Part shown: positions 1 through 64,000 of the stretch, piece after piece
Layout: every line of letters begins with the position of its first letter
How positions within the stretch are numbered: position 1 is the stretch's first letter
DNA from: Burkholderiales bacterium Ga0077543
GTDB taxonomy: Bacteria > Pseudomonadota > Gammaproteobacteria > Burkholderiales > Burkholderiaceae_C
Assembly (NCBI GenBank): GCA_001464055.1
Contig: LNET01000063.1
Coordinates: 1-64,000, forward strand
Length of the DNA: 64,000 nucleotides
Direction: 5' to 3'
Translations under genes and position numbers: made by a program
Notes under the pieces: model-generated
The model's input: the letters and a program-made list of their open reading frames with translations, nothing else
The model's database searches: none
Told to the model about the DNA's origin: nothing

Positions 1-968
1 GCGATGATCACGCGCAAGGTGGCCCCGGCACTGGCCGCGGGCTGCCCGGTGGTCATCAAGCCGGCCGAGCAGACACCGCTGTCGGCGCTGGCCCTGGCCG
101 AACTGGCGCAACGCGCGGGCATGCCGGCGGGCGTGCTGAACGTGCTGTGCGCCGATGCCGACAACAGCATCGCCATCGGCAACGTGCTGTGCAGTTCCGA
201 CGTCGTGCGCCACCTGTCCTTCACCGGCAGCACCGAGGTCGGCCGCATCCTGGCGCGGCAGTGCGCGCCCACCATCAAGAAGATGAGCCTGGAACTGGGC
301 GCATCGTGTTCGACGATGCCGACCTGGACAGCGCCGTCGAAGGCGCGATGGCCAGCAAGTACCGCAACGCCGGCCAGACCTGCGTCTGCGCCAACCGGCT
401 GTATGCCCAGGCCGGCATCTACGACGCGTTCGTGGCCAGGCTGGCCGAAAAGGCCAGGACCATCAAGGTCGGCAACGGCTTCGACACCGGGGTGCAGCAA
501 GGCCCGCTGATCGACGCCCAGGCCCTGGCCAAGGTGGAATCGCACGTGGCCGACGCCTTGTCGAAGGGCGCCAAGCTGGTGACCGGTGGCGACCGCGTCA
601 GCGGCCACTTTTACACGCCCACGGTGCTGTCCCACGTCACCAGCGAGATGCTCTGCGCGAAGGAAGAAACCTTCGGCCCGGTGGCCCCGGTGTTCCGCTT
701 CGAGACCGAGGCCGAAGTCATCGCCGCCGCCAACGCCACCGAATTCGGCCTGGCCAGCTACTTCTTCAGCCGCGACATCGGCCGCATCTTCCGCGTGGGC
801 GAAGCGCTGGAATACGGCATGGTCGGCATCAACACCGGGCTGATCTCCACCACCGAGGTGCCCTTCGGCGGCGTGAAGCAAAGCGGCCTGGGGCGGGAAG
901 GCGCACGCCAGGGCATCGACGACTATGTCGAGGCCAAGTATCTGTGCCTGGGTGACATCCTGAAATAG
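1..968 (+). pseudogene. gabD: NAD(P)-dependent succinate-semialdehyde dehydrogenase, 5' truncated by window and frameshifted
   Basis: Aldehyde dehydrogenase that oxidises succinate semialdehyde to succinate in GABA catabolism. The N-terminal part of the gene lies before the window. Frame 1 encodes the cofactor-binding middle ([23 protein letters not shown]) up to the catalytic Glu of MSLELG at about 292-294. The protein then continues in frame 3 with [16 protein letters not shown], the catalytic Cys of GQTCVCANR (codon 381-383) and a complete C-terminus ending in CLGDILK. Compared with the family motif LELGG-N-A-P-F-IVFDD, about 13 bases are missing just after position 300, which removes four to five conserved residues and breaks the frame. 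Family and domain order are clear. Whether the lesion is biological or an assembly error cannot be decided from this sequence. Confidence 0.85.
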
Positions 969-985
969 CCGGGCGGCCGAGCGCC

Positions 986-1567
986 GTGTTGCACGCCGAA
1001 CGTGAACGGCTGCTGCAGATGCGCGCGGCCGACGAGAGCCTGCGCACCGAACTGGCGGGCCTGGGGCAGCTGCACGCCGGCTACCACCCGGCCATGCAGC
1101 GCGTGCACACGGCGAACGCGCAGGCGCTGGGCGACATCATCGACCGTCATGGCTGGCCCACCGAAGCCCTGGTGGGTGCCGACGGTGCCGAAGCCGCATG
1201 GCTGGTGGCCCAGCATGCCATCGGCGAGCCGGCGTTCATGCGCCGCTGCCGCAGCTTGATCGACGAAGCCAGCGCCCGGGCGCGGGTGCCGCGCTGGCAG
1301 TTCGCCTACCTGGACGACCGCATCCGGGTGTTCGAAGGCGGCTTGCAACGCCATGGCACGCAGGTCGACCTGCGTCCCGACGGCGCCTTTGCGCTGGCCC
1401 TGGAAGGCGAGTTCGCCGAGGTGGATGCCCGGCGGCGTGATGTCGGCCTGCGCCCCTTGGCCGAACATCTGCAGGCCGCTGGCGCCGGAACCCGCCCGAC
1501 GGCCGAAGAACACCGTGCAAGGCAGGCCGCGGAGGAAGCCTGGCGACGTCAGCTCGGGTGGATCTGA
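986..1567 (+). CDS. DUF6624-like hypothetical protein
   Basis: A 193-aa soluble protein of unknown function, with GTG start 17 nt after the dehydrogenase stop. The pattern HGWPTEALVG, then LVAQHA, and the C-terminal FAYLDDRIRV followed by HGTQVDL resembles the DUF6624 family, whose members share a W..vG, a vqHad and a yLtDRv..GTQ signature. No signal peptide or membrane segment is seen. The tight spacing suggests it is transcribed with the upstream dehydrogenase. The family assignment is by eye, and no biochemical role is known to me. Confidence 0.6.
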   Translation: MLHAERERLLQMRAADESLRTELAGLGQLHAGYHPAMQRVHTANAQALGDIIDRHGWPTEALVGADGAEAAWLVAQHAIGEPAFMRRCRSLIDEASARARVPRWQFAYLDDRIRVFEGGLQRHGTQVDLRPDGAFALALEGEFAEVDARRRDVGLRPLAEHLQAAGAGTRPTAEEHRARQAAEEAWRRQLGWI

Positions 1568-1638
1568 ACTCGCATCCGGCACGCCGCATTCCGCAAGGTC
1601 CCAGCCCCGGGAGCAGCGGCCGCGGGGCGAGTGAAGCC

Positions 1639-2535
1639 TCAGGCGTCGTTCGCCGCCGCCTGGGGGCCCCGGTCGGCCGCCGTGGCCGACTTGCCGCCGC
1701 CGATGCTCGCCCGCTGCGTGGCCTGCGCCAGCGCACGGCGCAACAGGCTGTCGGCATCCTTGCCATGCTCGGGATACGAGGCCAGGCCCACGCTGACGGC
1801 CAGGCCCTGCTCGCGTCCGGCCACGCTGAAAGGCCGGGCCAGCGCATGCGCCAGCTTCGAGGCCACGCGTTCGCCGTCCTGCGGCGAATCGATCCAGGCC
1901 AGCAGCACCGCGAAGGCGTCGTCACCGATGGAGGCCACCACGTCGCTGGCGCGCAACGCCGAACGCAGCCGCACCGCCGCCTTGCGGCGCAGAACGTTGG
2001 CCGATTCGACACCCAGCAGGGCTTCGGTGGCCGCCAGGCCAGAGACCCGCAGCGCGATCAGGGCCATGGGCGCGGGCTCGCGTTCGCGCAGGGCCAGCAG
2101 GTGCGTCATGTGTTCCTGCAACTGGGGCAGGTGGGGCAGCCCGGTGGACAGGTCGGTGGCGTAGGCGCGGCGCGTGGCGGCTTCGAGCCGCTTGCGCTCG
2201 ATGGCATGGCGCAAGGCCATTCCCAGGCGCGGCCCGCTGGCTTCGGCCGTGGTCAGCACGTCCTGGACACCCGCCTGCAGCAACGGCAGCGACAGCGACC
2301 AGGGCGACGGGTCGGTGATCACCACCACCGCCGTCTGCAGCGACAGCGCCGGCAGCATGGTCCAGGCGGCCAGTGCGGCCAGGTCGGGGGTGGCAATCAG
2401 CACCGCGTCGGCGTCGGCGCTGGCCAGTTCTTCGGGGGTGGCCACCGGCTGCACGGCGAAGACGCCGCCGCCGGCACCCGCAAGCAGCGCAGTGGGATCG
2501 ATGCCGACACAGGCAATCTGCAAAGGTGCGTTCAC
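1639..2535 (-). CDS. receiver-like / degenerate GGDEF domain protein
   Basis: About 298 aa from a GTG start at 2535; a TTG 27 nt further upstream is the alternative. The N-terminal 120 residues look like a receiver-like alpha/beta domain (VLIATPDLAAL, VVVITDPSPW). The C-terminal half is a GGDEF-type fold beginning YATDLSTGLPHL and ending in a typical SVGLASYPEHGKDADSLLRRA segment. The signature is replaced by ASIGDDAFAVLL (GDDAF for GGDEF), so diguanylate cyclase activity is unlikely. It may instead bind nucleotide or act as a scaffold. It lies alone between the DUF6624 gene and tRNA-Gly. Confidence 0.7.
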   Translation of the reverse strand: MNAPLQIACVGIDPTALLAGAGGGVFAVQPVATPEELASADADAVLIATPDLAALAAWTMLPALSLQTAVVVITDPSPWSLSLPLLQAGVQDVLTTAEASGPRLGMALRHAIERKRLEAATRRAYATDLSTGLPHLPQLQEHMTHLLALREREPAPMALIALRVSGLAATEALLGVESANVLRRKAAVRLRSALRASDVVASIGDDAFAVLLAWIDSPQDGERVASKLAHALARPFSVAGREQGLAVSVGLASYPEHGKDADSLLRRALAQATQRASIGGGKSATAADRGPQAAANDA

Positions 2536-2591
2536 AGCGGAGCCTGCTGACAGGGCGCGCAAGGCGCCAGCGCCGGATCAACGGCTGAAGA

Positions 2592-2665
2592 TGGAGCGGG
2601 TGAAGGGAATCGAACCCTCGTATGAAGCTTGGGAAGCTGCCGTTCTACCATTGAACTACACCCGC
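2592..2665 (-). tRNA. tRNA-Gly (CCC anticodon)
   Basis: Read on the minus strand, the gene starts GCGGGTGTAGTTCAATGG, has the anticodon arm GCAGC-TTCCCAA-GCT with anticodon CCC, the T-arm GAGGGTTCGATTCCCTT, and an encoded CCA at 2592-2594. Acceptor, D, anticodon and T stems all pair. The layout matches the E. coli glyU class. Length is 74 nt including CCA. Confidence 0.95.
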
Positions 2666-2705
2666 ATCGAAGCCGAATGTTACGCCATGGCGCTGTGCGC
2701 CGGGC

Positions 2706-2900
2706 TCACTTGTCGGACTTCAGGATGGTGCCGAGCTGCAGCGTCTTCACGTGGTACCGGCCGGGCACGTCTTCCAGGCGCAGCAGGTTGTTGCGCGCCA
2801 TGATGATGCCCATGGCGGCTTCATGCTGCACGAAGACGATGTCGCCGGCCTTGACCGAGAACTGCGCTTCGGCCCAGTTTTCGGCCCGCAGCCCGAATCC
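2706..2900 (-). other. short open frame without a clear start, possible gene remnant
   Basis: Minus-strand open frame ending at TGA 2706-2708 that translates to a protein-like stretch including VKAGDIVFVQHEAAMG and RLEDVPGRYHVKT, ending in LKSDK. An in-frame stop lies upstream at about 2903 with no ATG before the internal MGIIMARNN, so the frame lacks a convincing start. The sequence just upstream (CCCGCCAGCGGGCCCCCTTG on the minus strand) is repeat-like and may have replaced the original 5' end. I do not recognise the family. It lies downstream of the LEA2 lipoprotein gene on the same strand and could be read from its transcript. Confidence 0.35.
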
Positions 2901-2931
2901 ACCTCAAGGGGGCCCGCTGGCGGGTGGCGCC

Positions 2932-3426
2932 TCAGCGCGCCAGCCCCGCCAGCGAGAGCTCGCCCTTGCTGCTGAACCGTTGGCCACCGAAGGCCGCGCC
3001 GCCGATCCTGCCGCGCACTTCGTAGGCCAGCTTGTCCGGCCAGGGGCCGTTGGTGGCCAGGCCCAGCATCTGCCGCAGCGCGCCCAGCGCCGACACGCTG
3101 ATCGGCACCTCCAGCACGCGTTCGCCGAAACGCGGCACGCTGCCCTTGATGTCGCTGGCACCGGCGGCAAAGTTGCGGCCCTGCAGGTCCAGGTCGACGA
3201 ACACACCGTCGTAGTCGATCGGCGTGTCGTTGGGGTTCACCACGCGCAGGCGCACGTTGAAACGCAGTTCCAGGCCCTGGCCCGGCAATGGCTCGACGCC
3301 CACCACGTTCACGCGCACCGGGTCGCGGCCCGGCAAGGCGGCGCAAGCCGTCAGCCCGGCACCGGCAGCAGACAGAGCAAGCAGGCTGGCCAGGCGGGCC
3401 AGGGTCGATCGGCGTGGCAGGTTCAA
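2932..3426 (-). CDS. LEA type 2 (WHy-domain) family lipoprotein
   Basis: A 164-aa protein with a positively charged N-terminus, a hydrophobic stretch and a lipobox ending LTAC (Cys28), so it is probably lipid-anchored in the outer membrane. After the Cys comes the LEA14/WHy-like beta sandwich: VRVNVVGVEPLPGQGLELRF, then VRLRVVNPNDTPIDYDGVF and a late VPISVSAL. This family is linked to desiccation and stress, but the bacterial lipoproteins are poorly characterised. Domain assignment is good and function is open. Confidence 0.8.
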   Translation of the reverse strand: MNLPRRSTLARLASLLALSAAGAGLTACAALPGRDPVRVNVVGVEPLPGQGLELRFNVRLRVVNPNDTPIDYDGVFVDLDLQGRNFAAGASDIKGSVPRFGERVLEVPISVSALGALRQMLGLATNGPWPDKLAYEVRGRIGGAAFGGQRFSSKGELSLAGLAR

Positions 3427-3528
3427 GCGCGTGCTCCTTGCTCAGGACAAGGTGCAAGTCTAGTGGCCCGTCACGCCGGCCCCGGCCCCGAGCGCTCTTG
3501 TTCACCCGTCACCGGCCTGGGGCAAAGC

Positions 3529-5928
3529 TCACTGCGCAGTTGAGACCGGTGCGGGCGGCAGCGGCCGCCCGCCGGCGCCCGCGGCGAAGGTCAAGGGGCT
3601 GACCGCCGCCTGCTGGCCCACGCCCGGCTTCGACCAGTCGCACACGCCGTCGCTGAACACCGCCTGCAGGCGCGTCCATTGCGCGTCGGTGAAGGTGCCG
3701 GCGGCGTAGTCGCTGCGCAGCAGCGGCTTGAGCTGGCACTTCAGCACGTTCTCGGCGCGCGGGCCGCCGGCCACCTGGCGCGGCGACAGCGAAGGCTTCA
3801 GGAAGGGGTCGGCATCGCACAAGGCGGCGTTCGTCACCTTCACGGTCTGCGTGGCGTCGGAGGGCAGCAGGCAGAAATCGGCGGTGCTGGCCGGGCGCGC
3901 GGCGCGCACCTTGGCTTCGAGCGTGCGGCCACTGGTGTCGGCCTTGAGCGCCGTCAGCCATTGGTCCATCGCCAGGAAGGCGTCGGTGCCCATCGTGCCC
4001 GGGGGCGTCAGGCCGGTGCGGGCAAAGCGCCACATCGCCTGGTTGCCAGCGTCGCCGGCCGCAGCACTGATGCGGTCGCGCAGGCCGAAGCTGAACCACT
4101 GGTGGTGGATGGGGATGGTGCCCGGGGTGTTGCCAGGGGGCACGGTGATGTTGCTGTCGTCCCAGCCGCGCATGTCGATGATCGCCATCTTCGCCAGTTG
4201 CGCACCGCTGGCGACGATGCCCGAGCGGTAGGCGATTTCCAGCGCCGCGGTGTCGGCCACGCTGCGCGCCGCCCGGGGCGTGGAGTCGCGGTCGGTGCCG
4301 CCGACGATGGCGTTCAGGGTGACGAACTGCTCGGCGCTGATGACGCCGTCGCGCAGCGCCTTCAGGCCGTACTGCACCCCGGTGTTGTCGCGCGTGTCCA
4401 GCGCCGCGGGCGAACCGGGCACGCGGCCCCAGATGCTCTCGGCCCAGCTCCAGGCGTTGCAACGTGGCAGGTTGGCGGTGGCCGTGGGGTTGGCCGGGTC
4501 GTAGACGGCGCTGTTGGGCATTTCGCAGTTGTTCGTCTGCGTCGGCTGCTGGACGATGGCGCCAGTGATGTTGTTGCTGACGAAGCGCGGGTTGAACAGG
4601 CCGGCGCGGCCGTTGGTGCCGAAGGCGTTGTACCAGGCATGGCAGGCGCTGGGGTCGGGGTGGCCGTTGATGGCGGCCTTGCGGGCGTTGATCTCGGCCT
4701 GGGTCAAGCCGGCGGTCAGCGCCAGCCACTCGGGCTTCTGGTAAGCCTCGACCAGGCCGACGCAGTCGCCCACCTCGATGGCGGTGGTTTCGGAATCGGG
4801 GTAGGTGCAGGTGGTGGTGATGCCGTCGAGCAATCCGGGCTGGATGCTGCCAGCCATGTTGCTGTTGATCGAGCCGCCCGAGCAACCCGAACCGATGGTG
4901 AAGCGGATCGGCCCCAGGGTGTCGGCGATGTGCTCCTTCATCATCATGATGGTTTCGCTCATCAGCACGCGGTTCGAATTGCGCGCCGAATCCAGCATGC
5001 TGTGCGACAGCACCATGTAGCCGCGCGAGATCTGGGCGTCGGAACCCGACCAGGCCGTGGCCGGGCGCGCCTGGCGCCGCGGCTGACCGGTGCTGGCGCC
5101 GAAGTTGATCAGCAGCTTGCCGTTCCAGGCCGCCGGCGGCGTGAATGCGCTCACCGGCTGTGTCGGGTTGTGCAGCACCGCCAGGTCGTAGATGCCGCGG
5201 CTGGTGGTGCCGCGCTCCAGGCGCACGATGTAGGGCACGCGCACGCCGGCGTCGGTGGTCGCGGTGGCCATGTCGGCGGGGGTGCTTCCGGCGGTGTAGG
5301 GCTTGAAGCAGGCGTTGGCCGGCGGCGCGGGGTTGGCGGGCACGACGCTGGCCGTGGCGGCCATCGCGGGTGTCGGGTCGGGCAGGGCCAGGCTGCAACC
5401 GGCCGCGCTGCTGCGGTAGTACAGCTTGATCTCGGTGGCGATGTTGCAGTTGGCGTCGGGGGCGCCGCTCAGGCCGCTGGCATTGCGCGCGGGCGTGTTG
5501 CCGCTGACCCCCTGGGGGGTCGGCGTGGCGCAGAAGAAGGGCTGGTTCAGCGGTCCGCTGATCACCGGGCCATGGCGCGGCGCGTTGGTGATGACCAGGG
5601 TGGCCGGCTTGGCGCCGCCCGTTTCGGCCAGCACGGTGGTGGCGCCCGGCGGCAGGCCGGTCAGCAGACCGACGACGCGGCCGTCGGCCAGCGTGCGGAA
5701 GGCATCGCTCTGGTCGCGTCCACCCACGTCGACGCGCAAACCCTGGATGCCGGTGCGTGCGGGCAACACCAGCTCGACCAGTGCGTCACCGCCGCTGATC
5801 AGGTCGGCACGGTTGTTCAGTGTGCGGATTTCAAGCGGCTGGCGGTCGTCGTCGAGGCTGCACGCACCCAGGGTGGCCAGGGTCACGGCTGTCAGTGCCA
5901 GCGCCAGCGGGCGTGGACGGATGTTCAT
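3529..5928 (-). CDS. DUF6351 family lipoprotein, alpha/beta-hydrolase-like
   Basis: A 799-aa protein from the ATG at 5926-5928, preceded by GGAGA at good spacing. A signal peptide with lipobox TLGAC (Cys23) predicts a lipoprotein facing the periplasm. An N-terminal beta-rich region is followed by a large hydrolase-like domain with the nucleophile elbow GSGCSGGS (Ser350), and later segments WDDSN and IPIHHQWF may supply acid and histidine. DUF6351 proteins resemble tannase, feruloyl-esterase and PHB-depolymerase-like hydrolases, but no substrate is established. The many Cys residues suggest disulfides. Family confidence is high and substrate unknown. Confidence 0.8.
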   Translation of the reverse strand: MNIRPRPLALALTAVTLATLGACSLDDDRQPLEIRTLNNRADLISGGDALVELVLPARTGIQGLRVDVGGRDQSDAFRTLADGRVVGLLTGLPPGATTVLAETGGAKPATLVITNAPRHGPVISGPLNQPFFCATPTPQGVSGNTPARNASGLSGAPDANCNIATEIKLYYRSSAAGCSLALPDPTPAMAATASVVPANPAPPANACFKPYTAGSTPADMATATTDAGVRVPYIVRLERGTTSRGIYDLAVLHNPTQPVSAFTPPAAWNGKLLINFGASTGQPRRQARPATAWSGSDAQISRGYMVLSHSMLDSARNSNRVLMSETIMMMKEHIADTLGPIRFTIGSGCSGGSINSNMAGSIQPGLLDGITTTCTYPDSETTAIEVGDCVGLVEAYQKPEWLALTAGLTQAEINARKAAINGHPDPSACHAWYNAFGTNGRAGLFNPRFVSNNITGAIVQQPTQTNNCEMPNSAVYDPANPTATANLPRCNAWSWAESIWGRVPGSPAALDTRDNTGVQYGLKALRDGVISAEQFVTLNAIVGGTDRDSTPRAARSVADTAALEIAYRSGIVASGAQLAKMAIIDMRGWDDSNITVPPGNTPGTIPIHHQWFSFGLRDRISAAAGDAGNQAMWRFARTGLTPPGTMGTDAFLAMDQWLTALKADTSGRTLEAKVRAARPASTADFCLLPSDATQTVKVTNAALCDADPFLKPSLSPRQVAGGPRAENVLKCQLKPLLRSDYAAGTFTDAQWTRLQAVFSDGVCDWSKPGVGQQAAVSPLTFAAGAGGRPLPPAPVSTAQ

Positions 5929-6077
5929 GGTTTGTCTCCAGGGTTCGAATTTTCCGCATCGGGCCGTCTGCTGTGCATCACGCGGCCTGCAACCGATGCT
6001 AGGCAGGCGCTGCGCAGCGCCCATACGGCCGAACCCGCATCGGCAGGCGCCGGCTGCGCCACTACACTGCGCGCCCC

Positions 6078-6791
6078 ATGCATGCAGAAGACACCGACGA
6101 CCCGGCCGCCACAGCCCCCTCCGCACGCCGCGCCATGCGCAGCTTCGTGCTGCGCGCCGGCCGCATGGGCACGGGCCAGCAGCGGGCCCTGGTCGAGCTG
6201 GGCCCGCGCTACGTGCTGCCCTTCGAGCCTGGCGTGGCGCTTGACTGGCAGGCACGCTTCGGACGCCAGGCGCCCCGGGTGCTGGAAATCGGCTTCGGCA
6301 TGGGCGACGCCACGGCGCAGATCGCGGCCGCCCTGCCCGGCACCGACTTCATCGGCATCGAGGTGCATGTGCCCGGGGTCGGCGCCTTGCTCAAGCGCAT
6401 TGGCGAACTGGGCCTGGGCAACCTGCGGCTGATGCAGCACGATGCGGTCGAAGTGCTGGAACGGATGGTGGCACCCGCCAGCCTGGACGGCGTGCACATC
6501 TTTTTTCCCGACCCCTGGCACAAGAAGCGGCACAACAAGCGCCGGCTGATACAGCCCCCGTTCGTCACCCTGCTGGCTTCACGCCTGAAGCCCGGCGGCT
6601 ACCTGCACTGTGCCACCGACTGGCAGCCCTATGCCGAGCAGATGCTGGAAGTGCTTCGTGCCGAGCCTGCGCTGGCCAACACGGCTGAAGCCTATGCGCC
6701 GCGGCCGGCCTACCGTCCGCTGACGAAGTTCGAGAACCGCGGCCTGAAACTGGGCCACGGCGTCTGGGACCTGGTGTTCACGCGCCGCTGA
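6078..6791 (+). CDS. trmB: tRNA (guanine-N7-)-methyltransferase
   Basis: A 237-aa SAM-dependent enzyme that makes m7G46 in tRNA variable loops. The SAM-binding motif [15 protein letters not shown] is at about residues 71-85, followed by [15 protein letters not shown]. The family signature [15 protein letters not shown] and the C-terminal [17 protein letters not shown] are complete. The ATG at 6078 gives the usual length. It converges on uppP, with 21 nt between their stops. Confidence 0.95.
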
Positions 6792-6812
6792 GCGCGGCGT
6801 CCTGGCGCTTGC

Positions 6813-7670
6813 TCAGGCCGACCAGGTGACCCAGCCGGTGTAGGCGGTCAGCAGCACGATGCAGCCGAAGACGATGCGATACCAGGCAAACCAGGTGAAG
6901 TCGTGTGTCGACACGTACCGGATCAGCCAGCGGATGCACAGCAGCGCACTGAAGAAGGCCATGATTAGGCCGACGGCGAACATCGGCAGGTCGCTCATCG
7001 ACAACAGGTGGCGGTTCTTCAGCACCGAATAGGCGCCCGCGCCCATCAGCGTGGGAATGCCCAGGTAGAAGCTGAACTCGGTGGCTGCCTTGCGCGAAAA
7101 GCCGAACACCATCGCGCCGATGATCGTGGCGCCAGAACGGCTGGTACCCGGCACCAGCGCCAGGCACTGCACCAGGCCGACTTTCAGCGCGTCCATCGGT
7201 GTCATGTCGTCCACGCTCTCCACCCGGGCGCGGCGGCCGCCTTGAAGGTCCATGTCGCCATAGAGCCGGCGATGGCGCCTTTCGACCAGGAGGATGATGA
7301 TGCCGCCCACGATGAAGGCCATGGCCACCGGCACCGGGTGGAACAGGTAGGTCTTGACGATGCCGCCGAAAGCCAGGCCCAGCACCACCGCCGGGAAGAA
7401 GGCGATGCCCACGTTCAGCGCAAAGCGCTGGGCGACGGGATCGTGGGTGATGCCGGTGACAGTGCGCTTCAGGCGTTCGCGGTACTCCCAGATCACCGCG
7501 AACATGGCGCCGGTCTGGATGGCGATCTCGAAGACCTTCACGGTTTCGCCAGTGAAGTTCAGCAGGGATGCGGCGAGGATGAGGTGCCCGGTCGATGAGA
7601 TGGGCAGGAACTCGGTCAGGCCCTCCACCACGCCCATGATGGCGGCCTTGATCAGCAGGATAGGGTCCAA
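6813..7670 (-). CDS. uppP: undecaprenyl-diphosphatase (BacA/UppP)
   Basis: A polytopic inner-membrane enzyme that dephosphorylates undecaprenyl diphosphate to recycle the carrier lipid for peptidoglycan and LPS; overproduction gives bacitracin resistance. Both signature loops are present: [17 protein letters not shown] near the N-terminus and [14 protein letters not shown] in the second half. I chose the TTG at 7668-7670 (first residues [14 protein letters not shown]) because it gives the normal length of about 285 aa. Longer in-frame extensions are low-complexity and run toward the tetR operator. Confidence 0.92.
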
Positions 7671-7776
7671 GTAGCGCTCTCTTGTTGCGGTGGGGGGGGG
7701 CTTGGCGCCGCGCGATGATAGGGGCCACCCACGGGACATCGGCGACCTTGACCGTGCAGGATGCCCGGGCGTAGCA

Positions 7777-7798
7777 TTACTGACCAATCGGTCAGTAA
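7777..7798. promoter_or_regulatory. TetR-family operator, perfect palindrome
   Basis: TTACTGACC, four spacer bases, then GGTCAGTAA: a perfect 9+9 inverted repeat five bases before the TTG start of the TetR gene and 107 bp from the divergent uppP start. The TGACCnnnnGGTCA core is a classical TetR/AcrR-type half-site arrangement, so autoregulation is expected. Being inside any longer version of the TetR reading frame, it also argues for the short start. Confidence 0.8.
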
Positions 7799-7802
7799 AA
7801 AC

Positions 7803-8477
7803 TTGAGCAAGCCCCCCCTTTCAGAACCGCCGATCCGTCAGCGACGCAAGCAAACCCGCCCCCAGGAGTTGCTGGACGCTGCTTTGGCCCTGTTCGTGGA
7901 AAAGGGCTTTGCTGCCACGCGCACCGAGGAAGTGGCACATGCCGCCGGTGTCAGCAAGGGCACTCTGTATCTGTACTACCCGAGCAAGGAAGACCTGTTC
8001 AAGGCGGTGGTGCGGCAGAACCTCGTCAACCTGATCACCGAGGGCCTGGAAGTGCTGGCGCACTTCGAGGGCAGCAGTTCCGACCTGCTGTGCCATCTGA
8101 TGAACACCTGGTGGGAACGCGTGGGCAGTACGCCGGCTGCGGGGATTCACAAGATCGTGCTGTCTGAAGTTCGCAATTTCCCCGAACTGGCCACCTTCTA
8201 CGCCGCAGAAGTCATGGAACCCGCAGACCGCCTGTTCAGCGGCGCGGTCCGGCGCGGCATCGACAGCGGCGAGTTCCGCCCGGTGCCCGTGCACGAAGTG
8301 GCGCACGCGCTGATGGCCCCGATGATCTTCCTGGCGCTGCACCGCCATTCCTTCGGCGCCTGCAGCCCGCCCTGCGGCAACCCCGACCTCGACCCCCGCG
8401 CGCTCATCGACACCCACCTGGACCTGGCCTTGCGCGGGCTGCAGGTGCGTCAGCCTGGCGCGCACAGCGCACCCTAG
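7803..8477 (+). CDS. TetR/AcrR family transcriptional regulator
   Basis: A 224-aa regulator with the N-terminal TetR DNA-binding domain ([19 protein letters not shown], helix-turn-helix at about residues 41-60 with [19 protein letters not shown]). The larger C-terminal ligand-binding domain is of the AcrR type. I take the TTG at 7803 as start because the operator occupies the sequence before it; an in-frame ATG at 7761 would put the operator inside the gene. The downstream pcm and TolC-type genes follow on the same strand, so it may control an export operon as well as itself. Confidence 0.88.
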
Positions 8478-8519
8478 AATTTCGGGTTTTCCCGCCACAC
8501 CTCGATCGACCCTGCCACC

Positions 8520-9194
8520 ATGAACACCGAACTTGCCCGCTTCAACATGATCGAGCAGCAGATCCGCCCCTGGGAGGTTCTGGATCCGGGCGTGCTGGCG
8601 CTGCTGGCCCAGGTGCGACGCGAAGACTTCGTTCCCGCCGGACTGCGCGCACTGGCCTTCGTCGACACCCAGGTGCCCCTCCTCGAAGGCGAGCCCCTGG
8701 GACCCTGCATGCTGGAACCGAAGGTCGAGGCCCGCCTTCTCCAGGAACTGCAGCTGCAGCGGCACGAGAAGGTGCTGGAGATCGGCGCCGGTTCGGGTTT
8801 CATGGCGGCGCTGATGGCGCATCGCGCGATGACGGTGATCTCGCTCGAATGCCGCCCGGCGCTGGTTCACATGGCGGCGCACAACCTGCAGCGAGCCGGC
8901 GTGATGAACGCCAGCGTGCAGCTGGTGGACGCCGCCGAAGGTGCGCGCGGCCTGCCGGCCGAAGCACCGTTCGACGCCATCCTGCTGTCGGGTTCGGTGC
9001 CCGAAGTGCCGCAGGCGCTGTTGCAGCAGTTGAAGATCGGCGGGCGGCTGGCCGCGGTGGTGGGCGACCTGCCCATCATGCGGGCCAGGCTGTTCACGCG
9101 CGCTGGCGCCTCGGCCTGGTCCGACGTCGACCTCTTCGACACCGTGGCGCCGCGTCTGCAGGGCTTCGCCGAACCCACTCGCTTCAGGTTCTGA
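8520..9194 (+). CDS. pcm: protein-L-isoaspartate O-methyltransferase family protein
   Basis: A 224-aa SAM-dependent methyltransferase of the PCMT family, which repairs isoaspartyl residues in damaged proteins. The N-terminal part carries ARFNMIEQQIRPWEV, and the SAM-binding glycine motif is VLEIGAGSGFMAALM. This short form, lying between a TetR regulator and a TolC-like gene, is common in Burkholderiales. Members of this subgroup have not all been shown to repair isoaspartate, so substrate is by family. ATG at 8520; the gap to the TetR stop is 42 nt. Confidence 0.85.
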   Translation: MNTELARFNMIEQQIRPWEVLDPGVLALLAQVRREDFVPAGLRALAFVDTQVPLLEGEPLGPCMLEPKVEARLLQELQLQRHEKVLEIGAGSGFMAALMAHRAMTVISLECRPALVHMAAHNLQRAGVMNASVQLVDAAEGARGLPAEAPFDAILLSGSVPEVPQALLQQLKIGGRLAAVVGDLPIMRARLFTRAGASAWSDVDLFDTVAPRLQGFAEPTRFRF

Positions 9195-9334
9195 AGCAGC
9201 CGATGGCGCTGCCGCGCATGCCGCTCGTCACCCGCTGGCGGCAACTCGTCGCATCGGCAGCGCATGTCGACACGGCCCCCGCCTATAACCCGCGTCCAGT
9301 CGCATCGTGGCGACCGCTACCCGAGGACTTCCGC

Positions 9335-10663
9335 ATGCACGCCCCCGCCGCCCGCCGCCTGGCACCCCTGGCTTTCACGGCCCTGATGACTGCGCTCCTG
9401 CCTGGCTGGGCTGGCGCCCAGAGCCTGCAAGAACTGTACGAAGCGGCGCGCAACTACGACGCCACTTATCTGGGCGCCAGGGCCCAGGCAGAGTCGATCG
9501 AATTCCGCATCGAGCAAAGCGAGGCTTTGCTGCGGCCTTCGGCCAACGCCACGGCCAGCGCCAGCACGGCGCGCACCGACCCGCCGCGCATCGGCGCACT
9601 CAGCAGCACGGGCGTGCAGGGTGCGCTGAACGGTCGCTACCCGCTGTTCAACCGGGCCAACCGGGTGACGGTGGAACAGGCGCGCAAGACCGCCGAAACC
9701 GCCAAGGCCGACCTGGAAAGTGCCGAGCAGGACCTGATCGTGCGCGTGGCCCAGGCCTATTTCGACGTGCTCGCGGCCCAGGACACGCTGGCCACCACGC
9801 GCGCCAGCAAGACCTTCATCACCGAACAGCTGGCCTCGGCCAAGCGCAATTTCGAGGTCGGTACCGCCACCATCACCGATTCACGCGAAGCCCAGGCCCG
9901 CTTCGACCTGGCCACTGCGCAAGAGATCGCCGCCGACAACGACCTGCGCGCCAAGCGCATTGCGCTGGACCAGCTGGTGGGCCGCCAAGGCGTGGAACCG
10001 CGGCCGCTGCTGGTGCCCGTGAACCTGCCTGCGCCGCTGCCGGCCAACCCCGAGGAATGGGTGAACGTGGCCGACGCCCAGCATCCCAGCGTGCGCCGCG
10101 CCCGCGTGGGCCTGGACGTGGCCAGCCTGGAAACCGACAAGGCCCGGGCCGGCGAGCTGCCCACGGTCGATGCCGTGGCCAGCGTCGGCGCAGGCGACTC
10201 GCGCGGCAGCGGGGTGCAGCTGCCCGGCACCAGCACCACGGCCAGCGTGGGTGTGCAGATGACCTGGCCGCTGTACACCGGCGGCGCCACGCAGAACCGG
10301 ATCAGGGAAACGCTGAAGCTCGAGGAGCGTTCGCGCAACGACCTGGCAGCCGCCCGCCGCGGCGTGGCCCAGGCCACGCGCGTGGCCTACTTCGGCGTGC
10401 AATCCGGGCTGGCCCAGGTGAAGGCGCTGGAAGCCGCCGAAGGCTCGTCGAAGCTGCTGCTGGAAGCCACGCAGCTGGGCTTCCGCGTCGGCGTGCGCGT
10501 CAACCTGGACGTGCTGAACGCGCAAAGCCAGCTGGCCGCCACCCAGCGTGACCTGGCCCTGGCCCGCTACAACGTTCTGGTGGGCAACCTGCGCCTGCGC
10601 CAGGCCGCCGGTTCCCTGGCACCGGCCGACGTGCAGGCCGTGAGCACGCTGCTGGCACGATAG
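9335..10663 (+). CDS. tolC: TolC family outer membrane efflux protein
   Basis: A 442-aa outer-membrane channel with a cleavable signal peptide (ALMTALLPGWAGAQ) from the ATG at 9335, preceded by GAGGA. Two repeated OEP domains are visible, each with long alpha-helical hairpins: ARNYDATYLGARAQAES with AQAYFDVLAAQDTLA in the first, and MTWPLYTGGATQNRI with RVAYFGVQSGLAQVKALE in the second. It would form the exit duct of type I secretion or RND/ABC efflux systems. No inner-membrane pump lies beside it, so it is likely a shared component. The TetR gene two positions upstream is the probable regulator. Confidence 0.9.
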   Translation: MHAPAARRLAPLAFTALMTALLPGWAGAQSLQELYEAARNYDATYLGARAQAESIEFRIEQSEALLRPSANATASASTARTDPPRIGALSSTGVQGALNGRYPLFNRANRVTVEQARKTAETAKADLESAEQDLIVRVAQAYFDVLAAQDTLATTRASKTFITEQLASAKRNFEVGTATITDSREAQARFDLATAQEIAADNDLRAKRIALDQLVGRQGVEPRPLLVPVNLPAPLPANPEEWVNVADAQHPSVRRARVGLDVASLETDKARAGELPTVDAVASVGAGDSRGSGVQLPGTSTTASVGVQMTWPLYTGGATQNRIRETLKLEERSRNDLAAARRGVAQATRVAYFGVQSGLAQVKALEAAEGSSKLLLEATQLGFRVGVRVNLDVLNAQSQLAATQRDLALARYNVLVGNLRLRQAAGSLAPADVQAVSTLLAR

Positions 10664-10767
10664 ACTGGCCGCGGCCGGTCTGCGCCAGCGGGCGGACCCC
10701 GGCCAGCACACGCTTCTTTACGCGCGCTTCACGGCGCGAACCGTGCCAGCGCTGCACACTGCCGGGC

Positions 10768-12237
10768 ATGGACAGCACACGTCAACCCGGCAGCACTGCC
10801 CACCAGGCCGCCACCGCAGCCCACCGCTTCGGGCTGGGCGAAGCCGATCTGCAGGCCGTGGGCATCGACGCAAGGGGCTGGCTGCTGGCACAGCTGGGCC
10901 CGGCCGGGCCTCAGCTTGGCCAGGCCCTGCCCGGCAGCATCGAAGGCCTGCAGCGCTTCGCGGCACAGCAGCGAAGGGGCGCTGGTGCCAGGGCAGCGGC
11001 AGCAGCGGCAGCAGCGGCAGCAGCGTCGGCAGCAACAACGGCCGCGGGGATGCAGGATCCGGCTGCCGTCGCGCTGCGCGACACCGTGCAGGCCGACGTG
11101 CGCGCCCGCCTGGCCACCGCCGCCGCCAGCCAGCGGCCATTCGCCGAACGGCTGGCGCTGTTCTGGGCCAACCACTTCACCGTCTCGCTGGCCAAGGGCA
11201 ACACGCGCGGGCTCGTCGGTGCGTTCGAGCGCGAGGCCATCCGTCCGCACATCGCCGGCCCGTTCGCGCAACTGCTGCACGCTGCCGTCGTCCACGCGGC
11301 GATGCTGCGCTACCTGGACAACGACGTCTCGGCCGGCCCGCAGTCGCGCGCCGTGCTGCGCCGCGCGGCACGCCGCCGCGCCGAAGGCGAAGAAGCGCCG
11401 CGCCAGGGCGGCCTGAACGAGAACCTGGCGCGCGAGGTGCTGGAACTGCACACCCTGGGCGCGGCCAGCGTCGGCACCCCTGGCGGCTACACCCAGGCCG
11501 ACGTCACGTCCCTGGCGCGCGTGTTCACAGGCTGGCGCGTGCCGCTGCGCCAGATTGCCGACGACCCTGGCGCCACCCAGGCCGTGGTGTTCGACCCGAA
11601 CTGGCACGAACCCGGCCCGAAGACCGTGCTCGGACGACGTTACGGCGAAGGTCCGCAGGCGCTGCAGGCCGTGCTCGACGACCTGGCCCGCCACCCGGCC
11701 ACTGCCCGTTTCATCGCCACCAAGCTGGCCCGCCATTTCGTCGCCGACCAGCCGCCGGCGGAACTGGTGGCCCGGCTCGAGGCCCGCTTCCTGCAGACCG
11801 AAGGCGACCTGGCCAGCGTCGGCCGCGCGCTGGTGGAATCGCCCCAGGCCTGGTCGCCGCAGCCTGCGAAGCTGAAGTCGCCCGAGGAATTTGTCCTCAG
11901 CAGCGCCCGGCTGCTGGGCCTGGGCGCAACCGCCTTCGACCGCCAGGCCGACGCCGGCATCGCCACGCTGGGCCAGCGCGTGCAGGCCGCGCCCTCGCCC
12001 GCCGGCTGGCCCGACCGCGCCGAGGAATGGCTGGGTCCCGATGCCGTCTGGAAGCGGGTGGAATGGGCCACCCGCGTCGCCGACCGGCTGGGCCGGCACG
12101 TCGATGCCCGGGCCCTGGCAGCCGCCAGCCTGGGGCCGCGCCTGGCCGACGACACCGCACGCCAGATCGAACGTGCCGCCGACGGCCCGCAGGCCCTGGC
12201 ACTGCTGCTGCTGGCCCCTGAATTCCAGCGTCGATGA
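10768..12237 (+). CDS. DUF1800 domain-containing protein
   Basis: A 489-aa protein of the DUF1800 family, recognised by HRFGLG near the N-terminus, the central RLALFWANHFTVS and GLNENLAREVLELHTLG, then VFTGWRV and the later KLARHFVADQPP. No signal peptide is evident. DUF1800 genes are almost always paired with a DUF1501 gene, as here, where the ATG of the next gene overlaps this stop. The pair is associated with secreted or surface proteins of unknown function. An 11-residue polyalanine run (residues 76-86) is an unusual local insertion. Confidence 0.88.
   Translation: MDSTRQPGSTAHQAATAAHRFGLGEADLQAVGIDARGWLLAQLGPAGPQLGQALPGSIEGLQRFAAQQRRGAGARAAAAAAAAAAASAATTAAGMQDPAAVALRDTVQADVRARLATAAASQRPFAERLALFWANHFTVSLAKGNTRGLVGAFEREAIRPHIAGPFAQLLHAAVVHAAMLRYLDNDVSAGPQSRAVLRRAARRRAEGEEAPRQGGLNENLAREVLELHTLGAASVGTPGGYTQADVTSLARVFTGWRVPLRQIADDPGATQAVVFDPNWHEPGPKTVLGRRYGEGPQALQAVLDDLARHPATARFIATKLARHFVADQPPAELVARLEARFLQTEGDLASVGRALVESPQAWSPQPAKLKSPEEFVLSSARLLGLGATAFDRQADAGIATLGQRVQAAPSPAGWPDRAEEWLGPDAVWKRVEWATRVADRLGRHVDARALAAASLGPRLADDTARQIERAADGPQALALLLLAPEFQRR
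10993..11025 (+). repeat. GCA/GCG trinucleotide tract encoding polyalanine
   Basis: A GCAGCGGCA-type repeat encodes an uninterrupted run of 11 alanines inside the DUF1800 gene. The 9-bp period (GCAGCAGCG) repeats about three times, so slippage could change length in steps of three codons without breaking the frame. Confidence 0.85.
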
Positions 12238-13478
12238 AAGCGAGCCCCATGTTGACGAAGCACACCATCCCGCGCCGCCGCCTGCTGGCCGCGGCTGCGT
12301 TGCTGCCTCTGGGAGCGGCCTGCCGGCTGGCCGTGGCCGCGGGCGCGCCGCTGGCCCCCGACATCCCGCGGCTGGCCTTCGTGCTGCTGCGCGGCGGCCT
12401 CTGCGGCCTGCAAGCCGTGCCGGCGATCGGCGACCCGGCCTTCGCTGCGGCGCGTGGCGTGCTCGGCGAATTCACGAGCCCCCCGCTGGCGCTGCAAGGC
12501 CCATTCGCGCTGAACCCGCTGCTGCCGGAGCTTCATGCGATGTACACGCGCGGCGAAGCCGCGGTGCTGCATGCGGTGGGTCTGGCCTACCGTGAACGTT
12601 CACACTTCGACGCCCAGCAGGTGCTGGAAAGCGGCGGCAGCCGCCCGCACGAACTGGACACCGGCTGGCTGGGCCGCGCACTGCAGGCCGCTGCAACCGG
12701 TGCACAAGGCGCACCCGGCGCCTCCAGGCCGGCGCTGCGTGCGGTAGCGCTGCAGACCGCGGTTCCCTTGTTGCTGCGGGGCCCCGCAACCGTCGACACC
12801 TGGGCGCCCAGCACCCTGGCCGAACCCGCGCCCGACCTGGTGGCACGCCTGCAGGCGCTGTACCGCAACGACCCCGAACTCGCCCAGGCCCTGGCCCGTG
12901 CGCGCAGCCTGCGCGACGAACCAGCCATGGCCGCCAACCCCGGGGCGATGGTCGGTGGCCGCAATACGCAAGCCTTGACGCTGGCCCGCAAGGCCGCGGA
13001 GTTTCTGCAAGGCAGGAGCCAGGTCGCGGTGCTCGAGATGGGCGGCTGGGACTCTCACGTGAACCAGGCCGCACCCCAAGGCGCGCTGTCGAACAATCTG
13101 CGCACCCTGGACGCCGTGCTCGCCGCCCTGCGCGAAGGCCTGCTGGCGCAGGACACCTGGCGCCGCACGGTGGTGGTGGTGGCCACCGAGTTCGGCCGCG
13201 AGGTCGCGGTCAACGGCAGCCAGGGCACCGACCACGGCAGCGGCGGTACCGCCTTCGTGCTGGGTGGCGCGGTACGCGGGGGCCGCGTGCTGGCCGACTG
13301 GCCGGGCCTGGCGCCCGCGCAGCGTGCCGATGGCCGCGACCTGCGCGTCACCACCGACCTGCGCAGCGCCTTGCGGCCGCTGCTGAGCCAGCATCTGGGC
13401 GTCTCGCGCAAGGCGCTGGACAAGGACGTGTTGCCAGGCAGCGCCGGGCTCCCTGAACTGGACCTGCTGCGCGGCTGA
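12234..13478 (+). CDS. DUF1501 domain-containing protein with Tat-like signal
   Basis: A 414-aa exported protein. The N-terminus holds PRRRLLAAAALLPLGAA, a twin-arginine-type signal. DUF1501 hallmarks follow: LAFVLLRGGLCGLQ, then YRERSHFDAQQVLESG, MGGWDSHVNQ and the late VVVVATEFGREVAVNGSQG with DHGSGGTAF. These resemble the alkaline-phosphatase/sulfatase-like fold. The first ATG overlaps the DUF1800 stop (ATGA), so the two genes are translationally coupled; a second ATG at 12249 is possible. The family is usually secreted with its DUF1800 partner. The reaction is unknown. Confidence 0.88.
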   Translation: MKASPMLTKHTIPRRRLLAAAALLPLGAACRLAVAAGAPLAPDIPRLAFVLLRGGLCGLQAVPAIGDPAFAAARGVLGEFTSPPLALQGPFALNPLLPELHAMYTRGEAAVLHAVGLAYRERSHFDAQQVLESGGSRPHELDTGWLGRALQAAATGAQGAPGASRPALRAVALQTAVPLLLRGPATVDTWAPSTLAEPAPDLVARLQALYRNDPELAQALARARSLRDEPAMAANPGAMVGGRNTQALTLARKAAEFLQGRSQVAVLEMGGWDSHVNQAAPQGALSNNLRTLDAVLAALREGLLAQDTWRRTVVVVATEFGREVAVNGSQGTDHGSGGTAFVLGGAVRGGRVLADWPGLAPAQRADGRDLRVTTDLRSALRPLLSQHLGVSRKALDKDVLPGSAGLPELDLLRG

Positions 13479-13502
13479 CCGGGGCGGCGCGCGCGATTCG
13501 GC

Positions 13503-14828
13503 TCAACGCGGCGGCGGCGCGATGGGAGACCGCAGTGACGACACCCGTGCCAGCACCTGTGCAGCCATCCGGTCTGCTGCACCGCGGTGGGCCGCCGCGA
13601 AGTGCCCGGCTTTTGCTGCCATGTCCACACGATCCTGTCGGGCCGAGCCGGCCACCAGCGCCAGCGCCCGTGCCACGGCCGCCGGCAGGTCGGGCCAGCG
13701 CTCGGCGGCCCCGGCGGCCAGCGCATCGTCGGCGGCCTGGGCAAAGTTGAAGGTGTGCGGGCCCATCAGCAAGGGGCAGCCGCAGGCGGCGGCCTCGATC
13801 AGGTTCTGTCCGCCCAGCGGCTCGAAGCTGCCACCGAGCAGGGCCACGTCGGCGGCGGCGTAGTACAGCGCCATCTCGCCCAGGCTGTCGCCCAGCCAGA
13901 CGTCGGCCGTCAGCGCCGCGGAAGGCGGCAGCTCGCTCCAGGCACTGCGCCGCTCCAGGCTGAAGCCTGCCCGCGCCACCAGGCTTGCCACCTCGTCGAA
14001 CCGCTGTGGATGCCGGGGCACCACCAGCAACAGCGGCCGCGGTGCCGGTACACCCGCCCATGTCGCCAGCAGCGCGGCTTCCTCGGCTTCGCGGGTGACG
14101 GCCGCCAGAACCACGCGGCGCCCTGCACCCTGAGCGACGGCCTGGCGCCAGGCCTGTCCGAGCGCCAACAGGTCGGCGCGCGGCGTGATGTCGAACTTCA
14201 GATTGCCCAGCACCTGCACATGGGCCGCGCCGGCGCTGCGCAGCCGCAGCGCGTCGGTCTCGGTCTGTGCCAGCACCGCCTGGAAGGCAGCAACGGCCGG
14301 TCGCAGCAGGGCGGCCAGACGCCGGCCCTTGGCGGCGCTGCGGGCCGACAGGCGCGCGTTGGCCAGCACCATCGGCAGGGCCTGGGCTTGCGCGGCATGC
14401 AGCAGCGCCGGCCAGATCTCGGTTTCCAGCAGCACCCCGGCGACAGGGCGGTGGGCACGCAGGAAGCGCCGCACCGCGCCAGGGGTGTCGTAGGGCAGCC
14501 AGGCCTGGGCGTCGCCTGGCTGCAGCAGTTTTGCGCCCGCTTCACGCCCGGTGGCCGTGCCGTGGGTCAAGAGGATGCACAGGCCAGGCTGCCTGGCCCG
14601 CAGCGCGGCCAACAAAGGGGCTGCGGCCAGGGTCTCGCCCAGCGACACGGCGTGGACCCAGAGCCGACCCGGCACGGGCGGCCGGGCTGGCCATCCCAGC
14701 CGCTCGGCCATGTCGAGCCGGTAGGTGGGTTCGCGCCGGCCACGCCACCACAGGCGCGCCAGGATCAGAGGCAAGGCCAGCCACAGCGCCATGGCCCAGG
14801 CCGCCCGCGCAAGCCAGGCGGGGTTCAT
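13503..14828 (-). CDS. waaA: 3-deoxy-D-manno-octulosonic acid transferase
   Basis: A 441-aa GT30-family glycosyltransferase that adds Kdo to lipid IVA in lipopolysaccharide core synthesis, anchored at the inner membrane by an N-terminal hydrophobic helix (WAMALWLALPLILARLWW). Recognisable features are RLWVHAVSLGETLAA with its catalytic Glu, ILLTHGTATGRE, VLLETEIWPALL, LGNLKFDI and the C-terminal ALLGGSFEPLGGQNLIEAAA with GPHTFNF. The length is typical. It is transcribed against the DUF1501 gene; a short degenerate repeat separates it from the phosphomannomutase gene on the same strand. Confidence 0.95.
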   Translation of the reverse strand: MNPAWLARAAWAMALWLALPLILARLWWRGRREPTYRLDMAERLGWPARPPVPGRLWVHAVSLGETLAAAPLLAALRARQPGLCILLTHGTATGREAGAKLLQPGDAQAWLPYDTPGAVRRFLRAHRPVAGVLLETEIWPALLHAAQAQALPMVLANARLSARSAAKGRRLAALLRPAVAAFQAVLAQTETDALRLRSAGAAHVQVLGNLKFDITPRADLLALGQAWRQAVAQGAGRRVVLAAVTREAEEAALLATWAGVPAPRPLLLVVPRHPQRFDEVASLVARAGFSLERRSAWSELPPSAALTADVWLGDSLGEMALYYAAADVALLGGSFEPLGGQNLIEAAACGCPLLMGPHTFNFAQAADDALAAGAAERWPDLPAAVARALALVAGSARQDRVDMAAKAGHFAAAHRGAADRMAAQVLARVSSLRSPIAPPPR

Positions 14829-14903
14829 CGATGCGCGAGCCTTGCGCGCATCATCGACGCGCCAGCCCGGTGTGCACCATCAACGCGCCAGCCCTGCGCG
14901 CAT
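14829..14903. repeat. degenerate tandem repeat, about three units
   Basis: The gap between waaA and the phosphomannomutase gene is almost entirely a degenerate repeat. Each unit runs roughly ATCnACGCGCCAGCC followed by a short GTGCACC or TGCGCGC spacer: ATCGATGCGCGAGCC, ATCATCGACGCGCCAGCC and ATCAACGCGCCAGCC. Unit length is about 23-29 bp. No gene is visible in it. Confidence 0.55.
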
Positions 14904-14905
14904 GC

Positions 14906-16309
14906 TCAGTGCGCCGCGGCAGCCACCTGGGCGTCGGGCTTGACGCTGCGCAGCGCTTCCATGAAGCTGGCCTCGATGCGGTGCAGCGCCTCGGGGGTGT
15001 GGCCTTCGAAGCGCAGCACCAGCACCGGCGTGGTGTTGCTGCCGCGGATGAGGCCGAAGCCGTCGGCGAAGTCCACGCGCAGGCCGTCGATGGTGCCCAC
15101 CGCGCCGCCTTCGAACTTCAGCCGGCCGTCGGCCGCACGCGCCAGCAGTTCAGCCACCACGGCGTGGTGTTCGCCTTCGGCACAAGGCACGTTGAGCTCG
15201 GGCGTGCTGAAGCTGGTGGGCAGGGCGTCGAGGAAGGCGCTGGGGTTCTTCTCGCGGCTCAGGATCTCGAGCAGGCGTGCCGCGGTGTACATCGCGTCGT
15301 CGAAGCCATACCAGCGTTCGCCGAAGAACAGGTGGCCGCTCATCTCGCCGGCAAACGGGGCGCCGGTTTCCTTCAGCTTGGCCTTGATCAGCGAATGCCC
15401 GGTGCGCCACATCAGCGGCTTGCCACCGGCCTTGCGAATGGCCACCGGCAGGCGCTGGCTGCACTTCACGTCGAAGATGATCGTGGCACCGCGGTGACGC
15501 TTGAGGATGTCGCGCGCGAACAGCATGATCTGCCGGTCGGGGTAGATGATGTTGCCCTGCTTCGTGACCACGCCCAGGCGGTCGCCGTCGCCGTCGAAGG
15601 CCAGACCGATCTCCGCACCCGTGGCGTGCACCACCTTGATCAGGTCGGCCAGGTTCTCGGGCTTGCTCGGGTCGGGGTGGTGGTTGGGGAAATCGCCGTC
15701 CACCGTGCTGTACAGGTCGATGACCTCGCAGCCCAGGGCCTTCAGGATGGCCGGAGCCGTGGCACCCGGAATGCCGTTGCCGCTGTCCACCACGATCTTC
15801 ATGGGCCGCGCCAGCTTCACGTCGCCGACGATGCGCTGGGTGTACTCGGCAATGATGTCCATCTTCGCGCTGCGGCCGCGCTTCGAGGTGTAGGTCTCGG
15901 TCTCGATGCGCTGGCGGAGCTTCTGGATGTCGTTGCCGTAGATGGCACGTCCGGCCATCACCATCTTGAAGCCGTTGTAGTCCTTCGGGTTGTGGCTGCC
16001 GGTGACCTGGATGCCACTGCTGCAGCCGTGCTTGCCGCGCGTGGCGGCCACGTAGTACAGCATGGGCGTGGTCACCATGCCGATGTCCACGACGTCCAGG
16101 CCGGTGCTCTTCAGGCCGCGGATGAGTGCCGCAGCCAGGCCGGGGCCAGACAGGCGGCCGTCACGGCCCACCGCCACCGCCTTTTCGCCGGCCAGCAGCG
16201 CTTCGCTGCCGAAGGCCCGGCCCAGGTGCTCGGCGAAGGTCTCGTCGATGTTCTTGCCGACGATGCCGCGGATGTCGTAGGCCTTGAAGACGGTGGGATC
16301 GATGTGCAT
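14906..16309 (-). CDS. phosphomannomutase/phosphoglucomutase
   Basis: A 467-aa alpha-D-phosphohexomutase of the AlgC/ManB type that interconverts mannose-6-P and mannose-1-P (or the glucose forms) for LPS and exopolysaccharide precursors. It starts FKAYDIRGIVGKNI. The catalytic phosphoserine loop is VTGSHNPKDYNGFK, the metal loop is AFDGDGDRLGVV, the sugar-specificity loop reads AGEMSGHLFF, and the phosphate-binding C-terminus contains LIRGSNTTPVLVLRFEG. All four domains are present. Sugar preference cannot be decided from sequence alone. Confidence 0.93.
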   Translation of the reverse strand: MHIDPTVFKAYDIRGIVGKNIDETFAEHLGRAFGSEALLAGEKAVAVGRDGRLSGPGLAAALIRGLKSTGLDVVDIGMVTTPMLYYVAATRGKHGCSSGIQVTGSHNPKDYNGFKMVMAGRAIYGNDIQKLRQRIETETYTSKRGRSAKMDIIAEYTQRIVGDVKLARPMKIVVDSGNGIPGATAPAILKALGCEVIDLYSTVDGDFPNHHPDPSKPENLADLIKVVHATGAEIGLAFDGDGDRLGVVTKQGNIIYPDRQIMLFARDILKRHRGATIIFDVKCSQRLPVAIRKAGGKPLMWRTGHSLIKAKLKETGAPFAGEMSGHLFFGERWYGFDDAMYTAARLLEILSREKNPSAFLDALPTSFSTPELNVPCAEGEHHAVVAELLARAADGRLKFEGGAVGTIDGLRVDFADGFGLIRGSNTTPVLVLRFEGHTPEALHRIEASFMEALRSVKPDAQVAAAAH

Positions 16310-16452
16310 GCTGTAGGGCTGGGTTGGTCTGGAAGCAGCGCGGATTGTAGGAAGGCCGCCGCCTGGGCCACCGCGCTGTCGATCCGGCGGCCGACCGGGC
16401 GATTCGTCGCTGCCCTGGCCGCGCCCGGGCGCAGCTGCCTAGACTTCGGGCC

Positions 16453-17604
16453 ATGCAACCCTTTTTGGCTGCGCTGGCCCTGGCCCGGCGCGACTTCTTC
16501 AAGCTGCGTCGCAAGCACGCCGCCCCGGAATGGGCGATGTGGGTGATGACCTTGCTGGTGGCCCTGGCGTGGGGCCTGGGCCTGCTGCTGGTGGCCCTGC
16601 TCTTTGGCGGACGCTGGCCGACCCCTGCAGAAGTGCTGCAAGTCGCCCAGCCCATGCTGCTGACGGCCCTGCTCATCGCCGTGACCTTTCACGTCGTCTA
16701 CACCGCCATCGAACGCCTGGCCTCCGACCGCTTCCTGGCCTGGGTGAATGGTGAACCCGGGCTGTGGGTGAACCTGTTCTTTGCCGGAACCTCGATGCTG
16801 TGCGTGGCTTTCGGCCTGGGCCTGGCCTTCCTGCTGCTGGGCCAGTTGCCCGGAATGGACCGCGTGAACTGGGCGCCCCAGCGGAGCTGGATCTCGGTGT
16901 CGATCGCCGCCGTCTTCGCCAGCACGATCTGGGGCCTGTGGGCCTGGCAGCAGTGGCACGAGGAACAGCTCAAGCGCCAGGCCCAGGAAGCGCAGTTGCG
17001 GCTGCTGCAGGCCCAGATCGAGCCGCACTTCCTGTTCAACACGCTGGCCAACGTGCACAGCCTGATGGATCACGACCTGCCACTGGCCAAGCAGATGCTG
17101 GCCAGCTTCACCGACTATCTGCGCGTGAGCCTGGGCACCATGCGCAAGCCCAGCAGCACGGTGGCGCAGGAACTGGAACTGGCGCAGCACTACCTGCAGC
17201 TGCTGCAGGTGCGCATGGCCGACCGGCTGCATTTCGAGATCACGGCCGACGAAGCCGCACGCCAGCAGCCGCTGCCGCCGCTGCTGCTGCAGCCGCTGGT
17301 GGAAAACGCCGTGATGCACGGGCTGGAGCCCAGCATCGACGGCGGCACGGTCTGGGTGCGTGCCAACGTGGTCGGGCGAGAGCTGCGGCTGGAAGTGCAG
17401 GACAACGGCCTGGGCCTGGAGGCTGGCCAGGCCGGCCCGCGCCCCGGCGCCCGGCGGGGCAACGGCGTGGCTCTGGCCAACATCCGGGAGCGGCTGCTGG
17501 CCCGTTTCGGCCCGCAGGCCACGCTGGTGCTGCAGACCGCACCCGAAGGCCCGCGCGGCACGCTGGCCAGCATCATCATTCCCCTGGAGCCCACCCCGAC
17601 ATGA
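16453..17604 (+). CDS. LytS/YehU-type sensor histidine kinase
   Basis: A 383-aa membrane kinase. Four hydrophobic segments fill about residues 30-175 (WVMTLLVALAWGLGLLLVAL, LLTALLIAVTFHVVYTAI and others). They are followed by a short coiled region (QWHEEQLKRQAQEAQLRLLQ) and the His_kinase domain with phospho-acceptor His in AQIEPHFLFNTLANVHSLMD. The HATPase part shows PLVENAVMHGLEP and QDNGLGL. The ATG of the LytTR-type regulator overlaps its stop, so the two form an operon. The stimulus is unknown; relatives act in exopolysaccharide, motility or nutrient sensing. Confidence 0.9.
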   Translation: MQPFLAALALARRDFFKLRRKHAAPEWAMWVMTLLVALAWGLGLLLVALLFGGRWPTPAEVLQVAQPMLLTALLIAVTFHVVYTAIERLASDRFLAWVNGEPGLWVNLFFAGTSMLCVAFGLGLAFLLLGQLPGMDRVNWAPQRSWISVSIAAVFASTIWGLWAWQQWHEEQLKRQAQEAQLRLLQAQIEPHFLFNTLANVHSLMDHDLPLAKQMLASFTDYLRVSLGTMRKPSSTVAQELELAQHYLQLLQVRMADRLHFEITADEAARQQPLPPLLLQPLVENAVMHGLEPSIDGGTVWVRANVVGRELRLEVQDNGLGLEAGQAGPRPGARRGNGVALANIRERLLARFGPQATLVLQTAPEGPRGTLASIIIPLEPTPT

Positions 17605-18365
17605 CCACCTGCCTGATCGCCGACGACGAACCGCACCTGGCACGTGCGCTGGCCAGCGAACTGGCCACGCTGTGGCCTGAACTGCAACTGCTGCACACCG
17701 CCCGCAACGGCGTCGAAGCGGCCGAGCGCATCGCCGCGCTGCAGCCCGACCTGGCCTTCCTCGACATCCAGATGCCTGGCCTCACAGGGCTGGAAGTCGC
17801 CCAGGGCATCGAGGGCACGACGCGCGTGGTCTTCGTCACTGCCTACGACGAATATGCCGTGCAGGCTTTCGAACAAGAGGCCGTGGACTACGTGCTCAAG
17901 CCCGTTTCGCGTGAACGGCTGGGCAAGACGGTCGAGCGCATCCGCCGGGCGCTGCAGCCGGCGACGGCGCCGTCGGGCGACGAGGCCAGGCTGCTGGCCA
18001 CGCTGCAGCGGCTGCTGCCGACGGCCTCGCTGGCGCCGCAACGGCTGCGCTGGGTGCGCGCCGGCAGCGGCGACATCACCCACCAGGTGGCGGTGGACGA
18101 GGTGCTGTTCTTCCGTGCCGACGACAAGTACACCTGCGTGCAGACGGCCACCGCCGAACACCTGATCCGCACGCCGATCGCCGAGCTGGCCCAGCAGCTC
18201 GACCCGACCCAGTTCGCCCAGGTTCACCGGTCGACCATCGTCAATCTGCGCCACCTGGCCGGCACCCGCCGCGACGAAAGCAGCCGGCTGTTCCTGCGCA
18301 TTCAAGGCTGGTCGGGTGAACTGCCCGTCAGCCGGGCCTATGTGCCGCTGTTCAAGGCCATGTAG
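17601..18365 (+). CDS. LytTR/AlgR family response regulator
   Basis: A 254-aa regulator starting at the ATG that overlaps the kinase stop (ATGA). The receiver domain (residues 1-120) has the acidic pair DDE, the phospho-acceptor Asp in LAFLDIQMPGL, Thr in VVFVTAYDEYA and Lys in DYVLKPV. The C-terminal LytTR DNA-binding domain (about 150-250) is recognised by RWVRAGSGDITHQV, VLFFRADDKYTCVQT and FAQVHRSTIVNLRH. LytTR proteins bind spaced direct repeats. Targets are not evident here; the next gene is a c-di-GMP protein with its own structured leader. Confidence 0.92.
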   Translation: MTTCLIADDEPHLARALASELATLWPELQLLHTARNGVEAAERIAALQPDLAFLDIQMPGLTGLEVAQGIEGTTRVVFVTAYDEYAVQAFEQEAVDYVLKPVSRERLGKTVERIRRALQPATAPSGDEARLLATLQRLLPTASLAPQRLRWVRAGSGDITHQVAVDEVLFFRADDKYTCVQTATAEHLIRTPIAELAQQLDPTQFAQVHRSTIVNLRHLAGTRRDESSRLFLRIQGWSGELPVSRAYVPLFKAM

Positions 18366-18422
18366 CGCAGACTGCCAATTTCCGCACACCGCGCCCCATC
18401 CAAAGCTCAGGTTGTGGCCGCG

Positions 18423-18480
18423 CCGTTCGAAATGCGATGGAGCGTTGCAGATTCAACTGCAATGCATGGGCTTCGAACGG
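18423..18480. promoter_or_regulatory. nested inverted repeat in the leader of the GGDEF-EAL gene
   Basis: Three near-coaxial inverted repeats: outer CCGTTCGAA (18423-18431) with TTCGAACGG (18472-18480), middle ATGC (18432-18435) with GCAT (18464-18467), inner TTGCAG (18445-18450) with CTGCAA (18457-18462). As RNA this would fold into a long bulged hairpin ending 12 nt before the ATG at 18493. It could be an RNA control element or a protein operator. It does not match a riboswitch class I know. Confidence 0.6.
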
Positions 18481-18492
18481 AAAACCAACTCC

Positions 18493-20982
18493 ATGAACAT
18501 GCGCGCCGACACCGACGCGCTGCTTGCCCCCCGGGTACTGGTGGCCGAGCGCGCGTCGAACGCAGTCGTCATCACCGACGTCGGCAACCGCATCACCTGG
18601 GCCAACCAGGCCTTCGGTGACTTTGCCGGGTGCGAGGTCGCCGCCTGCCTGGGCCGGCGGCCCGGTGCCGTTCTGCCATTTCTGCGCAACGACCCCGACA
18701 CCCGCGCGCCGCTGCTGGCAGCCGTCAACGCTCGCCAGGCGACACGCCTGCGCAGGCTCGGCCGCGACGTGGACGGCCCGGGCAAGTGGATCGACATCGA
18801 CCTGCAACCCCTGTTCGGAGCGGCCGGCGCCTTCGACGGCTACATCGCCGTCATCACCGACGTCACCGAACTCGTTGCCCAGCGCGAACAGGCCCAGGGC
18901 CTGCTGCATTCGCTGCCGGTCGGCGTGGTCATGGTCGACCTGCAGCTGCGCGTGCTGCAGGCCAACGAAAGTGCCGCGCGCATTTACGGCGTCCCGCTGC
19001 CGCAGCTGCTGGGCCAGCGCACCTGCCAGCTCTTTCCCGACGCCCTGTACGAAGACGGCCAGCCCATGGCGCGGGAGCTGCGCCCCATGGCCCTGACCGT
19101 GGCCGACGGCCAGGACCGACACGAACTCTGCTACGGCCTGCGCCTGGGCGACGGCAAGCGCCACTGGCTGCGAACCAGCACCGTGGCCCTGCATGACGCC
19201 GACGGCGGCATCAGTGGCGCGATCTGCTGCTTTTCCGACCAGACCGAGGCCCGCGACCAGCGCCGTCTGCTGGACCTGGCGGTCGAGGCGGCGCGCATTG
19301 CACCTTGGCACTGGAACCTGGTCGACGACCTGGTGCACTTCGATGCCCGCGCCGCCGACGCGGTGGGCCTGCGCTTCGCGGCCCGGGGCAGCGGTCGCCA
19401 GAGCCTGCCGCTGTGGCCTGCGGTGCATCGCGACGACGTCGGGCGCATGCGCGAGGTGCTGCGCCAGAACCAGCCCGGCCGCGACGCGATGTTCCGCGTC
19501 GAACTGCGGCTGCCCAGCGCCCAGGGCGGCTGGCGCTGGATGCTGGCCGCCGGAGCACCAGCCGAACACGACGAGCAGGGCAAGATCACGGCGATGTCGG
19601 GCGTGCTCATCGACATCGACGAACGCAAGCAGGCCGAAGCGGCACTGCACCGCGCCGCCACCACCGACACGCTCACCGGCCTGCCCAACCGAACCCTGCT
19701 CGGCGACCGGCTGCTGCAGGCGCTGCGATCGGCACGCCGACGCAGCCGCTTCGGCGCACTGCTGTACATCGACCTGGACCACTTCAAGCGCATCAACGAC
19801 GTCTATGGCCATGCCGTGGGCGACAGCGTGCTGCGCGCCGTCGGCCAGCGCCTGCAGCAGGCGCTGCGCTCGGAAGACACGCTGGCCCGCATGGGTGGCG
19901 ACGAACTCATGGTGCTGCTGCCCGACCTGGGCAACGACAGCAGCCTGGCCACGGCAGGGGCAGAACATGTCGGCCAGAAGCTGCTGGCCTCCCTGGTGCG
20001 GCCCTTCGTCGTGGACGGACTCGAATACACGCTGGGCGCCAGCATCGGCTGCACGCTGTTCCCGAAAAGCGCCCAGGAAAACGTCGAAGACCTGGTGCGT
20101 GAAGCCGACACCGCGATGTACGTGGCCAAGGCCGCGGGGCGCGGCGCGCTCAAGTGTTACGAGCACAGCATGCAGCGCGGCGTTGCCGAGCGCCTGGCGC
20201 TGGAACGCGACCTGCGCCTGGCACTGGACAACGCCGAGTTCAGCATCAATCTGCAGGGCAAGTGGAAACTGCTGCCTGGCGCAACCCCGGCCAGCCCGCC
20301 GCAACAGGTGCTGGCAGGCGCCGAGGTCCTGCTGCGCTGGAAGCAGCCCCAGCGCGGCTTCGTCAGCCCCGCCGACTTCATCCCGGTGGCCGAGGAAAGC
20401 CTGCTGATCCTGGCCATAGGCCGCTGGGTCATCGACCAGGCCTGTGCGCTGCAGGCCCGCTGGATGGCCGAAGGGCGCAGCCTGCCGCTGGCGGTGAACG
20501 TCAGTCCGCGGCAGTTTCGCGAGCCGGGCTTTGCCAACGACCTGCTGGCCATCACGCAAAGGCACGGTGTCGATCCCGGTCTGCTGACGCTGGAGATCAC
20601 CGAAGGCGTACTGCTCGACGAGGGCGCGGCGGAACGGCTGCAGCAGATCGCGGCGCTGGGCTTCCGGTTTTCCATCGACGACTTCGGCACCGGCTATTCC
20701 AGCCTGATGTACCTGAAAAAGCTGCCGGTACATGAACTCAAGATCGACCGCGCCTTCGTGCGCGACCTGACCACCGACCCCGAGGACGCCGCCATCGTGC
20801 TGGCCATGCTGGCCATCGCGCGCCGCTTTCGCATGGAAGTGGTGGCCGAAGGCGTCGAAACCGCCGAGCAGGCTGAATTCCTGCGCCGCCACGACTGCGA
20901 CCTGATGCAGGGCTACCTGCTCGGCCGGCCGCAGCCGGTGGCGATCTTCGAAGCCGGTCTGGCCCCGAAGCTGGCGGCCTGA
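18493..20982 (+). CDS. PAS-PAS-PAS-GGDEF-EAL c-di-GMP signalling protein
   Basis: An 829-aa cytoplasmic protein without membrane segments. Three PAS-like domains occupy about residues 15-375 (SNAVVITDVGNRITWANQAF; LLHSLPVGVVMVDLQLRVLQ; WHWNLVDDLVHFD). A GGDEF domain follows at about 385-545 (DTLTGLPNRTLLGDRL) with signature RMGGDELMVLL, i.e. GGDEL near residue 468. The EAL domain (about 560-815) reads EVLLRW, NVSPRQF, LEITEG, IDDFGTGYSSL, LKIDRAF and EGVET, so the phosphodiesterase residues are kept. Net c-di-GMP breakdown is the safer expectation. ATG 18493 is chosen; an ATG at 18466 is in frame but falls inside the inverted repeat. Confidence 0.93.
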   Translation: MNMRADTDALLAPRVLVAERASNAVVITDVGNRITWANQAFGDFAGCEVAACLGRRPGAVLPFLRNDPDTRAPLLAAVNARQATRLRRLGRDVDGPGKWIDIDLQPLFGAAGAFDGYIAVITDVTELVAQREQAQGLLHSLPVGVVMVDLQLRVLQANESAARIYGVPLPQLLGQRTCQLFPDALYEDGQPMARELRPMALTVADGQDRHELCYGLRLGDGKRHWLRTSTVALHDADGGISGAICCFSDQTEARDQRRLLDLAVEAARIAPWHWNLVDDLVHFDARAADAVGLRFAARGSGRQSLPLWPAVHRDDVGRMREVLRQNQPGRDAMFRVELRLPSAQGGWRWMLAAGAPAEHDEQGKITAMSGVLIDIDERKQAEAALHRAATTDTLTGLPNRTLLGDRLLQALRSARRRSRFGALLYIDLDHFKRINDVYGHAVGDSVLRAVGQRLQQALRSEDTLARMGGDELMVLLPDLGNDSSLATAGAEHVGQKLLASLVRPFVVDGLEYTLGASIGCTLFPKSAQENVEDLVREADTAMYVAKAAGRGALKCYEHSMQRGVAERLALERDLRLALDNAEFSINLQGKWKLLPGATPASPPQQVLAGAEVLLRWKQPQRGFVSPADFIPVAEESLLILAIGRWVIDQACALQARWMAEGRSLPLAVNVSPRQFREPGFANDLLAITQRHGVDPGLLTLEITEGVLLDEGAAERLQQIAALGFRFSIDDFGTGYSSLMYLKKLPVHELKIDRAFVRDLTTDPEDAAIVLAMLAIARRFRMEVVAEGVETAEQAEFLRRHDCDLMQGYLLGRPQPVAIFEAGLAPKLAA

Positions 20983-21036
20983 ACCACAGGTCCGAAAACG
21001 GCCAGCGCAGGATCAGGCGGCGCCTAACATGGCGCC

Positions 21037-22509
21037 ATGTTTTCCGATCCCGATGCGGCCTACCTGGCCCTGTGCGCCCGCGACCCCCGCTTCGACGGCC
21101 GGCTGTTCGTCGGCGTCACCTCCACCGGCATCTACTGCCGGCCGGTTTGCCGGGTGCGTACGCCCAGGCGCGAGAACTGCCGTTTTTTCGGCAGCTGTGC
21201 CCAGGCCGAGGCTGCAGCCTTCCGGCCCTGCCTGAAATGCCGGCCGGAAATCGCCCCGGGCTTGTCCCAGATGGATTCCTCGCACAGCCTGGCCCAGGCC
21301 GCAGCGCAGCGCATCGACCTGGCCGTGCACCAGGGTCTGCCTGTGGCCTTGCCCGAACTGGCAGCCCGGCTGGGCGTCACCGACCGGCACCTGCGCCGCA
21401 TCTTCCTGGTTCACCACGGCGTTGCGCCGCACGACTACCTGAGCACTCGCCGTCTGCTGCTGGCCAAGCAACTGCTCACCGACACCCCGCTGCCCGTGGC
21501 GCAGGTGGCGCTGGCCAGCGGCTTTGCCAGCCTGCGCCGCTTCAATGCCGCCTTCGCCGAACGCTACCGGCTGGCGCCGACACAGCTGCGCCGCGAACGC
21601 CAGGCAGCAGCCACTGCCATCGCCGCCGACGGAACCGGGCTGCGGCTGGCCTGGCGGCCTCCGCTGGACGTGGAAGGCCTGGTCGGCCACTTCGAACGGC
21701 GCGTGGTCGAGGGTGTCGAACAGGTCGACAGCGCGGCGCTGACCCTGCGGCGCACGCTGGCCTGGCCGCATCGCGACGGCCTGCTGCGCGGCTGGCTGGC
21801 CCTGCGCCTGGACCCGGCGCGCTGCGAAGTGCGCCTGCAGGTGTCGGACAGCCTGAGCCCTGCGCTCGGTGCATTGATGCAGCGCGTGCGCCACGCGCTG
21901 GACCTGGACGCCGACCCGGCGCAGGTCGATGCCGTGCTGGCCCGCCTGCCGCTGCCGCTGCGGCCTGGTCATCGCTTGCCCGGATGTTTCGACGGCTTCG
22001 AAACCGCAGTGCGCGTCATCCTGGGCCAGCAGGTCACGGTCAAGGGAGCACGCACGCTGCTGCAGCGCCTGGTGGACCGGCTGGGCGAACCGATCGAAAC
22101 CCCGTATCCGCGTCTGACCCGCCTGTTCCCCACGCCCCAGGCCATTGCCGACGCCGACCCTGCGACCATCGGCCTGCTGGGCATCGTGCGCCAGCGCGTG
22201 CGCGCGCTGCAGGCTCTGGCCGCGGAGGTGGTGGCCGGCCGCATCGTGCTCGAGCGTGGTGCACCGGTCGAAGCCACGCTGCAGGCGCTGCTGGCCCTGC
22301 CAGGGGTGGGCGACTGGACCGCGCAACTCGTGGCCATGCGTGCGCTGGCCTGGCCCGATGCCTGGCCCGCCAGCGACATCGGCCTGATGAATGCACTGGG
22401 CTCGCGCGACCCGAAACACATCACCCGGATCGCCGAAGACTGGCGACCCTGGCGCGCCTATGCCGTGATGCGGCTGTGGCACGCCATCGAAACCAAGGAA
22501 CTGCCATGA
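21037..22509 (+). CDS. alkA: Ada N-domain / AraC HTH / AlkA DNA-3-methyladenine glycosylase fusion
   Basis: A 490-aa adaptive-response protein. The N-terminal Ada metal domain (residues 1-75) keeps all four Cys: GIYCRPVC and FRPCLKC, the first being the methyl-phosphotriester acceptor. An AraC-type helix-turn-helix pair follows (about 88-185; LAARLGVTDRHLRRIF, VALASGFASLRRFNAAF). The C-terminal AlkA glycosylase (about 195-480) has FETAVRVILGQQVTV, the HhH region LPGVGDWTAQLVAMRAL and the catalytic Asp in WPASDIGL. It therefore senses methylated DNA, may activate its own operon, and excises alkylated bases. The ogt gene overlaps its stop. Confidence 0.95.
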   Translation: MFSDPDAAYLALCARDPRFDGRLFVGVTSTGIYCRPVCRVRTPRRENCRFFGSCAQAEAAAFRPCLKCRPEIAPGLSQMDSSHSLAQAAAQRIDLAVHQGLPVALPELAARLGVTDRHLRRIFLVHHGVAPHDYLSTRRLLLAKQLLTDTPLPVAQVALASGFASLRRFNAAFAERYRLAPTQLRRERQAAATAIAADGTGLRLAWRPPLDVEGLVGHFERRVVEGVEQVDSAALTLRRTLAWPHRDGLLRGWLALRLDPARCEVRLQVSDSLSPALGALMQRVRHALDLDADPAQVDAVLARLPLPLRPGHRLPGCFDGFETAVRVILGQQVTVKGARTLLQRLVDRLGEPIETPYPRLTRLFPTPQAIADADPATIGLLGIVRQRVRALQALAAEVVAGRIVLERGAPVEATLQALLALPGVGDWTAQLVAMRALAWPDAWPASDIGLMNALGSRDPKHITRIAEDWRPWRAYAVMRLWHAIETKELP

Positions 22510-23012
22510 CCTCGACCGCAGCGCTGCAGGCGCAATGCCGGATTCAGACACCGCTGGGGCCGATGACGCTGGCGGCCACTGCCGCCGGTCTGGCCGGGGC
22601 CTGGTTCGACGGGCAGGCCCACCACCCTGGCCCACTGCCTGCGCCGGCCGAACCGGCCCACCCCCACCTGGCCCAGGCAGCCCGCGAGCTGAGTCTGTAC
22701 TTCGACGGCAGCGCCACGGTCGGGTGGACGGGCTTCGGGGTGCCGCTGGACGCGCAAGGCACTCCGTTCCAGCAACAGGTGTGGCAGGCCCTGTGCGGCA
22801 TCGGCCCGGGCCGCGCCATCAGCTATGGCGAAGTGGCCCGCCAGATCGGCCGGCCGACCGCCATGCGTGCGGTGGGTGCGGCTATCGGGCGCAATCCGAT
22901 TTCCGTGATCGTGCCCTGCCACCGCGTCCTGGGACGCGACGGCACGCTCACGGGTTATGCAGGCGGCCTCGACCGCAAGCGCTTTCTGCTGCAGCACGAA
23001 GGCAGGCTGTGA
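22506..23012 (+). CDS. ogt: methylated-DNA--[protein]-cysteine S-methyltransferase
   Basis: A 168-aa suicide repair protein that removes methyl groups from O6-methylguanine. The DNA-binding and active-site segments are complete: FQQQVWQALCGIGPGRAISYGEVA, the arginine finger RAVGAAIGRNP and the acceptor Cys in IVPCHRVLG, ending TGYAGGLDRKRFLL. The ATG at 22506 overlaps the stop of the Ada-AlkA gene and its own stop overlaps the GTG of the exporter, so the three are translationally coupled into one alkylation-response operon. Confidence 0.95.
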   Translation: MTSTAALQAQCRIQTPLGPMTLAATAAGLAGAWFDGQAHHPGPLPAPAEPAHPHLAQAARELSLYFDGSATVGWTGFGVPLDAQGTPFQQQVWQALCGIGPGRAISYGEVARQIGRPTAMRAVGAAIGRNPISVIVPCHRVLGRDGTLTGYAGGLDRKRFLLQHEGRL

Positions 23013-23908
23013 GCCGGCGCGACCTGTTCGACCTGCTGCTGCTGGCCGCCCTGTGGGGCGCATCGTTCCTGTTCATGCGTCTGGGCGCCGACGAGTTCGG
23101 GCCGGTGGCACTGGCCTTCCTGCGCGTGGCCGGCGCCAGCGCCTTGCTCCTGCCCTGGCTGCTGTGGCGGGGCGAAGGCCCGGCGCTGCGGCAACACTGG
23201 CCTGCGGTGGCGGTGGTCGGCTGGGTGAACAGCACCGGACCGTTCGTGCTCTTCGCGGTGGCTTCGCTGGCACTGACAGCCGGGCTGATGGCGGTCTTCA
23301 ATGCCACCGCGCCGCTGTGGGCTGCCCTGATCGGCTGGGTGGTGTGGCGCGAGAAGCTCGCCAGAACGCAGATCCTCGGGCTGCTGATCGGATTGGCCGG
23401 CGTGATCGGCCTTTCCTGGGGCAAGGCCGATCTGCATGCCGGGGCGCTGGGCGTCAGCCCGGCCCTGGGCATTGCCGCCTGCGTCGGCGCCACGCTGCTG
23501 TACGGGCTGGGCGCCAACCTCGCGCGGCGACAGTTGCAGGCGGTGCCGCCGATGGCAGTGGCCGCGGGGAGCCAGATGGCGTCGGCCCTGGTGCTGGGTT
23601 TGCCTGCCTGGTGGTGGTGGCCGACGACGCCACCGAGCCTTCGCGCCTGGGCCGCAGCGGCCTTGCTGGCGCTGGCCTGTACCGGGCTGGCCTACGTGCT
23701 CTTCTTCAGGCTGATGGCCAGGGTGGGTGCCACCCGGGCGATCTCGGTGACCTTCCTGATCCCGGCCTTCGCCATGGGCTGGGGGGCCTTGTTCCTGGGC
23801 GAGTGGCCCACGGTTGCGATGTTGTGCGGATGCGCGGTGATCCTTTTGGGCACGGCGCTTGCCGCTCGCGTGTGGCGATGGCCGGCACGCCGGCCCGAGA
23901 TCACCTGA
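23009..23908 (+). CDS. EamA/DMT-type transporter
   Basis: A 299-aa inner-membrane protein with about ten hydrophobic helices in two EamA repeats (LLLLAALWGASFLFMRLGAD; LGIAACVGATLLYGLGANLA). Each repeat ends with a typical ATAPLWAALIGWVVWREKL or IPAFAMGWGALFLGEW segment. The GTG start at 23009 overlaps the ogt stop (GTGA). DMT transporters export metabolites or amino acids. The substrate here is unknown, and its position in a DNA-alkylation operon may be a transcriptional convenience. Confidence 0.88.
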   Translation: MSRRDLFDLLLLAALWGASFLFMRLGADEFGPVALAFLRVAGASALLLPWLLWRGEGPALRQHWPAVAVVGWVNSTGPFVLFAVASLALTAGLMAVFNATAPLWAALIGWVVWREKLARTQILGLLIGLAGVIGLSWGKADLHAGALGVSPALGIAACVGATLLYGLGANLARRQLQAVPPMAVAAGSQMASALVLGLPAWWWWPTTPPSLRAWAAAALLALACTGLAYVLFFRLMARVGATRAISVTFLIPAFAMGWGALFLGEWPTVAMLCGCAVILLGTALAARVWRWPARRPEIT

Positions 23909-24557
23909 ACGGCGACTGGCGAACGACCTTCAGGTCACCAGGCAGGGTGGCCAGGTAGTCGGACATCTGCTTGAGTTCGGCGCGGGTGAAGGCTTTCACC
24001 TGGCCGCTCATGATGGCGTTGGCCCGGCCAACCTGCGGATTGCCCTGGATGCCGTAGGCGCGCAGGCTGGCGTAAAGATAGTCGGCATGCTGGCCGGCCA
24101 GCTTGGGATAGTTCGCGGCAATGGGCTTGTTGTAGTCGGCGCCATGGCACGAAGCGCAGGCACCCTTGGTCAACAAGGCGGCCACGGCCGGGCTGGGCTG
24201 GGGCGCCGTGGCCACGTTCTTGACGGCTGAAGCACCATGCGATTCGTAGAAGGCGCCCAGATCAGCCATGTCCTTGTCGGTCAGCGACCCGGCAATGGCG
24301 CGCATGGTCGGGTGCTTGCGCTCGCCTTTCTTGTAGGCCTGCAGCGAAGCGACGATGTAGGCGCCAGTCTGGCCGGAGATCATCGGGACCCTGAAGACTT
24401 CCGGGAAACTGGACTGATAACCCACGATGCCGTGGCAGCCTATGCACATGGCGGCCTTGGCCTTGCCGGCGGCGGCATCCTGGGCGAATGCGGCCGGTGC
24501 AGTGAAGAGGGAAGCCACCAGAGTGGCCACGAACAGGGGGGTGGTGGCGAACTTCAT
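23901..24557 (-). CDS. dihaem cytochrome c (cytochrome c4-like)
   Basis: A 218-aa periplasmic protein with a signal peptide ending AFAQDAAAG and two class I cytochrome c domains. Haem-attachment motifs are CIGCHG near residue 40 and CASCHG near residue 135. Each is followed by a Met-containing segment (VPMISGQTGAYI, NAIMSGQVKAF) that can provide the axial ligand. This is the cytochrome c4 layout: an electron shuttle to terminal oxidases. It converges with the EamA gene, overlapping by 8 nt, and is divergent from the MoxR ATPase gene with 82 bp between starts. Confidence 0.9.
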   Translation of the reverse strand: MKFATTPLFVATLVASLFTAPAAFAQDAAAGKAKAAMCIGCHGIVGYQSSFPEVFRVPMISGQTGAYIVASLQAYKKGERKHPTMRAIAGSLTDKDMADLGAFYESHGASAVKNVATAPQPSPAVAALLTKGACASCHGADYNKPIAANYPKLAGQHADYLYASLRAYGIQGNPQVGRANAIMSGQVKAFTRAELKQMSDYLATLPGDLKVVRQSPFR

Positions 24558-24639
24558 CGACGAAATTATAGGGCCCTTATACTGGCTCGAAACCGCCGAA
24601 AGCGGCCTCCCATCTACAGGCAAACACTGCCTTTGCTGC

Positions 24640-25494
24640 ATGAAATTCCAGGGTTCCGAGCACTACATCGCCACGCAGGACCTGATGCTGGCGGTGAACG
24701 CGGCACTCACCCTGAAGCGCCCGCTGCTCGTCAAGGGCGAGCCCGGCACCGGCAAGACCATGCTGGCCGAGGAAGTCGCGGGCGCACTGGGCATGCCGCT
24801 GCTGCAGTGGCACATCAAGAGCACGACCAAGGCCCAGCAGGGCCTGTACGAATACGACGCCGTGAGCCGGCTGCGCGACAGCCAGTTGAGTGGCAGCGAA
24901 GAAGCCGCACGGGTGCGCGACATCCGCAACTACATCGTCAAGGGCGTGCTCTGGCAGGCCTTCACCTCGGACCAGCCCGTGGCGCTGCTCATCGACGAGA
25001 TCGACAAGGCCGACATCGAATTCCCGAACGACCTGCTGCGCGAAATCGACCGCATGGAGTTCTACGTCTACGAGACACGTGAACTCATCCAGGCCAAACA
25101 TCGGCCGCTGGTGTTCATCACCAGCAACAACGAAAAGGAACTGCCCGACGCCTTCCTGCGCCGCTGCTTCTTCCACTACATCAAGTTTCCTGAAGCCGAC
25201 ACGATGCAGCGCATCGTCGACGTGCATTTCCCCGGGCTGAAGAAGCAGTTGCTGGCCGCGGCGATGAAGACCTTCTACGAGGTGCGCAACCTGCCAGGCC
25301 TGAAGAAGAAGCCGTCGACCAGCGAGTTGCTCGACTGGCTCAAGCTGCTGGTGGCCGAGGACATTCCGCTCGAAGCATTGCAAAGCCAGGACGACAAGGT
25401 CGCCGTGCCGCCACTGGTGGGTGCGCTGCTGAAGAACGAGCAAGACCTGACGCTCTTCGAGAAACTCGTGTTCATGCAGCGCCACAACCGCTAG
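24640..25494 (+). CDS. MoxR-type AAA ATPase
   Basis: A 284-aa AAA+ ATPase of the MoxR/CoxD group. Walker A is KGEPGTGKTMLAEEV near residue 35 and Walker B is LLIDEIDKADIEFPNDLL. The sensor 1 region reads FITSNNEKELPDAFLRRCF. MoxR ATPases act as chaperones with a von Willebrand factor A partner to insert metals or assemble complexes. The expected VWA partner is not adjacent but 2.9 kb downstream at 28426, separated by a repeat element, a GNAT and an S9 peptidase. The first ATG is at 24640. Confidence 0.92.
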   Translation: MKFQGSEHYIATQDLMLAVNAALTLKRPLLVKGEPGTGKTMLAEEVAGALGMPLLQWHIKSTTKAQQGLYEYDAVSRLRDSQLSGSEEAARVRDIRNYIVKGVLWQAFTSDQPVALLIDEIDKADIEFPNDLLREIDRMEFYVYETRELIQAKHRPLVFITSNNEKELPDAFLRRCFFHYIKFPEADTMQRIVDVHFPGLKKQLLAAAMKTFYEVRNLPGLKKKPSTSELLDWLKLLVAEDIPLEALQSQDDKVAVPPLVGALLKNEQDLTLFEKLVFMQRHNR

Positions 25495-25502
25495 AGATGG
25501 GG

Positions 25503-25665
25503 GCCCCAAGCTCGCTGGCGCTCGCACCCCCCCAAGGCGGGGCGAGCAGGACGAGGAACAGTCCTGAGGACTGTCCCTCGCCTGCGAGCGCCTGCGGCGT
25601 CCTCGCCGCAGGCCGTCCGCCGACGGACCGGCAGAGCTGGATCCGTGGCGGGAAGCTGGGTTAGG
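25503..25665. repeat. interspersed intergenic repeat, copy 1, with a 111-bp hairpin insert
   Basis: The outer parts (GCCCCAAGCTCGCTGGCG at 25503, and GTGGCGGGAAGCTGGG with TTAGG at 25645-25665) match, end to end, a continuous 52-bp element in reverse orientation at 47482-47533. In this copy about 111 bp (25534-25644) separates the halves. The insert holds two strong inverted repeats: GAGGAACAGTCCT with AGGACTGTCCCTC (25553-25579, one mismatch) and GCCTGCGGCG, loop TCCT, CGCCGCAGGC (25590-25613, perfect). The right end supplies the AGGA near the GNAT start. Confidence 0.75.
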
Positions 25666-25666
25666 A

Positions 25667-26269
25667 ATGCACGGTGTACTGCCTGTCACCCTCACCAGGG
25701 CGCCGGTACGCCTGGTGCCGCTGGGGACCGAACACGAAATTGGGCTGGCGGCCGCGGCGGCCGACGGCGAACTGTGGAACCTGCGCGTGACCTCGGTGCC
25801 GGCCCCGGGCGAGACCACCGCCTACATCGCCACGGCGCTGAAGATGCGCGAGCAGGGCAGCCGGCTGGCCTTTGCCATCCTCGACCACGACAGCGGCGAG
25901 GTGCTCGGCAGCACGAGCTACCACGACATCGTGCCCGCGGTCGAACGGCTCGAGATCGGCTACTCCTGGATCCGCGCGAGCCGCCAGCGCAGCGCCGTCA
26001 ACACCACCGCCAAGTGGCTGCTGATGACGCATGCCTTCGAAACGCTCGGCGCCCGGCTTGTCGGCTGGCGCACCGACAACTTCAACTTCGCCAGCCAGCG
26101 CGCGATCGAGCGGCTGGGTGCCCGCAAGGACGGGGTCATCCGCCACCATGCGCTGCGCCGTGACGGCACCGTGCGCGACACCGTGATGTACAGCTTGACG
26201 GCGGGCGAATGGCCCGAGGTGAAGGCGCAACTCGAACACCAACTGACGCGGCCACGCAGCCCGCGCTGA
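25667..26269 (+). CDS. GNAT family N-acetyltransferase (RimJ/RimL-like)
   Basis: A 200-aa acetyltransferase. The order of elements is that of the RimJ/RimL type: an N-terminal VRLVPLGTEHE, ILDHDSGEVLGSTSYHDI, then ERLEIGYSWIRASRQRSAVNT, where acetyl-CoA binds. The C-terminal part reads GWRTDNFNFASQRAIERLGARKDG, followed by RDTVMYSL. Such enzymes acetylate protein N-termini or small amines; the substrate is not predictable. The ATG directly follows the interspersed repeat, and the S9 peptidase starts 16 nt after its stop. Confidence 0.88.
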   Translation: MHGVLPVTLTRAPVRLVPLGTEHEIGLAAAAADGELWNLRVTSVPAPGETTAYIATALKMREQGSRLAFAILDHDSGEVLGSTSYHDIVPAVERLEIGYSWIRASRQRSAVNTTAKWLLMTHAFETLGARLVGWRTDNFNFASQRAIERLGARKDGVIRHHALRRDGTVRDTVMYSLTAGEWPEVKAQLEHQLTRPRSPR

Positions 26270-26285
26270 ACAGAAACAAAAGCCC

Positions 26286-28358
26286 ATGGCGAAGACCCCG
26301 AAGACCAGCACCTTGCCCGAAGCCAGGAAGACCCCTCTCACGGTCGACGACCTGTGGGCGCTGCAGCGCCTGGGTGCGCCCAGCCTGTCGCCTGACGGCG
26401 CGCAGGCCGTGGCTGCGTTGTCCAGCTTCTCGATGGAGGACAACAAGGCCTCGTCTGCACTGTGGCTGCTGTCGACGCAGGGCGGCGGCCCGCGCCTGCT
26501 GACCACGGGCGGCGAGAAGGACGGCAACCCGCGCTGGAGCCCGCGCGGCAAGCTGATCGCCTTCACCGCCAAGCGGGAACAGGAAGGCGCGAAGGACGAG
26601 ACCCAACAGCTCTACCTGATCGCCCCCGACGGCGGCGAAGCCCATCGCGCGGCCAGCGTCGCTACCGGCGTCGAGGCCTTCCGCTGGTGCCCGGACGGCC
26701 GGCGCCTGGTTTTCGTCAGCTGGGTCTGGCCTGAACTGAAAGGCACGGCCGCCCAGGCGAAGAAGCACAAGGAATTCAAGGACCGCAAGGAAAGCGGCTA
26801 CGTCACGAGCGAGGCCCAGTACCGTTTCTGGGACCACAACCTGCCGATGGGCCGCGTGGCCCACCTGCACCTGCTGGAGCCGGCCGCCAGCGGCAACGCC
26901 AGCCAGGCCAAGGTGCGCGACCTGTTCGAGGGCACACCCTACGAACTGGGCCGGGCCGATCCCGACGCCAACCACTTCGACATCTCGCCCGACGGCAAGC
27001 GCATCGTCTTCAGCTTCGACCCGGCCACCGAAAAACGCGTCGACGGCCGCTTTGCGCTGGCCGAACTGGACATCAAGAGCGGCAAGATCAGCGTCATTGC
27101 CAAGGACGCCGCCTGGGACTTCGCCGCGCCGCGCTACAGCCCCGACGGCGCGCGCGTCGCCTTCCTGGCCAGCCACCAGGGCCGCAAGCACACCATGCCG
27201 GCGCAGCTGGCGCTGTGGCATCGCGACGGCAACGCCTGGGAAGTCGTCAGCAGCGAGTGGGACCACGAGGTGCAGGCCCCGCTGCTGTGGGAAGACGACG
27301 GCCTGGCCTTGCTGCTGCTGGCCGAGCAGAAGGGGCGCAAGCATCTTTGGCGCTTCGACCTGGCCGACAAGCGCGCCGAGGTCGTGGTCGAAGGTGGCTG
27401 GGTCGGCGCCTTCGACAAGGCTGCCGGCACCCTGGTGACCGTGGCCGACAGCGCCACCCACCCTGGCCGCATGCACGCACACCTGGCGGGTGCCGCGCCG
27501 CTGCGCATCGAGACCTTCAACGACACGCTGCTGTCCGGACGCGACAGCGCGCGCGTCGACGAAGTCTGGATCAAGGGCGCAGCCGCGGTGGACGACGGAC
27601 CGAAGGAAGATGTGCAGCTCTGGCTGGCCTACCCCCCGGGCTTCGACGCGAAGAAGAAGTACCCGGTGCTGCATGTCATCCACGGCGGCCCGCACACCGC
27701 CTTCGGCGATGTCTGGCACTACCGGTGGAATGCCCAGGTGATGGCGGCCCAGGGCTACGTGGTGGCGATGGTGAACTATCACGGCAGCAGCAGCTTCGGC
27801 TATGCCTTCCTGGACAGCATCACCCACCGCTGGGGCGAACTGGAACTGCAGGACGTGGAAGCCGCCACCGACTGGCTGCTGAAGAAGCCCTGGGTCGACA
27901 GGAAGCGCATCTTCGCCACCGGCGGCAGCTACGGCGGCTACATGGTGGCCTGGATGAACGGCCACGTGAAGCCGGGGCGCTATGCCGCCTATGTGTGCCA
28001 CGCCGGCTGCTTCGACTGGGTGGGCATGTTCGCCGACGACGCCTACACCTGGCATGCCAAGGAACTGGGCGCCTGGTACTGGGACGACATGGCGCGTGTG
28101 CATTCGCAAAGCCCACATGCCTATGCCGCGACGATGCGCACGCCCACGCTGGTGGTGCACGGCGCGCTGGACTACCGCGTGCCCGACGCCCAGGGCCTGG
28201 CCTACTACAACACGCTGAAGGCGCTGAACGTCGACGCCCGGCTGCTGTGGTTCCCGGACGAGAACCATTGGATCCTGAAGCCTCGCAACAGCAAGCTCTG
28301 GTACGAGGAGTATTTCGGCTGGCTCAAGCGCCACGACCCGGGCGCCAAGGGGAAATAG
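26286..28358 (+). CDS. S9 family peptidase (acylaminoacyl/dipeptidyl peptidase type)
   Basis: A 690-aa serine peptidase. The N-terminal two thirds form a WD40/PD40-like propeller (LGAPSLSPDGAQAVAAL, GNPRWSPRGKLIAFTAKR, FDISPDGKRIVFSFD) that gates access. The C-terminal alpha/beta-hydrolase domain carries the triad: Ser548 in TGGSYGGYMVAW, Asp629 in GALDYRVPD and His661 in ENHWIL. No signal peptide is seen, so it probably acts on peptides in the cytoplasm. Length and layout fit prolyl-oligopeptidase-family S9C enzymes. It is likely co-transcribed with the GNAT gene. Confidence 0.93.
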   Translation: MAKTPKTSTLPEARKTPLTVDDLWALQRLGAPSLSPDGAQAVAALSSFSMEDNKASSALWLLSTQGGGPRLLTTGGEKDGNPRWSPRGKLIAFTAKREQEGAKDETQQLYLIAPDGGEAHRAASVATGVEAFRWCPDGRRLVFVSWVWPELKGTAAQAKKHKEFKDRKESGYVTSEAQYRFWDHNLPMGRVAHLHLLEPAASGNASQAKVRDLFEGTPYELGRADPDANHFDISPDGKRIVFSFDPATEKRVDGRFALAELDIKSGKISVIAKDAAWDFAAPRYSPDGARVAFLASHQGRKHTMPAQLALWHRDGNAWEVVSSEWDHEVQAPLLWEDDGLALLLLAEQKGRKHLWRFDLADKRAEVVVEGGWVGAFDKAAGTLVTVADSATHPGRMHAHLAGAAPLRIETFNDTLLSGRDSARVDEVWIKGAAAVDDGPKEDVQLWLAYPPGFDAKKKYPVLHVIHGGPHTAFGDVWHYRWNAQVMAAQGYVVAMVNYHGSSSFGYAFLDSITHRWGELELQDVEAATDWLLKKPWVDRKRIFATGGSYGGYMVAWMNGHVKPGRYAAYVCHAGCFDWVGMFADDAYTWHAKELGAWYWDDMARVHSQSPHAYAATMRTPTLVVHGALDYRVPDAQGLAYYNTLKALNVDARLLWFPDENHWILKPRNSKLWYEEYFGWLKRHDPGAKGK

Positions 28359-28425
28359 GGCCGCAGGCCGGGCCACGGGCAGGGCCGCCGGCGGGCAGCG
28401 CGACAATCGCCTGGAAGGGCCTGCC

Positions 28426-29610
28426 ATGCTGATCAACTTCTTCTACACCCTGCGCGCCGCCAAGCTGCCGGTTTCGGTGGGCGAATACCTGTGCCTGCTG
28501 CAGGCGCTGAAAAGCGGCGTCATCGACGATGAAGGCGGCCCCAGCGTCGACAAGTTCTACTACCTGGCCCGCACCGCCCTCGTCAAGGACGAGGCCTTGT
28601 TCGACAAGTTCGACCGCGCCTTCGCCGCCTACTTCAAGGGCGTGGAACTGCTCACCGACTTCACCCAGGACGTGCCGCTGGACTGGCTGCGCAAGACCCT
28701 GGAACTGGAACTCACGCCCGAGCAGAAGGCGGCCATCGAGAAGATGGGCTGGGACGAGCTGATGGAAACGCTGAAGAAGCGCTTCGAGGAACAGAAGGAA
28801 CGCCACCAGGGCGGCAGCCGCATGATCGGCACCGGCGGCACCAGCCCGTTCGGCGCCTATGGCTACAACCCTCAGGGCATCCGCATCGGCCAGGCCAGCG
28901 GGCGCAACAAGAGCGCGGTGAAGGTCTGGGACCAGCGCGCCTTCAAGGACTACGACGACACCAAGGAACTGGGCACGCGCAACATCAAGGTGGCGCTGCG
29001 CCGGCTGCGGCGCTTCGCGCGCGAAGGCGCGGCCGACGAACTCGACCTGGACGACACCATCCACAGCACCGCTGCGAACGCCGGGCTGCTGGACATCAAG
29101 ATGGTCCCGGAACGGCACAACAAGGTGAAAGTGTTGTTGCTGATGGATGTGGGCGGCACGATGGACGAGCACATCCACCGTGTCGAGGAACTCTTTTCGG
29201 CGGCGAAGACCGAATTCAAGCACCTGGAGTTCTTCTACTTCCACAACTGCGTCTACGACTTCATGTGGAAGAACAACCGCCGCCGCTACAGCGAGAAGTT
29301 CGCCACCCAGGACCTGATCCGCAAGTACAACCGTGACTACAAGCTGGTGTTCGTGGGCGACGCGACGATGAGCCCTTATGAAATCGTCCAGCCCGGCGGC
29401 AGCGTCGAATACAACAACGAGGAACCGGGCGCGGTGTGGCTGCAGCGCCTGACCAGCGCCTTCCCGAAGTTCGCCTGGATCAACCCCGAACCCCAGGGCG
29501 TGTGGCAATACCGGCAAAGCATCGCCATCGTGCAGCAGCTGATGAACCAGCGCATGTTCCCGCTGAACCTGGCCGGGCTCGAAGGCGCGATGCGCTTGCT
29601 CAGCAAATGA
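28426..29610 (+). CDS. VWA domain protein (CoxE-like)
   Basis: A 394-aa cytoplasmic protein. The N-terminus reads LINFFYTLRAAKLPVSVGEY, as in CoxE-like proteins. A middle region has GGSRMIGTGGTSPFGAYGYN, and the C-terminal VWA domain starts VLLLMDVGGTMDEHIH near residue 238, with the metal-ion site written DxGGT rather than DxSxS. VWA proteins of this type pair with MoxR ATPases; the probable partner is at 24640. The tamA start overlaps its stop (ATGA), an unexpected coupling to an outer-membrane assembly gene. Confidence 0.88.
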   Translation: MLINFFYTLRAAKLPVSVGEYLCLLQALKSGVIDDEGGPSVDKFYYLARTALVKDEALFDKFDRAFAAYFKGVELLTDFTQDVPLDWLRKTLELELTPEQKAAIEKMGWDELMETLKKRFEEQKERHQGGSRMIGTGGTSPFGAYGYNPQGIRIGQASGRNKSAVKVWDQRAFKDYDDTKELGTRNIKVALRRLRRFAREGAADELDLDDTIHSTAANAGLLDIKMVPERHNKVKVLLLMDVGGTMDEHIHRVEELFSAAKTEFKHLEFFYFHNCVYDFMWKNNRRRYSEKFATQDLIRKYNRDYKLVFVGDATMSPYEIVQPGGSVEYNNEEPGAVWLQRLTSAFPKFAWINPEPQGVWQYRQSIAIVQQLMNQRMFPLNLAGLEGAMRLLSK

Positions 29611-31499
29611 CCCTCGGGCGGGCCGCGCTGGCGCTGCTGGCGGCCCTGGTGCCCTGGCTGGGCGGCTGCGCAAGCCTGTGGCCGGGCCCGCCCACGGCCG
29701 AGGTGCGAGCAACGGCTGAAGCAGCCAGTGCGACCGGTTCTGCCGGTGCGGCCGCGGCCAGCAATCCCGCCGGCACGCTGTCGCTGGTGGCCATCGACGT
29801 GCAGGCCCCGGGCGAACTGAAAAGCCTGCTCGAACGCCACCTGGACCTGGTGCGACTGGGCCGCGCCGCGCCTGCCGATGTCGACGACAGCGAATGGGAG
29901 CGCCTGATCGACGCCACGCCCGCCCAGGTGCGCGACCTGCTGCAGACCGAAGGCTACTTTGCCCCGGCCGTGCGCCTGCAGCGCAATGCCGGGCCCGATG
30001 GCGCGCGCACTGAAAGCGTGACGCTGGTCGTCGAACCGGGGGCCCGGGCCAGCGTCGGCCGGGTGACGCTGGAGGTGCAGGGCGAACTCGACACCGGTGC
30101 CACGGCCCAGGACGGCCATGCCGTTGCGACGCTGGCGCGGTTGCGGGAAAGTTTCGAGCTGCGGCCCGGCACGCCCTTCCGCAACGAAACCTGGTCCAGC
30201 GCCAAGGGCAGTGTCCTGGTGCTGCTGCGGGCAGCAGGCTATGCCAACGCCAGCTACAGCGGCACCAGCGCCAGCGTCGACGTGGCCAGCAACACGGTGC
30301 GCCTGTTCCTCGTCGTCGACAGCGGGCCGCTGTACCGGCTGGGCACGCTCGAGATCGAGGGCCTGGTCGACCACGACGTGCAGACCGTGCGCAACCTGGC
30401 CATGTCGGACGTCGGCACGCCGGTCACGGAAGCACTGTTGCTGGACTTCCAGGAACGGCTGCAGAAGGCCGGCCTGTTCGACAGCGTCAATGTCACCCTG
30501 GACCCCGACCCCGCCCAGGCCGCGGCCGCCAGCGTGCAGGTGCGCCTGCGCGAAGCAGCGCTGCAGGTGTACACGGTGGGCGTGGGTTTTTCGGCCAACA
30601 CCGGGGCACGGGCGTCGGTCGAGCATGTCTATCGCCGCGTCTTCGGCTTTGCCGCCACGGCGCGCAACAAGCTGGAACTGGGCGACAAGCGCAGCGCCTG
30701 GGAAGGCGAGGTCATTGCCCACCCCGGACCGCGCCTGTACCGCAACCTGATCGGCGGCGCGGTCGAGAAGCTCGAAACCGACACCGACACCGTGCTGTCG
30801 CAACGCCTGCGCATCGGCCGCACGCAGGACCGGCAGAAGCTCGAGCGCCTGTTCTTCGTCGAAGCCGAACGCTCGGTGCGCACGCCTGTGGGGGCCGAGT
30901 CGTCGTCGGCCTTCGCGCTGTCGGCCAACTTCCATGGCGGCTGGCGCAACGTCGACAACATCGTGCTGCCCACCCGCGGCGCCACGCTGAAGGTCGAGCT
31001 CGGCGTCGGGCGTTCTCACGGCACCGACGCGCCCAGCGGCGCGTTCACGCGCACCTATGGCCGGCTGGTGGGCTACCTGCCGCTGGGGCAGACCTGGTAT
31101 GGCCAGGCGCGGCTGGAACTGGGCCAGGTGTTCCTGCCCAGCGGGGTGGTGGTGCCCGACTCCAAGCTGTTTCGCGCCGGCGGCGACGAATCGGTGCGCG
31201 GCTACTCGTTCCGCAGCCTGGGGCCGCAGGTCGACGGTGCGGTCGGCGGCGGGGTCAGCCTGGCCACGGCCAGCCTGGAAGTGGCGCGGCCCATCAGCGA
31301 CCGCTTTCCCTCGATCTGGGGCGCGGTCTTCGTCGACGCCGGCAATGCCGCCGACAGCTTCGGCCAGCTCAAGCCGGTCTATGGCACGGGCCTGGGCGTG
31401 CGCTGGCGCAGCCCGGTCGGCCCGCTGCGGCTGGACTGGGCCTATGGCAGCGAAACCCGCGAAGGCCGCTTCCACTTCAGCGTGGGCATCGCATTCTGA
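29607..31499 (+). CDS. tamA: TamA-like BamA-superfamily outer membrane assembly protein
   Basis: A 630-aa Omp85 protein. After the leader come POTRA-like repeats (LSLVAIDVQAPGELKSLL; YRLGTLEIEGLVDHDVQTV) and the 16-strand barrel from about residue 310. The barrel carries the signature FRAGGDESVRGYSF and ends with a C-terminal Phe (FHFSVGIAF). TamA works with TamB to move lipids or autotransporter-like proteins to the outer membrane. Unusually, the leader ends in a lipobox-like LGGC (Cys21), so the N-terminus may be lipidated. The start ATG overlaps the VWA stop, and tamB follows after 2 nt. Confidence 0.93.
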   Translation: MTLGRAALALLAALVPWLGGCASLWPGPPTAEVRATAEAASATGSAGAAAASNPAGTLSLVAIDVQAPGELKSLLERHLDLVRLGRAAPADVDDSEWERLIDATPAQVRDLLQTEGYFAPAVRLQRNAGPDGARTESVTLVVEPGARASVGRVTLEVQGELDTGATAQDGHAVATLARLRESFELRPGTPFRNETWSSAKGSVLVLLRAAGYANASYSGTSASVDVASNTVRLFLVVDSGPLYRLGTLEIEGLVDHDVQTVRNLAMSDVGTPVTEALLLDFQERLQKAGLFDSVNVTLDPDPAQAAAASVQVRLREAALQVYTVGVGFSANTGARASVEHVYRRVFGFAATARNKLELGDKRSAWEGEVIAHPGPRLYRNLIGGAVEKLETDTDTVLSQRLRIGRTQDRQKLERLFFVEAERSVRTPVGAESSSAFALSANFHGGWRNVDNIVLPTRGATLKVELGVGRSHGTDAPSGAFTRTYGRLVGYLPLGQTWYGQARLELGQVFLPSGVVVPDSKLFRAGGDESVRGYSFRSLGPQVDGAVGGGVSLATASLEVARPISDRFPSIWGAVFVDAGNAADSFGQLKPVYGTGLGVRWRSPVGPLRLDWAYGSETREGRFHFSVGIAF

Positions 31500-31501
31500 A
31501 C

Positions 31502-34500
31502 ATGGCCGAGCCCGCACCAACCACCGACAAGGCGGCCGACGCCACCCCGGCAATGGCCGGGCCGGCACGGCGACGTGTCGGGCTCTGGCTGTTGCTGGCC
31601 TGCGTGCTGCTGGTGGTGGCGCTGCTGCTGGGCAGCTTCGGCGCGCTGCGCTGGACCCTGGCCACCGAGGCCGGCGCGCGCTGGCTGCTGGCGCGGCTGC
31701 CAGGCGTCGAAGCCACGGGTGTGCAAGGGGCGCTGCTGGGCGACGCCGATGGCCGCCTGCGCATGCAGCAGCTTCGCATCCGCTGGAACGAGGGCCAGGC
31801 CTCGCTGACCCTGGACGAGGTCTCGGCCGAAGGCCTGCGCTGGCGCTTCCGCCCGCCCGACGCTGCCCCCGGCACCTGGGTCGCGCTCGACATGGACCGG
31901 CTGACCGTGCGCCGGGCCACCTACCTCAGCGGGCCCCCCAGCGGCCAGCCGCTGCAGGCACCAGCGAGCCTGGCGCTGCCCTTGCAGCTGAACTTGCGCC
32001 AGGCCGAGGTCGGCACGCTGCAGGTCGACCAGCAGGCCCCAGCCACGCTGCTGCGCGCCCAGGGCGTGGTGCTCGACAGCCGGCCTGGTGCCAGCCATGG
32101 CCTGCAGTCGCTGCAGGGGCAATGGCAGGGGCTGGTGGTGCAGGCCTCGGCGCAGATCGCCCATGCGCCGCCGTTCACCACCAGCGCGCAGGCGGCACTG
32201 CACCCCGCCGCCGGTGGCGACAGCCCGGCCTGGGGCGCGGCAGTCCGTGCCAGCGGCCCGCTGGAACAACTGGCGGTGCAGGCCACGCTGCGCAGCGTGC
32301 CCTTGGCCGGCAAACCCCCCGCCGCGCTGGACCTGCGCGGCAGCCTGCTGCCCTTCCAGGCCTGGCCGGTGGGCGAACTCGACCTGCAGACCACGGCCCT
32401 CGACCTGTCGGCGGTGCATGCCAGCGCCCCGCAGACCCGCCTGGACGCCAGCGCCAAAGTGCAGTCGCGCGGCCTGCACGAACCCATCGCCGCCACGCTG
32501 CGCGTCAGCAACGCGCTGCCTGGACGCTGGAACGAGGGCCGGCTGCCCGTGGCTGCGGTCGAACTCGACCTGAGCGGCCGCATCGACCAGCTCGACCGGC
32601 TGGACGTGACCCGCTTCCAGGTCGACCTGGCCGACGCGCTGCGGCCCGCGGGGCGCTGGACCGGCGAGGCCCGCTGGCAGGGCCATGGGCTGACGCTGGA
32701 CACACGCCTGCTCGACGTCGTGCCGCAGCGCCTGGACGGCCGCGCCGCAGCGATGCGCCTGTCTGGCCCGCTGGCCCTGAAGCTGGATGGCCTGCCATCG
32801 CCCGACCCCGCCGCCACCACCACCGCGGCACCCTGGACTGCCGCCCTGACGACCCAGCTCGACGGCGTGCTCGACGCCGCACCGCAACCGGTGAGCCTGA
32901 AGCTGCAGGCCGAGGCCGACGCCAACCGCCTGGAGATCAAGCAGGCCCAGGCACAGACCGGCAACGCCCGCGCCGAGACCAGCGCCCGCTTGCTGCGGCG
33001 CAACGCCCAGAGCCCCTGGCAATTGGTGACACAAGGTGCGCTGAGCAACTTCGACCCGCTGCCCTGGCTGCCCGGGGGCAGTGGCGCCGAGGCCGAAGCC
33101 TGGCGGCGCGGCCCGCACCGGCTGTCGGGCCAGTGGCAGCTGGACGTGCGCCTGCCCGCAGGCGCCCAGCGCCAGGCGCCGCTGGCCCTGGCCCCCAGGC
33201 TGGCCGGTAACGGCCGCATCCAGATCGACGATTCGGTCCTGGCCGGCCTGCCGGTGCAGGCCGACGTGACCCTGAGCTATGCCCCCGGCGCAGGCGCAGC
33301 GGCCGCGACCGGCACCGGCGCGATGCAGGCCCGGTTGCAAGTGGCCAGCGCCGTGTTCACCACCGCGGCGAGTGGCAACCCGGCCGGTGACGGCGAGACC
33401 GACCAGTGGCGGGCCGAACTGCAGGCCGACGAGCTGGCCGCGCTGGCACCGCTGGCGCGTCTGCTGCCCGACCTGTCCGAATGGGCCCCCAGCCAGGGCG
33501 GGGCCAGGCTGCAGGTCACGGGCACCGGCCGCTGGCCCAGGCTGCGCAGCGAAGGCCGGGCCCAGGTGCAACAGCTCAAGGCTGGCCGCCTGGCCCTGGC
33601 GCAGGGCCTGTTCGACTGGCGGCTGGACACCGGACCGGGCCAGCCCCTGGCCCTGACGCTGGAAGTGGACGGACTGCAGCTGGGCAAACAACGCGCCGAG
33701 CAGCTGCGCGGCACCGTGCGCGGCCAGCTGGCCGAACACCGCATCGACATCGAAGCCATGCTGCCGCTGCTGCCGCCGCCGGCCGCAGCCACCGTGCTCG
33801 GCTTGTCGATGCCAGCCCCGGGCGCAGCACAGCCGGCCGCGGCCAAGAGCATTGCACCCGGCACCCGCGCCCTTCTGCTGGCCCGGGGAGGCTGGCGAAC
33901 CAAGCCCGAAGGCGGCGGGCGCTGGCGGGCCGAGGTCGAGCGCGTCGCGATCGGCGGCTGGGACGGCCGGCCGATGGCGGCACTGCCCGGTGCCGGTGAG
34001 GCATCGGCCCCGGCGCCCATCCGCAGCCCGGCTCCGATGCTGGGCCCCACCTGGGCCGACGGACGCAACCTGAACGCCGAGCTGGAGTTCAACGCCGAAG
34101 GCAGCCTGGTGGCGCTGCGGGCCTCGGCCGGCAGCGTCAGGCTGGCCGACACCGCCGTACTGCGCTGGGACGACGTGCTGATCGACCGGCAAGCCGAGCC
34201 CGCGCGCATCGAACTGAACGCATCGGTCGACCCGTTTGCCGTGGCCCCGCTGCTGGCCCGCCTGCAACCGGAACTGGGCTGGACCGGCGACCTGCAGCTG
34301 GGCGCGCGCATCCAGGTCCGGGCAGGCGAGCGCTTCGACGCCGACATCCTGGTCGAACGCAGCACCGGCGACCTGTCTGTCGGCGGCAGCAGAGGACAGA
34401 GCGCCGGCATCGCACCCACCAGTGCCCAAGCCATGGGCTTGGCCGAGCTGCGGCTGGGCCTGGCCGCGCGCGACGGCAACTGGGTGTTCAAGGCCGACAT

Positions 34501-35947
34501 GGCCGGTGCCCTGCTCGGCGAACTGCGCGGCCAGGTGCAGACGCGCACCACGCCCGAAGCACGCTGGCCCGCGGCCGACTCGCCCGTTTCCGGACGGCTG
34601 CAACTGCGCGTGGCCGACATCGGCATCTGGAACGCCTGGGTGCCGGCGGGCTGGCGCATGTCGGGCAGCCTGCAGGGACTGGCCACGCTGGACGGCAACT
34701 TCGGCGCGCCGCGCTATACCGGTGAGCTCACAGGAAGCAAGCTGGGCCTGCGCAACCTGCTGCAGGGTGTGAACGTCGGCGATGGCGACGTGACCGTGCG
34801 GCTGACCGGCGACAACGCGGTGATCGAACGTTTTGCGCTGCGCGCGGGCGAAGGCACGCTCACCATCGGCGGTGACGCCACGCTCGGTGCCAGCCCGCGT
34901 GCCCGCCTGACGATGCAGGCCGAAAGGTTCCGCGTCCTGGGCCGGGTCGACCGCCAGCTCATCGCCAGCGGCCAGGCCTTGCTCGAACTCGACCGGGACG
35001 CCCTCAAGCTCGGCGGCAAGATCATGATCGACGAAGGTCTGTTCGACATCAGCCGCGGTGACGCGCCATCGCTCGACGACGACGTCTACGTGCGCCGCCC
35101 CGGCGCGCCCGAAGTCCAGACGCCGCAAGCCACGACCGCGGCACCGCGACGCAACGTCGCGGTCAACCTGGACCTGGACCTGGGCCGCCAGCTGCGCCTG
35201 CGCGGCCGCGGCCTGGACACCGCCTTGCGCGGGCAACTGAAGATCACCAGCCCCGGCGGTCGGCTGGCGGCCTTCGGCAGCATCAACACCGAAGGCGGCA
35301 CCTTCACAGGCTATGGCCAGAAGATGAGCATCGAGCGCGGCATCATCGCCTTCAGCGGCGACCTGGACCAGCCCCGGCTGGACGTGCTGGCGATCCGCCC
35401 CAACCTGGACATCCGCGTTGGCGTGGCCATCACCGGTCCTCTGGGCGCGATGCGCATCCGGCTGGTCTCGGAACCCGAGCTGAGCGACAACGACAAGCTG
35501 TCCTGGCTGCTGCTGGGGCGCGAGCCCGACAGCCTGGGCCGCGCCGACACCGCCTTGCTGCAACGTGCCGCCGTGGCGCTGCTGGCCGGTGAAGGCGAGG
35601 CCCCCACCGACACCCTGCTGCGCAACCTGGGCATCGACGAACTGTCGCTGCGGCAAAGCGACGGCGAAGTGCGCGAGACCGTGATCACGCTGGGCAAGCA
35701 GCTTTCAAGGCGCTGGTATCTGGGCTACGAGCGCGGCGTCAACAGCACCACCGGCACCTGGCAGCTGATCTACCGCATCGCCCAGCGCTTCACGCTGCGC
35801 GCGCAGTCGGGGCTGGAGAACTCGCTCGACCTGATCTGGATCTGGCGCCTGGGCGAGACCCCGGGCTTCACCGAACGCACCGACGGCAGCGTCACGGCGC
35901 CGGCCACACCCGCGGCCGTGAGAAAATCCGTCTCGACCCCGCCGTAG
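31502..35947 (+). CDS. tamB: translocation/assembly module protein TamB
   Basis: A 1481-aa AsmA-like protein with one N-terminal membrane helix (GLWLLLACVLLVVALLLGSF, about residues 26-45). A very long beta-helical periplasmic region follows, of the type that forms a lipid-conducting groove, with the conserved DUF490 C-terminus: RQLRLRGRGLDTALRGQL, GGTFTGYGQKMSIERGIIAF, LSWLLLGREPDSLG and the end segment GYERGVNSTTGTWQLIYRI. It spans the envelope to reach TamA. The TAG stop at 35945-35947 lies inside the tRNA-Arg gene. Confidence 0.93.
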   Translation: MAEPAPTTDKAADATPAMAGPARRRVGLWLLLACVLLVVALLLGSFGALRWTLATEAGARWLLARLPGVEATGVQGALLGDADGRLRMQQLRIRWNEGQASLTLDEVSAEGLRWRFRPPDAAPGTWVALDMDRLTVRRATYLSGPPSGQPLQAPASLALPLQLNLRQAEVGTLQVDQQAPATLLRAQGVVLDSRPGASHGLQSLQGQWQGLVVQASAQIAHAPPFTTSAQAALHPAAGGDSPAWGAAVRASGPLEQLAVQATLRSVPLAGKPPAALDLRGSLLPFQAWPVGELDLQTTALDLSAVHASAPQTRLDASAKVQSRGLHEPIAATLRVSNALPGRWNEGRLPVAAVELDLSGRIDQLDRLDVTRFQVDLADALRPAGRWTGEARWQGHGLTLDTRLLDVVPQRLDGRAAAMRLSGPLALKLDGLPSPDPAATTTAAPWTAALTTQLDGVLDAAPQPVSLKLQAEADANRLEIKQAQAQTGNARAETSARLLRRNAQSPWQLVTQGALSNFDPLPWLPGGSGAEAEAWRRGPHRLSGQWQLDVRLPAGAQRQAPLALAPRLAGNGRIQIDDSVLAGLPVQADVTLSYAPGAGAAAATGTGAMQARLQVASAVFTTAASGNPAGDGETDQWRAELQADELAALAPLARLLPDLSEWAPSQGGARLQVTGTGRWPRLRSEGRAQVQQLKAGRLALAQGLFDWRLDTGPGQPLALTLEVDGLQLGKQRAEQLRGTVRGQLAEHRIDIEAMLPLLPPPAAATVLGLSMPAPGAAQPAAAKSIAPGTRALLLARGGWRTKPEGGGRWRAEVERVAIGGWDGRPMAALPGAGEASAPAPIRSPAPMLGPTWADGRNLNAELEFNAEGSLVALRASAGSVRLADTAVLRWDDVLIDRQAEPARIELNASVDPFAVAPLLARLQPELGWTGDLQLGARIQVRAGERFDADILVERSTGDLSVGGSRGQSAGIAPTSAQAMGLAELRLGLAARDGNWVFKADMAGALLGELRGQVQTRTTPEARWPAADSPVSGRLQLRVADIGIWNAWVPAGWRMSGSLQGLATLDGNFGAPRYTGELTGSKLGLRNLLQGVNVGDGDVTVRLTGDNAVIERFALRAGEGTLTIGGDATLGASPRARLTMQAERFRVLGRVDRQLIASGQALLELDRDALKLGGKIMIDEGLFDISRGDAPSLDDDVYVRRPGAPEVQTPQATTAAPRRNVAVNLDLDLGRQLRLRGRGLDTALRGQLKITSPGGRLAAFGSINTEGGTFTGYGQKMSIERGIIAFSGDLDQPRLDVLAIRPNLDIRVGVAITGPLGAMRIRLVSEPELSDNDKLSWLLLGREPDSLGRADTALLQRAAVALLAGEGEAPTDTLLRNLGIDELSLRQSDGEVRETVITLGKQLSRRWYLGYERGVNSTTGTWQLIYRIAQRFTLRAQSGLENSLDLIWIWRLGETPGFTERTDGSVTAPATPAAVRKSVSTPP

Positions 35948-36012
35948 TTCAACGGATAGAACGGGCGCCTCCTAAGCGCCAGATACAGGTTCGATTCCTG
36001 TCGGAGGGACCA
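35938..36012 (+). tRNA. tRNA-Arg (CCT anticodon)
   Basis: D-arm GTTC-AACGGATA-GAAC, anticodon arm GGCGC-CTCCTAA-GCGCC (anticodon CCT), T-arm ACAGG-TTCGATT-CCTGT and encoded CCA at 36010-36012. The acceptor stem CCCGCCG with CGGAGGG has one central G/A mismatch. The first ten bases overlap the last codons and stop of tamB. Length is 75 nt with CCA. Confidence 0.93.
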
Positions 36013-36047
36013 AGCGGCGGCATCACAGGCCAACTGCGCCGAAGTCT

Positions 36048-36434
36048 TCAGTTGCGCACGGCCTTCACCATCGCGCGCCACCAGGGGGGCCCGGGCACCG
36101 CGGGGGCCTGCTGGGCACAGAATTCGCGCAGACGCTGCAGCTCACGCACGACGGGCGCAGGAAATCCCTGGCGACCACCGCGGCGGTCTTCGAGCAGGTC
36201 GTCCAGGGTCTGTTCGCGAATCGTCGCATCGGCCCAGCACCAGGCCACGCGGTTGGCCACGCGCGGGAACTGCTCGCACAGCCGCTGCGGGCGCCGGCCT
36301 GCCGGCAACCGCCGCAGCCAGAGCCGGGTCGCGCCCGTCAGGTCATCCTGCGCTTCACGCGACGCCACCCGCGTGGGGAACAGCGGGGCAGGACCGGTGG
36401 TCGGTGGCGGAACGGAAGGCACTGGATCGGACAT
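36048..36434 (-). CDS. hypothetical protein
   Basis: A 128-aa protein I do not recognise. It has a Pro-rich N-terminus (PSVPPPTTGPAPLFPTRV), then DDLTGATRLWLRRLPAGRRP, a central RVANRVAWCWADATIREQTLDDLL and a Trp-containing tail (PGPPWWRAMVKAVR). There are no membrane segments and no Cys motifs. It lies on the strand opposite tRNA-Arg and just upstream of the ABC permease gene on the same strand, with 74 bp between them. The composition fits a real gene, probably lineage-specific. Confidence 0.6.
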   Translation of the reverse strand: MSDPVPSVPPPTTGPAPLFPTRVASREAQDDLTGATRLWLRRLPAGRRPQRLCEQFPRVANRVAWCWADATIREQTLDDLLEDRRGGRQGFPAPVVRELQRLREFCAQQAPAVPGPPWWRAMVKAVRN

Positions 36435-36508
36435 GGCAGGGTCTCGGGCTGTGGCGTTTCTTGCCGCCTCTGCCCTGTTGTCGGCAGCCGGCGCACGGAC
36501 CTGAAGCC

Positions 36509-38116
36509 TCAGCTCGAAGCGCGCATCGCGCGGCTGAGCATCACCACCGGAATCAGCCCCACGGCCACGATCGCCAGCGAAGGCAGGGCCGCTTCGGCCA
36601 GCCGTTCGTCGCGCGCGAAGTTGTAGGCCACCACGGCCAGCGTATCGCTGCCGAAGGGCCGCAGCACCAGCGTTGCAGGCAGTTCCTTCATCACGTCGAC
36701 GAAGACCAGCAGCGCCGCAGCCAGCGCCGAACGTTGCAGCAGCGGCAGGTGCAAGCTGAAGAACACGCGTGGCGGCCGGCTGCCCAGCATGCGCGCGGTT
36801 TCGTCGATCGACACCGGCACACGCGCATAGCCGGCTTCCACCGACTGCAGCGCCACGGCCGAAAAGCGCACCATGTAGGCATAGACCAGCCCGAAGGCCG
36901 TGCCGGTGACCAGCGCGGCCACGCCCGCCTGCGGGAACTGCGCCTGCAGCCAGCCCACAGGCAGCAGGATGCCGATGGCGATGACCGCCCCCGGCACGGC
37001 ATAACCCAGGGACAGCACCCGCGCCGCCGGCTGCAGCACCGGACTGGCCCGGCCGCGCAACGCAAAGCCCAGCGCCAGCGCCAGCGCCGTGGCGGCCAGC
37101 GCTGCGATGCCGGCCAGGCGCAGGCTGGCCCAGCCCCATTCCAGGAAGCGGCCCAGCGGCAGGCCGAAGTCGCTGCCGGTGGCTTCCTGCCACAGCATGC
37201 GCGCCAGCCACAGCACCGGCAACACGAAGCCCAGCAGCACGGGCAGCGTGCACAGGCCCGCAGCCAGCCAGGCCGCCCGGCCGTGCAGGACGGCCGGCTG
37301 CGCCTCGCTGCCCTGGCGGTTGCCGCCGCGGCTGCTGGCGAAACGCAGCTTGCGCTGGGCAGCACGCTCGGCGGCCAGCAGCATCGCCACCACCAGCAGC
37401 AGCATCGACGCCAGCTGGGCCGCGGCAATGCGGTCGTCCATCACCAGCCAGGCCTTGTAGATGCCGGTGGAAAAAGTGGCCAGGCCGAAATAGGCGCCGA
37501 CGCCATAGTCGGCCAGGGTCTCCATCAATGCCAGGGCGGTGCCCGCGGCAATGGCCGGCCGCGCCATCGGCAGCGCCACCGCCAGCACCCGGCGGCGCAG
37601 CGGCGCACCCAGCAGCCGCGCGGCTTCCATCATCTGCACCGCGCGTTCAGCCAGTGCAGTGCGCACCAGCAGGTAGACATACGGGTACAGGCACAGCACG
37701 AACAAAACCACCGCACCCCAGGCACTGCGCACGTCGGGCCAGAGCGCACCGCTCCAGCCGAAAGTGGCGCGCAGGCTGGTCTGCAGCGGGCCGCTGAACT
37801 GCAGCGCGTCGGTCCAGGCGTAGGCCAGCACGTAGGCCGGCATCGCCAGCGGCAGCAGCAGCGCCCATTCGAAGACCCGGCGGCCGGGAAAGTCGAACAA
37901 GGTCACCGCCGCCGCCAGGGCCGAACCCAGCACCAGCACGCCCAGCCCCACGCCCGCAGCCAGCAGCAGGCTTTGCCAGGCGTATTCGGGCAAGACCGTG
38001 GCCCACTGGTGCTGCAGCACCGCCCAGGCGGCTTCGTCCATTGCCAGCCACGCCCCCAGCACACCCAGGACGGGCAGCGCCAGAAACAGGCACAACAGGG
38101 TCAGCAAGAGGCGCAC
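36509..38116 (-). CDS. ferric iron ABC transporter permease (FbpB-like)
   Basis: A polytopic protein of about 535 aa with two fused permease halves and about twelve hydrophobic segments. It has the two EAA-type loops expected of the FbpB/SfuB/AfuB group: MMEAARLLGAPLRRRVLAVALPMARPAI in the first half (residues split here only by loop) and SIDETARMLGSRPPRVFFSLHLPLL in the second, followed by VDVMKELPATLVLRPF. It imports iron(III) delivered by a periplasmic binding protein. The start is uncertain: GTG at 38116, 38188 or 38218 are in frame, and the last lies inside the Fur-like box. The ATPase gene is divergent; no binding-protein gene is nearby. Confidence 0.85.
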   Translation of the reverse strand: MRLLLTLLCLFLALPVLGVLGAWLAMDEAAWAVLQHQWATVLPEYAWQSLLLAAGVGLGVLVLGSALAAAVTLFDFPGRRVFEWALLLPLAMPAYVLAYAWTDALQFSGPLQTSLRATFGWSGALWPDVRSAWGAVVLFVLCLYPYVYLLVRTALAERAVQMMEAARLLGAPLRRRVLAVALPMARPAIAAGTALALMETLADYGVGAYFGLATFSTGIYKAWLVMDDRIAAAQLASMLLLVVAMLLAAERAAQRKLRFASSRGGNRQGSEAQPAVLHGRAAWLAAGLCTLPVLLGFVLPVLWLARMLWQEATGSDFGLPLGRFLEWGWASLRLAGIAALAATALALALGFALRGRASPVLQPAARVLSLGYAVPGAVIAIGILLPVGWLQAQFPQAGVAALVTGTAFGLVYAYMVRFSAVALQSVEAGYARVPVSIDETARMLGSRPPRVFFSLHLPLLQRSALAAALLVFVDVMKELPATLVLRPFGSDTLAVVAYNFARDERLAEAALPSLAIVAVGLIPVVMLSRAMRASS

Positions 38117-38195
38117 GGGAGGGGCAACAGGAACGAGACAAGCAGCGGGATGGCCGACCAGGCCGCCAGGAAGGTCGGGGTCCTGCACGACAAGG

Positions 38196-38216
38196 GAATG
38201 CGAACAATCCGCATTC
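38196..38216. promoter_or_regulatory. candidate Fur box between iron permease and ATPase genes
   Basis: GAATGCG, seven bases (AACAATC), then CGCATTC: a perfect 7+7 inverted repeat within a 21-bp site where eight of ten pairs are symmetric. The TGCGAAnnATnCGCA-like core fits the GC-shifted Fur boxes of high-GC proteobacteria. It sits 24 bp before the ATPase start and in front of the divergent permease gene, consistent with iron-repressed expression of both. The Fur assignment is inference from core and context. Confidence 0.55.
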
Positions 38217-38240
38217 ACTGCTTGAGATTATGATTCAGTC

Positions 38241-39338
38241 ATGTTCCTGGACCTGCAAGACGTGGGTGTGCAATACGCCCGTTCGACCACCGGCCGCGCC
38301 GCCGTGCGCGGGGTCAGCATGGGGCTGGAGGCGGGTCAGATCGGTGTGCTGATCGGCCCTTCGGGCTGCGGCAAGACGAGCCTGCTGCGCGCCGTGGCCG
38401 GGCTGGAACGCTGCAGCGGCGGGCGCATCCTGATCGGGGACCAGGTGCTGTCGGACGCTGCGGCCGGCATCCACCTGGCGCCGGAAACCCGGCGCATCGG
38501 CATGGTCTTCCAGGACTACGCGCTGTTCCCGCACCTGAGCGTGGCCGACAACATCGCCTTCGGCCTGAGCACCCTGCCCCGCGCCCAGCGCGAGCAGCGG
38601 GTGCAGCAGGTGCTGGACCTGGTGGGCCTGGCGCATGCCGCCAAGCGCGCGCCGCACCAGCTCTCCGGCGGCCAGCAGCAGCGCGTGGCGCTGGCCAGGG
38701 CGCTGGCACCGCAGCCGCGGCTGCTGCTGCTGGACGAACCGTTTTCCAGCCTCGACGTCGACCTGCGCGAACGCCTGGCGCAGGAAGTCCGCATCATCCT
38801 GAAGGAAAGCGGCACCACTGCCCTGCTCGTCACGCACGACCAGTTCGAGGCCTTCGCGGTGGGCGACACCATCGGCGTGATGAACCACGGCCAGCTCGAG
38901 CAGTGGGACGACGCCTATACGCTTTACCACCGGCCGGTGTCGCGTTTCGTCGCCGAATTCATCGGCCATGGCGTGTTCGCCCCGGCCCAGATCGTCACCT
39001 GCGCCCACGGCGCCTGCGTGCAGACGCCTCTGGGTGAAATCCACGACCTGGCCGGCGCCCCTGGCGCGCCCCTGCCCGGCAACCTGCCGCTGGGCGACTG
39101 CGACGTGCTGCTGCGTGCCGACGACATCGTCCACGACGACGCCAGCCCGATCCGCGCCCTGATCGAACGCAAGGCCTTCCGTGGCTCGGAATTCCTGCTG
39201 ACGCTGCGCCTGCAGACCGGCGAACGGGTCATGGCACATGTGCCTTCGCACCACGACCACCACGTCGGCGAGTGGATCGGCATCCGCGCCGAAGTCGATC
39301 ACGTCGTGACATTCCCCCGGCTGCGAACCGCGGCCTGA
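38241..39338 (+). CDS. ferric iron ABC transporter ATP-binding protein (FbpC-like)
   Basis: A 365-aa ATPase. Walker A is IGPSGCGKTSLLRAVAGLE, the Q-loop is GMVFQDYALFPHL, the signature is LSGGQQQRVALARAL, Walker B is LLLLDEPFSSLDVDL and the H-loop is LLVTHDQFEAFAVGD. A C-terminal TOBE-type regulatory domain follows (about 240-360; DVLLRADDIVHDD). The length and TOBE domain match FbpC/PotA-class importers. It pairs with the divergent permease across the Fur-like box. The substrate-binding protein must be encoded elsewhere. Confidence 0.9.
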   Translation: MFLDLQDVGVQYARSTTGRAAVRGVSMGLEAGQIGVLIGPSGCGKTSLLRAVAGLERCSGGRILIGDQVLSDAAAGIHLAPETRRIGMVFQDYALFPHLSVADNIAFGLSTLPRAQREQRVQQVLDLVGLAHAAKRAPHQLSGGQQQRVALARALAPQPRLLLLDEPFSSLDVDLRERLAQEVRIILKESGTTALLVTHDQFEAFAVGDTIGVMNHGQLEQWDDAYTLYHRPVSRFVAEFIGHGVFAPAQIVTCAHGACVQTPLGEIHDLAGAPGAPLPGNLPLGDCDVLLRADDIVHDDASPIRALIERKAFRGSEFLLTLRLQTGERVMAHVPSHHDHHVGEWIGIRAEVDHVVTFPRLRTAA

Positions 39339-39346
39339 GCGATCAA

Positions 39347-39362
39347 CACCCGGAGTCGGGTG
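39347..39362 (+). terminator. short stem-loop after the ABC ATPase gene
   Basis: CACCCG, loop GAGT, CGGGTG, nine bases after the ATPase stop. There is no T-run, only GCAACTTTCC, so it is a weak terminator or an mRNA end-protecting hairpin. Confidence 0.4.
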
Positions 39363-39469
39363 CAACTTTCCGGACTGCGCCAGCACCAAGAACCAAGCCA
39401 GTCCTATACTGGAATGGCATGTAAATGCTTGGCGTTGCCAGGTCTGTTGCTTCGAAAGGCGAGTCCGAC

Positions 39470-40915
39470 ATGGGTGGCAAATTCAAAGTAGCTGGTTTGT
39501 TGATGGCCGGCGCCGTCGCCGGGGCATTGACCACCATGCAACTCACGGCGGTGGCCCGCAGCTCGCTGGCACCCCTTCCGCTGGAAGAACTGCAGCAGCT
39601 GGCGGCGGTGTTCGGCATGGTCAAGAACGAATACGTCGAGCCGGTCGACGAGAAGAAGCTCATCTCCGACGCCATCAGCGGCATGGTGGCCGGCCTGGAC
39701 CCGCATTCGCAATACTTCGACAAGAAGTCCTTCAAGGAATTTCGCGAAGGGACCACCGGCAAATTCGTCGGCATCGGCATCGAAATGAGCATGGAAGACG
39801 GCCTGGTCAAGGTCGTCTCACCCATCGAGGGCTCGCCCGCCTTCCGCGCCGGCTTGCGTCCTGGCGACCTGATCACCCGCATCGACGACACCGCGGTCAA
39901 GGGCCTGAGCGTCGACCAGGCCGTCAAGCGCATGCGCGGCGAACCGGCCACCAAGGTCCAGCTCACCGTCTTCCGCAAGGCCGAGAGCCGCAGCTTCCCG
40001 GTGACCATCATCCGCGAGGAAATCCGCATGCAAAGCGTGCGGGCCAGGATGATCGAGCCCGGCTATGGCTGGATCCGCATCAGCCTGTTCCAGGAGAGCA
40101 CGGTCGCCGACTTCGTGAAGAAGGCCGAGGAGTTGTACAAGCAGGACCCGAACCTGAAGGGTCTGGTGCTGGACCTGCGCAACGACCCGGGCGGTCTGCT
40201 CGAAGGCGCCGTCGCAGTCTCGGCCGCTTTCCTGCCCAGCGACGTGGTCGTGGTGTCCACCAACGGCCAGGTGGCAGATTCGCGCGCCACCTACAGGGCC
40301 AGCCCCGAGTACTACGCCCGCCGCGGTGGCGACCCGCTGCGTTCGCTGCCGGCGGCCATGAAGAAGGTGCCACTGGTGGTGCTGGTCAACGAAGGCTCGG
40401 CATCGGCCAGCGAAATCGTCGCCGGCGCGCTGCAGGACCACAAGCGAGCCACCATCATGGGCGCGCAGACCTTCGGCAAGGGCTCGGTCCAGACCGTGCG
40501 CCCGCTGTCGGCCGAAACCGCCCTGAAGATCACCACGGCGCGCTACTACACGCCCAATGGGCGCACTATCCAGGCCACCGGCATCGTGCCCGACGTCTGG
40601 CTGGACGAAACCGCGGAAGGCAACGTGTTCGCGGCCTTGCGCATGCGCGAAGCCGACCTGGAAAAGCACCTGCAAGGCGCCGACGAGAAGAAAGGCACGC
40701 CTGAAGACAAGGCGCGCGAAAAGGCCCGCGAGGAAGCCCGCGCCAAGCTCGAAGAACAGATGGCCAAGACCAAGGAACCGCCGAAGCCGCTGCCCGAGTT
40801 CGGCACCCCCGAAGACTTCCCCTTGATGCAGGCGCTGAACCAGTTGCGTGGCCAGCCGGTGATGGTCAGCAAGACCGCCAGCGAACGCAAGGCCGAGGCC
40901 CCGGCCGCCAAGTAG
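39470..40915 (+). CDS. ctpA: S41 family carboxy-terminal processing protease
   Basis: A 481-aa periplasmic serine protease from the ATG at 39470; a longer in-frame ATG at 39425 is less likely because it lacks a leader-like start. The N-terminal helix FKVAGLLMAGAVAGALTT anchors or exports it. It then shows the S41 N-domain with DPHSQYFDKKSFKEF, a PDZ domain (about 85-165; VSPIEGSPAFRAGLRPGD), and the catalytic Ser/Lys pair in EGSASASEIVAGAL and FGKGSVQTV. The C-terminal tail is charged and Lys/Glu-rich. It trims or degrades envelope proteins, including peptidoglycan hydrolase regulators in related species. A strong terminator follows. Confidence 0.95.
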   Translation: MGGKFKVAGLLMAGAVAGALTTMQLTAVARSSLAPLPLEELQQLAAVFGMVKNEYVEPVDEKKLISDAISGMVAGLDPHSQYFDKKSFKEFREGTTGKFVGIGIEMSMEDGLVKVVSPIEGSPAFRAGLRPGDLITRIDDTAVKGLSVDQAVKRMRGEPATKVQLTVFRKAESRSFPVTIIREEIRMQSVRARMIEPGYGWIRISLFQESTVADFVKKAEELYKQDPNLKGLVLDLRNDPGGLLEGAVAVSAAFLPSDVVVVSTNGQVADSRATYRASPEYYARRGGDPLRSLPAAMKKVPLVVLVNEGSASASEIVAGALQDHKRATIMGAQTFGKGSVQTVRPLSAETALKITTARYYTPNGRTIQATGIVPDVWLDETAEGNVFAALRMREADLEKHLQGADEKKGTPEDKAREKAREEARAKLEEQMAKTKEPPKPLPEFGTPEDFPLMQALNQLRGQPVMVSKTASERKAEAPAAK

Positions 40916-40933
40916 GCGCGAACGGTACGGCAC

Positions 40934-40960
40934 ACAAACCCGCCCTGCAGGCGGGTTTGT
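40934..40960 (+). terminator. strong intrinsic-type stem-loop downstream of ctpA
   Basis: ACAAACCCGCC (40934-40944), loop CTGCA, GGCGGGTTTGT (40950-40960): an 11-bp perfect stem containing T-tracts, 18 nt after the ctpA stop and followed by CCTTTGTG. This fits a rho-independent terminator separating ctpA from the ThiF gene. Confidence 0.85.
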
Positions 40961-40985
40961 CCTTTGTGAACCCCAGCCTTCGACG

Positions 40986-41756
40986 ATGACCGACGACCAA
41001 CTGCTGCGCTACGCCCGCCACCTGCTGCTGGACGGCCTGGGTGTCGAAGGCCAGCGTGCGCTGCTGGCAGCACATGCGCTCGTCATCGGCGCCGGCGGCC
41101 TGGGCTCGCCGGTGGCGCTGTACCTGGGCAGCGCCGGCATCGGCCGCATCACGGTCGTCGACGACGACGCTGTCGACCTGGGCAACCTGCAGCGACAGAT
41201 TGCCCACAACCTGTCGCGCCTGGGCCAGCCCAAGGCGACTTCGGTTCGCGCCAGCATCGCCGCCATCAACCCCGACGTGCAGGTCAACGCCATCGTGCGC
41301 CGTGCCGACCCGGCACTGCTCGACGAATGGGTGCCCCAGGCCAGCGTGGTGCTGGACTGCAGCGACAACTTCCGCACCCGCCATGCCGTCAATGCGGCCT
41401 GCGTGCGCCACCACAAGCCGCTGGTCTGGGGCGCAGCCATCGGCTGGGACGCGCAGCTGTCGGTGGTGGACCCGGCGCACGCCGGCGGCCCCTGCTATGC
41501 CTGCCTGTTCCCGCCCGAGTCCGCGCACACCGACGAGGCCTGCGCCACGATGGGCGTGCTGGCGCCCCTGGTGGGCGTGGTGGGCAGCTTGCAGGCGGCC
41601 GAGGCCATCAAGCTGCTGACGGGCACGGGCACGTCGCTGGCCGGCCAGTTGCTGATGCTGGACGCCCGGCAACCGGGCTTCGACCGTATCCAGGTGGCGC
41701 GGCTGCCACATTGCAGCGTCTGCGGCACCGGTGGCAGCGCCCCGGGCCACCCTTGA
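40986..41756 (+). CDS. moeB: ThiF/MoeB family E1-like adenylyltransferase
   Basis: A 256-aa E1-like enzyme that adenylates the C-terminal Gly of a ubiquitin-like sulfur carrier (MoaD or ThiS). The ATP-binding motif is IGAGGLGSPVALYLGSAG, followed by DDAVDLGNLQRQIAH with the ATP-contacting Arg and Asp. The substrate loop is LDCSDNFRTRHAVN. The structural zinc is held by CYAC and CSVC. There is no rhodanese domain. MoeB and ThiF cannot be separated by sequence alone, and no partner carrier gene is adjacent. Confidence 0.88.
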   Translation: MTDDQLLRYARHLLLDGLGVEGQRALLAAHALVIGAGGLGSPVALYLGSAGIGRITVVDDDAVDLGNLQRQIAHNLSRLGQPKATSVRASIAAINPDVQVNAIVRRADPALLDEWVPQASVVLDCSDNFRTRHAVNAACVRHHKPLVWGAAIGWDAQLSVVDPAHAGGPCYACLFPPESAHTDEACATMGVLAPLVGVVGSLQAAEAIKLLTGTGTSLAGQLLMLDARQPGFDRIQVARLPHCSVCGTGGSAPGHP

Positions 41757-41777
41757 CACCCCCTTGAGCTTCCTCGA

Positions 41778-42644
41778 ATGATCGATTCACCCCCCCCTCT
41801 GAACGCCCGCAATTTCCCCAGCGCCGAAGAAGAAGCCAAGCTCATCGACCCGTCGCGTTATGCCGGCCCGGAAAGCGCCTATCGCCTGGCTTTCGCCGAC
41901 AACGACTTCCTCTTGCGCGAGGAACTGCGCCCGGTGCGCATGCAGCTGGAGCTGCTCAAGCCCGAACTCATCCAGCGCGAACTGGGCATCGAGTCGACCA
42001 TCGTCATCTTCGGCAGCGCCCGCATCCTGCCGATGGAGCTGGCCCAGGCCCAGCTGGACGCGGCTGCGCCCGAACAACGCCCACGCGCCGAGATGGCGCT
42101 GGCCATGAGCCGGTTCTATGAGGAAGCACGCCGCTTCTCGGCCCTGGTGGCCGAGCACTCCCGCCAGCTGAAGACGCCGATCTACGTGGTCACGGGCGGC
42201 GGCCCCGGCATCATGGAAGCCGGCAACCGCGGCAGCTTCGAGGTCGGTGGCAAGAGCATCGGGCTGAACATCGTGCTGCCCCATGAGCAGGCGCCCAACC
42301 CCTACATCACGCCCGAGCTCTGTTTCCAGTTCCATTACTTCGCGCTGCGCAAGATGCACTTCCTGATGCGCAGCATTGCGCTGGTGTGCTTTCCGGGCGG
42401 TTTCGGCACGCTCGACGAACTGTTCGAGACCATGACCCTGGTGCAGACCGGCAAGAGCCGCCAGCGCCCGATCCTGCTGTTCGGCCGCGCGTTCTGGGAA
42501 AAGCTCGTGAACTTCCAGCATCTGGTCGACACCGGCATGATCAGCCCGGGCGACCTGAACCTGTTCCACTTCGTCGAGACCGCCGAGGAAGCCTGGGACG
42601 CGCTGGCCGCGCACTACGGCAGCGAACTCCGGCCCGCCACCTGA
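41778..42644 (+). CDS. LOG family protein
   Basis: A 288-aa Rossmann-fold protein with the LOG/lysine-decarboxylase-like signatures VVTGGGPGIMEAGNRG and CFPGGFGTLDELFETM. The family includes cytokinin riboside 5'-monophosphate phosphoribohydrolases and nucleotide 5'-monophosphate nucleosidases (PpnN). The N-terminal extension of about 70 residues (RNFPSAEEEAKLIDPSRYAG) marks the longer bacterial subgroup. Probable role: nucleotide salvage. Arginase follows 15 nt after its stop, so the two are likely co-transcribed. Confidence 0.9.
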   Translation: MIDSPPPLNARNFPSAEEEAKLIDPSRYAGPESAYRLAFADNDFLLREELRPVRMQLELLKPELIQRELGIESTIVIFGSARILPMELAQAQLDAAAPEQRPRAEMALAMSRFYEEARRFSALVAEHSRQLKTPIYVVTGGGPGIMEAGNRGSFEVGGKSIGLNIVLPHEQAPNPYITPELCFQFHYFALRKMHFLMRSIALVCFPGGFGTLDELFETMTLVQTGKSRQRPILLFGRAFWEKLVNFQHLVDTGMISPGDLNLFHFVETAEEAWDALAAHYGSELRPAT

Positions 42645-42659
42645 GGAAGCAGCCAGGTC

Positions 42660-43616
42660 ATGAACCCAGACATCAGCCTGATCGGTGCGCCCACCGACAT
42701 CGGCGCTGGCGCCCGCGGCGCGAGCATGGGCCCCGAGGCCCTGCGTGTGGCGAACCTGCAAGCCACGCTGGAAAGCCATGGCCTGAAGGTGCTTGACCGC
42801 GGCAACCTCAGCGGCCCGGCCAACCCCTGGCTGCCGCCAGTGGACGGCTACCGCCACCTGGCCGAAGTGGCCGCCTGGAACCAGTCGGTCCACGACGCCA
42901 TGTTCGCCGAACTGCAGCTGGGCCGGCTGCCCATCCTGCTGGGCGGCGACCATTGCCTGGGCATCGGCAGCATCAGCGCCGTGGCCCGCCATTGCCGCGC
43001 CACCGGCAAGAAACTGCGCATCCTTTGGCTGGACGCCCATGCCGACTTCAACACCCAGGTGCTCACGCCCAGCGGCAACATCCATGGCATGCCGGTGGCC
43101 TGCCTGTGCGGGCACGGCCCGCGCGAGCTCGTCACCATCGGCGGCCAGGTGCCGGCCATCAACCCGAAATGGGTGCGGCAGATCGGCATCCGCAGCGTCG
43201 ACGCCGGTGAAAAGCGCTTTGTGCACGAAGCCGGCCTGGAAGTCTTCGACATGCGCTACATCGACGAGATGGGCATGCGTCACACGATGGAACTGGCACT
43301 GGCCACGCTGGACGACAACACCCACCTGCACGTCAGTTTCGACGTCGATTTCCTCGACCCCGAGATCGCCCCCGGCGTGGGTACCACCGTACCCGGCGGC
43401 CCCACCTACCGTGAAGCCCAGCTGTGCATGGAGATGATCGCCGACACCGGGCGCCTGGCCAGCCTGGACGTGATGGAACTGAACCCGGCGCTGGACATGC
43501 GCAACAAGACCGCCCTGCTGGCGGTGGACCTGATCGAAAGCCTGTTCGGCAAGAGCACGCTGATGCGTGACCGGCGCCAGGCGGCACCTCCGCAAACCAC
43601 ACCGTCCCACCGATGA
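42660..43616 (+). CDS. rocF: arginase
   Basis: A 318-aa ureohydrolase that splits arginine into ornithine and urea. All dimanganese ligands are in place: LGGDHCLGIGS, WLDAHADFNT and SFDVDFLDPEIAPG. The loop TVPGGPTYREAQL with ELNPALDMRNKT defines the arginase subgroup rather than agmatinase, which typically shows different loops. The ATG is at 42660, and the next gene's ATG overlaps its stop (ATGA). The operon LOG-arginase-C26 hydrolase suggests nitrogen or polyamine metabolism. Confidence 0.93.
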   Translation: MNPDISLIGAPTDIGAGARGASMGPEALRVANLQATLESHGLKVLDRGNLSGPANPWLPPVDGYRHLAEVAAWNQSVHDAMFAELQLGRLPILLGGDHCLGIGSISAVARHCRATGKKLRILWLDAHADFNTQVLTPSGNIHGMPVACLCGHGPRELVTIGGQVPAINPKWVRQIGIRSVDAGEKRFVHEAGLEVFDMRYIDEMGMRHTMELALATLDDNTHLHVSFDVDFLDPEIAPGVGTTVPGGPTYREAQLCMEMIADTGRLASLDVMELNPALDMRNKTALLAVDLIESLFGKSTLMRDRRQAAPPQTTPSHR

Positions 43617-44449
43617 ACCCCCCGCTGCTGATCGGAATCTCCGCCCGCATCCACCACCCCGACGCACCCGGCATGACGCTGGGCGGGGTCTACACGAAGA
43701 CGCTGCACTACCTGGAGCAGTCGGTGGCGCACTGGGTGCTGTCGGGGCACGCCATGGCGGTGATGGTGCCGGCGGTCACGAAAGACAGCCTGGTGCTGCG
43801 CAGCGACCTGAACCTGCACGACTACGCCAGCACCCTGGACGGCCTGGTGCTGCAGGGCGGCAACGATGTCGCGCCCGAACACTACGGCGAAACCCCCGAG
43901 CACCCCGACTGGGCTGGCGACCCGGTGCGCGACCGCTACGAAATGGAACTGGTTCAGGCCTTCGTCGACGCCGGCAAGCCGGTGTTCGGCGTCTGCCGCG
44001 GCCTGCAGTTGCTGAACGTGATGTTCGGCGGCAGCCTGTACCAGGACATTCCGACGCAGCAACCGCTGGCCCTGCCCCACCGCGAAGCCGGACGCTACGA
44101 GCAGCATTTCCACGACATCGAGATCGTGCCCGGCACCCGCCTGGCCCAGCTGTACCCGGGCGTGCGCCGCGCCACCACCAACAGCATCCACCACCAGGGC
44201 ATCAAGGACCTGGCGCCCGGTTTCGAGGTGGAAGCGCGCTGCCCCGACGACGGACTGATCGAGGCCATCCGCCGCCGCCCCGACCAGGGCCCGGCCTATG
44301 TCGCCGCGGTGCAGTGGCACCCGGAATTTCACCTGCCTGGCAGCCCCGACACCTTCGACGACCGGGCCATGCTCGACGATTTCCTGGGCGCCGCACGGCA
44401 AGCCAGGGTGGCACGCGACATCAGGGACAAGGGCCGTTGCGCTGCCTGA
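43613..44449 (+). CDS. gamma-glutamyl-gamma-aminobutyrate hydrolase family protein (peptidase C26)
   Basis: A 278-aa class I glutamine-amidotransferase-like hydrolase. It starts LIGISARIHHPD. The nucleophile Cys is in FGVCRGLQLLNV, with LQGGNDVAPEHYGE before it, and the catalytic His/Glu lie in VQWHPEFH. PuuD-type members release GABA or amino acids from gamma-glutamyl compounds, consistent with coupling to arginase and the polyamine pathway. It overlaps the arginase stop by 4 nt and converges with the next gene, sharing 29 nt. Confidence 0.9.
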   Translation: MNPPLLIGISARIHHPDAPGMTLGGVYTKTLHYLEQSVAHWVLSGHAMAVMVPAVTKDSLVLRSDLNLHDYASTLDGLVLQGGNDVAPEHYGETPEHPDWAGDPVRDRYEMELVQAFVDAGKPVFGVCRGLQLLNVMFGGSLYQDIPTQQPLALPHREAGRYEQHFHDIEIVPGTRLAQLYPGVRRATTNSIHHQGIKDLAPGFEVEARCPDDGLIEAIRRRPDQGPAYVAAVQWHPEFHLPGSPDTFDDRAMLDDFLGAARQARVARDIRDKGRCAA

Positions 44450-44927
44450 AGTCCTTGGGCATCTCGGTATTGCCGGCGGCGTGGAAGCCGCGCCGCAGCG
44501 CACGGGCCATGCGTTCTTCCTTGACCAGCGGGCCGGTGTCGTAGCGGAAGCGCTGGCTCCAGGCCTGGCCTTCCTCGACCTGACGGCGGCTCAGGTCGAC
44601 GGCGTCGAGCGACACCGCGGCCAGCAGCGTGCCCGAGGCATTGCGCGTGGCGCCGCTGACCTGCACGTTCTTGCCCAGCGACACATCCACCAGCGACTGC
44701 TTGGATTCCGGCCCCCCAGCCTGGCAGAGCTCTGGCGGGTCGACGTGGCGCAGGCGCACGGTCTGCTCGGTCCTGTCGGCCAGCCGCACGACCAGCGTCG
44801 CACCATCGACGACGCGCACCACCCGGCCCTCGAAGGCGGGAATCGGCTTGGACTTCTGGGCGGCAACCGGTCCGGCCCAGGCCAGCAGGCCGGTGCACAG
44901 CAACAAGAGCGTGAGTGGCAGGTTCAT
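44421..44927 (-). CDS. thermonuclease (SNase)-like secreted protein
   Basis: A 168-aa protein with a signal peptide (LLLLCTGLLAWAGPVAAQ). One SNase-like OB-fold follows: VVRVVDGATLVVRL, VRLRHVDPPELCQ and QVEEGQAWSQRF. The metal-binding and catalytic residues corresponding to Asp21, Arg35, Asp40 and Glu43 of staphylococcal nuclease appear present, but the usual DRYGR segment with Arg87 reads TRNASGT, so the second catalytic Arg seems lost. The ATG is 2 nt after the helicase stop, so they are co-transcribed. It may bind rather than cut nucleic acid. Confidence 0.75.
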   Translation of the reverse strand: MNLPLTLLLLCTGLLAWAGPVAAQKSKPIPAFEGRVVRVVDGATLVVRLADRTEQTVRLRHVDPPELCQAGGPESKQSLVDVSLGKNVQVSGATRNASGTLLAAVSLDAVDLSRRQVEEGQAWSQRFRYDTGPLVKEERMARALRRGFHAAGNTEMPKDFRQRNGPCP

Positions 44928-44929
44928 GG

Positions 44930-47464
44930 CTAACGCGGCGGGGTGGCGGACACTGCCGATGATGCCAAAGCCCGGCGCCGGCTCCGGCGCGGCTTGGCCA
45001 CAGGGGCTGCCAGGGCCGCCTCGGCGTCGGCCAGCAGGCGGTCCAGCCGGTCCTTCAGCTTCTCTGTCGTCAGCTGTTCGCGCAGGCGTTCCACCATCAG
45101 CGGCAGACTGAAGGGGCTGGGGGCGTGCAGGGTGACCAGGTCCAGCGGCAGCGCGGCCAGGCACTGCAAGGTCTGGCCCAGGCGTTGCAGGTCGAGTTCC
45201 TGCGAAAGCACCTCGCTTTCGGCCTGGCCCAGCAGACGGTTGCCGCTGTCGTACTTGCGGAAGACCTCGAAGAACAGGCTGGAGGACGCCTGCAGCTGGC
45301 GCATGCTTTTGGGCGCACCCGGGTAGCCGCTGAACACCAGCCCGGCCACCCGCGCGATCTCGCGAAAGCGCCGCTGCGCCAGCTCACCGGAATTCAGGCT
45401 GGCCATCACGTCGGCGAGCAGGTTGCTGGTCTGGAACAGCGCGCCCTGCGTGACTGCGCTGAGCGCCGGTGGCTTGGCCGCCAGGATCTCCAGCCCGTAG
45501 TCGTTGACGCTCAGCGAAAAGCTGTTGGGCTCGGCCTGCGCCAGCCGCCAGGCCAGCAGCTGCGCCAGGCCGATGTGCACGTTGCGCCCGGCGAAGGGGT
45601 AGATGAACAGGTGATGGCCTTCGCGCGACTCGAAGCGTTCAACCAGCAGCCGGCCCAGCCGCGGCAGCTGCGACAGCTGCGCCTGTGCTGCCAGCATGGG
45701 CTGCGCGGCCTGCATCTCTGGACCTTCGAACAGGCCGCCGGCGGCGGTGTCCAGCAGCACCTGCACGGCTTGGCCCATTTCGCTGGACAGCGGCATCTTG
45801 CTGCCAGCCCAGCTGGGCACCACGCCCTTGGCTTTGGTGGCGCGCTTCACGTAGGCCACCATGTCCTGCGTGCGCACGAACTCCAGCAGCCGGCCGGCAA
45901 AGACGAAGCAGTCGCCGGCCTTCAGCCGGCCGATGAAGCCTTCCTCGATCGTGCCCAGCGAACCGCCGCCACCACCGGCCTGGCTCCACCACTTCACCTG
46001 CATCGCGGCGTCGCTGACGATGGTGCCCACGCTCATGCGGTGGCGCCTGGCGATGCCGCGGTCGGGCACGCGCCAGAAGCCGTCGACCTGTTGCACGCGG
46101 TGGTACTCGGGGTAGGCGTGCAGGCTGTCGCCACCCCGTTCGACGAAGGCCAGGGCCCAGTCGAACTCCTCGCGCGACAGCGCCGCGTAGGAAGGCGCAT
46201 GGCGCACCTCGTCGAACAAGGCATCGGCTGCGAAGCCGCCACCGAGTGCCACCGTCACCAGGTGCTGCACCAGCACGTCCAGCGGCTTGTCGGGCGCAAA
46301 ACGCGGCTCGACCTTGCCCGCCAGCGCGGCACCCCGTGCAGCGGCGGCTTCCACCAGTTCCAGCGTGTTGGTGGGCACCAGGGTCACGCGGCTGGGCCGG
46401 CCGGGCGCATGGCCGCTGCGACCGGCGCGTTGCAGCAGCCGCGCCACGCCCTTGGCACTGCCGATCTGCAGCACACGCTCCACCGGCAGGAAGTCCACGC
46501 CCAGGTCCAGCGACGACGTGGCCACCACCGCCTTCAGCCGGCCTTCCTTCAGGCCCAGTTCCACCCATTCGCGCGCACTTTTTTCGATGCTGCCGTGGTG
46601 CAGCGCCACCAGCCCTGCCCAGTCGGGCCGCGCGGTCAGCAGCAGCTGATACCAGATCTCGGCCTGGCTGCGGGTGTTGGTGAAGACCAGGGTGGTGCCG
46701 CCTTGGGCCGATGTGCGCTCGATCTCGTCGACGACCGGCTGCTGCATCTGCGCCCCCAGGTGCCCGCCCCAGCTGAAGCGGCCGGGGTCGGCGGGCAGCA
46801 GGGTGTCGATGACCAGGTTCTTCGGTGTCCTGCCCTGCACCAGCCGGGCCGGGCCGGGGCCGACCAGGGCCCGCATCGCGTCGCCCAGATTGCCGAGGGT
46901 CGCGCTCAGGCCCCAGACGGCCAGGGCCGGGTTGAAGTGGCGCAGCCGGGCGATGGCCAACTGGATCTGCACGCCGCGCTTGTTGCCGATGGCTTCGTGC
47001 CATTCGTCGACGATGACGGTGTGCACGCCGGCCAGTTCCTGCGGCGCGTTGTCGCGGGTGAGCATCAGCGTCAGCGACTCGGGCGTGGTCACCAGCGCGC
47101 TGGGCCAGCGGCGATCTTGCCGGGCGCGTTCGGAAGCCGGTGTGTCGCCGGTGCGCATGCCCACGGTCCAGCCGGGCTGCAGTTCGGCCAGGGGCTGCTG
47201 CAAGGCGCGGGTGGTGTCGGCGGCCAGCGCGCGCATCGGCGTCAGCCACAGCACCTGCAGGCCGGTGCTGGCCGCAGGGCCAGGCCGGCCGCGCAGCAGC
47301 GCGCCCATCCACACCGCGAAGGTCTTGCCGCTGCCGGTGGTGGCATGCAGCAGGCCGCTTTCGCCAGCCTGCATCGCGGCCCAGCATTCACGCTGGAAAT
47401 CGAAAGGCTGCCAGCCACGCGCCGCGAACCAGGCGTCAACTTGGTGGTAGTTCAGCTTCGGCAC
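44930..47464 (-). CDS. ligase-associated-type DEXH box DNA helicase (Lhr-core family)
   Basis: An 844-aa SF2 helicase from a GTG start. Motif I is [15 protein letters not shown], motif II is VDEWHEA, motif III is [10 protein letters not shown], and the helicase C part contains [14 protein letters not shown] with [18 protein letters not shown] winged-helix and Lhr-type C-terminal domain completes the protein, and the tail is Arg-rich ([10 protein letters not shown]). The family normally travels with an ATP-dependent DNA ligase, a nuclease and a phosphoesterase as a DNA-repair set. None of those is adjacent, only the SNase-like gene, which is coupled downstream. Confidence 0.9.
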
Positions 47465-47481
47465 AGCGTTCGCCCAGCCTG

Positions 47482-47533
47482 CCTATCCCAGCTTCCCGCC
47501 ACGGGGGGTAGCGAGCGCCAGCGAGCTTGGGGG
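47482..47533. repeat. interspersed intergenic repeat, copy 2, uninterrupted
   Basis: Read on the minus strand it runs GCCCCCAAGCTCGCTGGCG, CTCGCTACCCCCC, GTGGCGGGAAGCTGGG, ATAGG. It matches both ends of the 25503-25665 element but lacks the 111-bp hairpin insert. It fills most of the gap between the helicase and DUF429 genes. Confidence 0.75.
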
Positions 47534-47539
47534 CAACAT

Positions 47540-48364
47540 TCAGGCACTCGTGATCCAGCCTTCGATGGGGTCCATCGCCAGCGGCAGCCCGTAGCGCGGC
47601 TGCTGGCTGGCCCAGGCCGCCTGCACCAGGCACAGCGCGGCGTCGAGCCGGTCGCCGCTGGCGTCGTCGACCAGCGCCTCGCGCTGCGCGTGCGTGAGCT
47701 TCAGGCGCAGGCCCAGCCGGGTGCGGCCCTGCTCCAGCGCGTCGACGATGTCCTTGCGCGCAATCAGCCGGTCGGGTTCGGTGCTGTTCTTGTAGGAGCG
47801 GCGGGCAGCCAGTTCATGTGCCAGCAGACCAGGGTAGGCCTCGACCGCGATGCGGGTGGCGTCGCTTTCATGCAGTCCCGGCACGTGCAGGCCAGCCTTC
47901 AGCAGGCGCGAGAAGCCTTCGTAGTACATGAATCCCACTGGCACGTAGCGCGTCTGCAGCGGACTGGTGCTGCTGATGCCGGGCATGGCGCCGTCGGTGG
48001 CGCGGTGCACCAGACGCCGGCCCGCCGGGCGGCCGTTGCCCCAGGTGTCCACCAGCGCGCGGAAGTCCATGCGCGTGGCACAGCGGCGCAGCAGTTCCTG
48101 CACCACCGCTTCGGCACTGGCGCCCAGCGCCTGCGATTCGACGAACTCGCGCGGCAGGCCGAAGGGGAAGTCGAAGGCCCCCAGCCAGGGGCCGGGCTCG
48201 GCCAGCAGGGCCTCGAAACCGGCCAGAGTGGGCAGGGCGTCCAGCCGGTCCAGGCGCAGCAGGGTGCCGGCCAGATGGCCGCGCGCCACCGTGATGGGTT
48301 TCTTACTCGAAGGTGCGCAGGTGAAGTCGACGCCCAGCAGGGCCGTCGTGGAAGAAGCAGTCAT
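47540..48364 (-). CDS. DUF429 domain-containing protein
   Basis: A 274-aa protein starting LLGVDFTCAPSSKKPITVARG, with GAFDFPFGLPREFVES and a late DASGDRLDAALCLVQAAW. This is the DUF429 pattern: a predicted RNase H-like fold with the acidic residues at VDF, FDFPFG and DRLDA. The function is unknown. Its ATG overlaps the stop of the upstream EamA transporter (4 nt), and copy 2 of the interspersed repeat separates it from the helicase gene downstream. Confidence 0.8.
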   Translation of the reverse strand: MTASSTTALLGVDFTCAPSSKKPITVARGHLAGTLLRLDRLDALPTLAGFEALLAEPGPWLGAFDFPFGLPREFVESQALGASAEAVVQELLRRCATRMDFRALVDTWGNGRPAGRRLVHRATDGAMPGISSTSPLQTRYVPVGFMYYEGFSRLLKAGLHVPGLHESDATRIAVEAYPGLLAHELAARRSYKNSTEPDRLIARKDIVDALEQGRTRLGLRLKLTHAQREALVDDASGDRLDAALCLVQAAWASQQPRYGLPLAMDPIEGWITSA

Positions 48365-49248
48365 CCACCCATTGTGGCCAGCAGCGCAACCCCCGTGGCA
48401 ATGCAGGCTGCTCCGATCAGGCGCAGGCCGCGGTCGGCCTCGCCCAGCAGCCGCCCGCCCAGCGCAGCGGCGAACAGCATCGACATCTCGCGCGCCGGCG
48501 CCACGTGCGACAGCGGCGCCTGCTGCATCGCGTACAACACCATGATGTAGGCCAGCGGACTGATGGCCGCCACCACCAGCGCATGACGCCAGTGCGCGCG
48601 CAAGGCGGCGTGAAAACCGGGTACGTCGCGCCACAGCAGCGGCAGCATCATCGGCACGCGCAAGAGGTTGCACACGTAGTCGAAGATCACCGGGCCCATC
48701 AGCGCCACCTTGATGGCATAACCGTCGATCACGGTGTAGCAGGCGATCAGCGCGCCCGTCAGCAGGCCCCAGCGCAGACCGGCCAGCACGCGCAGGCGTT
48801 GCGCCGGGTCGTGGCTGTTTCGCCAGAGCGCCGGCCCGCCGGCGATGAAGAACACGCCGCCGCAGATCATCAACACCCCCAGCGCCGTGCCCCAGCCGCC
48901 GGGTTCGGCCAGCAGCAGCACCGCGCCGAGTGCCGACAGCAGCGGCGCGCTGCCCCGCGCCACCGGGTAGACCACGGTCAGGTCGGCGGCGCGGTAGCCG
49001 GCCAGCAGCGCGTGGTAGTACAGCAGGTGGACGAAGGCACTGGCCACCACCAGGGCCCATTGCAGCGCCGTCCAGCGCGGCACTTCTTCCCAGCCGAACC
49101 ACAGGCCGGCGGGCAGCCACAACACACACACCATCAGTGCCGACGACAAGGCAAAGTGGTGGTTGCCACCGGCATGCTTGGCCGCGATGTTCCACAGCGC
49201 GTGCAGGAAGGCAGCAGCGACGACGAGTGCCAGCGCGGACAAAGGCAT
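48361..49248 (-). CDS. EamA/DMT family transporter
   Basis: A 295-aa inner-membrane protein with about ten hydrophobic helices (LALVVAAAFLHALWNIAAKHA; SALGAVLLLAEPGGWGTALG; VVAAISPLAYIMVLYAMQQAP). The short motif HALWN at the first helix and a YPVARG segment after the third mark a DMT subgroup of unknown substrate. It is divergent from the asparaginase gene with 43 bp between starts and coupled to DUF429 on its own strand. Confidence 0.88.
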   Translation of the reverse strand: MPLSALALVVAAAFLHALWNIAAKHAGGNHHFALSSALMVCVLWLPAGLWFGWEEVPRWTALQWALVVASAFVHLLYYHALLAGYRAADLTVVYPVARGSAPLLSALGAVLLLAEPGGWGTALGVLMICGGVFFIAGGPALWRNSHDPAQRLRVLAGLRWGLLTGALIACYTVIDGYAIKVALMGPVIFDYVCNLLRVPMMLPLLWRDVPGFHAALRAHWRHALVVAAISPLAYIMVLYAMQQAPLSHVAPAREMSMLFAAALGGRLLGEADRGLRLIGAACIATGVALLATMGG

Positions 49249-49291
49249 CGACCGATTTCACCCCGAAAACGACCGGGCTACAGTCGCGCGC

Positions 49292-50347
49292 ATGACAAAC
49301 AATCCCATCCTCGTCGAAGTGCTGCGCGGCAGCGCCGTGGAAAGCCTGCACCGCGGCGCCCTGGCCGTGGTCGACGCCAGCGGTGCCCTGCACACCGCGC
49401 TGGGCGACATCGAACGGCCCATCTTCCCGCGCAGCGCGGTCAAGCTGCTGCAGGCGCTGCCGCTGGTGGAAAGCGGCGCGGCCGAGCGCTTCGGCCTGAA
49501 CGACGCGGAACTGGCGCTGGCCTGTGCTTCCCACGGCGGCGAGGCCCAGCACGCGCGCACGGCAGCCAGCATGCTGGCCAAGGCCGGGGTCGACGTGCGG
49601 GCACTGGAATGCGGCGCGCACTGGCCCTACTACGACGGCGCCATCAAGGCCATGGCCGCGGCCGGCGACACGCCTTCGGCGCTGCACAACAACTGCTCGG
49701 GCAAACATGCCGGCTTCGTCTGCCTGGGCTGCCTGATGGCCGACGACCAGGACCGGCGTGCATTCCTGTCGGGCTACGTCAGGCCCGAGCATCCGGTGAT
49801 GCGCGAGGTGACGGCCTCCTTGCAGTCCACCACCGGCTGGAACCTGGCCGCCACGCCCGTGGGCACCGACGGCTGCAGCATTCCCACCTTTGCCATTCCG
49901 CTGCGCCACCTGGCCCTGGCCTTCGCCCGCGCCGGCACAGGCACCGGCCTGCGCCCGGGCCAGGCCAAGGCAGCGAAGCGGCTGCGCGAAGCGGTGGCCC
50001 GCGCCCCCGACATGGTGGCCGGCACGGGCCGCTTCGACAGCAGGGTGATGGCGCACTTCGGTGAACGTGTGTTCTGCAAAGTGGGTGCCGAAGGCGTCTA
50101 TTGCGCCGCCCTGCCCGAGCTGGGGCTGGGCCTGGCCGTCAAGATGGACGACGGCAACACCGCACGCGCCTGCGAAGTGGTGATGGCGGGCCTGATCGAG
50201 GCCCTGCTGCCGCTGGACCAGCCCGACAGCGCGTTCATGGCGAACTTCAGCGGCCCGACGCTGAAGAACTGGAACGGCATCGAAGTGGGCCGCCTTAAGG
50301 CTGCGCAGGCGCTTCGTGCCCTGAAAACGAACGCACCGCAGGCCTGA
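49292..50347 (+). CDS. class 3 (ReAV-type) L-asparaginase
   Basis: A 351-aa enzyme of the Rhizobium etli ReAV class, unrelated in fold to EcAII. The hallmark residues are visible: the Ser-x-x-Lys pair in [12 protein letters not shown], the second Ser in CASHGGE, the zinc-site Cys and Lys in [10 protein letters not shown], and the second Cys in [10 protein letters not shown]. Length and motif order match the class, which resembles class A beta-lactamases and glutaminases in fold. It would release aspartate and ammonia from asparagine in the cytoplasm. It stands alone before lipB. Confidence 0.88.
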
Positions 50348-50406
50348 GCCGGGGCCGCTCCCGGCCGCATGCCGTCTCAGACGGACCCCGTAGACTGTCC
50401 GACCCC

Positions 50407-51066
50407 ATGCGCATCCTCTCCCTGGGCCGTCAGCCCTACACCACGACCGAGCCTGCGATGCGCGCGTTCACGGCCGCGCGCAGCACCGACACCGCAGACG
50501 AACTCTGGCTCGTCGAACACGACCCGGTCTTCACCCAGGGCCTGGCCGGACGCGACGGCCATGTGCTGGCGGCTGGCGACATTCCCGTGGTGCGCACCGA
50601 CCGGGGCGGCCAGGTCACGTACCACGGCCCGGGGCAGGTGGTGGCCTATCCGCTGGTCGACCTGCGGCGCCGCGGCTACTACGTCAAGGAATACGTGTTC
50701 CGCATCGAACAGGCGGTGCTGGACACCCTGGCTCACTTCGGGGTCACCGGCCACCGCGTGCGTGGCGCGCCAGGCATCTACGTGCGGCTGGACGACCCCT
50801 TCGGCCACGGCGTGCTGAAGGTCGACGGCACCGACCCGTTCAGGGGGCTGGGCAAGATTGCCGCACTCGGCATCAAGGTCAGCAACCACCGAACCTATCA
50901 CGGCGTGGCGCTGAACGTGGCCATGGACCTGGGACCCTTCACGCGCATCGACCCCTGTGGCTACGCGGGTCTGAAGACCGTCGATTTCCGGTCCCTGGGC
51001 CTGGCCGTGCCCATGGCCGATGCCGCCACCCGTCTGGCGCTGGCGCTGCAAAGCCGTCTGGACTGA
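50407..51066 (+). CDS. lipB: octanoyl-[ACP]:protein octanoyltransferase
   Basis: A 219-aa enzyme that moves octanoate from acyl carrier protein to lipoyl domains. It has [22 protein letters not shown], the catalytic Lys region [18 protein letters not shown] and the acyl-acceptor Cys in RIDPCGYAG. The standard partner lipA follows 80 bp downstream on the same strand. No DUF493 (YbeD) gene precedes it, unlike many relatives. Confidence 0.95.
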
Positions 51067-51146
51067 CCCGGGGACTGGCGCCGCCAGCGATGCGGATCGG
51101 GGGTAGGTCGGTAAACTCGGGGTTTGCCCTGAACGAGGCTCCCCGC

Positions 51147-52142
51147 ATGAGCAGCCAGCCCACCGCCCCCGCCTACGACGCCACCGCGAAACAGAAGTCG
51201 CAGGCGAAGACGGCGCGCATCCCGATCAAGATCGTGCCGGCCGAAGCCGGGGCCGTGCTGAAGAAGCCGGAGTGGATCCGTGTCAAGGCCGGATCGCCCT
51301 CCACGCGCTTCTACGAGATCAAGCAGATCCTGCGCGAACACAAGCTGCACACGGTGTGCGAGGAAGCCAGCTGCCCGAACATCGGTGAATGTTTCGGCAA
51401 GGGCACCGCCACCTTCATGATCATGGGCGACAAGTGCACGCGCCGCTGCCCCTTCTGCGACGTGGGCCACGGCCGGCCCGACCCGCTGGACACGGACGAG
51501 CCGCTGAACCTGGCCAAGACGATCGCGGCGCTGAAGCTGAAGTACGTGGTCATCACCAGCGTCGACCGCGACGACCTGCGCGACGGCGGCGCCGGCCACT
51601 TCGTCGACTGCATCCGCAAGACGCGCGAGCTGAGCCCGGCCACGCAGATCGAGGTGCTGGTGCCCGACTTCCGCGGCCGCGACGACCGCGCCCTGTCCAT
51701 CCTGCGCGAAGCGCCGCCCGACGTGATGAACCACAACCTGGAAACCATTCCGCGGCTGTACAAGGAAGCGCGGCCGGGTTCGGACTACGCCTTCAGCCTG
51801 AACCTGCTGAAGAAGTTCAAGCAGCAGGTGCCGGGCGTGCCCACCAAGAGCGGCATCATGGTCGGCCTGGGCGAGACCGACGACGAGATCCTGCAGACCA
51901 TGCGCGACATGCGCGCGCACGACATCGACATGCTCACCATCGGCCAGTACCTGGCGCCCAGCGGCCATCACCTGCCGGTGCGCCGCTACGTGCACCCCGA
52001 CACCTTCAAGATGTTCGAACGCGAAGCCCAGGCCATGGGCTTCAGCCACGCCGCGGTGGGTGCGATGGTGCGCAGCAGCTACCACGCCGACCAGCAGGCC
52101 CATGCCGCGGGCGTGGGTATGGCAGAGCAGAAGATAACGTGA
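51147..52142 (+). CDS. lipA: lipoyl synthase
   Basis: A 331-aa radical SAM enzyme that inserts two sulfurs into octanoyl groups. The auxiliary cluster motif is [12 protein letters not shown], the radical SAM motif is [13 protein letters not shown], and the C-terminal substrate region reads [14 protein letters not shown] with the conserved RSSY. The start ATG has GAGG at good spacing. The last codons (MAEQKIT) and the stop lie within the first unit of the hexamer repeats that open the accessory module. Confidence 0.96.
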
Positions 52143-52194
52143 AAATCCAGAAGTAGACGCGAAAAGTCAGAAGAGAAGTCGAGCCTTTCAGAGG
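52121..52194 (+). repeat. CAGAAG iterons at exact 20-bp period, possible transposon-end sites
   Basis: CAGAAG occurs at 52128, 52148 and 52168, exactly 20 bp apart, with a CAGAGG variant at 52189. Units two and three also share the preceding bases (GAAAATC/GAAAAGT). The array begins in the last lipA codons and ends just before the next gene. Repeated 19-22 bp sites are typical of Tn7 and Tn5053/Tn402 ends, whose terminal repeats include a TTTTCAGAAG core. That match is from memory. Confidence 0.5.
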
Positions 52195-52196
52195 TA

Positions 52197-53945
52197 ATGT
52201 CTCTAGGCAGCCGACCCCTCCCCGATTTCAGGATCGCTGTCTTTCCACCCGGCACGGCTACATTGCGAGTCGATTGGTTCGGTTCGATCAGCTTTCCTGA
52301 CCGGTCTACCCGAAGCACGCAGCCTTCTGTTCGTGTCTACTTCTCCGAGGTCGCCGATCCTGAGGCAGGGGTCGATTCCACGCAGCCGGCCCCAGTTGCT
52401 GGCCCCGTTCGAAGGCTTGCACGGCACGTTTCGATTGGCACCACCATGCTTTTGCGCATCGGTGATCTCTGGCGGAACCAAGTTCTGGTCGCCAAGCCCG
52501 TATACGAACTCGAAGAGTTCCGGCACGTGCAGATCGACCGCGACACAGTACAGGTCGTCAAGGCTGGCTCCAGCTTCGACGACGGCAGTTTCCTTCTGCC
52601 ACGCTCCGAACATCCGGGTCACATGGCCAACACGCACTCGTACTGCGTCAAGGTCGCGCTCGACGATGGCCGGCTGCTGGTCATTCCAGCCATGGAACTC
52701 ATCAGGTTCTACTTCGGTTCTTCGAGCAGTCTGCTCGCCACGCTATTCACCACCGGCCTCGATAAGGCGGCGCTGTTTACCTCGGCGCACCTTGAGACGC
52801 GGCCAGGGCTTGCGACCCTTCAACTCGCCCAAGGCATACCTCGCGCCAGCGCGCACGACGTGGCACGCATCGCCTTCGACGACATCGCATGGCGCGCAGC
52901 CGTGTTGATCTCCAGGTCCTGCCTCAGGGCTTCGGTTCGTGGCTCCGAAATCTTTCCGCAGGGCGTGTTTCCCTTCCAAGGGAACACGACGCTGCAGGTC
53001 AAGGGAAAATGGCTGTCGCGCGCAGGTCAACCTCGACAAACGTTTCTTGTCTATGAGATGAGGTCCTGCTCGTTCGCCTTTCCGTACAGCGTCCTCTCAT
53101 ACCGGGTTGCCGGCGGACAGGCCAGTGACACCACCCGAAAGGGCGCAGCCGACGCGACAGACACCAAGCGCAGAGCAGCATCTCGCACCTCCAAACCTCG
53201 GGCGCCCAGCCTGAACGAACACGATGCCTCAAGGCACCTGGCGGCCGACACGGCCTACCTTCCTCAGGTTCCGCGATTCCCTGACCTCACACGCAAGCTG
53301 ACCTTCGGCGACGAGACGGTTGAACAGGAACTGCCACTGGCCGCAGCGGGTACGCCGACTCCCGCCATTGAATCGATGGCCGTCGGAGAAGCCGGATCGA
53401 ATGAGCGCATTCGATCTGTCACGCTGGCCGAGTCCCCAAAGTGGGAGCATGGGCACGCTGCTCCGCAGTACCTCGCGCCGCTCCTCGCCGCACTGGATCG
53501 GTTCGCAGGAGACGTGAAGCTCCTTACGGCAAGCGATCAGGACGGCTGGACTATCCCCGTCAACATGAGTGCTGACGTAGATGGTGTGATCGATGAAGCG
53601 CTGCTGGAGGAGGGGGTCGCACGAAGACTGTGCACCTTCCGCGTGACAGCCGGCATTGCCGATGGGGTGCTGCTGGCGCTTGGCAATGCGCAGGCGCTCT
53701 ACCTGATAGTGCCCATCGACCCAGGTACCGAGATCGTTGACGCATCGCTATATATGCAGAGCGTCATCGATGCAGCGAAGGCGCAGCAGGCGTCGCAGCC
53801 CATGTGTAAGCCTGCCCCGACGGAAGAGCAGTCGCCACCAACTTCAGACGCGCTCGCGGCTTGGCTGGCGCAGTGGGCGCGTGAGGCGCCTGCTGACCTG
53901 AGGCGCTTCGGCCTGCCGCTCGACGGCGACAACGCGGGCGGCTAA
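52197..53945 (+). CDS. uncharacterised protein with TnsE-like patches
   Basis: A 582-aa soluble protein from the ATG at 52197; codon choice is less GC-biased than in neighbouring housekeeping genes. I recognise no complete domain. Two patches resemble Tn7 TnsE in order and spacing: IPAMELIRFYFGSSSSLLAT (about 163-182), where TnsE has a P-x-LELAR-x-LF segment, and LQVKGKW with FLVYEMRSC (about 266-291), like the TnsE LHVKG...YLVEEI segment. A low-complexity linker (about 300-345) joins a C-terminal domain. TnsE directs Tn7 to replication structures via the sliding clamp and DNA 3' ends. It converges with the HTH gene, 13 bp apart. The assignment is tentative. Confidence 0.5.
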   Translation: MSLGSRPLPDFRIAVFPPGTATLRVDWFGSISFPDRSTRSTQPSVRVYFSEVADPEAGVDSTQPAPVAGPVRRLARHVSIGTTMLLRIGDLWRNQVLVAKPVYELEEFRHVQIDRDTVQVVKAGSSFDDGSFLLPRSEHPGHMANTHSYCVKVALDDGRLLVIPAMELIRFYFGSSSSLLATLFTTGLDKAALFTSAHLETRPGLATLQLAQGIPRASAHDVARIAFDDIAWRAAVLISRSCLRASVRGSEIFPQGVFPFQGNTTLQVKGKWLSRAGQPRQTFLVYEMRSCSFAFPYSVLSYRVAGGQASDTTRKGAADATDTKRRAASRTSKPRAPSLNEHDASRHLAADTAYLPQVPRFPDLTRKLTFGDETVEQELPLAAAGTPTPAIESMAVGEAGSNERIRSVTLAESPKWEHGHAAPQYLAPLLAALDRFAGDVKLLTASDQDGWTIPVNMSADVDGVIDEALLEEGVARRLCTFRVTAGIADGVLLALGNAQALYLIVPIDPGTEIVDASLYMQSVIDAAKAQQASQPMCKPAPTEEQSPPTSDALAAWLAQWAREAPADLRRFGLPLDGDNAGG

Positions 53946-53958
53946 CCGTAGGTCCTGC

Positions 53959-54330
53959 TCAGGCGGCCTGGGCGTCCTTGACCTGTGCTTGCCGAATGAC
54001 CGGAGCGAGCGCATTGATGGTGATCGCCAGCAGGCCAATGCCTGCTTCGGTGCCGTCCCAGGCATTGCACAGTGCGCGCAGGATTCTCGGGTCGCTGGTC
54101 ACCCGTTCGCCGCCGTCATTTATGCCATTACATGCATAAACCAAGAACTTCCGCACGTCCGGCGTCAACGACTTGATCCGCCCCGTCAAGAATTTCGAGA
54201 TCGTGTACTGGGCCACGCCAGACAAGCGGGATAGTCCAACCTCGCTGTTGCCTTTGACCGCAAGATAGGTCCGCAATTGGTTGCGAGCCAGGAGCACTTC
54301 TGTCGACACCGGATTTGCTATTCTAGGCAT
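53959..54330 (-). CDS. small helix-turn-helix regulator of the accessory module
   Basis: A 123-aa protein. A lambda-repressor-like helix-turn-helix is visible around residues 31-54 (VGLSRLSGVAQYTISKFLTGR), followed by an alpha-helical tail (FLVYACNGINDGG, GIGLLAITINALAPVI) that may dimerise. Its start is 20 bp from the divergent sce7726-type gene, and an inverted repeat lies between the two starts. A local repressor of the nuclease-like gene, and of itself, is the natural reading. Confidence 0.7.
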   Translation of the reverse strand: MPRIANPVSTEVLLARNQLRTYLAVKGNSEVGLSRLSGVAQYTISKFLTGRIKSLTPDVRKFLVYACNGINDGGERVTSDPRILRALCNAWDGTEAGIGLLAITINALAPVIRQAQVKDAQAA

Positions 54331-54345
54331 ATCGGCATACGATAT
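54329..54345. promoter_or_regulatory. inverted repeat between divergent HTH and sce7726 starts
   Basis: ATATCG, spacer GCATA, CGATAT: perfect 6+6 arms overlapping the HTH start codon by two bases and ending five bases before the ATG of the nuclease-like gene. The gap of 20 bp leaves little room for separate promoters and Shine-Dalgarno sites, so both transcripts may be near-leaderless. It is the likely operator for the HTH protein. Confidence 0.6.
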
Positions 54346-54350
54346 CAGTC

Positions 54351-55034
54351 ATGAGACTGGACAGCAACATGGGGGTCGGCGAGCGCGCGATTCGAGGTGC
54401 TGTCCGGTCCTGGCTGCTGAGAACGGCCGAGCCCGAGGCCTTTGTTCGCGATGAGTTGGCGGTCCGGCCGGCAAGGGTCGATCTCGTCCGTATCGGATCG
54501 CTCCTCGAAGGCTTCGAGATCAAAAGTGACTTTGACAATCTCGATCGTCTGCCCCGACAGGTCGAAGCGTTCAGTAGGCTCTTCGACTCCATGACCGTAG
54601 TAGTCGGTGAGCTGTTCGCACACGAGGTTGCTGGTACTGTGCCGCGTTGGTGGGGAATCAAGGTGGCGAGTAGCGCCAGCGATGGCGAAGTAAGACTGCG
54701 CGTGCTGCGCACCGGCGCGCGGAATCCGAATCAGTCAATCGAAGCCCTTGCGGAGATGCTATGGCGTGCGGAAGCCATGAACGCCCTGCAGGAACTGGCC
54801 GGCATTCAGGCCGCCAAGAGCTGGACTTCAGGGCAAGTGCGAGAGCGGCTTGTAGGGAGCGTCCCGATCGAGGCTCTGCACCGATTCGTCGTCCAGCGTC
54901 TGCGTGATCCATCGCGCATGGATACCTGGCTGCATGAGAGGGCAAAGGAAGCCGCCACCAAGCCTCGGCTGTCTTCATTTCGACGGGCTGCCGATCCGGT
55001 GCCAGCTCGGGCGGGCCGAAGCGCAACGCTCTAA
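54351..55034 (+). CDS. sce7726 family protein, PD-(D/E)xK nuclease-like
   Basis: A 227-aa protein. The sce7726 signature is at residues 35-75: ELAVRPARVDLVRIG, then GFEIKSDFDNLDRLPRQVEA and LFDSMTVVVGE. The spaced Asp44 and Glu56-x-Lys58 form a PD-(D/E)xK-type nuclease motif, the same fold class as TnsA and many restriction enzymes. A helical C-terminal half is unassigned. The start may be the ATG at 54351, with no Shine-Dalgarno sequence, or the ATG at 54369 (MGVGERAIRG). The stop overlaps the convergent tniQ stop. Catalysis is predicted, not shown for this family. Confidence 0.75.
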   Translation: MRLDSNMGVGERAIRGAVRSWLLRTAEPEAFVRDELAVRPARVDLVRIGSLLEGFEIKSDFDNLDRLPRQVEAFSRLFDSMTVVVGELFAHEVAGTVPRWWGIKVASSASDGEVRLRVLRTGARNPNQSIEALAEMLWRAEAMNALQELAGIQAAKSWTSGQVRERLVGSVPIEALHRFVVQRLRDPSRMDTWLHERAKEAATKPRLSSFRRAADPVPARAGRSATL

Positions 55035-56056
55035 GCCAGTCGATCGCGCCACTCGGAGAACTGCTCCGCGATCCCTGTGTACCAGGCCGGTGCTGCGTCG
55101 AATTCCCGCAGCAGGTGGTTGTACCTGATGGCCCGACTCTTCCATGCCTGACGCAGACGTGCCTCTGGATTCACCAGGACCCATGCACCGAACTGCAGGA
55201 GAACGTGTCGAGTCGCTGTCGGCAAAGACTCGATTGCAAGTCGCTTGCCTTGACCGATCGCGAGGTCCTCGACCCCTAAGCGATCTGCAACGAATCCCCG
55301 GAGTTCCACGGTGCGCCGGGCAGACAACATGAGGCGCACGAGGTGTCTAAGCACCACGACCCGGTCAGACGGAAAACTTGCAGACGGGTCGACCGAGACG
55401 GCATCCAGTGAGCTGACCGAGTCCGCAAGCAGGTCGAACGCCGGCTGTTCGAGTATTTGAATCGGCTGGGCCGGCGCGGTAGCCAGATTGAAGCCACATC
55501 GAAAGCACGCGGCCAAGGCACCGTTCTCCGGCACATACGGTCGACCCATGTCCATGCGGTGGAAGGCGACGCCGACTTCGCACTTCGGACAGCGATCCCA
55601 AAGCATGCACTGGTGCCTGAGACATACGGTCTTCAGCGCCACCCGCCACGTCTTGCGGAAGTACGGAATCTCGTCTTCGGCCAGACACCGCGCACAAAAC
55701 TGCTGTGCGTTGCCCATTCTCTGGCGGTGATAGACCTGTGCCGCCAAAACCCAAAGCAGGTTCCCCGACTCCTTGAACTGCGGGTACAGGACTCCTTCGA
55801 ACACACGCAAGGTCGTGCCTTCTGCTCTGGCTCGTGGCGTGCCAGTTCTGGCGATCAGTTCGCGCAGGAGCCATGCGGGTGCGAGCCTGTCGATATCCCG
55901 ATTCCAGACCTGCAGTCGATTGCCGAACAACAGGTTGCAGAAGGTCTGGACCTTGAGTCCGTGCCCATGCGCAAGTCTGACCAACCAGCACGACAGCAAC
56001 TCGTCGTCAAATGGTTTGTATCTTATCGGCCACAACGTCTCTGTGAGCCCTTGCAT
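55031..56056 (-). CDS. tniQ: TniQ family protein
   Basis: A 341-aa protein. The TniQ N-terminal motif is PFDDELLSCWLVRLAHGHGL (about 16-34). Zinc-finger residues follow: C121/C124 (CARC), C145 and H148, C156/C159 (CPKC), then C184/C187 (CFRCG). TniQ/TnsD proteins select the target site in Tn5053-, Tn7- and CRISPR-associated transposons. No transposase or AAA regulator gene is in the window. The gene has no Shine-Dalgarno sequence; its ATG comes 3 nt after the stop of the truncated MerR frame, suggesting re-initiation behind it. The sce7726 gene converges on its 3' end. Confidence 0.85.
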   Translation of the reverse strand: MQGLTETLWPIRYKPFDDELLSCWLVRLAHGHGLKVQTFCNLLFGNRLQVWNRDIDRLAPAWLLRELIARTGTPRARAEGTTLRVFEGVLYPQFKESGNLLWVLAAQVYHRQRMGNAQQFCARCLAEDEIPYFRKTWRVALKTVCLRHQCMLWDRCPKCEVGVAFHRMDMGRPYVPENGALAACFRCGFNLATAPAQPIQILEQPAFDLLADSVSSLDAVSVDPSASFPSDRVVVLRHLVRLMLSARRTVELRGFVADRLGVEDLAIGQGKRLAIESLPTATRHVLLQFGAWVLVNPEARLRQAWKSRAIRYNHLLREFDAAPAWYTGIAEQFSEWRDRLA

Positions 56057-56059
56057 GCT

Positions 56060-56161
56060 TCAGCCGCGGGCATCGATGCCTACGGCATCTAGCGTCGCGC
56101 CGTAAAGGCGGATGGTCTCGACCTGGGTCTGCGCCGCGAGCGCCAGTTCACCGATCTTCAT
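56060..56161 (-). pseudogene. truncated MerR-family metal regulator (CadR/PbrR-like 5' fragment)
   Basis: The ATG at 56159-56161 has a good Shine-Dalgarno (AGGAAAGGA) and encodes MKIGELALAAQTQVETIR, the start of a MerR winged-helix domain of the metal-sensing CadR/PbrR group, which normally goes on YYEREGLL. Here it changes to LYGATLDAVGIDARG and stops after 33 residues. The break at about 56095-56106 is where the accessory module was joined. It no longer encodes a regulator but may provide promoter and leader for tniQ. Confidence 0.8.
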
Positions 56162-56176
56162 GCCCGTGTCCTTTCC

Positions 56177-56515
56177 TCAGGTTGCCGCCCTGGGCTGCAG
56201 GGCAATGATTGCCATGCCGACAAGGCAGATGCCTCCACCGAAAAGGTCCCATCGCGTCGGGACCACACCGTCGACGCGCCACAGCCAGATCAGGGCCACG
56301 ACGACATACACACCGCCGTAGGCCGCATAGGTACGGCCTGCCGCACTGGGATGCAGCGTCAACAACCACGCGAACACCGCGAGCGATGCGGCCGCCGGCA
56401 GCAGCCACCAGACCGGCCGACCTTGCGTGAGCACCAGCCAGGGCAGGTAGCACCCGACGATCTCGGCAACAGCGGTGACGAAGAACAGTCCGGTGACGCG
56501 AAGGAAGTCGAACAT
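56177..56515 (-). CDS. YnfA family membrane protein
   Basis: A 112-aa protein with four hydrophobic helices in the UPF0060/YnfA pattern: [52 protein letters not shown] and [15 protein letters not shown]. These resemble small multidrug-resistance proteins, but YnfA function is not settled. It lies between the MerR-type promoter and the MerR fragment on the minus strand, 15 nt from the fragment, so both were probably transcribed together. Confidence 0.9.
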
Positions 56516-56573
56516 GGATCGAGGCTCTCTACGTTCATGACGGGGGGCGCCCAACACTTTGCAGCATAGCCGC

Positions 56574-56604
56574 TTGACTCTGGAGCCGCTACAGGGTTTC
56601 AAAT
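56574..56604 (+). promoter_or_regulatory. MerR-type promoter and operator upstream of the CDF gene
   Basis: TTGACT (-35, 56574-56579) and TCAAAT (-10, 56599-56604) are separated by 19 bp, the long spacer typical of MerR-activated promoters. The spacer holds a dyad (ACTCTGGAGCCGCTACAGGGT, 21 bp written here as two halves ACTCTGgAG and CTACAGgGT) like CadR/PbrR/ZntR operators. It faces the metal transporter gene. The local MerR gene is truncated, so activation would need a regulator encoded elsewhere. Confidence 0.7.
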
Positions 56605-56631
56605 GCCGGCATCGACACCCGAAAGCACCTC

Positions 56632-57264
56632 ATGAGCGACTCCTGCGGCAGCCACGGCTGCGCCACCCCTGCGGCCAGCCAGAGCCCGCGCTACCGGCGC
56701 GTGCTGTGGGCGGCGCTGATCATCAACCTGGCCATGTTCGGGGTCGAACTGGCCGGTGGCCTGAGCTCGGGATCGGTGTCGCTGCTGGCCGACGCCGTGG
56801 ACTTCTTCGGCGATGCGGCCAACTACGGCATCTCGCTGCTTGTGCTCGGCATGGCGCTGACCTGGCGGGCTCGGGCTGCCCTCTTCAAGGGCCTGACCAT
56901 GGGCGCCTTCGGTATCTTCGTTCTCGGACGCGCCGCCTGGTCGGCCGCTTCCGGCACCGTGCCCGAGCCGGGGACGATGGGCGCCATCGGCGCCCTGGCG
57001 CTGCTGGCCAACGTGTCGGTCGCAGCAATGCTCTACGCTTGGCGCGAGGGTGACGCCAACATGCGCTCGGTGTGGCTGTGCAGCCGCAACGACGCGATCG
57101 GCAACGTGGCGGTGATGGCCGCCGCGCTGGGCGTCTTCGGCACCGGCAGCGGCTGGCCCGACCTGGCGGTCGCTGCAGTCATGGGCGTGCTGGCGCTGAC
57201 CGCTGCGCGCTCGGTCATTCAGCAGGCAAGGGCTGAGCTTCGCCCCGTGCCGGCGCACGCCTGA
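56632..57264 (+). CDS. CDF-type cation transporter
   Basis: A 210-aa inner-membrane protein with about six helices. A His/Cys-rich N-terminus (DSCGSHGCATP) could bind metal. The metal-site helices carry LLADAVDFFGDAANYG and SRNDAIGNVAVMAAA, the D-x3-D arrangement of a divergent cation-diffusion-facilitator branch common near cadR/pbrR genes. There is no large cytoplasmic C-terminal domain. It probably exports Zn, Cd, Co or Pb. The MerR-type promoter lies 28 bp upstream. The transglutaminase-like gene starts 12 nt after its stop. Confidence 0.85.
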   Translation: MSDSCGSHGCATPAASQSPRYRRVLWAALIINLAMFGVELAGGLSSGSVSLLADAVDFFGDAANYGISLLVLGMALTWRARAALFKGLTMGAFGIFVLGRAAWSAASGTVPEPGTMGAIGALALLANVSVAAMLYAWREGDANMRSVWLCSRNDAIGNVAVMAAALGVFGTGSGWPDLAVAAVMGVLALTAARSVIQQARAELRPVPAHA

Positions 57265-57276
57265 CAGGAGCGACCC

Positions 57277-57989
57277 ATGTCCGACGCAATCCAACGCTGC
57301 TGGCCGCGACCCCGCTGCTGAATGTCCACCACCCCGAGATCGAGGCGCTCGTCGCCGCCCGTGGCTGGCGCGCCCTGCGCCCCTACGACCGCATCGGTGC
57401 CGCCTACGACTTCGTCCGCAACGAGGTCACCTTCGGCTACAACGAGGGCGACGAGCTGCCGGCATCCAGCGTGCTGGCCGACAGCATCGGCCAGTGCAAC
57501 ACCAAGAGCACGCTGCTGATGACCTTGCTTCGCGCGGTGGGCATTCCATGCCGCTTCCACGGTTTCACCATCGACAAGGCCTTGCAGAAGGGCGCAATCA
57601 CGGGACTGGCCTACTGGCTGGCGCCGCAGCGCATCATCCACAGCTGGATCGAGGTCAACCTCGAAGGCCGCTGGATCGCGCTGGAAGGCTTCATCCTCGA
57701 TCAGCCGTACCTGGCCAGCCTGCAGCGCCGGTTTCCGCAGGCCCGCCGCTTCTGTGGCTACGGTGCTGCAACGCCCGACCTGTCGGCGCCCGGCGTCGAA
57801 TGGCGGGGCCAGGACACCTATATCCAGAAGGAAGGCATCGCCGACGACTTCGGTGTGTTCGACAGTCCGGACGTCTTCTACGCGCGTCACGGGTCCAATC
57901 TCTCCGGCCTTAAACGCTGGCTGTACCGGGACGCAATCCGGCATGCGATGAACCGCAACGTCGCCTGCATCCGCAAGTCAAAGTGGTGA
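57277..57989 (+). pseudogene. transglutaminase-like cysteine protease family gene, frameshifted near its start
   Basis: The ATG at 57277 has AGGAG seven bases upstream and begins MSDAI, but the frame then diverges. From about 57288 another frame encodes PTLLAATPLLNVHHPEIEAL, DFVRNEVTFGYNEGDELP, the Cys in IGQCNTKSTLL and His in IHSWIEVNLEGRW, ending NVACIRKSKW. The Cys/His residues fit a transglutaminase-like hydrolase. The distance from ATG to stop (713 nt) is not a multiple of three, so a small deletion near 57290 is likely, either real or an assembly error. It is coupled to the CDF transporter upstream. Confidence 0.7.
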
Positions 57990-58053
57990 AAACCAACGAC
58001 CTGCTTGCCTTGCCAGCGCCTGAACAAACCCTGTAGCAGCTAGACTCTCTCCC

Positions 58054-58464
58054 GTGCGTCGTTATCTCGCCATTTTTCTGCTCGCCATGCTTCCGCTCCA
58101 GTTCAGCTGGGCAGCGGTGGCTTCTTATTGCGCGCATGAGAGGCAGGCGAGCACCGGGCCTTTTGGTCACCATGACCACAAGCACTACGCCCACGCCGGC
58201 GGCGATGCCGGGTCGGCTGCAGACGCGGGTGCAGATCTGACTCCTTCTCAGAGCGAGGCAAGTGGCGTCAAGGGCGACAACTTGCCTGGCGCCATGGACC
58301 TGGACTGCGGTCATTGCCACGGCACCTGCAGCGCGATGCTGACATTGCCGATGGGTCTGCCCGGCGCGCTCTCAACCGCGTTGCCCAGCGTCACCCTCAA
58401 GGAGGCGGGTGGTGCACACGCACCAACACGACCCGAACGCCCTCAGTGGTTGCCCCTCGCCTGA
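58054..58464 (+). CDS. czcI: CzcI-like periplasmic metal-resistance protein
   Basis: A 136-aa protein with GTG start and a signal peptide (YLAIFLLAMLPLQFSWAAVAS). Mature metal-binding segments follow: YCAHERQAST, GHHDHKHYAHAG and a central DLDCGHCHGTCSAML. This is the layout of CzcI, a small periplasmic protein encoded in front of czcCBA efflux genes in Cupriavidus and relatives. Here no czcC, czcB or czcA follows, so it is an orphan. A stem-loop at its stop may end the transcript. Confidence 0.8.
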   Translation: MRRYLAIFLLAMLPLQFSWAAVASYCAHERQASTGPFGHHDHKHYAHAGGDAGSAADAGADLTPSQSEASGVKGDNLPGAMDLDCGHCHGTCSAMLTLPMGLPGALSTALPSVTLKEAGGAHAPTRPERPQWLPLA

Positions 58465-58473
58465 TCGGCGAGG
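58455..58473 (+). terminator. stem-loop at the czcI stop codon
   Basis: CCTCGCC (58455-58461), loop TGATC, GGCGAGG (58467-58473), followed by CGGGTCTCTTCCCTTT. The czcI stop is in the loop. Possible terminator, with a pyrimidine-rich rather than pure T tail. Confidence 0.45.
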
Positions 58474-58883
58474 CGGGTCTCTTCCCTTTCTGAAGCCCGT
58501 TCGCGCCTGAGTGCGCGCCGCAGCATGCGGCGCCGTCGGGCACGACGCGACCCCTGTGTCGCCGCTTGCCGATCTCCCGTGAGTTGTTATCAACACTGGA
58601 GCATCGAATGACAGCAACGTATCGAACGACGGACAGGCGGCCAAGCTGCTGCTGCCCCAAACCGGTAGCCGCCGGCAACGCAACCAAAGAGACTCAGGCC
58701 GGGCGAAGCGCCCTCAGCGCGGCAAGTTTGCGCGTCGGATCGCAGCAAAGGCATTGTGCAGAAGCAGAACGACAGCCACCAGCAGCGCCGTTGTCCTCGG
58801 AGGCATGTGGGCGCCGCAAAACGCCAGCGGCGAGGTGGCCCGACAACAGGCCAGGTTCGCCGCCTCCCGAGATCCTCGACCGA
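58465..58883. other. 419-bp stretch without a recognisable gene
   Basis: After the czcI stem-loop I see a GC-rich inverted repeat (GCGCCGCA-type around 58518-58540) and short open frames with no start context, codon bias or recognisable motif on either strand. In relatives czcCBA would begin here, so this is most likely degraded sequence left after loss of the efflux genes. Confidence 0.5.
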
Positions 58884-59219
58884 TCAGCCAGCAGTCGATT
58901 CCAGTCGTGCCCGCCGCGCTTCGGGGGACTCGTTGCGCATCTCGTTGATGACTTCCTGACGCGTCTTGCCCGGACCGGTGCTCTTGACGGGCAGGGGTGC
59001 GTTGCGCTGCATCAGCGCGAGCGTGCCGTCCTTTCGGGCGGCATCGAGTTCAGCCAGCACCTCGGCGCGCGTCTTGCCGTTCTTGGCGTGATCCGGGTGG
59101 TACGTGAATCCGGCTTCGCCGCTGGCAGCGTGGTACAGCGCCGTGGCCTGCGACAAGCCTGGCAGAGCGACGGCGGTGATGACGGCAACGGTAGCGAATG
59201 CAAACTTGAACGAGCTCAT
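58884..59219 (-). CDS. DUF4148 domain-containing exported protein
   Basis: A 111-aa protein with a signal peptide (FAFATVAVITAVALPGLSQATA). The DUF4148 pattern follows twice: GKTRAEVLAELDAARKDGTL and GKTRQEVINEMRNESPEARR. I take the ATG at 59219 because AAGGA lies nine bases before it; an ATG at 59228 is too close to it. Such small periplasmic proteins are abundant in Burkholderiales and often sit beside metal two-component systems. Function unknown. It is divergent from the czcR-like gene. Confidence 0.88.
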   Translation of the reverse strand: MSSFKFAFATVAVITAVALPGLSQATALYHAASGEAGFTYHPDHAKNGKTRAEVLAELDAARKDGTLALMQRNAPLPVKSTGPGKTRQEVINEMRNESPEARRARLESTAG

Positions 59220-59377
59220 GGTGTCCATTCCTTGGTTGGGAAGTTCCCGCAAGCAACCTGCAGCGGGATGCCTGACGGCATGAGCAGTAATCTAAAAATC
59301 GCGCTCCAACAGAGACAGGTCCGGCAGATGACAGTTTGGACAGGTTGTTGGCTGAGCCTCACCAAGGGCTGCGCGCA

Positions 59378-60064
59378 ATGAAGCTGCTGGTGATCGAAGA
59401 CGAGGTCAAGCTGGCCGATTACCTGCGCAAGGGACTGACGGAAGAGGGATTCGTGGTGGACGTTGCGCACAACGGTGTCGACGGCCTTCACCTCGCCATG
59501 GAGTCCGACTACGAGCTGCTGGTGCTGGACGGCATGTTGCCCGGTATTGATGGCCTGAGCCTGCTTACCGCCCTGCGGCAGAGCAAACAGACGCCGGTGC
59601 TGATGTTGACCGCCCGCGTGCGCGTCGAGGATCGGGTGCGTGGCCTGCAGAGCGGTGCTGACGACTACCTCATCAAGCCCTTCGCGTTTTCTGAACTGCT
59701 GGCGCGCATCCAGGGTTTGCTGCGGCGTGCCGGCCCAGCCCGCGCCCCGGGGAGCGCGACTGTTCTCGGGCTGGCGGACCTGGAGATCGACCTCGTACGC
59801 CGCAAAGCGATGCGTGCCGGACGAAGGCTTGACCTGACAGCGCAGGAATTCAGCTTGCTCGCGTTGTTCGTGCGCCGACAGGGCGAAGTGCTGTCGCGCA
59901 CCGAGATCGCCGAGCAGGTGTGGGACATGAATTTCGACAGCGCCACCAACGTCGTCGACGTCGCCATCCGCCGCCTGCGGAGCAAGCTCGACGCGCCCTT
60001 CGAGGGCACCCTGCTCCACACCGTGCGGGGCATGGGTTATGTGCTGGAGGTGCGAAACACATGA
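59378..60064 (+). CDS. czcR: heavy-metal response regulator (CzcR/CopR/IrlR type)
   Basis: A 228-aa OmpR/PhoB-class regulator. The receiver has [11 protein letters not shown], the phospho-acceptor Asp in [14 protein letters not shown], Thr in [12 protein letters not shown] and Lys in YLIKPFAF. The C-terminal winged helix shows [22 protein letters not shown] and [29 protein letters not shown] is typical of the heavy-metal subgroup. The kinase gene overlaps its stop by 4 nt. The gap to DUF4148 contains ATGACAGTTTGGACAG near 59328, only weakly like known CusR/CopR boxes. Confidence 0.92.
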
Positions 60065-61458
60065 GCCGCAGCCGCATAGGGTCGTTGGGGCGCCGGCTGT
60101 CGTACTGGCTGGCCCTGCAGAGCCTCGTGGGTCTGGTCGTGGTCTGTGCAGCGGTGTATGGCGCAACGCACCTGGGCTTCCAGTCCCGTCAGGCGGAGGA
60201 AATGGTGCAAAAGCAGGTGCAGCTCCGACACCTGCTCGCGGAGGCGGCGCGCGATGGTGACGTTGCGACCCTGAAGCACAAGCTCGACGACTTCTTCGTC
60301 GGGCACCCAGACATGGAGCTTGCACTGACCCGGGCGTCTGACGGTTCAGAGTTCTATCGGCGGTCTGCGCCAAGCCCAGCGATCGACCAGCGCGTCGCGC
60401 GTTTCACAGTACCCGCGCCGGCGCCAGCGCAAGGGACACTCGACGCCGTACTGATGCTGGACATTCGGGACGACGCTGCACTGCTGAGTCGTATCGGGTT
60501 CACGCTCGCCTTCGCTGCCCTGGCCGGCACGCTTCTCGTGTCGGCAGGCGGGTTCCTTCTTGTGCGCTTGGGCTTGCGCCCAGTGCGCGACCTGGTGGAT
60601 CAGACCCGCCAACTTGCTGCCGACACGCTGCACAGGCGTCTGGACGGCTCCGCACAGCCTGAGGAACTTGAGCCGCTGATTGCCCAGTTCAACGAGTTGC
60701 TCGGCCGGCTGGAGCTGGCTTACGTGCAAATGGAAGGCTTCAACGCCGATGTGGCCCATGAGCTGTGCACCCCGCTGGCCACACTGATCAGCAGCACCGA
60801 GCTCGCGCTGCGCAAGGCCCGGGATGCCACTGAACTGCGCGAGGTGCTTGGCTCGAATCTGGAGGAGCTTCAACGCGTTGCCAGCATCGTCCACGACATG
60901 CTGTTCCTGTCGCAGGCGGACCGCGGCGTCATCGCACGACGCGTTCCGACCACCAGCCTGGCCGCGTTGGCGCTGCAGGTGTGCAACTACCATGAAGCTG
61001 CGCTCGAGGATGCGGGCCTGGCTCTGGAGATCGTCGGCGACGCCTCAGGCAGCTTCGACACCCCGTTGCTGCAACGGGCACTGTCGAATCTGGTCGGCAA
61101 CGCCACACGCTATGCGCAGCGCGGCTCCACGGTGCGTGTTGAGATCATCCAGTCACCGCCCGGCGAAGTGCAGTTCCGGGTGGTCAATCGCGGCACCGCG
61201 ATCGAGCCCAGTCACCTTCCGCGCTTGTTCGACCGCTTCTATCGCGGCGATCCTTCGCGCAGCCACGCGGATCGCAACCACGGGCTCGGGCTGGCCATCG
61301 TGGCGGCCATCGCGCGCATGCACGGAGGGCGGCCCCTGGCCACATCGGCCGACGGCATCTCTTCAATCGGCATGAGCTTGAAGGACGGGTCGGCAGAGTA
61401 CGAACTTCCGGTGCAAGCCACTCCAGCAGCAACCGTGGGTGTGATGCCTGGGCCTTGA
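60061..61458 (+). CDS. czcS: heavy-metal sensor histidine kinase (CzcS/IrlS type)
   Basis: A 465-aa inner-membrane kinase: first helix at about residues 14-36 ([20 protein letters not shown]), a periplasmic sensor region, second helix at about 140-170 ([20 protein letters not shown]), HAMP, then HisKA with His in [15 protein letters not shown]. The HATPase has [12 protein letters not shown], the FDRFYRGD box and [16 protein letters not shown]. It overlaps the regulator gene (ATGA). It is expected to sense periplasmic Zn, Cd, Co or Cu and control nearby efflux genes. Confidence 0.92.
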
Positions 61459-61522
61459 ACGCCAACGGGCAGATCCTGATTCCCGTGCGACGATGCCCAA
61501 TTTGAACAGGAGTGAGTTAGAC

Positions 61523-62497
61523 GTGAACGTGCAGTTGATCAGGGAGGCGCTTGAGAACCGGCAGATCTTCATCTACTTCGGTGCCGTCGCGGCCGCAGTG
61601 GCCGCGGCCTACGCAGTGCCTGGCACGACGGCACTGGAGATCGTCGTGAACCCGGCCTTGGCGCTGATGCTGTACCTGACGTTCCTGCAGGTGCCGATGC
61701 CGGAACTGAAGCAGGCATTTGGGCAAGTGCGCTTCCTCGGCGCGCTGCTCGTTGCCAATTTCCTGGTCGTGCCGCTTCTCGTGTGGGCGCTCATCCAATT
61801 CCTTCCCGTCGATCCGCTGCTGCGGCTGGGCGTGCTGCTGGTACTGCTCACGCCCTGCATCGACTATGTCGTCACTTTCTCTCACTTGGGGCGTGCCGAC
61901 GCACGTCTGCTGCTGGCCGCAACCCCGATGCTGCTCGTCGCCCAAATGCTGTTGTTGCCGGGGTATCTGGCGGTGTTTCTCGGCGAGGACGCAGCCCGGC
62001 TCGTCAGCATGGGCCCCTTCGTTCACGCCTTCGCATGGCTGATCGTTGCGCCCTTGGTGCTCGCCGCACTGACGCAATTCTGGGCTGCCAGAAGCTCGGT
62101 CGCGTCGCGCGTACTGGTGACGCTCGGGCTGTTGCCAGTCCCGGCAACAGCGTTGGTGCTCTTCGTTGTCGTCGCAGCTGTTTTGCCACAACTTGGGCCG
62201 GCCGCCGGCTCCGTCTGGACAGTGGTGCCCATCTATGTTGCCTTCGCCGTCATCTCACCCGCGCTTGGCTGGCTGGTGGCTCGGTCGTTTCGCCTCGAAG
62301 CTGAAGCCGGGCGATCGGTCGCGTTCAGCACCGGAACGCGGAACTCGCTCGTGGTGCTTCCGCTGGCCTTGGCCGTCCCCGGGGCACTCCCGGTCCTGCC
62401 CGCGGTCATCGTCACCCAGACTCTCGTGGAACTGCTCAGCGAACTGATCTATGTGCGCCTGATCGCAAGGCTGGGTCGCGACTCCTTCCGAGCCTAG
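61523..62497 (+). CDS. arsenic resistance permease (bile acid:sodium symporter/ACR3-like)
   Basis: About 324 aa from the GTG at 61523, which follows AGGAG; the ATG at 61493 would add ten residues. Ten hydrophobic helices are visible, including the BART-superfamily segments LEIVVNPALALMLYLTFLQV, VLLTPCIDYVVTFSHLGRAD with the conserved Cys, and AFSTGTRNSLVVLPLALAVP. The family exports arsenite or antimonite, though some members serve other anions. It lies 64 nt behind the czcS-like gene, so it may share that transcript. Confidence 0.82.
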   Translation: MNVQLIREALENRQIFIYFGAVAAAVAAAYAVPGTTALEIVVNPALALMLYLTFLQVPMPELKQAFGQVRFLGALLVANFLVVPLLVWALIQFLPVDPLLRLGVLLVLLTPCIDYVVTFSHLGRADARLLLAATPMLLVAQMLLLPGYLAVFLGEDAARLVSMGPFVHAFAWLIVAPLVLAALTQFWAARSSVASRVLVTLGLLPVPATALVLFVVVAAVLPQLGPAAGSVWTVVPIYVAFAVISPALGWLVARSFRLEAEAGRSVAFSTGTRNSLVVLPLALAVPGALPVLPAVIVTQTLVELLSELIYVRLIARLGRDSFRA

Positions 62498-62545
62498 CAG
62501 GCGGGGGGTCACGCCTGCGCCAGCGTGAGATCGCCCTCGGGGGTC

Positions 62546-62998
62546 TCAGCACCGAAAGCTGCGCTTGGCAAGCGAGCGCCACCGGCGCTGGCGGTGGCGG
62601 TAGAAGACCTGGGCGAACAGCCAAACCGGCAACGTGAACAGGCCTGCATCGATGGTGACTGTGTCCCGATAGCGGGTGCGCCCGCTGGCCGTGGAGATCG
62701 AGATGGAGTGATCCCAGACCTTGACCAGGGCGCTATGGCCGTTATCGCGCAGAACGAAGCCAGCTGCCGAGTCGGGGTATGAGATCACGATGGCCTGTTT
62801 GCCGAAAGGCACGAAACCGAAAATGCGCACGCCGACCCAGTACGTGCCCTCGGCCCAGATCTGGGGCCAGATGTGCGGTTCGAGCGGTGTGAACTGAACC
62901 AGCGGGTAGGCGACAAAGTTCAGCAGACGCGTAGTCACAGCATGGGTGATCGCGTCATCCATCGAACATTCAAGCTCTGTGGAGATGTCTACTTGCAT
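62546..62998 (-). CDS. SRPBCC-like hypothetical protein
   Basis: A 150-aa protein. The beta-rich pattern (VQFTPLEPHIWPQIWAEGTY, VRIFGFVPFGKQAIVISYP, GHSALVKVWDHSISIS, RYRDTVTIDAG) with a C-terminal amphipathic helix (VWLFAQVFYRHRQRRWRSL) is like SRPBCC/START-type ligand-binding proteins. I cannot name the ligand. Relatives are found near metal and arsenic resistance genes. It converges with the arsenic permease gene. Confidence 0.65.
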   Translation of the reverse strand: MQVDISTELECSMDDAITHAVTTRLLNFVAYPLVQFTPLEPHIWPQIWAEGTYWVGVRIFGFVPFGKQAIVISYPDSAAGFVLRDNGHSALVKVWDHSISISTASGRTRYRDTVTIDAGLFTLPVWLFAQVFYRHRQRRWRSLAKRSFRC

Positions 62999-63110
62999 CT
63001 TGCATTGCTCGGCTTCATGGATCGCGCTGCGCTAGGACCCCAACGCGGTGGAGCTGGCTGCAATGGCCGCGCGAATCAATTTCGATGACGGAGACCAGCC
63101 GGCGCCGGTG

Positions 63111-63470
63111 TCATCGGTCGCGTTCCTCGATCAGCCGTTTGAGTTCAGGCGGGATGGCCATCGGCTTGAAGGCGCTGACATTCGCGCCGCCGGTATTGCC
63201 TATCGGCAGGCGTCCGACCAGATGTCCGATCGGGACCAGTGCGATGCGCAGAACCTGACCGATCACCTCGCGCCAGTCGCCCGCTGACCAGCCCACCCGG
63301 AGCATCTGCCAGTGAACCCGCAGATGCGGCAGGAAGTCAAGCTGGCCGAGCACATGCGCCCGTTCCAGGGCCGCGAACGCGCTCCTGGCGTCGCCCACGG
63401 CCCCGTGCTGCCCGGCTTCTGCCAAGGCCGCCTCGAAGGCCTCGATGCGAGACAGCCCCGTTCTCAACAT
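63111..63470 (-). CDS. DUF3703 family protein
   Basis: A 119-aa protein. The DUF3703 core is complete: SAFAALERAHVLGQLDF, RVHWQMLRVGWSAGDWREVIGQVLRI, then the diagnostic PIGNTGGANVSAFKPMAIPPELK. The family recurs next to metal-efflux genes in Betaproteobacteria but has no known activity. The ATG at 63468-63470 overlaps the stop of the P-type ATPase (TGATG), so it is translated behind the pump. Confidence 0.9.
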   Translation of the reverse strand: MLRTGLSRIEAFEAALAEAGQHGAVGDARSAFAALERAHVLGQLDFLPHLRVHWQMLRVGWSAGDWREVIGQVLRIALVPIGHLVGRLPIGNTGGANVSAFKPMAIPPELKRLIEERDR

Positions 63471-64000
63471 CACTTGCCCTCCCCCTTCTTCAGCAGCCGA
63501 AGACCGTTAGCCACCACCAGCAGGCTGGCGCCCATGTCGGCGAAGATGGCCATCCACATGGTGGCGCTGCCGAACACCGCCAGCACCAGGAACACGGCCT
63601 TGATACCCAGCGCCAGTGTGATGTTCTGCCACAGCACGGCATGTGTGGACCGGGACAGCCGGACGGTCTCTGCGATCCGGCGCAGATCGTCATTCATGAC
63701 CACCACATCCGCGGCCTCCATGGCGGTGTCGGTGCCGGCGGCACCCATCGCCACGCCGATGTCGGCCTGCGCCAGTGCTGGCGCATCGTTGATGCCGTCG
63801 CCGGTCATCGCGGTCAGGCCATGTTGGGCCTGCAACGTCTTGATGGCCTCCAGTTTGTCTTCAGGCAGTAGGTTCCCGCGCGCTTCATCGATGCCGGCTT
63901 CGTGCGCGATGGCCGTCGCTGTCGCCTGGTTGTCGCCGGTCAGCATCACGGGCGTGATGCCCAGGGCTTTGAGCGATGCAACCGCCTCGCGGGACGAGGC
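63470..64000 (-). CDS. heavy-metal translocating P-type ATPase, C-terminal part (gene continues beyond window)
   Basis: The last 176 residues of a P1B-type ATPase; the 5' part lies beyond position 64000. Present are the hinge MLTGDNQATATAIAHEAG, LLPEDKLEAIKTL and the Mg-binding GDGINDAPALAQADIGVAMG. The final two helices keep a Lys in ALGIKAVFL and an Asp in IFADMGASL, the pair that defines Zn/Cd/Pb (ZntA/CadA) specificity. It is an inner-membrane efflux pump. DUF3703 is coupled to its stop. Confidence 0.92.
   Translation of the reverse strand, partial: ASSREAVASLKALGITPVMLTGDNQATATAIAHEAGIDEARGNLLPEDKLEAIKTLQAQHGLTAMTGDGINDAPALAQADIGVAMGAAGTDTAMEAADVVVMNDDLRRIAETVRLSRSTHAVLWQNITLALGIKAVFLVLAVFGSATMWMAIFADMGASLLVVANGLRLLKKGEGK

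What the first reader, a model, noticed from the sequence alone, without database searches (positions are those of the whole stretch)
52121..56106. Compact TniQ + sce7726 nuclease-like + TnsE-like + HTH module without transposase
Four genes alternate in strand in 3.9 kb with almost no free DNA: a 582-aa protein with TnsE-like patches, an HTH protein, a PD-(D/E)xK sce7726 protein and TniQ. TniQ selects targets, TnsE recognises replication structures and TnsA is a PD-(D/E)xK nuclease in Tn7-like systems, yet TnsB and TnsC are missing. Either a Tn7/Tn5053-like element lost its core, or targeting and nuclease parts were reused for something else such as defence. GC drops relative to both flanks, and the module interrupts a merR gene.
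Basis: partly seen in the sequence, partly recalled or inferred. Interest (0 to 1): 0.85.

Follow-up and report, generated by a model that had tools for sequence, protein, structure and literature searches.

The report
Tn7-like transposon end at lipA
The four genes are most likely one end of a large Tn7-like jumping element that landed inside the last codons of the lipoic-acid gene lipA; its cutting and pasting genes appear not to be lost but to lie at the element's other end, on another piece of the same genome.

Summary
The four genes are real and where stated. The main inference, a module without TnsABC, is not supported. In relatives the same TnsE-like gene abuts lipA (28 of 44 named loci), and in complete elements the far end carries TniQ-TnsC-TnsB-TnsA. 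The window's own genome has TnsC, TnsB and TnsA on contig C56. The inverted repeat at C56's outer end matches the one starting at window 52118 (14 of 16 nt), and both are flanked by GGCGTGGG. The module is therefore best read as the lipA-proximal end of one Tn7-like transposon, with TniQ split from tnsCBA by cargo. The 582-aa protein is a divergent TnsE. HTH plus sce7726 is a divergent pair found with and without TnsE: probably cargo. More interesting is the landing site: in 24 of 28 callable elements the end lies 25-29 nt past the same lipA codons, and in 22 of 28 it supplies lipA's stop codon. Four of six relatives tested show 5-bp target duplications. No paper searched names lipA as such a site. 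Known kind, new homing variant.

The parts
51147..52142 (+). lipA (lipoyl synthase); its last 7 codons and stop are supplied by the transposon end
   Evidence: tail [10 protein letters not shown] here against GVGAA* in the joined empty site
52110..52117 (.). 8-bp direct repeat GGCGTGGG flanking the element (other copy at G000:C56:13997-14004)
   Evidence: relatives have 5-bp duplications, so this may be 5 bp plus a 3-bp offset
52118..52197 (.). transposon end: 16-nt terminal repeat TATGGCAGAGCAGAAG and four CAGAAG/CAGAGG repeats at 20, 20 and 21 bp spacing (putative TnsB sites)
   Evidence: matching inverted end on C56, 14 of 16 nt
52197..53945 (+). TnsE-like target selector, 582 aa
   Evidence: A3 profile vs TnsE_C-positive L128: hhalign prob 99.6, E 1.3e-24; L128 passes Pfam TnsE_C; model pLDDT 83.4, pTM 0.86; best Foldseek hits are TnsE C-terminal domains, weak
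53959..54330 (-). HTH protein, divergent partner of sce7726
   Evidence: homologues beside sce7726 in L050 and L056, G172 and G096
54351..55034 (+). sce7726-family protein with a D44...E56-x-K58 motif
   Evidence: NF033832 122.9 bits; D, E and K invariant in 6 of 6 aligned
55031..56056 (-). TniQ, 341 aa, separated here from tnsC
   Evidence: PF06527 E 3.2e-27; 48-53% identical to the TniQ of four lipA elements (G239, G169, G058, L038)
56060..56161 (-). merR 5' fragment (20 MerR-like codons, then 13 others) at the junction between tniQ and the metal cargo
56177..64000 (.). probable cargo: YnfA, CDF transporter, transglutaminase-like, two-component pair (by eye), SBF transporter, DUF3703, P-type ATPase (runs on to contig end 65505)

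Best explanation
The module is the lipA-proximal end of one Tn7-like transposon. SHOWN: a terminal repeat with regularly spaced repeats starts inside the last codons of lipA at 52118; tnsE starts at once behind it; tniQ follows after an HTH/sce7726 pair; tnsC, tnsB and tnsA lie inside a matching end on contig C56 of the same genome. INFERRED: both ends belong to one element, and metal-resistance and other cargo was inserted or rearranged between tniQ and tnsC. Proposed working (inferred from Tn7 and from position): TnsA and TnsB cut and join the ends, TnsC relays the target signal, TniQ homes the element to conserved lipA codons about 26 nt upstream of the insertion point, and TnsE is the second selector (replicating or plasmid DNA, as in Tn7). 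The terminal repeat carries an in-frame stop, so lipA keeps an open frame with a new short tail. HTH/sce7726 is cargo.
For: Four relatives (G239, G099, G190, G058) have TniQ, convergent, 15-38 kb beyond tnsE on the same contig; TnsC-B-A follow TniQ. G000 C56 has TnsA (PF08722, E 7.6e-10), TnsB (Mu-transpos_C; DDE residues kept) and TnsC (TniB, E 1.3e-47), with no TniQ match in the 20 kb of C56 searched; the genome's only other TniQ is a distant one on C93, and it has only one tnsE match. Ends: 14 of 16 nt equal, with GGCGTGGG directly outside both. The joined flanks restore a LipA ending GVGAA*, like native tails of relatives. Relatives: 5-bp duplications in 4 of 6 tested. The insertion point is 26 nt past the SSYHAD codons here and in 14 others of 28 called.
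Against: The gene beside the C56 end (adenosine-deaminase-like, by eye) follows lipA in none of the 31 other loci inspected (L093, L096-L124, L156; L093 and L099 are the same lipA), and no listed row of 349 family genomes spans both flanks (that list is cut), so the empty site was never seen intact. The direct repeat here is 8 bp, not 5, and the terminal triplet is TAT, not TGT. Contigs C63 and C56 are not joined in the assembly (130 contigs, 94.5% complete). Two of six relatives (G058, L038) gave no clear right end, and tnsB is split over frames in G190 and G099. Protein identities do not show when tniQ and tnsC parted.
Confidence: 0.86

Rival explanations
1. Deletion remnant: the lipA element lost tnsABC, and the TnsABC on C56 is a second, unrelated insertion.
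For: tniQ is cut off from tnsC at a merR fragment. 10 of 49 genomes searched have no TnsB match (several are fragmentary), and tnsE is broken or truncated next to lipA in L048, L062, L067, L068 (near a contig edge), L069 and L071, so decay happens in this family.
Against: The C56 end carries the same terminal repeat and the same 8-bp flank, and its flank completes the lipA frame; no TniQ on C56 and no second tnsE in the genome.
Confidence: 0.11
2. Reuse: TnsE, TniQ and the nuclease were co-opted as a stand-alone defence or other module.
For: sce7726 has a PD-(D/E)xK-like motif and matches a PADLOC model named cll (E 6.1e-23); the HTH/sce7726 pair sits beside tnsE in three lipA elements (window, L050, L056).
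Against: TnsABC and both ends are present in the genome; the pair also occurs in G172 and G096, which are not among the 12 of 250 genomes with a TnsE match; the set TnsE-HTH-sce7726-TniQ was seen together only here.
Confidence: 0.03
3. HTH/sce7726 is not neutral cargo but a control or maintenance device of the element (for example a nuclease with its repressor).
For: Two divergent genes with 20 bp between them; three lipA elements carry the pair directly next to tnsE.
Against: The window's sce7726 protein matches only 2 of 44 named loci (a decayed third, L055, was seen by eye); the pair is present elsewhere without TnsE.
Confidence: 0.15

Closest known systems
Tn6022-like Tn7 transposons (Faure et al. 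2023, PMC10293859; passages read)
   Same: tnsE remote from the core genes, on the opposite strand near the far end; divergent TnsE, weakly detected; TniQ, TnsC, TnsB and TnsA together.
   Different: Tn6022 targets comM through TnsF; here the site is the lipA 3' end, and no gene shared between elements was seen beside tniQ (by gene calls, not by a TnsF model).
Canonical Tn7 (glmS attTn7)
   Same: Insertion at a fixed short distance from conserved codons of a housekeeping gene; TGT ends and 5-bp duplication (seen in relatives); TnsA, B, C, TniQ/TnsD and TnsE parts. Tn7 facts partly recalled.
   Different: Tn7 inserts past the glmS stop (recalled) and has tnsD and tnsE in one operon with the core (PMC10293859); here the end lies before the lipA stop in 22 of 28 elements called, and tnsE is at the opposite end.
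BGImetal Tn7-like metal island of Burkholderia (PMC10702557; passages read)
   Same: Tn7-like tnsA-tnsB-tnsC-tniQ with heavy-metal cargo.
   Different: tnsE and lipA do not occur in its main text.
sce7726/beta-protein pairs
   Same: sce7726 family protein (NF033832).
   Different: On an E. coli plasmid sce7726 is convergent with a beta family protein; here its neighbours are a divergent HTH gene and, by position only, tniQ.

Membership tests
Tn7-like transposon | TnsB DDE transposase | tested here: met
   C56 TnsB 649 aa, E 7.2e-248 to the family profile; D, D, E kept in 10 of 10 aligned. Not in the window.
Tn7-like transposon | TnsC AAA+ regulator and TnsA endonuclease | tested here: met
   TniB E 1.3e-47 and TnsA-like N E 7.6e-10 on C56. 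Not in the window.
Tn7-like transposon | TniQ/TnsD | tested here: met
   PF06527 E 3.2e-27 in the window
Tn7-like transposon | TGT...ACA inverted ends with repeated TnsB sites and 5-bp duplication | tested here: inconclusive
   Relatives: 5-bp duplication with TGT at both ends in 3 of 6 (G239, G099, G169), TGT/TGA in a fourth (G190), none clear in 2. Window element: repeated sites and matching ends, but TAT and an 8-bp repeat.
TnsE family | Pfam TnsE_C match | tested here: not met
   No TnsE_C match in 37 of 37 sequences of A3 at E up to 1, nor by PF18623 in G000
TnsE family | homology to a recognised TnsE and TnsE-like C-terminal fold | tested here: met
   hhalign to L128 prob 99.6; not significant to Tn7-type TnsE L127 directly; Foldseek: 7 of the top 10 rows are TnsE chains, but best E 0.45 and none below 0.001
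Tn6022-like | remote tnsE on the opposite strand near the other end | tested here: met
Tn6022-like | insertion in comM | tested here: not met
   Site is lipA
Tn6022-like | TnsF gene; place in the TnsC tree | not tested
   No TnsF model was searched and no tree with published clades was built
PD-(D/E)xK nuclease | D...ExK motif on the nuclease fold | tested here: inconclusive
   Motif invariant in 6 of 6; single-sequence model unusable, pLDDT 39.7
CRISPR-associated transposon | Cas effector genes in the element | not tested
   No cas search was run

The most novel reading that the evidence does not exclude
A widespread Tn7-like lineage of Burkholderiales uses the 3' coding end of lipA as a dedicated homing site: TniQ alone (no TnsD-like extension, no TnsF) reads the conserved SSYHAD codons and places the element a fixed 26 nt or so downstream, inside the reading frame, and the terminal inverted repeat has evolved to be translated, giving the enzyme a new tail and stop codon.
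Probability: 0.5. Interest if true: 0.6.

Novelty: new variant of a known kind. Interest (0 to 1): 0.45.

Why it matters
It corrects a tempting misreading (a Tn7 module without transposase) and shows a homing site inside the coding end of a housekeeping gene, where the transposon end doubles as coding sequence. If a 341-aa TniQ reads lipA without TnsF or a TnsD extension, it is a small, testable target selector for insertion next to a conserved gene.

Tried and rejected
Pfam, NCBIfam, PADLOC and PHROGs scans do not name the 582-aa protein. The PDB profile search gave 3-isopropylmalate dehydrogenase (best E 0.0013) and RhoGDI, over 60-70 residues, judged chance. In viral contigs 7 stretches matched the TnsE patterns and none encodes a relative; sce7726 has two weak viral relatives. 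Plasmids: three records with 26% identity over 38% of the TnsE-like protein, not informative. My first two gene-calling scripts mis-called strands in GC-rich DNA and were replaced; gene calls remain approximate. I first took the site for a lipA-ptsI gap, because ptsI follows in several relatives; in G000 ptsI lies on another contig, so this was dropped for G000. The intact empty site was looked for and not found; the one listed row that ran well past the junction (G034) was fetched and holds lipA but no neighbour match. The end-finding pattern was widened after (23 of 38 rows called, 19 with the stop inside the end) to give; it was built from ends already seen, so it cannot count as an independent test. 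The structure of sce7726 without an alignment was unusable, so no fold search was run on it. The HTH has no plasmid match.
Full report
OBSERVATION. The four ORFs are present at the stated place and strand: 52197-53945 + (582 aa), 53959-54330 - (123 aa), 54351-55034 + (227 aa), 55031-56056 - (341 aa). TniQ (PF06527, E 3.2e-27) and sce7726 (NF033832, 122.9 bits, cut-off 70) are certain. The 582-aa protein has no family match. GC is 0.609 in 52118-56056, 0.693 in the 10 kb to the left and 0.651 to the right.

THE 582-AA PROTEIN IS A DIVERGENT TnsE. A profile of 37 sequences (A3) aligns with L128, a protein whose gene passes the Pfam TnsE_C cut-off (49.3 bits, cut-off 26.7), with hhalign probability 99.6 and E 1.3e-24 over 409 columns. 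It does not align significantly with the Tn7-type TnsE of L127 (185.6 bits to TnsE_C); only a 16-column stretch, IPxxEL.R..F, is shown, at probability 0.3. The AlphaFold model is good (pLDDT 83.4, pTM 0.86). Its best Foldseek matches in the PDB are TnsE C-terminal domains (7 of the top 10 rows: 5d17, 9d5l, 5d16), but weakly: best E 0.45, target-normalised TM about 0.4-0.5, no match below 0.001. Faure et al. 2023 (PMC10293859, passages read) describe such remote TnsE in Tn6022-like elements, on the opposite strand, near the left end and far from the core genes.

WHERE IT LIVES. Of 250 genomes of the same family, 12 have a match to the protein, 9 of them with E below 1e-99. Of the 10 strong loci, 7 have lipA upstream on the same strand: five directly adjacent (window, L020, L021, L023, L026) and two at 1.9 and 5.8 kb (L024, L025); three (L018, L019, L022) have none in the stretch held. 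In the named collection 44 loci were found: lipA is adjacent upstream in 28, 2.8 and 5.8 kb upstream in 2, inverted in 1, not in the stretch held in 12, and 1 starts at a contig edge.

THE CORE GENES ARE AT THE OTHER END. TniQ lies 15-38 kb beyond tnsE, convergent, on the same contig in G239, G099, G190 and G058. Behind it in all four come TnsC, TnsB and TnsA, on the minus strand; tnsB is split over frames in G190 and G099, so those copies may be dead. Eight of the 44 named loci hold the whole core within the stretch fetched; three Ralstonia ones are compact, tnsE to tnsA in about 6 kb, with no lipA in the stretch held. With a TnsB profile, 39 of 49 genomes searched have a match. The window's genome is one: contig C56, 11288-13207, minus strand, E 7.2e-248. 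C56 holds TnsC (TniB E 1.3e-47), TnsB (Mu-transpos_C; D, D, E kept in 10 of 10 aligned) and TnsA (E 7.6e-10), followed by a gene that looks like adenosine deaminase (by eye). No TniQ matches the 20 kb of C56 searched, and the genome has only one other TniQ, a distant one on C93. So the window holds tnsE and tniQ, and C56 holds tnsC, tnsB and tnsA.

ONE ELEMENT. Outer ends, read inwards: window TATGGCAGAGCAGAAG, C56 TATGGCAAAGCAGGAG (14 of 16 equal). Directly outside both stands GGCGTGGG: window 52110-52117, C56 13997-14004. Joining the flanks gives a LipA ending GVGAA*, whose stop overlaps the ATG of the next gene; native tails of relatives look alike (for example GVAAA*, GVVGA*). In relatives, 5-bp duplications flank ends that begin TGT or TGA in G239 (ATTGC, 11 of 16 end letters equal), G099 (GTGGC, 9 of 16), G169 (GTGAC, 13 of 16) and G190 (GTCTG, 10 of 16), and none was clear in G058 and L038: 4 of 6. 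For the window element the direct repeat is 8 bp and the ends begin TAT; a 5-bp duplication with a 3-bp offset at one end is equally possible. Against: the lipA/C56-neighbour junction was not seen in the listed matches of 349 family genomes (list cut) or in the loci inspected, and the same-genus genome G195 has another gene after lipA, so the empty site is inferred.

THE JUNCTION. On the minus strand tniQ is preceded by a 33-codon frame whose first 20 residues are MerR-like (80% identical to the MerR of L082). In relatives with a readable junction TnsC ends within about 30 bases of tniQ. Thus something broke the tnsC-tniQ link. The metal cargo (YnfA, CDF, SBF transporter, DUF3703, P-type ATPase; two-component pair by eye) starts at tniQ and runs to the contig end. 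Whether this was an insertion or a rearrangement is open.

HTH AND sce7726. The pair is divergent. In Variovorax L050 and L056 the same pair, inverted, sits next to tnsE after lipA; L055 seems to have a decayed sce7726 (by eye). The HTH proteins are 33 and 30% identical to the window's. In 250 family genomes sce7726 passes its cut-off in 6; in three of these (G000, G172, G096) an HTH match lies divergently beside it, and G172 and G096 are not among the TnsE-positive genomes. It is a two-gene unit that turns up in several places, here most likely cargo. Its motif D44...E56-x-K58 is invariant in 6 of 6 sequences, consistent with a PD-(D/E)xK nuclease, but no fold evidence was obtained.

THE LANDING SITE. 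I located the element end at lipA in 28 of 35 loci (7 gave no call; 3 duplicates were dropped, with a pattern widened). The distance from the SSYHAD codons to the end has a median of 26 nt; 15 of 28 are exactly 26 (the window among them), 24 of 28 lie within 25-29, and the range is 23-45. In 22 of 28 the lipA stop codon lies inside the transposon end, often as T-GTN-NNN-NNN-NCG-AAG-TAA: the terminal repeat is read through and ends LipA. In the window LipA ends MAEQKIT*, encoded by the element. The end then shows CAGAAG or CAGAGG at 11, 31, 51 and 72 of the 80 bp before tnsE, the likely TnsB sites. That TniQ reads the lipA codons is inference, by analogy with TnsD on glmS (recalled).

LITERATURE. 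Full-text searches joining Tn7-like or TnsE/TniQ with lipA, lipoyl synthase, attachment site or genomic island gave no paper on this site. Passages of PMC10293859, PMC8649781 and PMC10702557 were read; none has lipA in the main text. The listed papers counted for 'lipa' were opened by word search: PMC9837825 and PMC10763512 mean lipase, and the held first part of PMC12857756 has no lipA. Supplementary tables could not be read, so an att-site list there may include lipA. For sce7726 only a listing of four papers was seen.

VERDICT. Not a transposase-less module: most likely one end of a rearranged Tn7-like transposon. A known kind; the lipA in-frame homing is the new part.

Noticed in passing
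G000:C93 about 48,500-54,400 (L030 8551-14366): A second, unrelated transposition gene set in the same genome: a TniQ domain in a 560-aa frame, with proteins behind it that match TnsC (22%) and TnsB (23%) weakly.
   Followed up: partly
L019 8838-10553 (G058): A second full-length tnsE-like gene in G058 with no lipA in the 20 kb held; it may have moved without the rest of the element.
   Followed up: no
L033, L034, L037: Compact Ralstonia elements (tnsE to tnsA in about 6 kb, hardly any cargo) with no lipA in the stretch held; their target site was not determined.
   Followed up: no
L016, L017 11734-12732: A hypothetical protein with weak similarity to the TnsE-like protein, on Enterobacter and Pantoea plasmids beside recombinase, methylase and IS21 genes.
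   Followed up: no
L129 2510-4145: On an E. coli plasmid, sce7726 and a beta family protein are convergent and overlap at their ends, much as sce7726 and tniQ do in the window.
   Followed up: partly
L025 3864-8725: Four gene calls lie between lipA and tnsE in G239: cargo can also enter on the lipA side of tnsE.
   Followed up: no
L048, L062, L067, L068, L069, L071, L029: Broken or truncated tnsE next to lipA: decayed relics of the same elements are common (L068 lies near a contig edge).
   Followed up: partly
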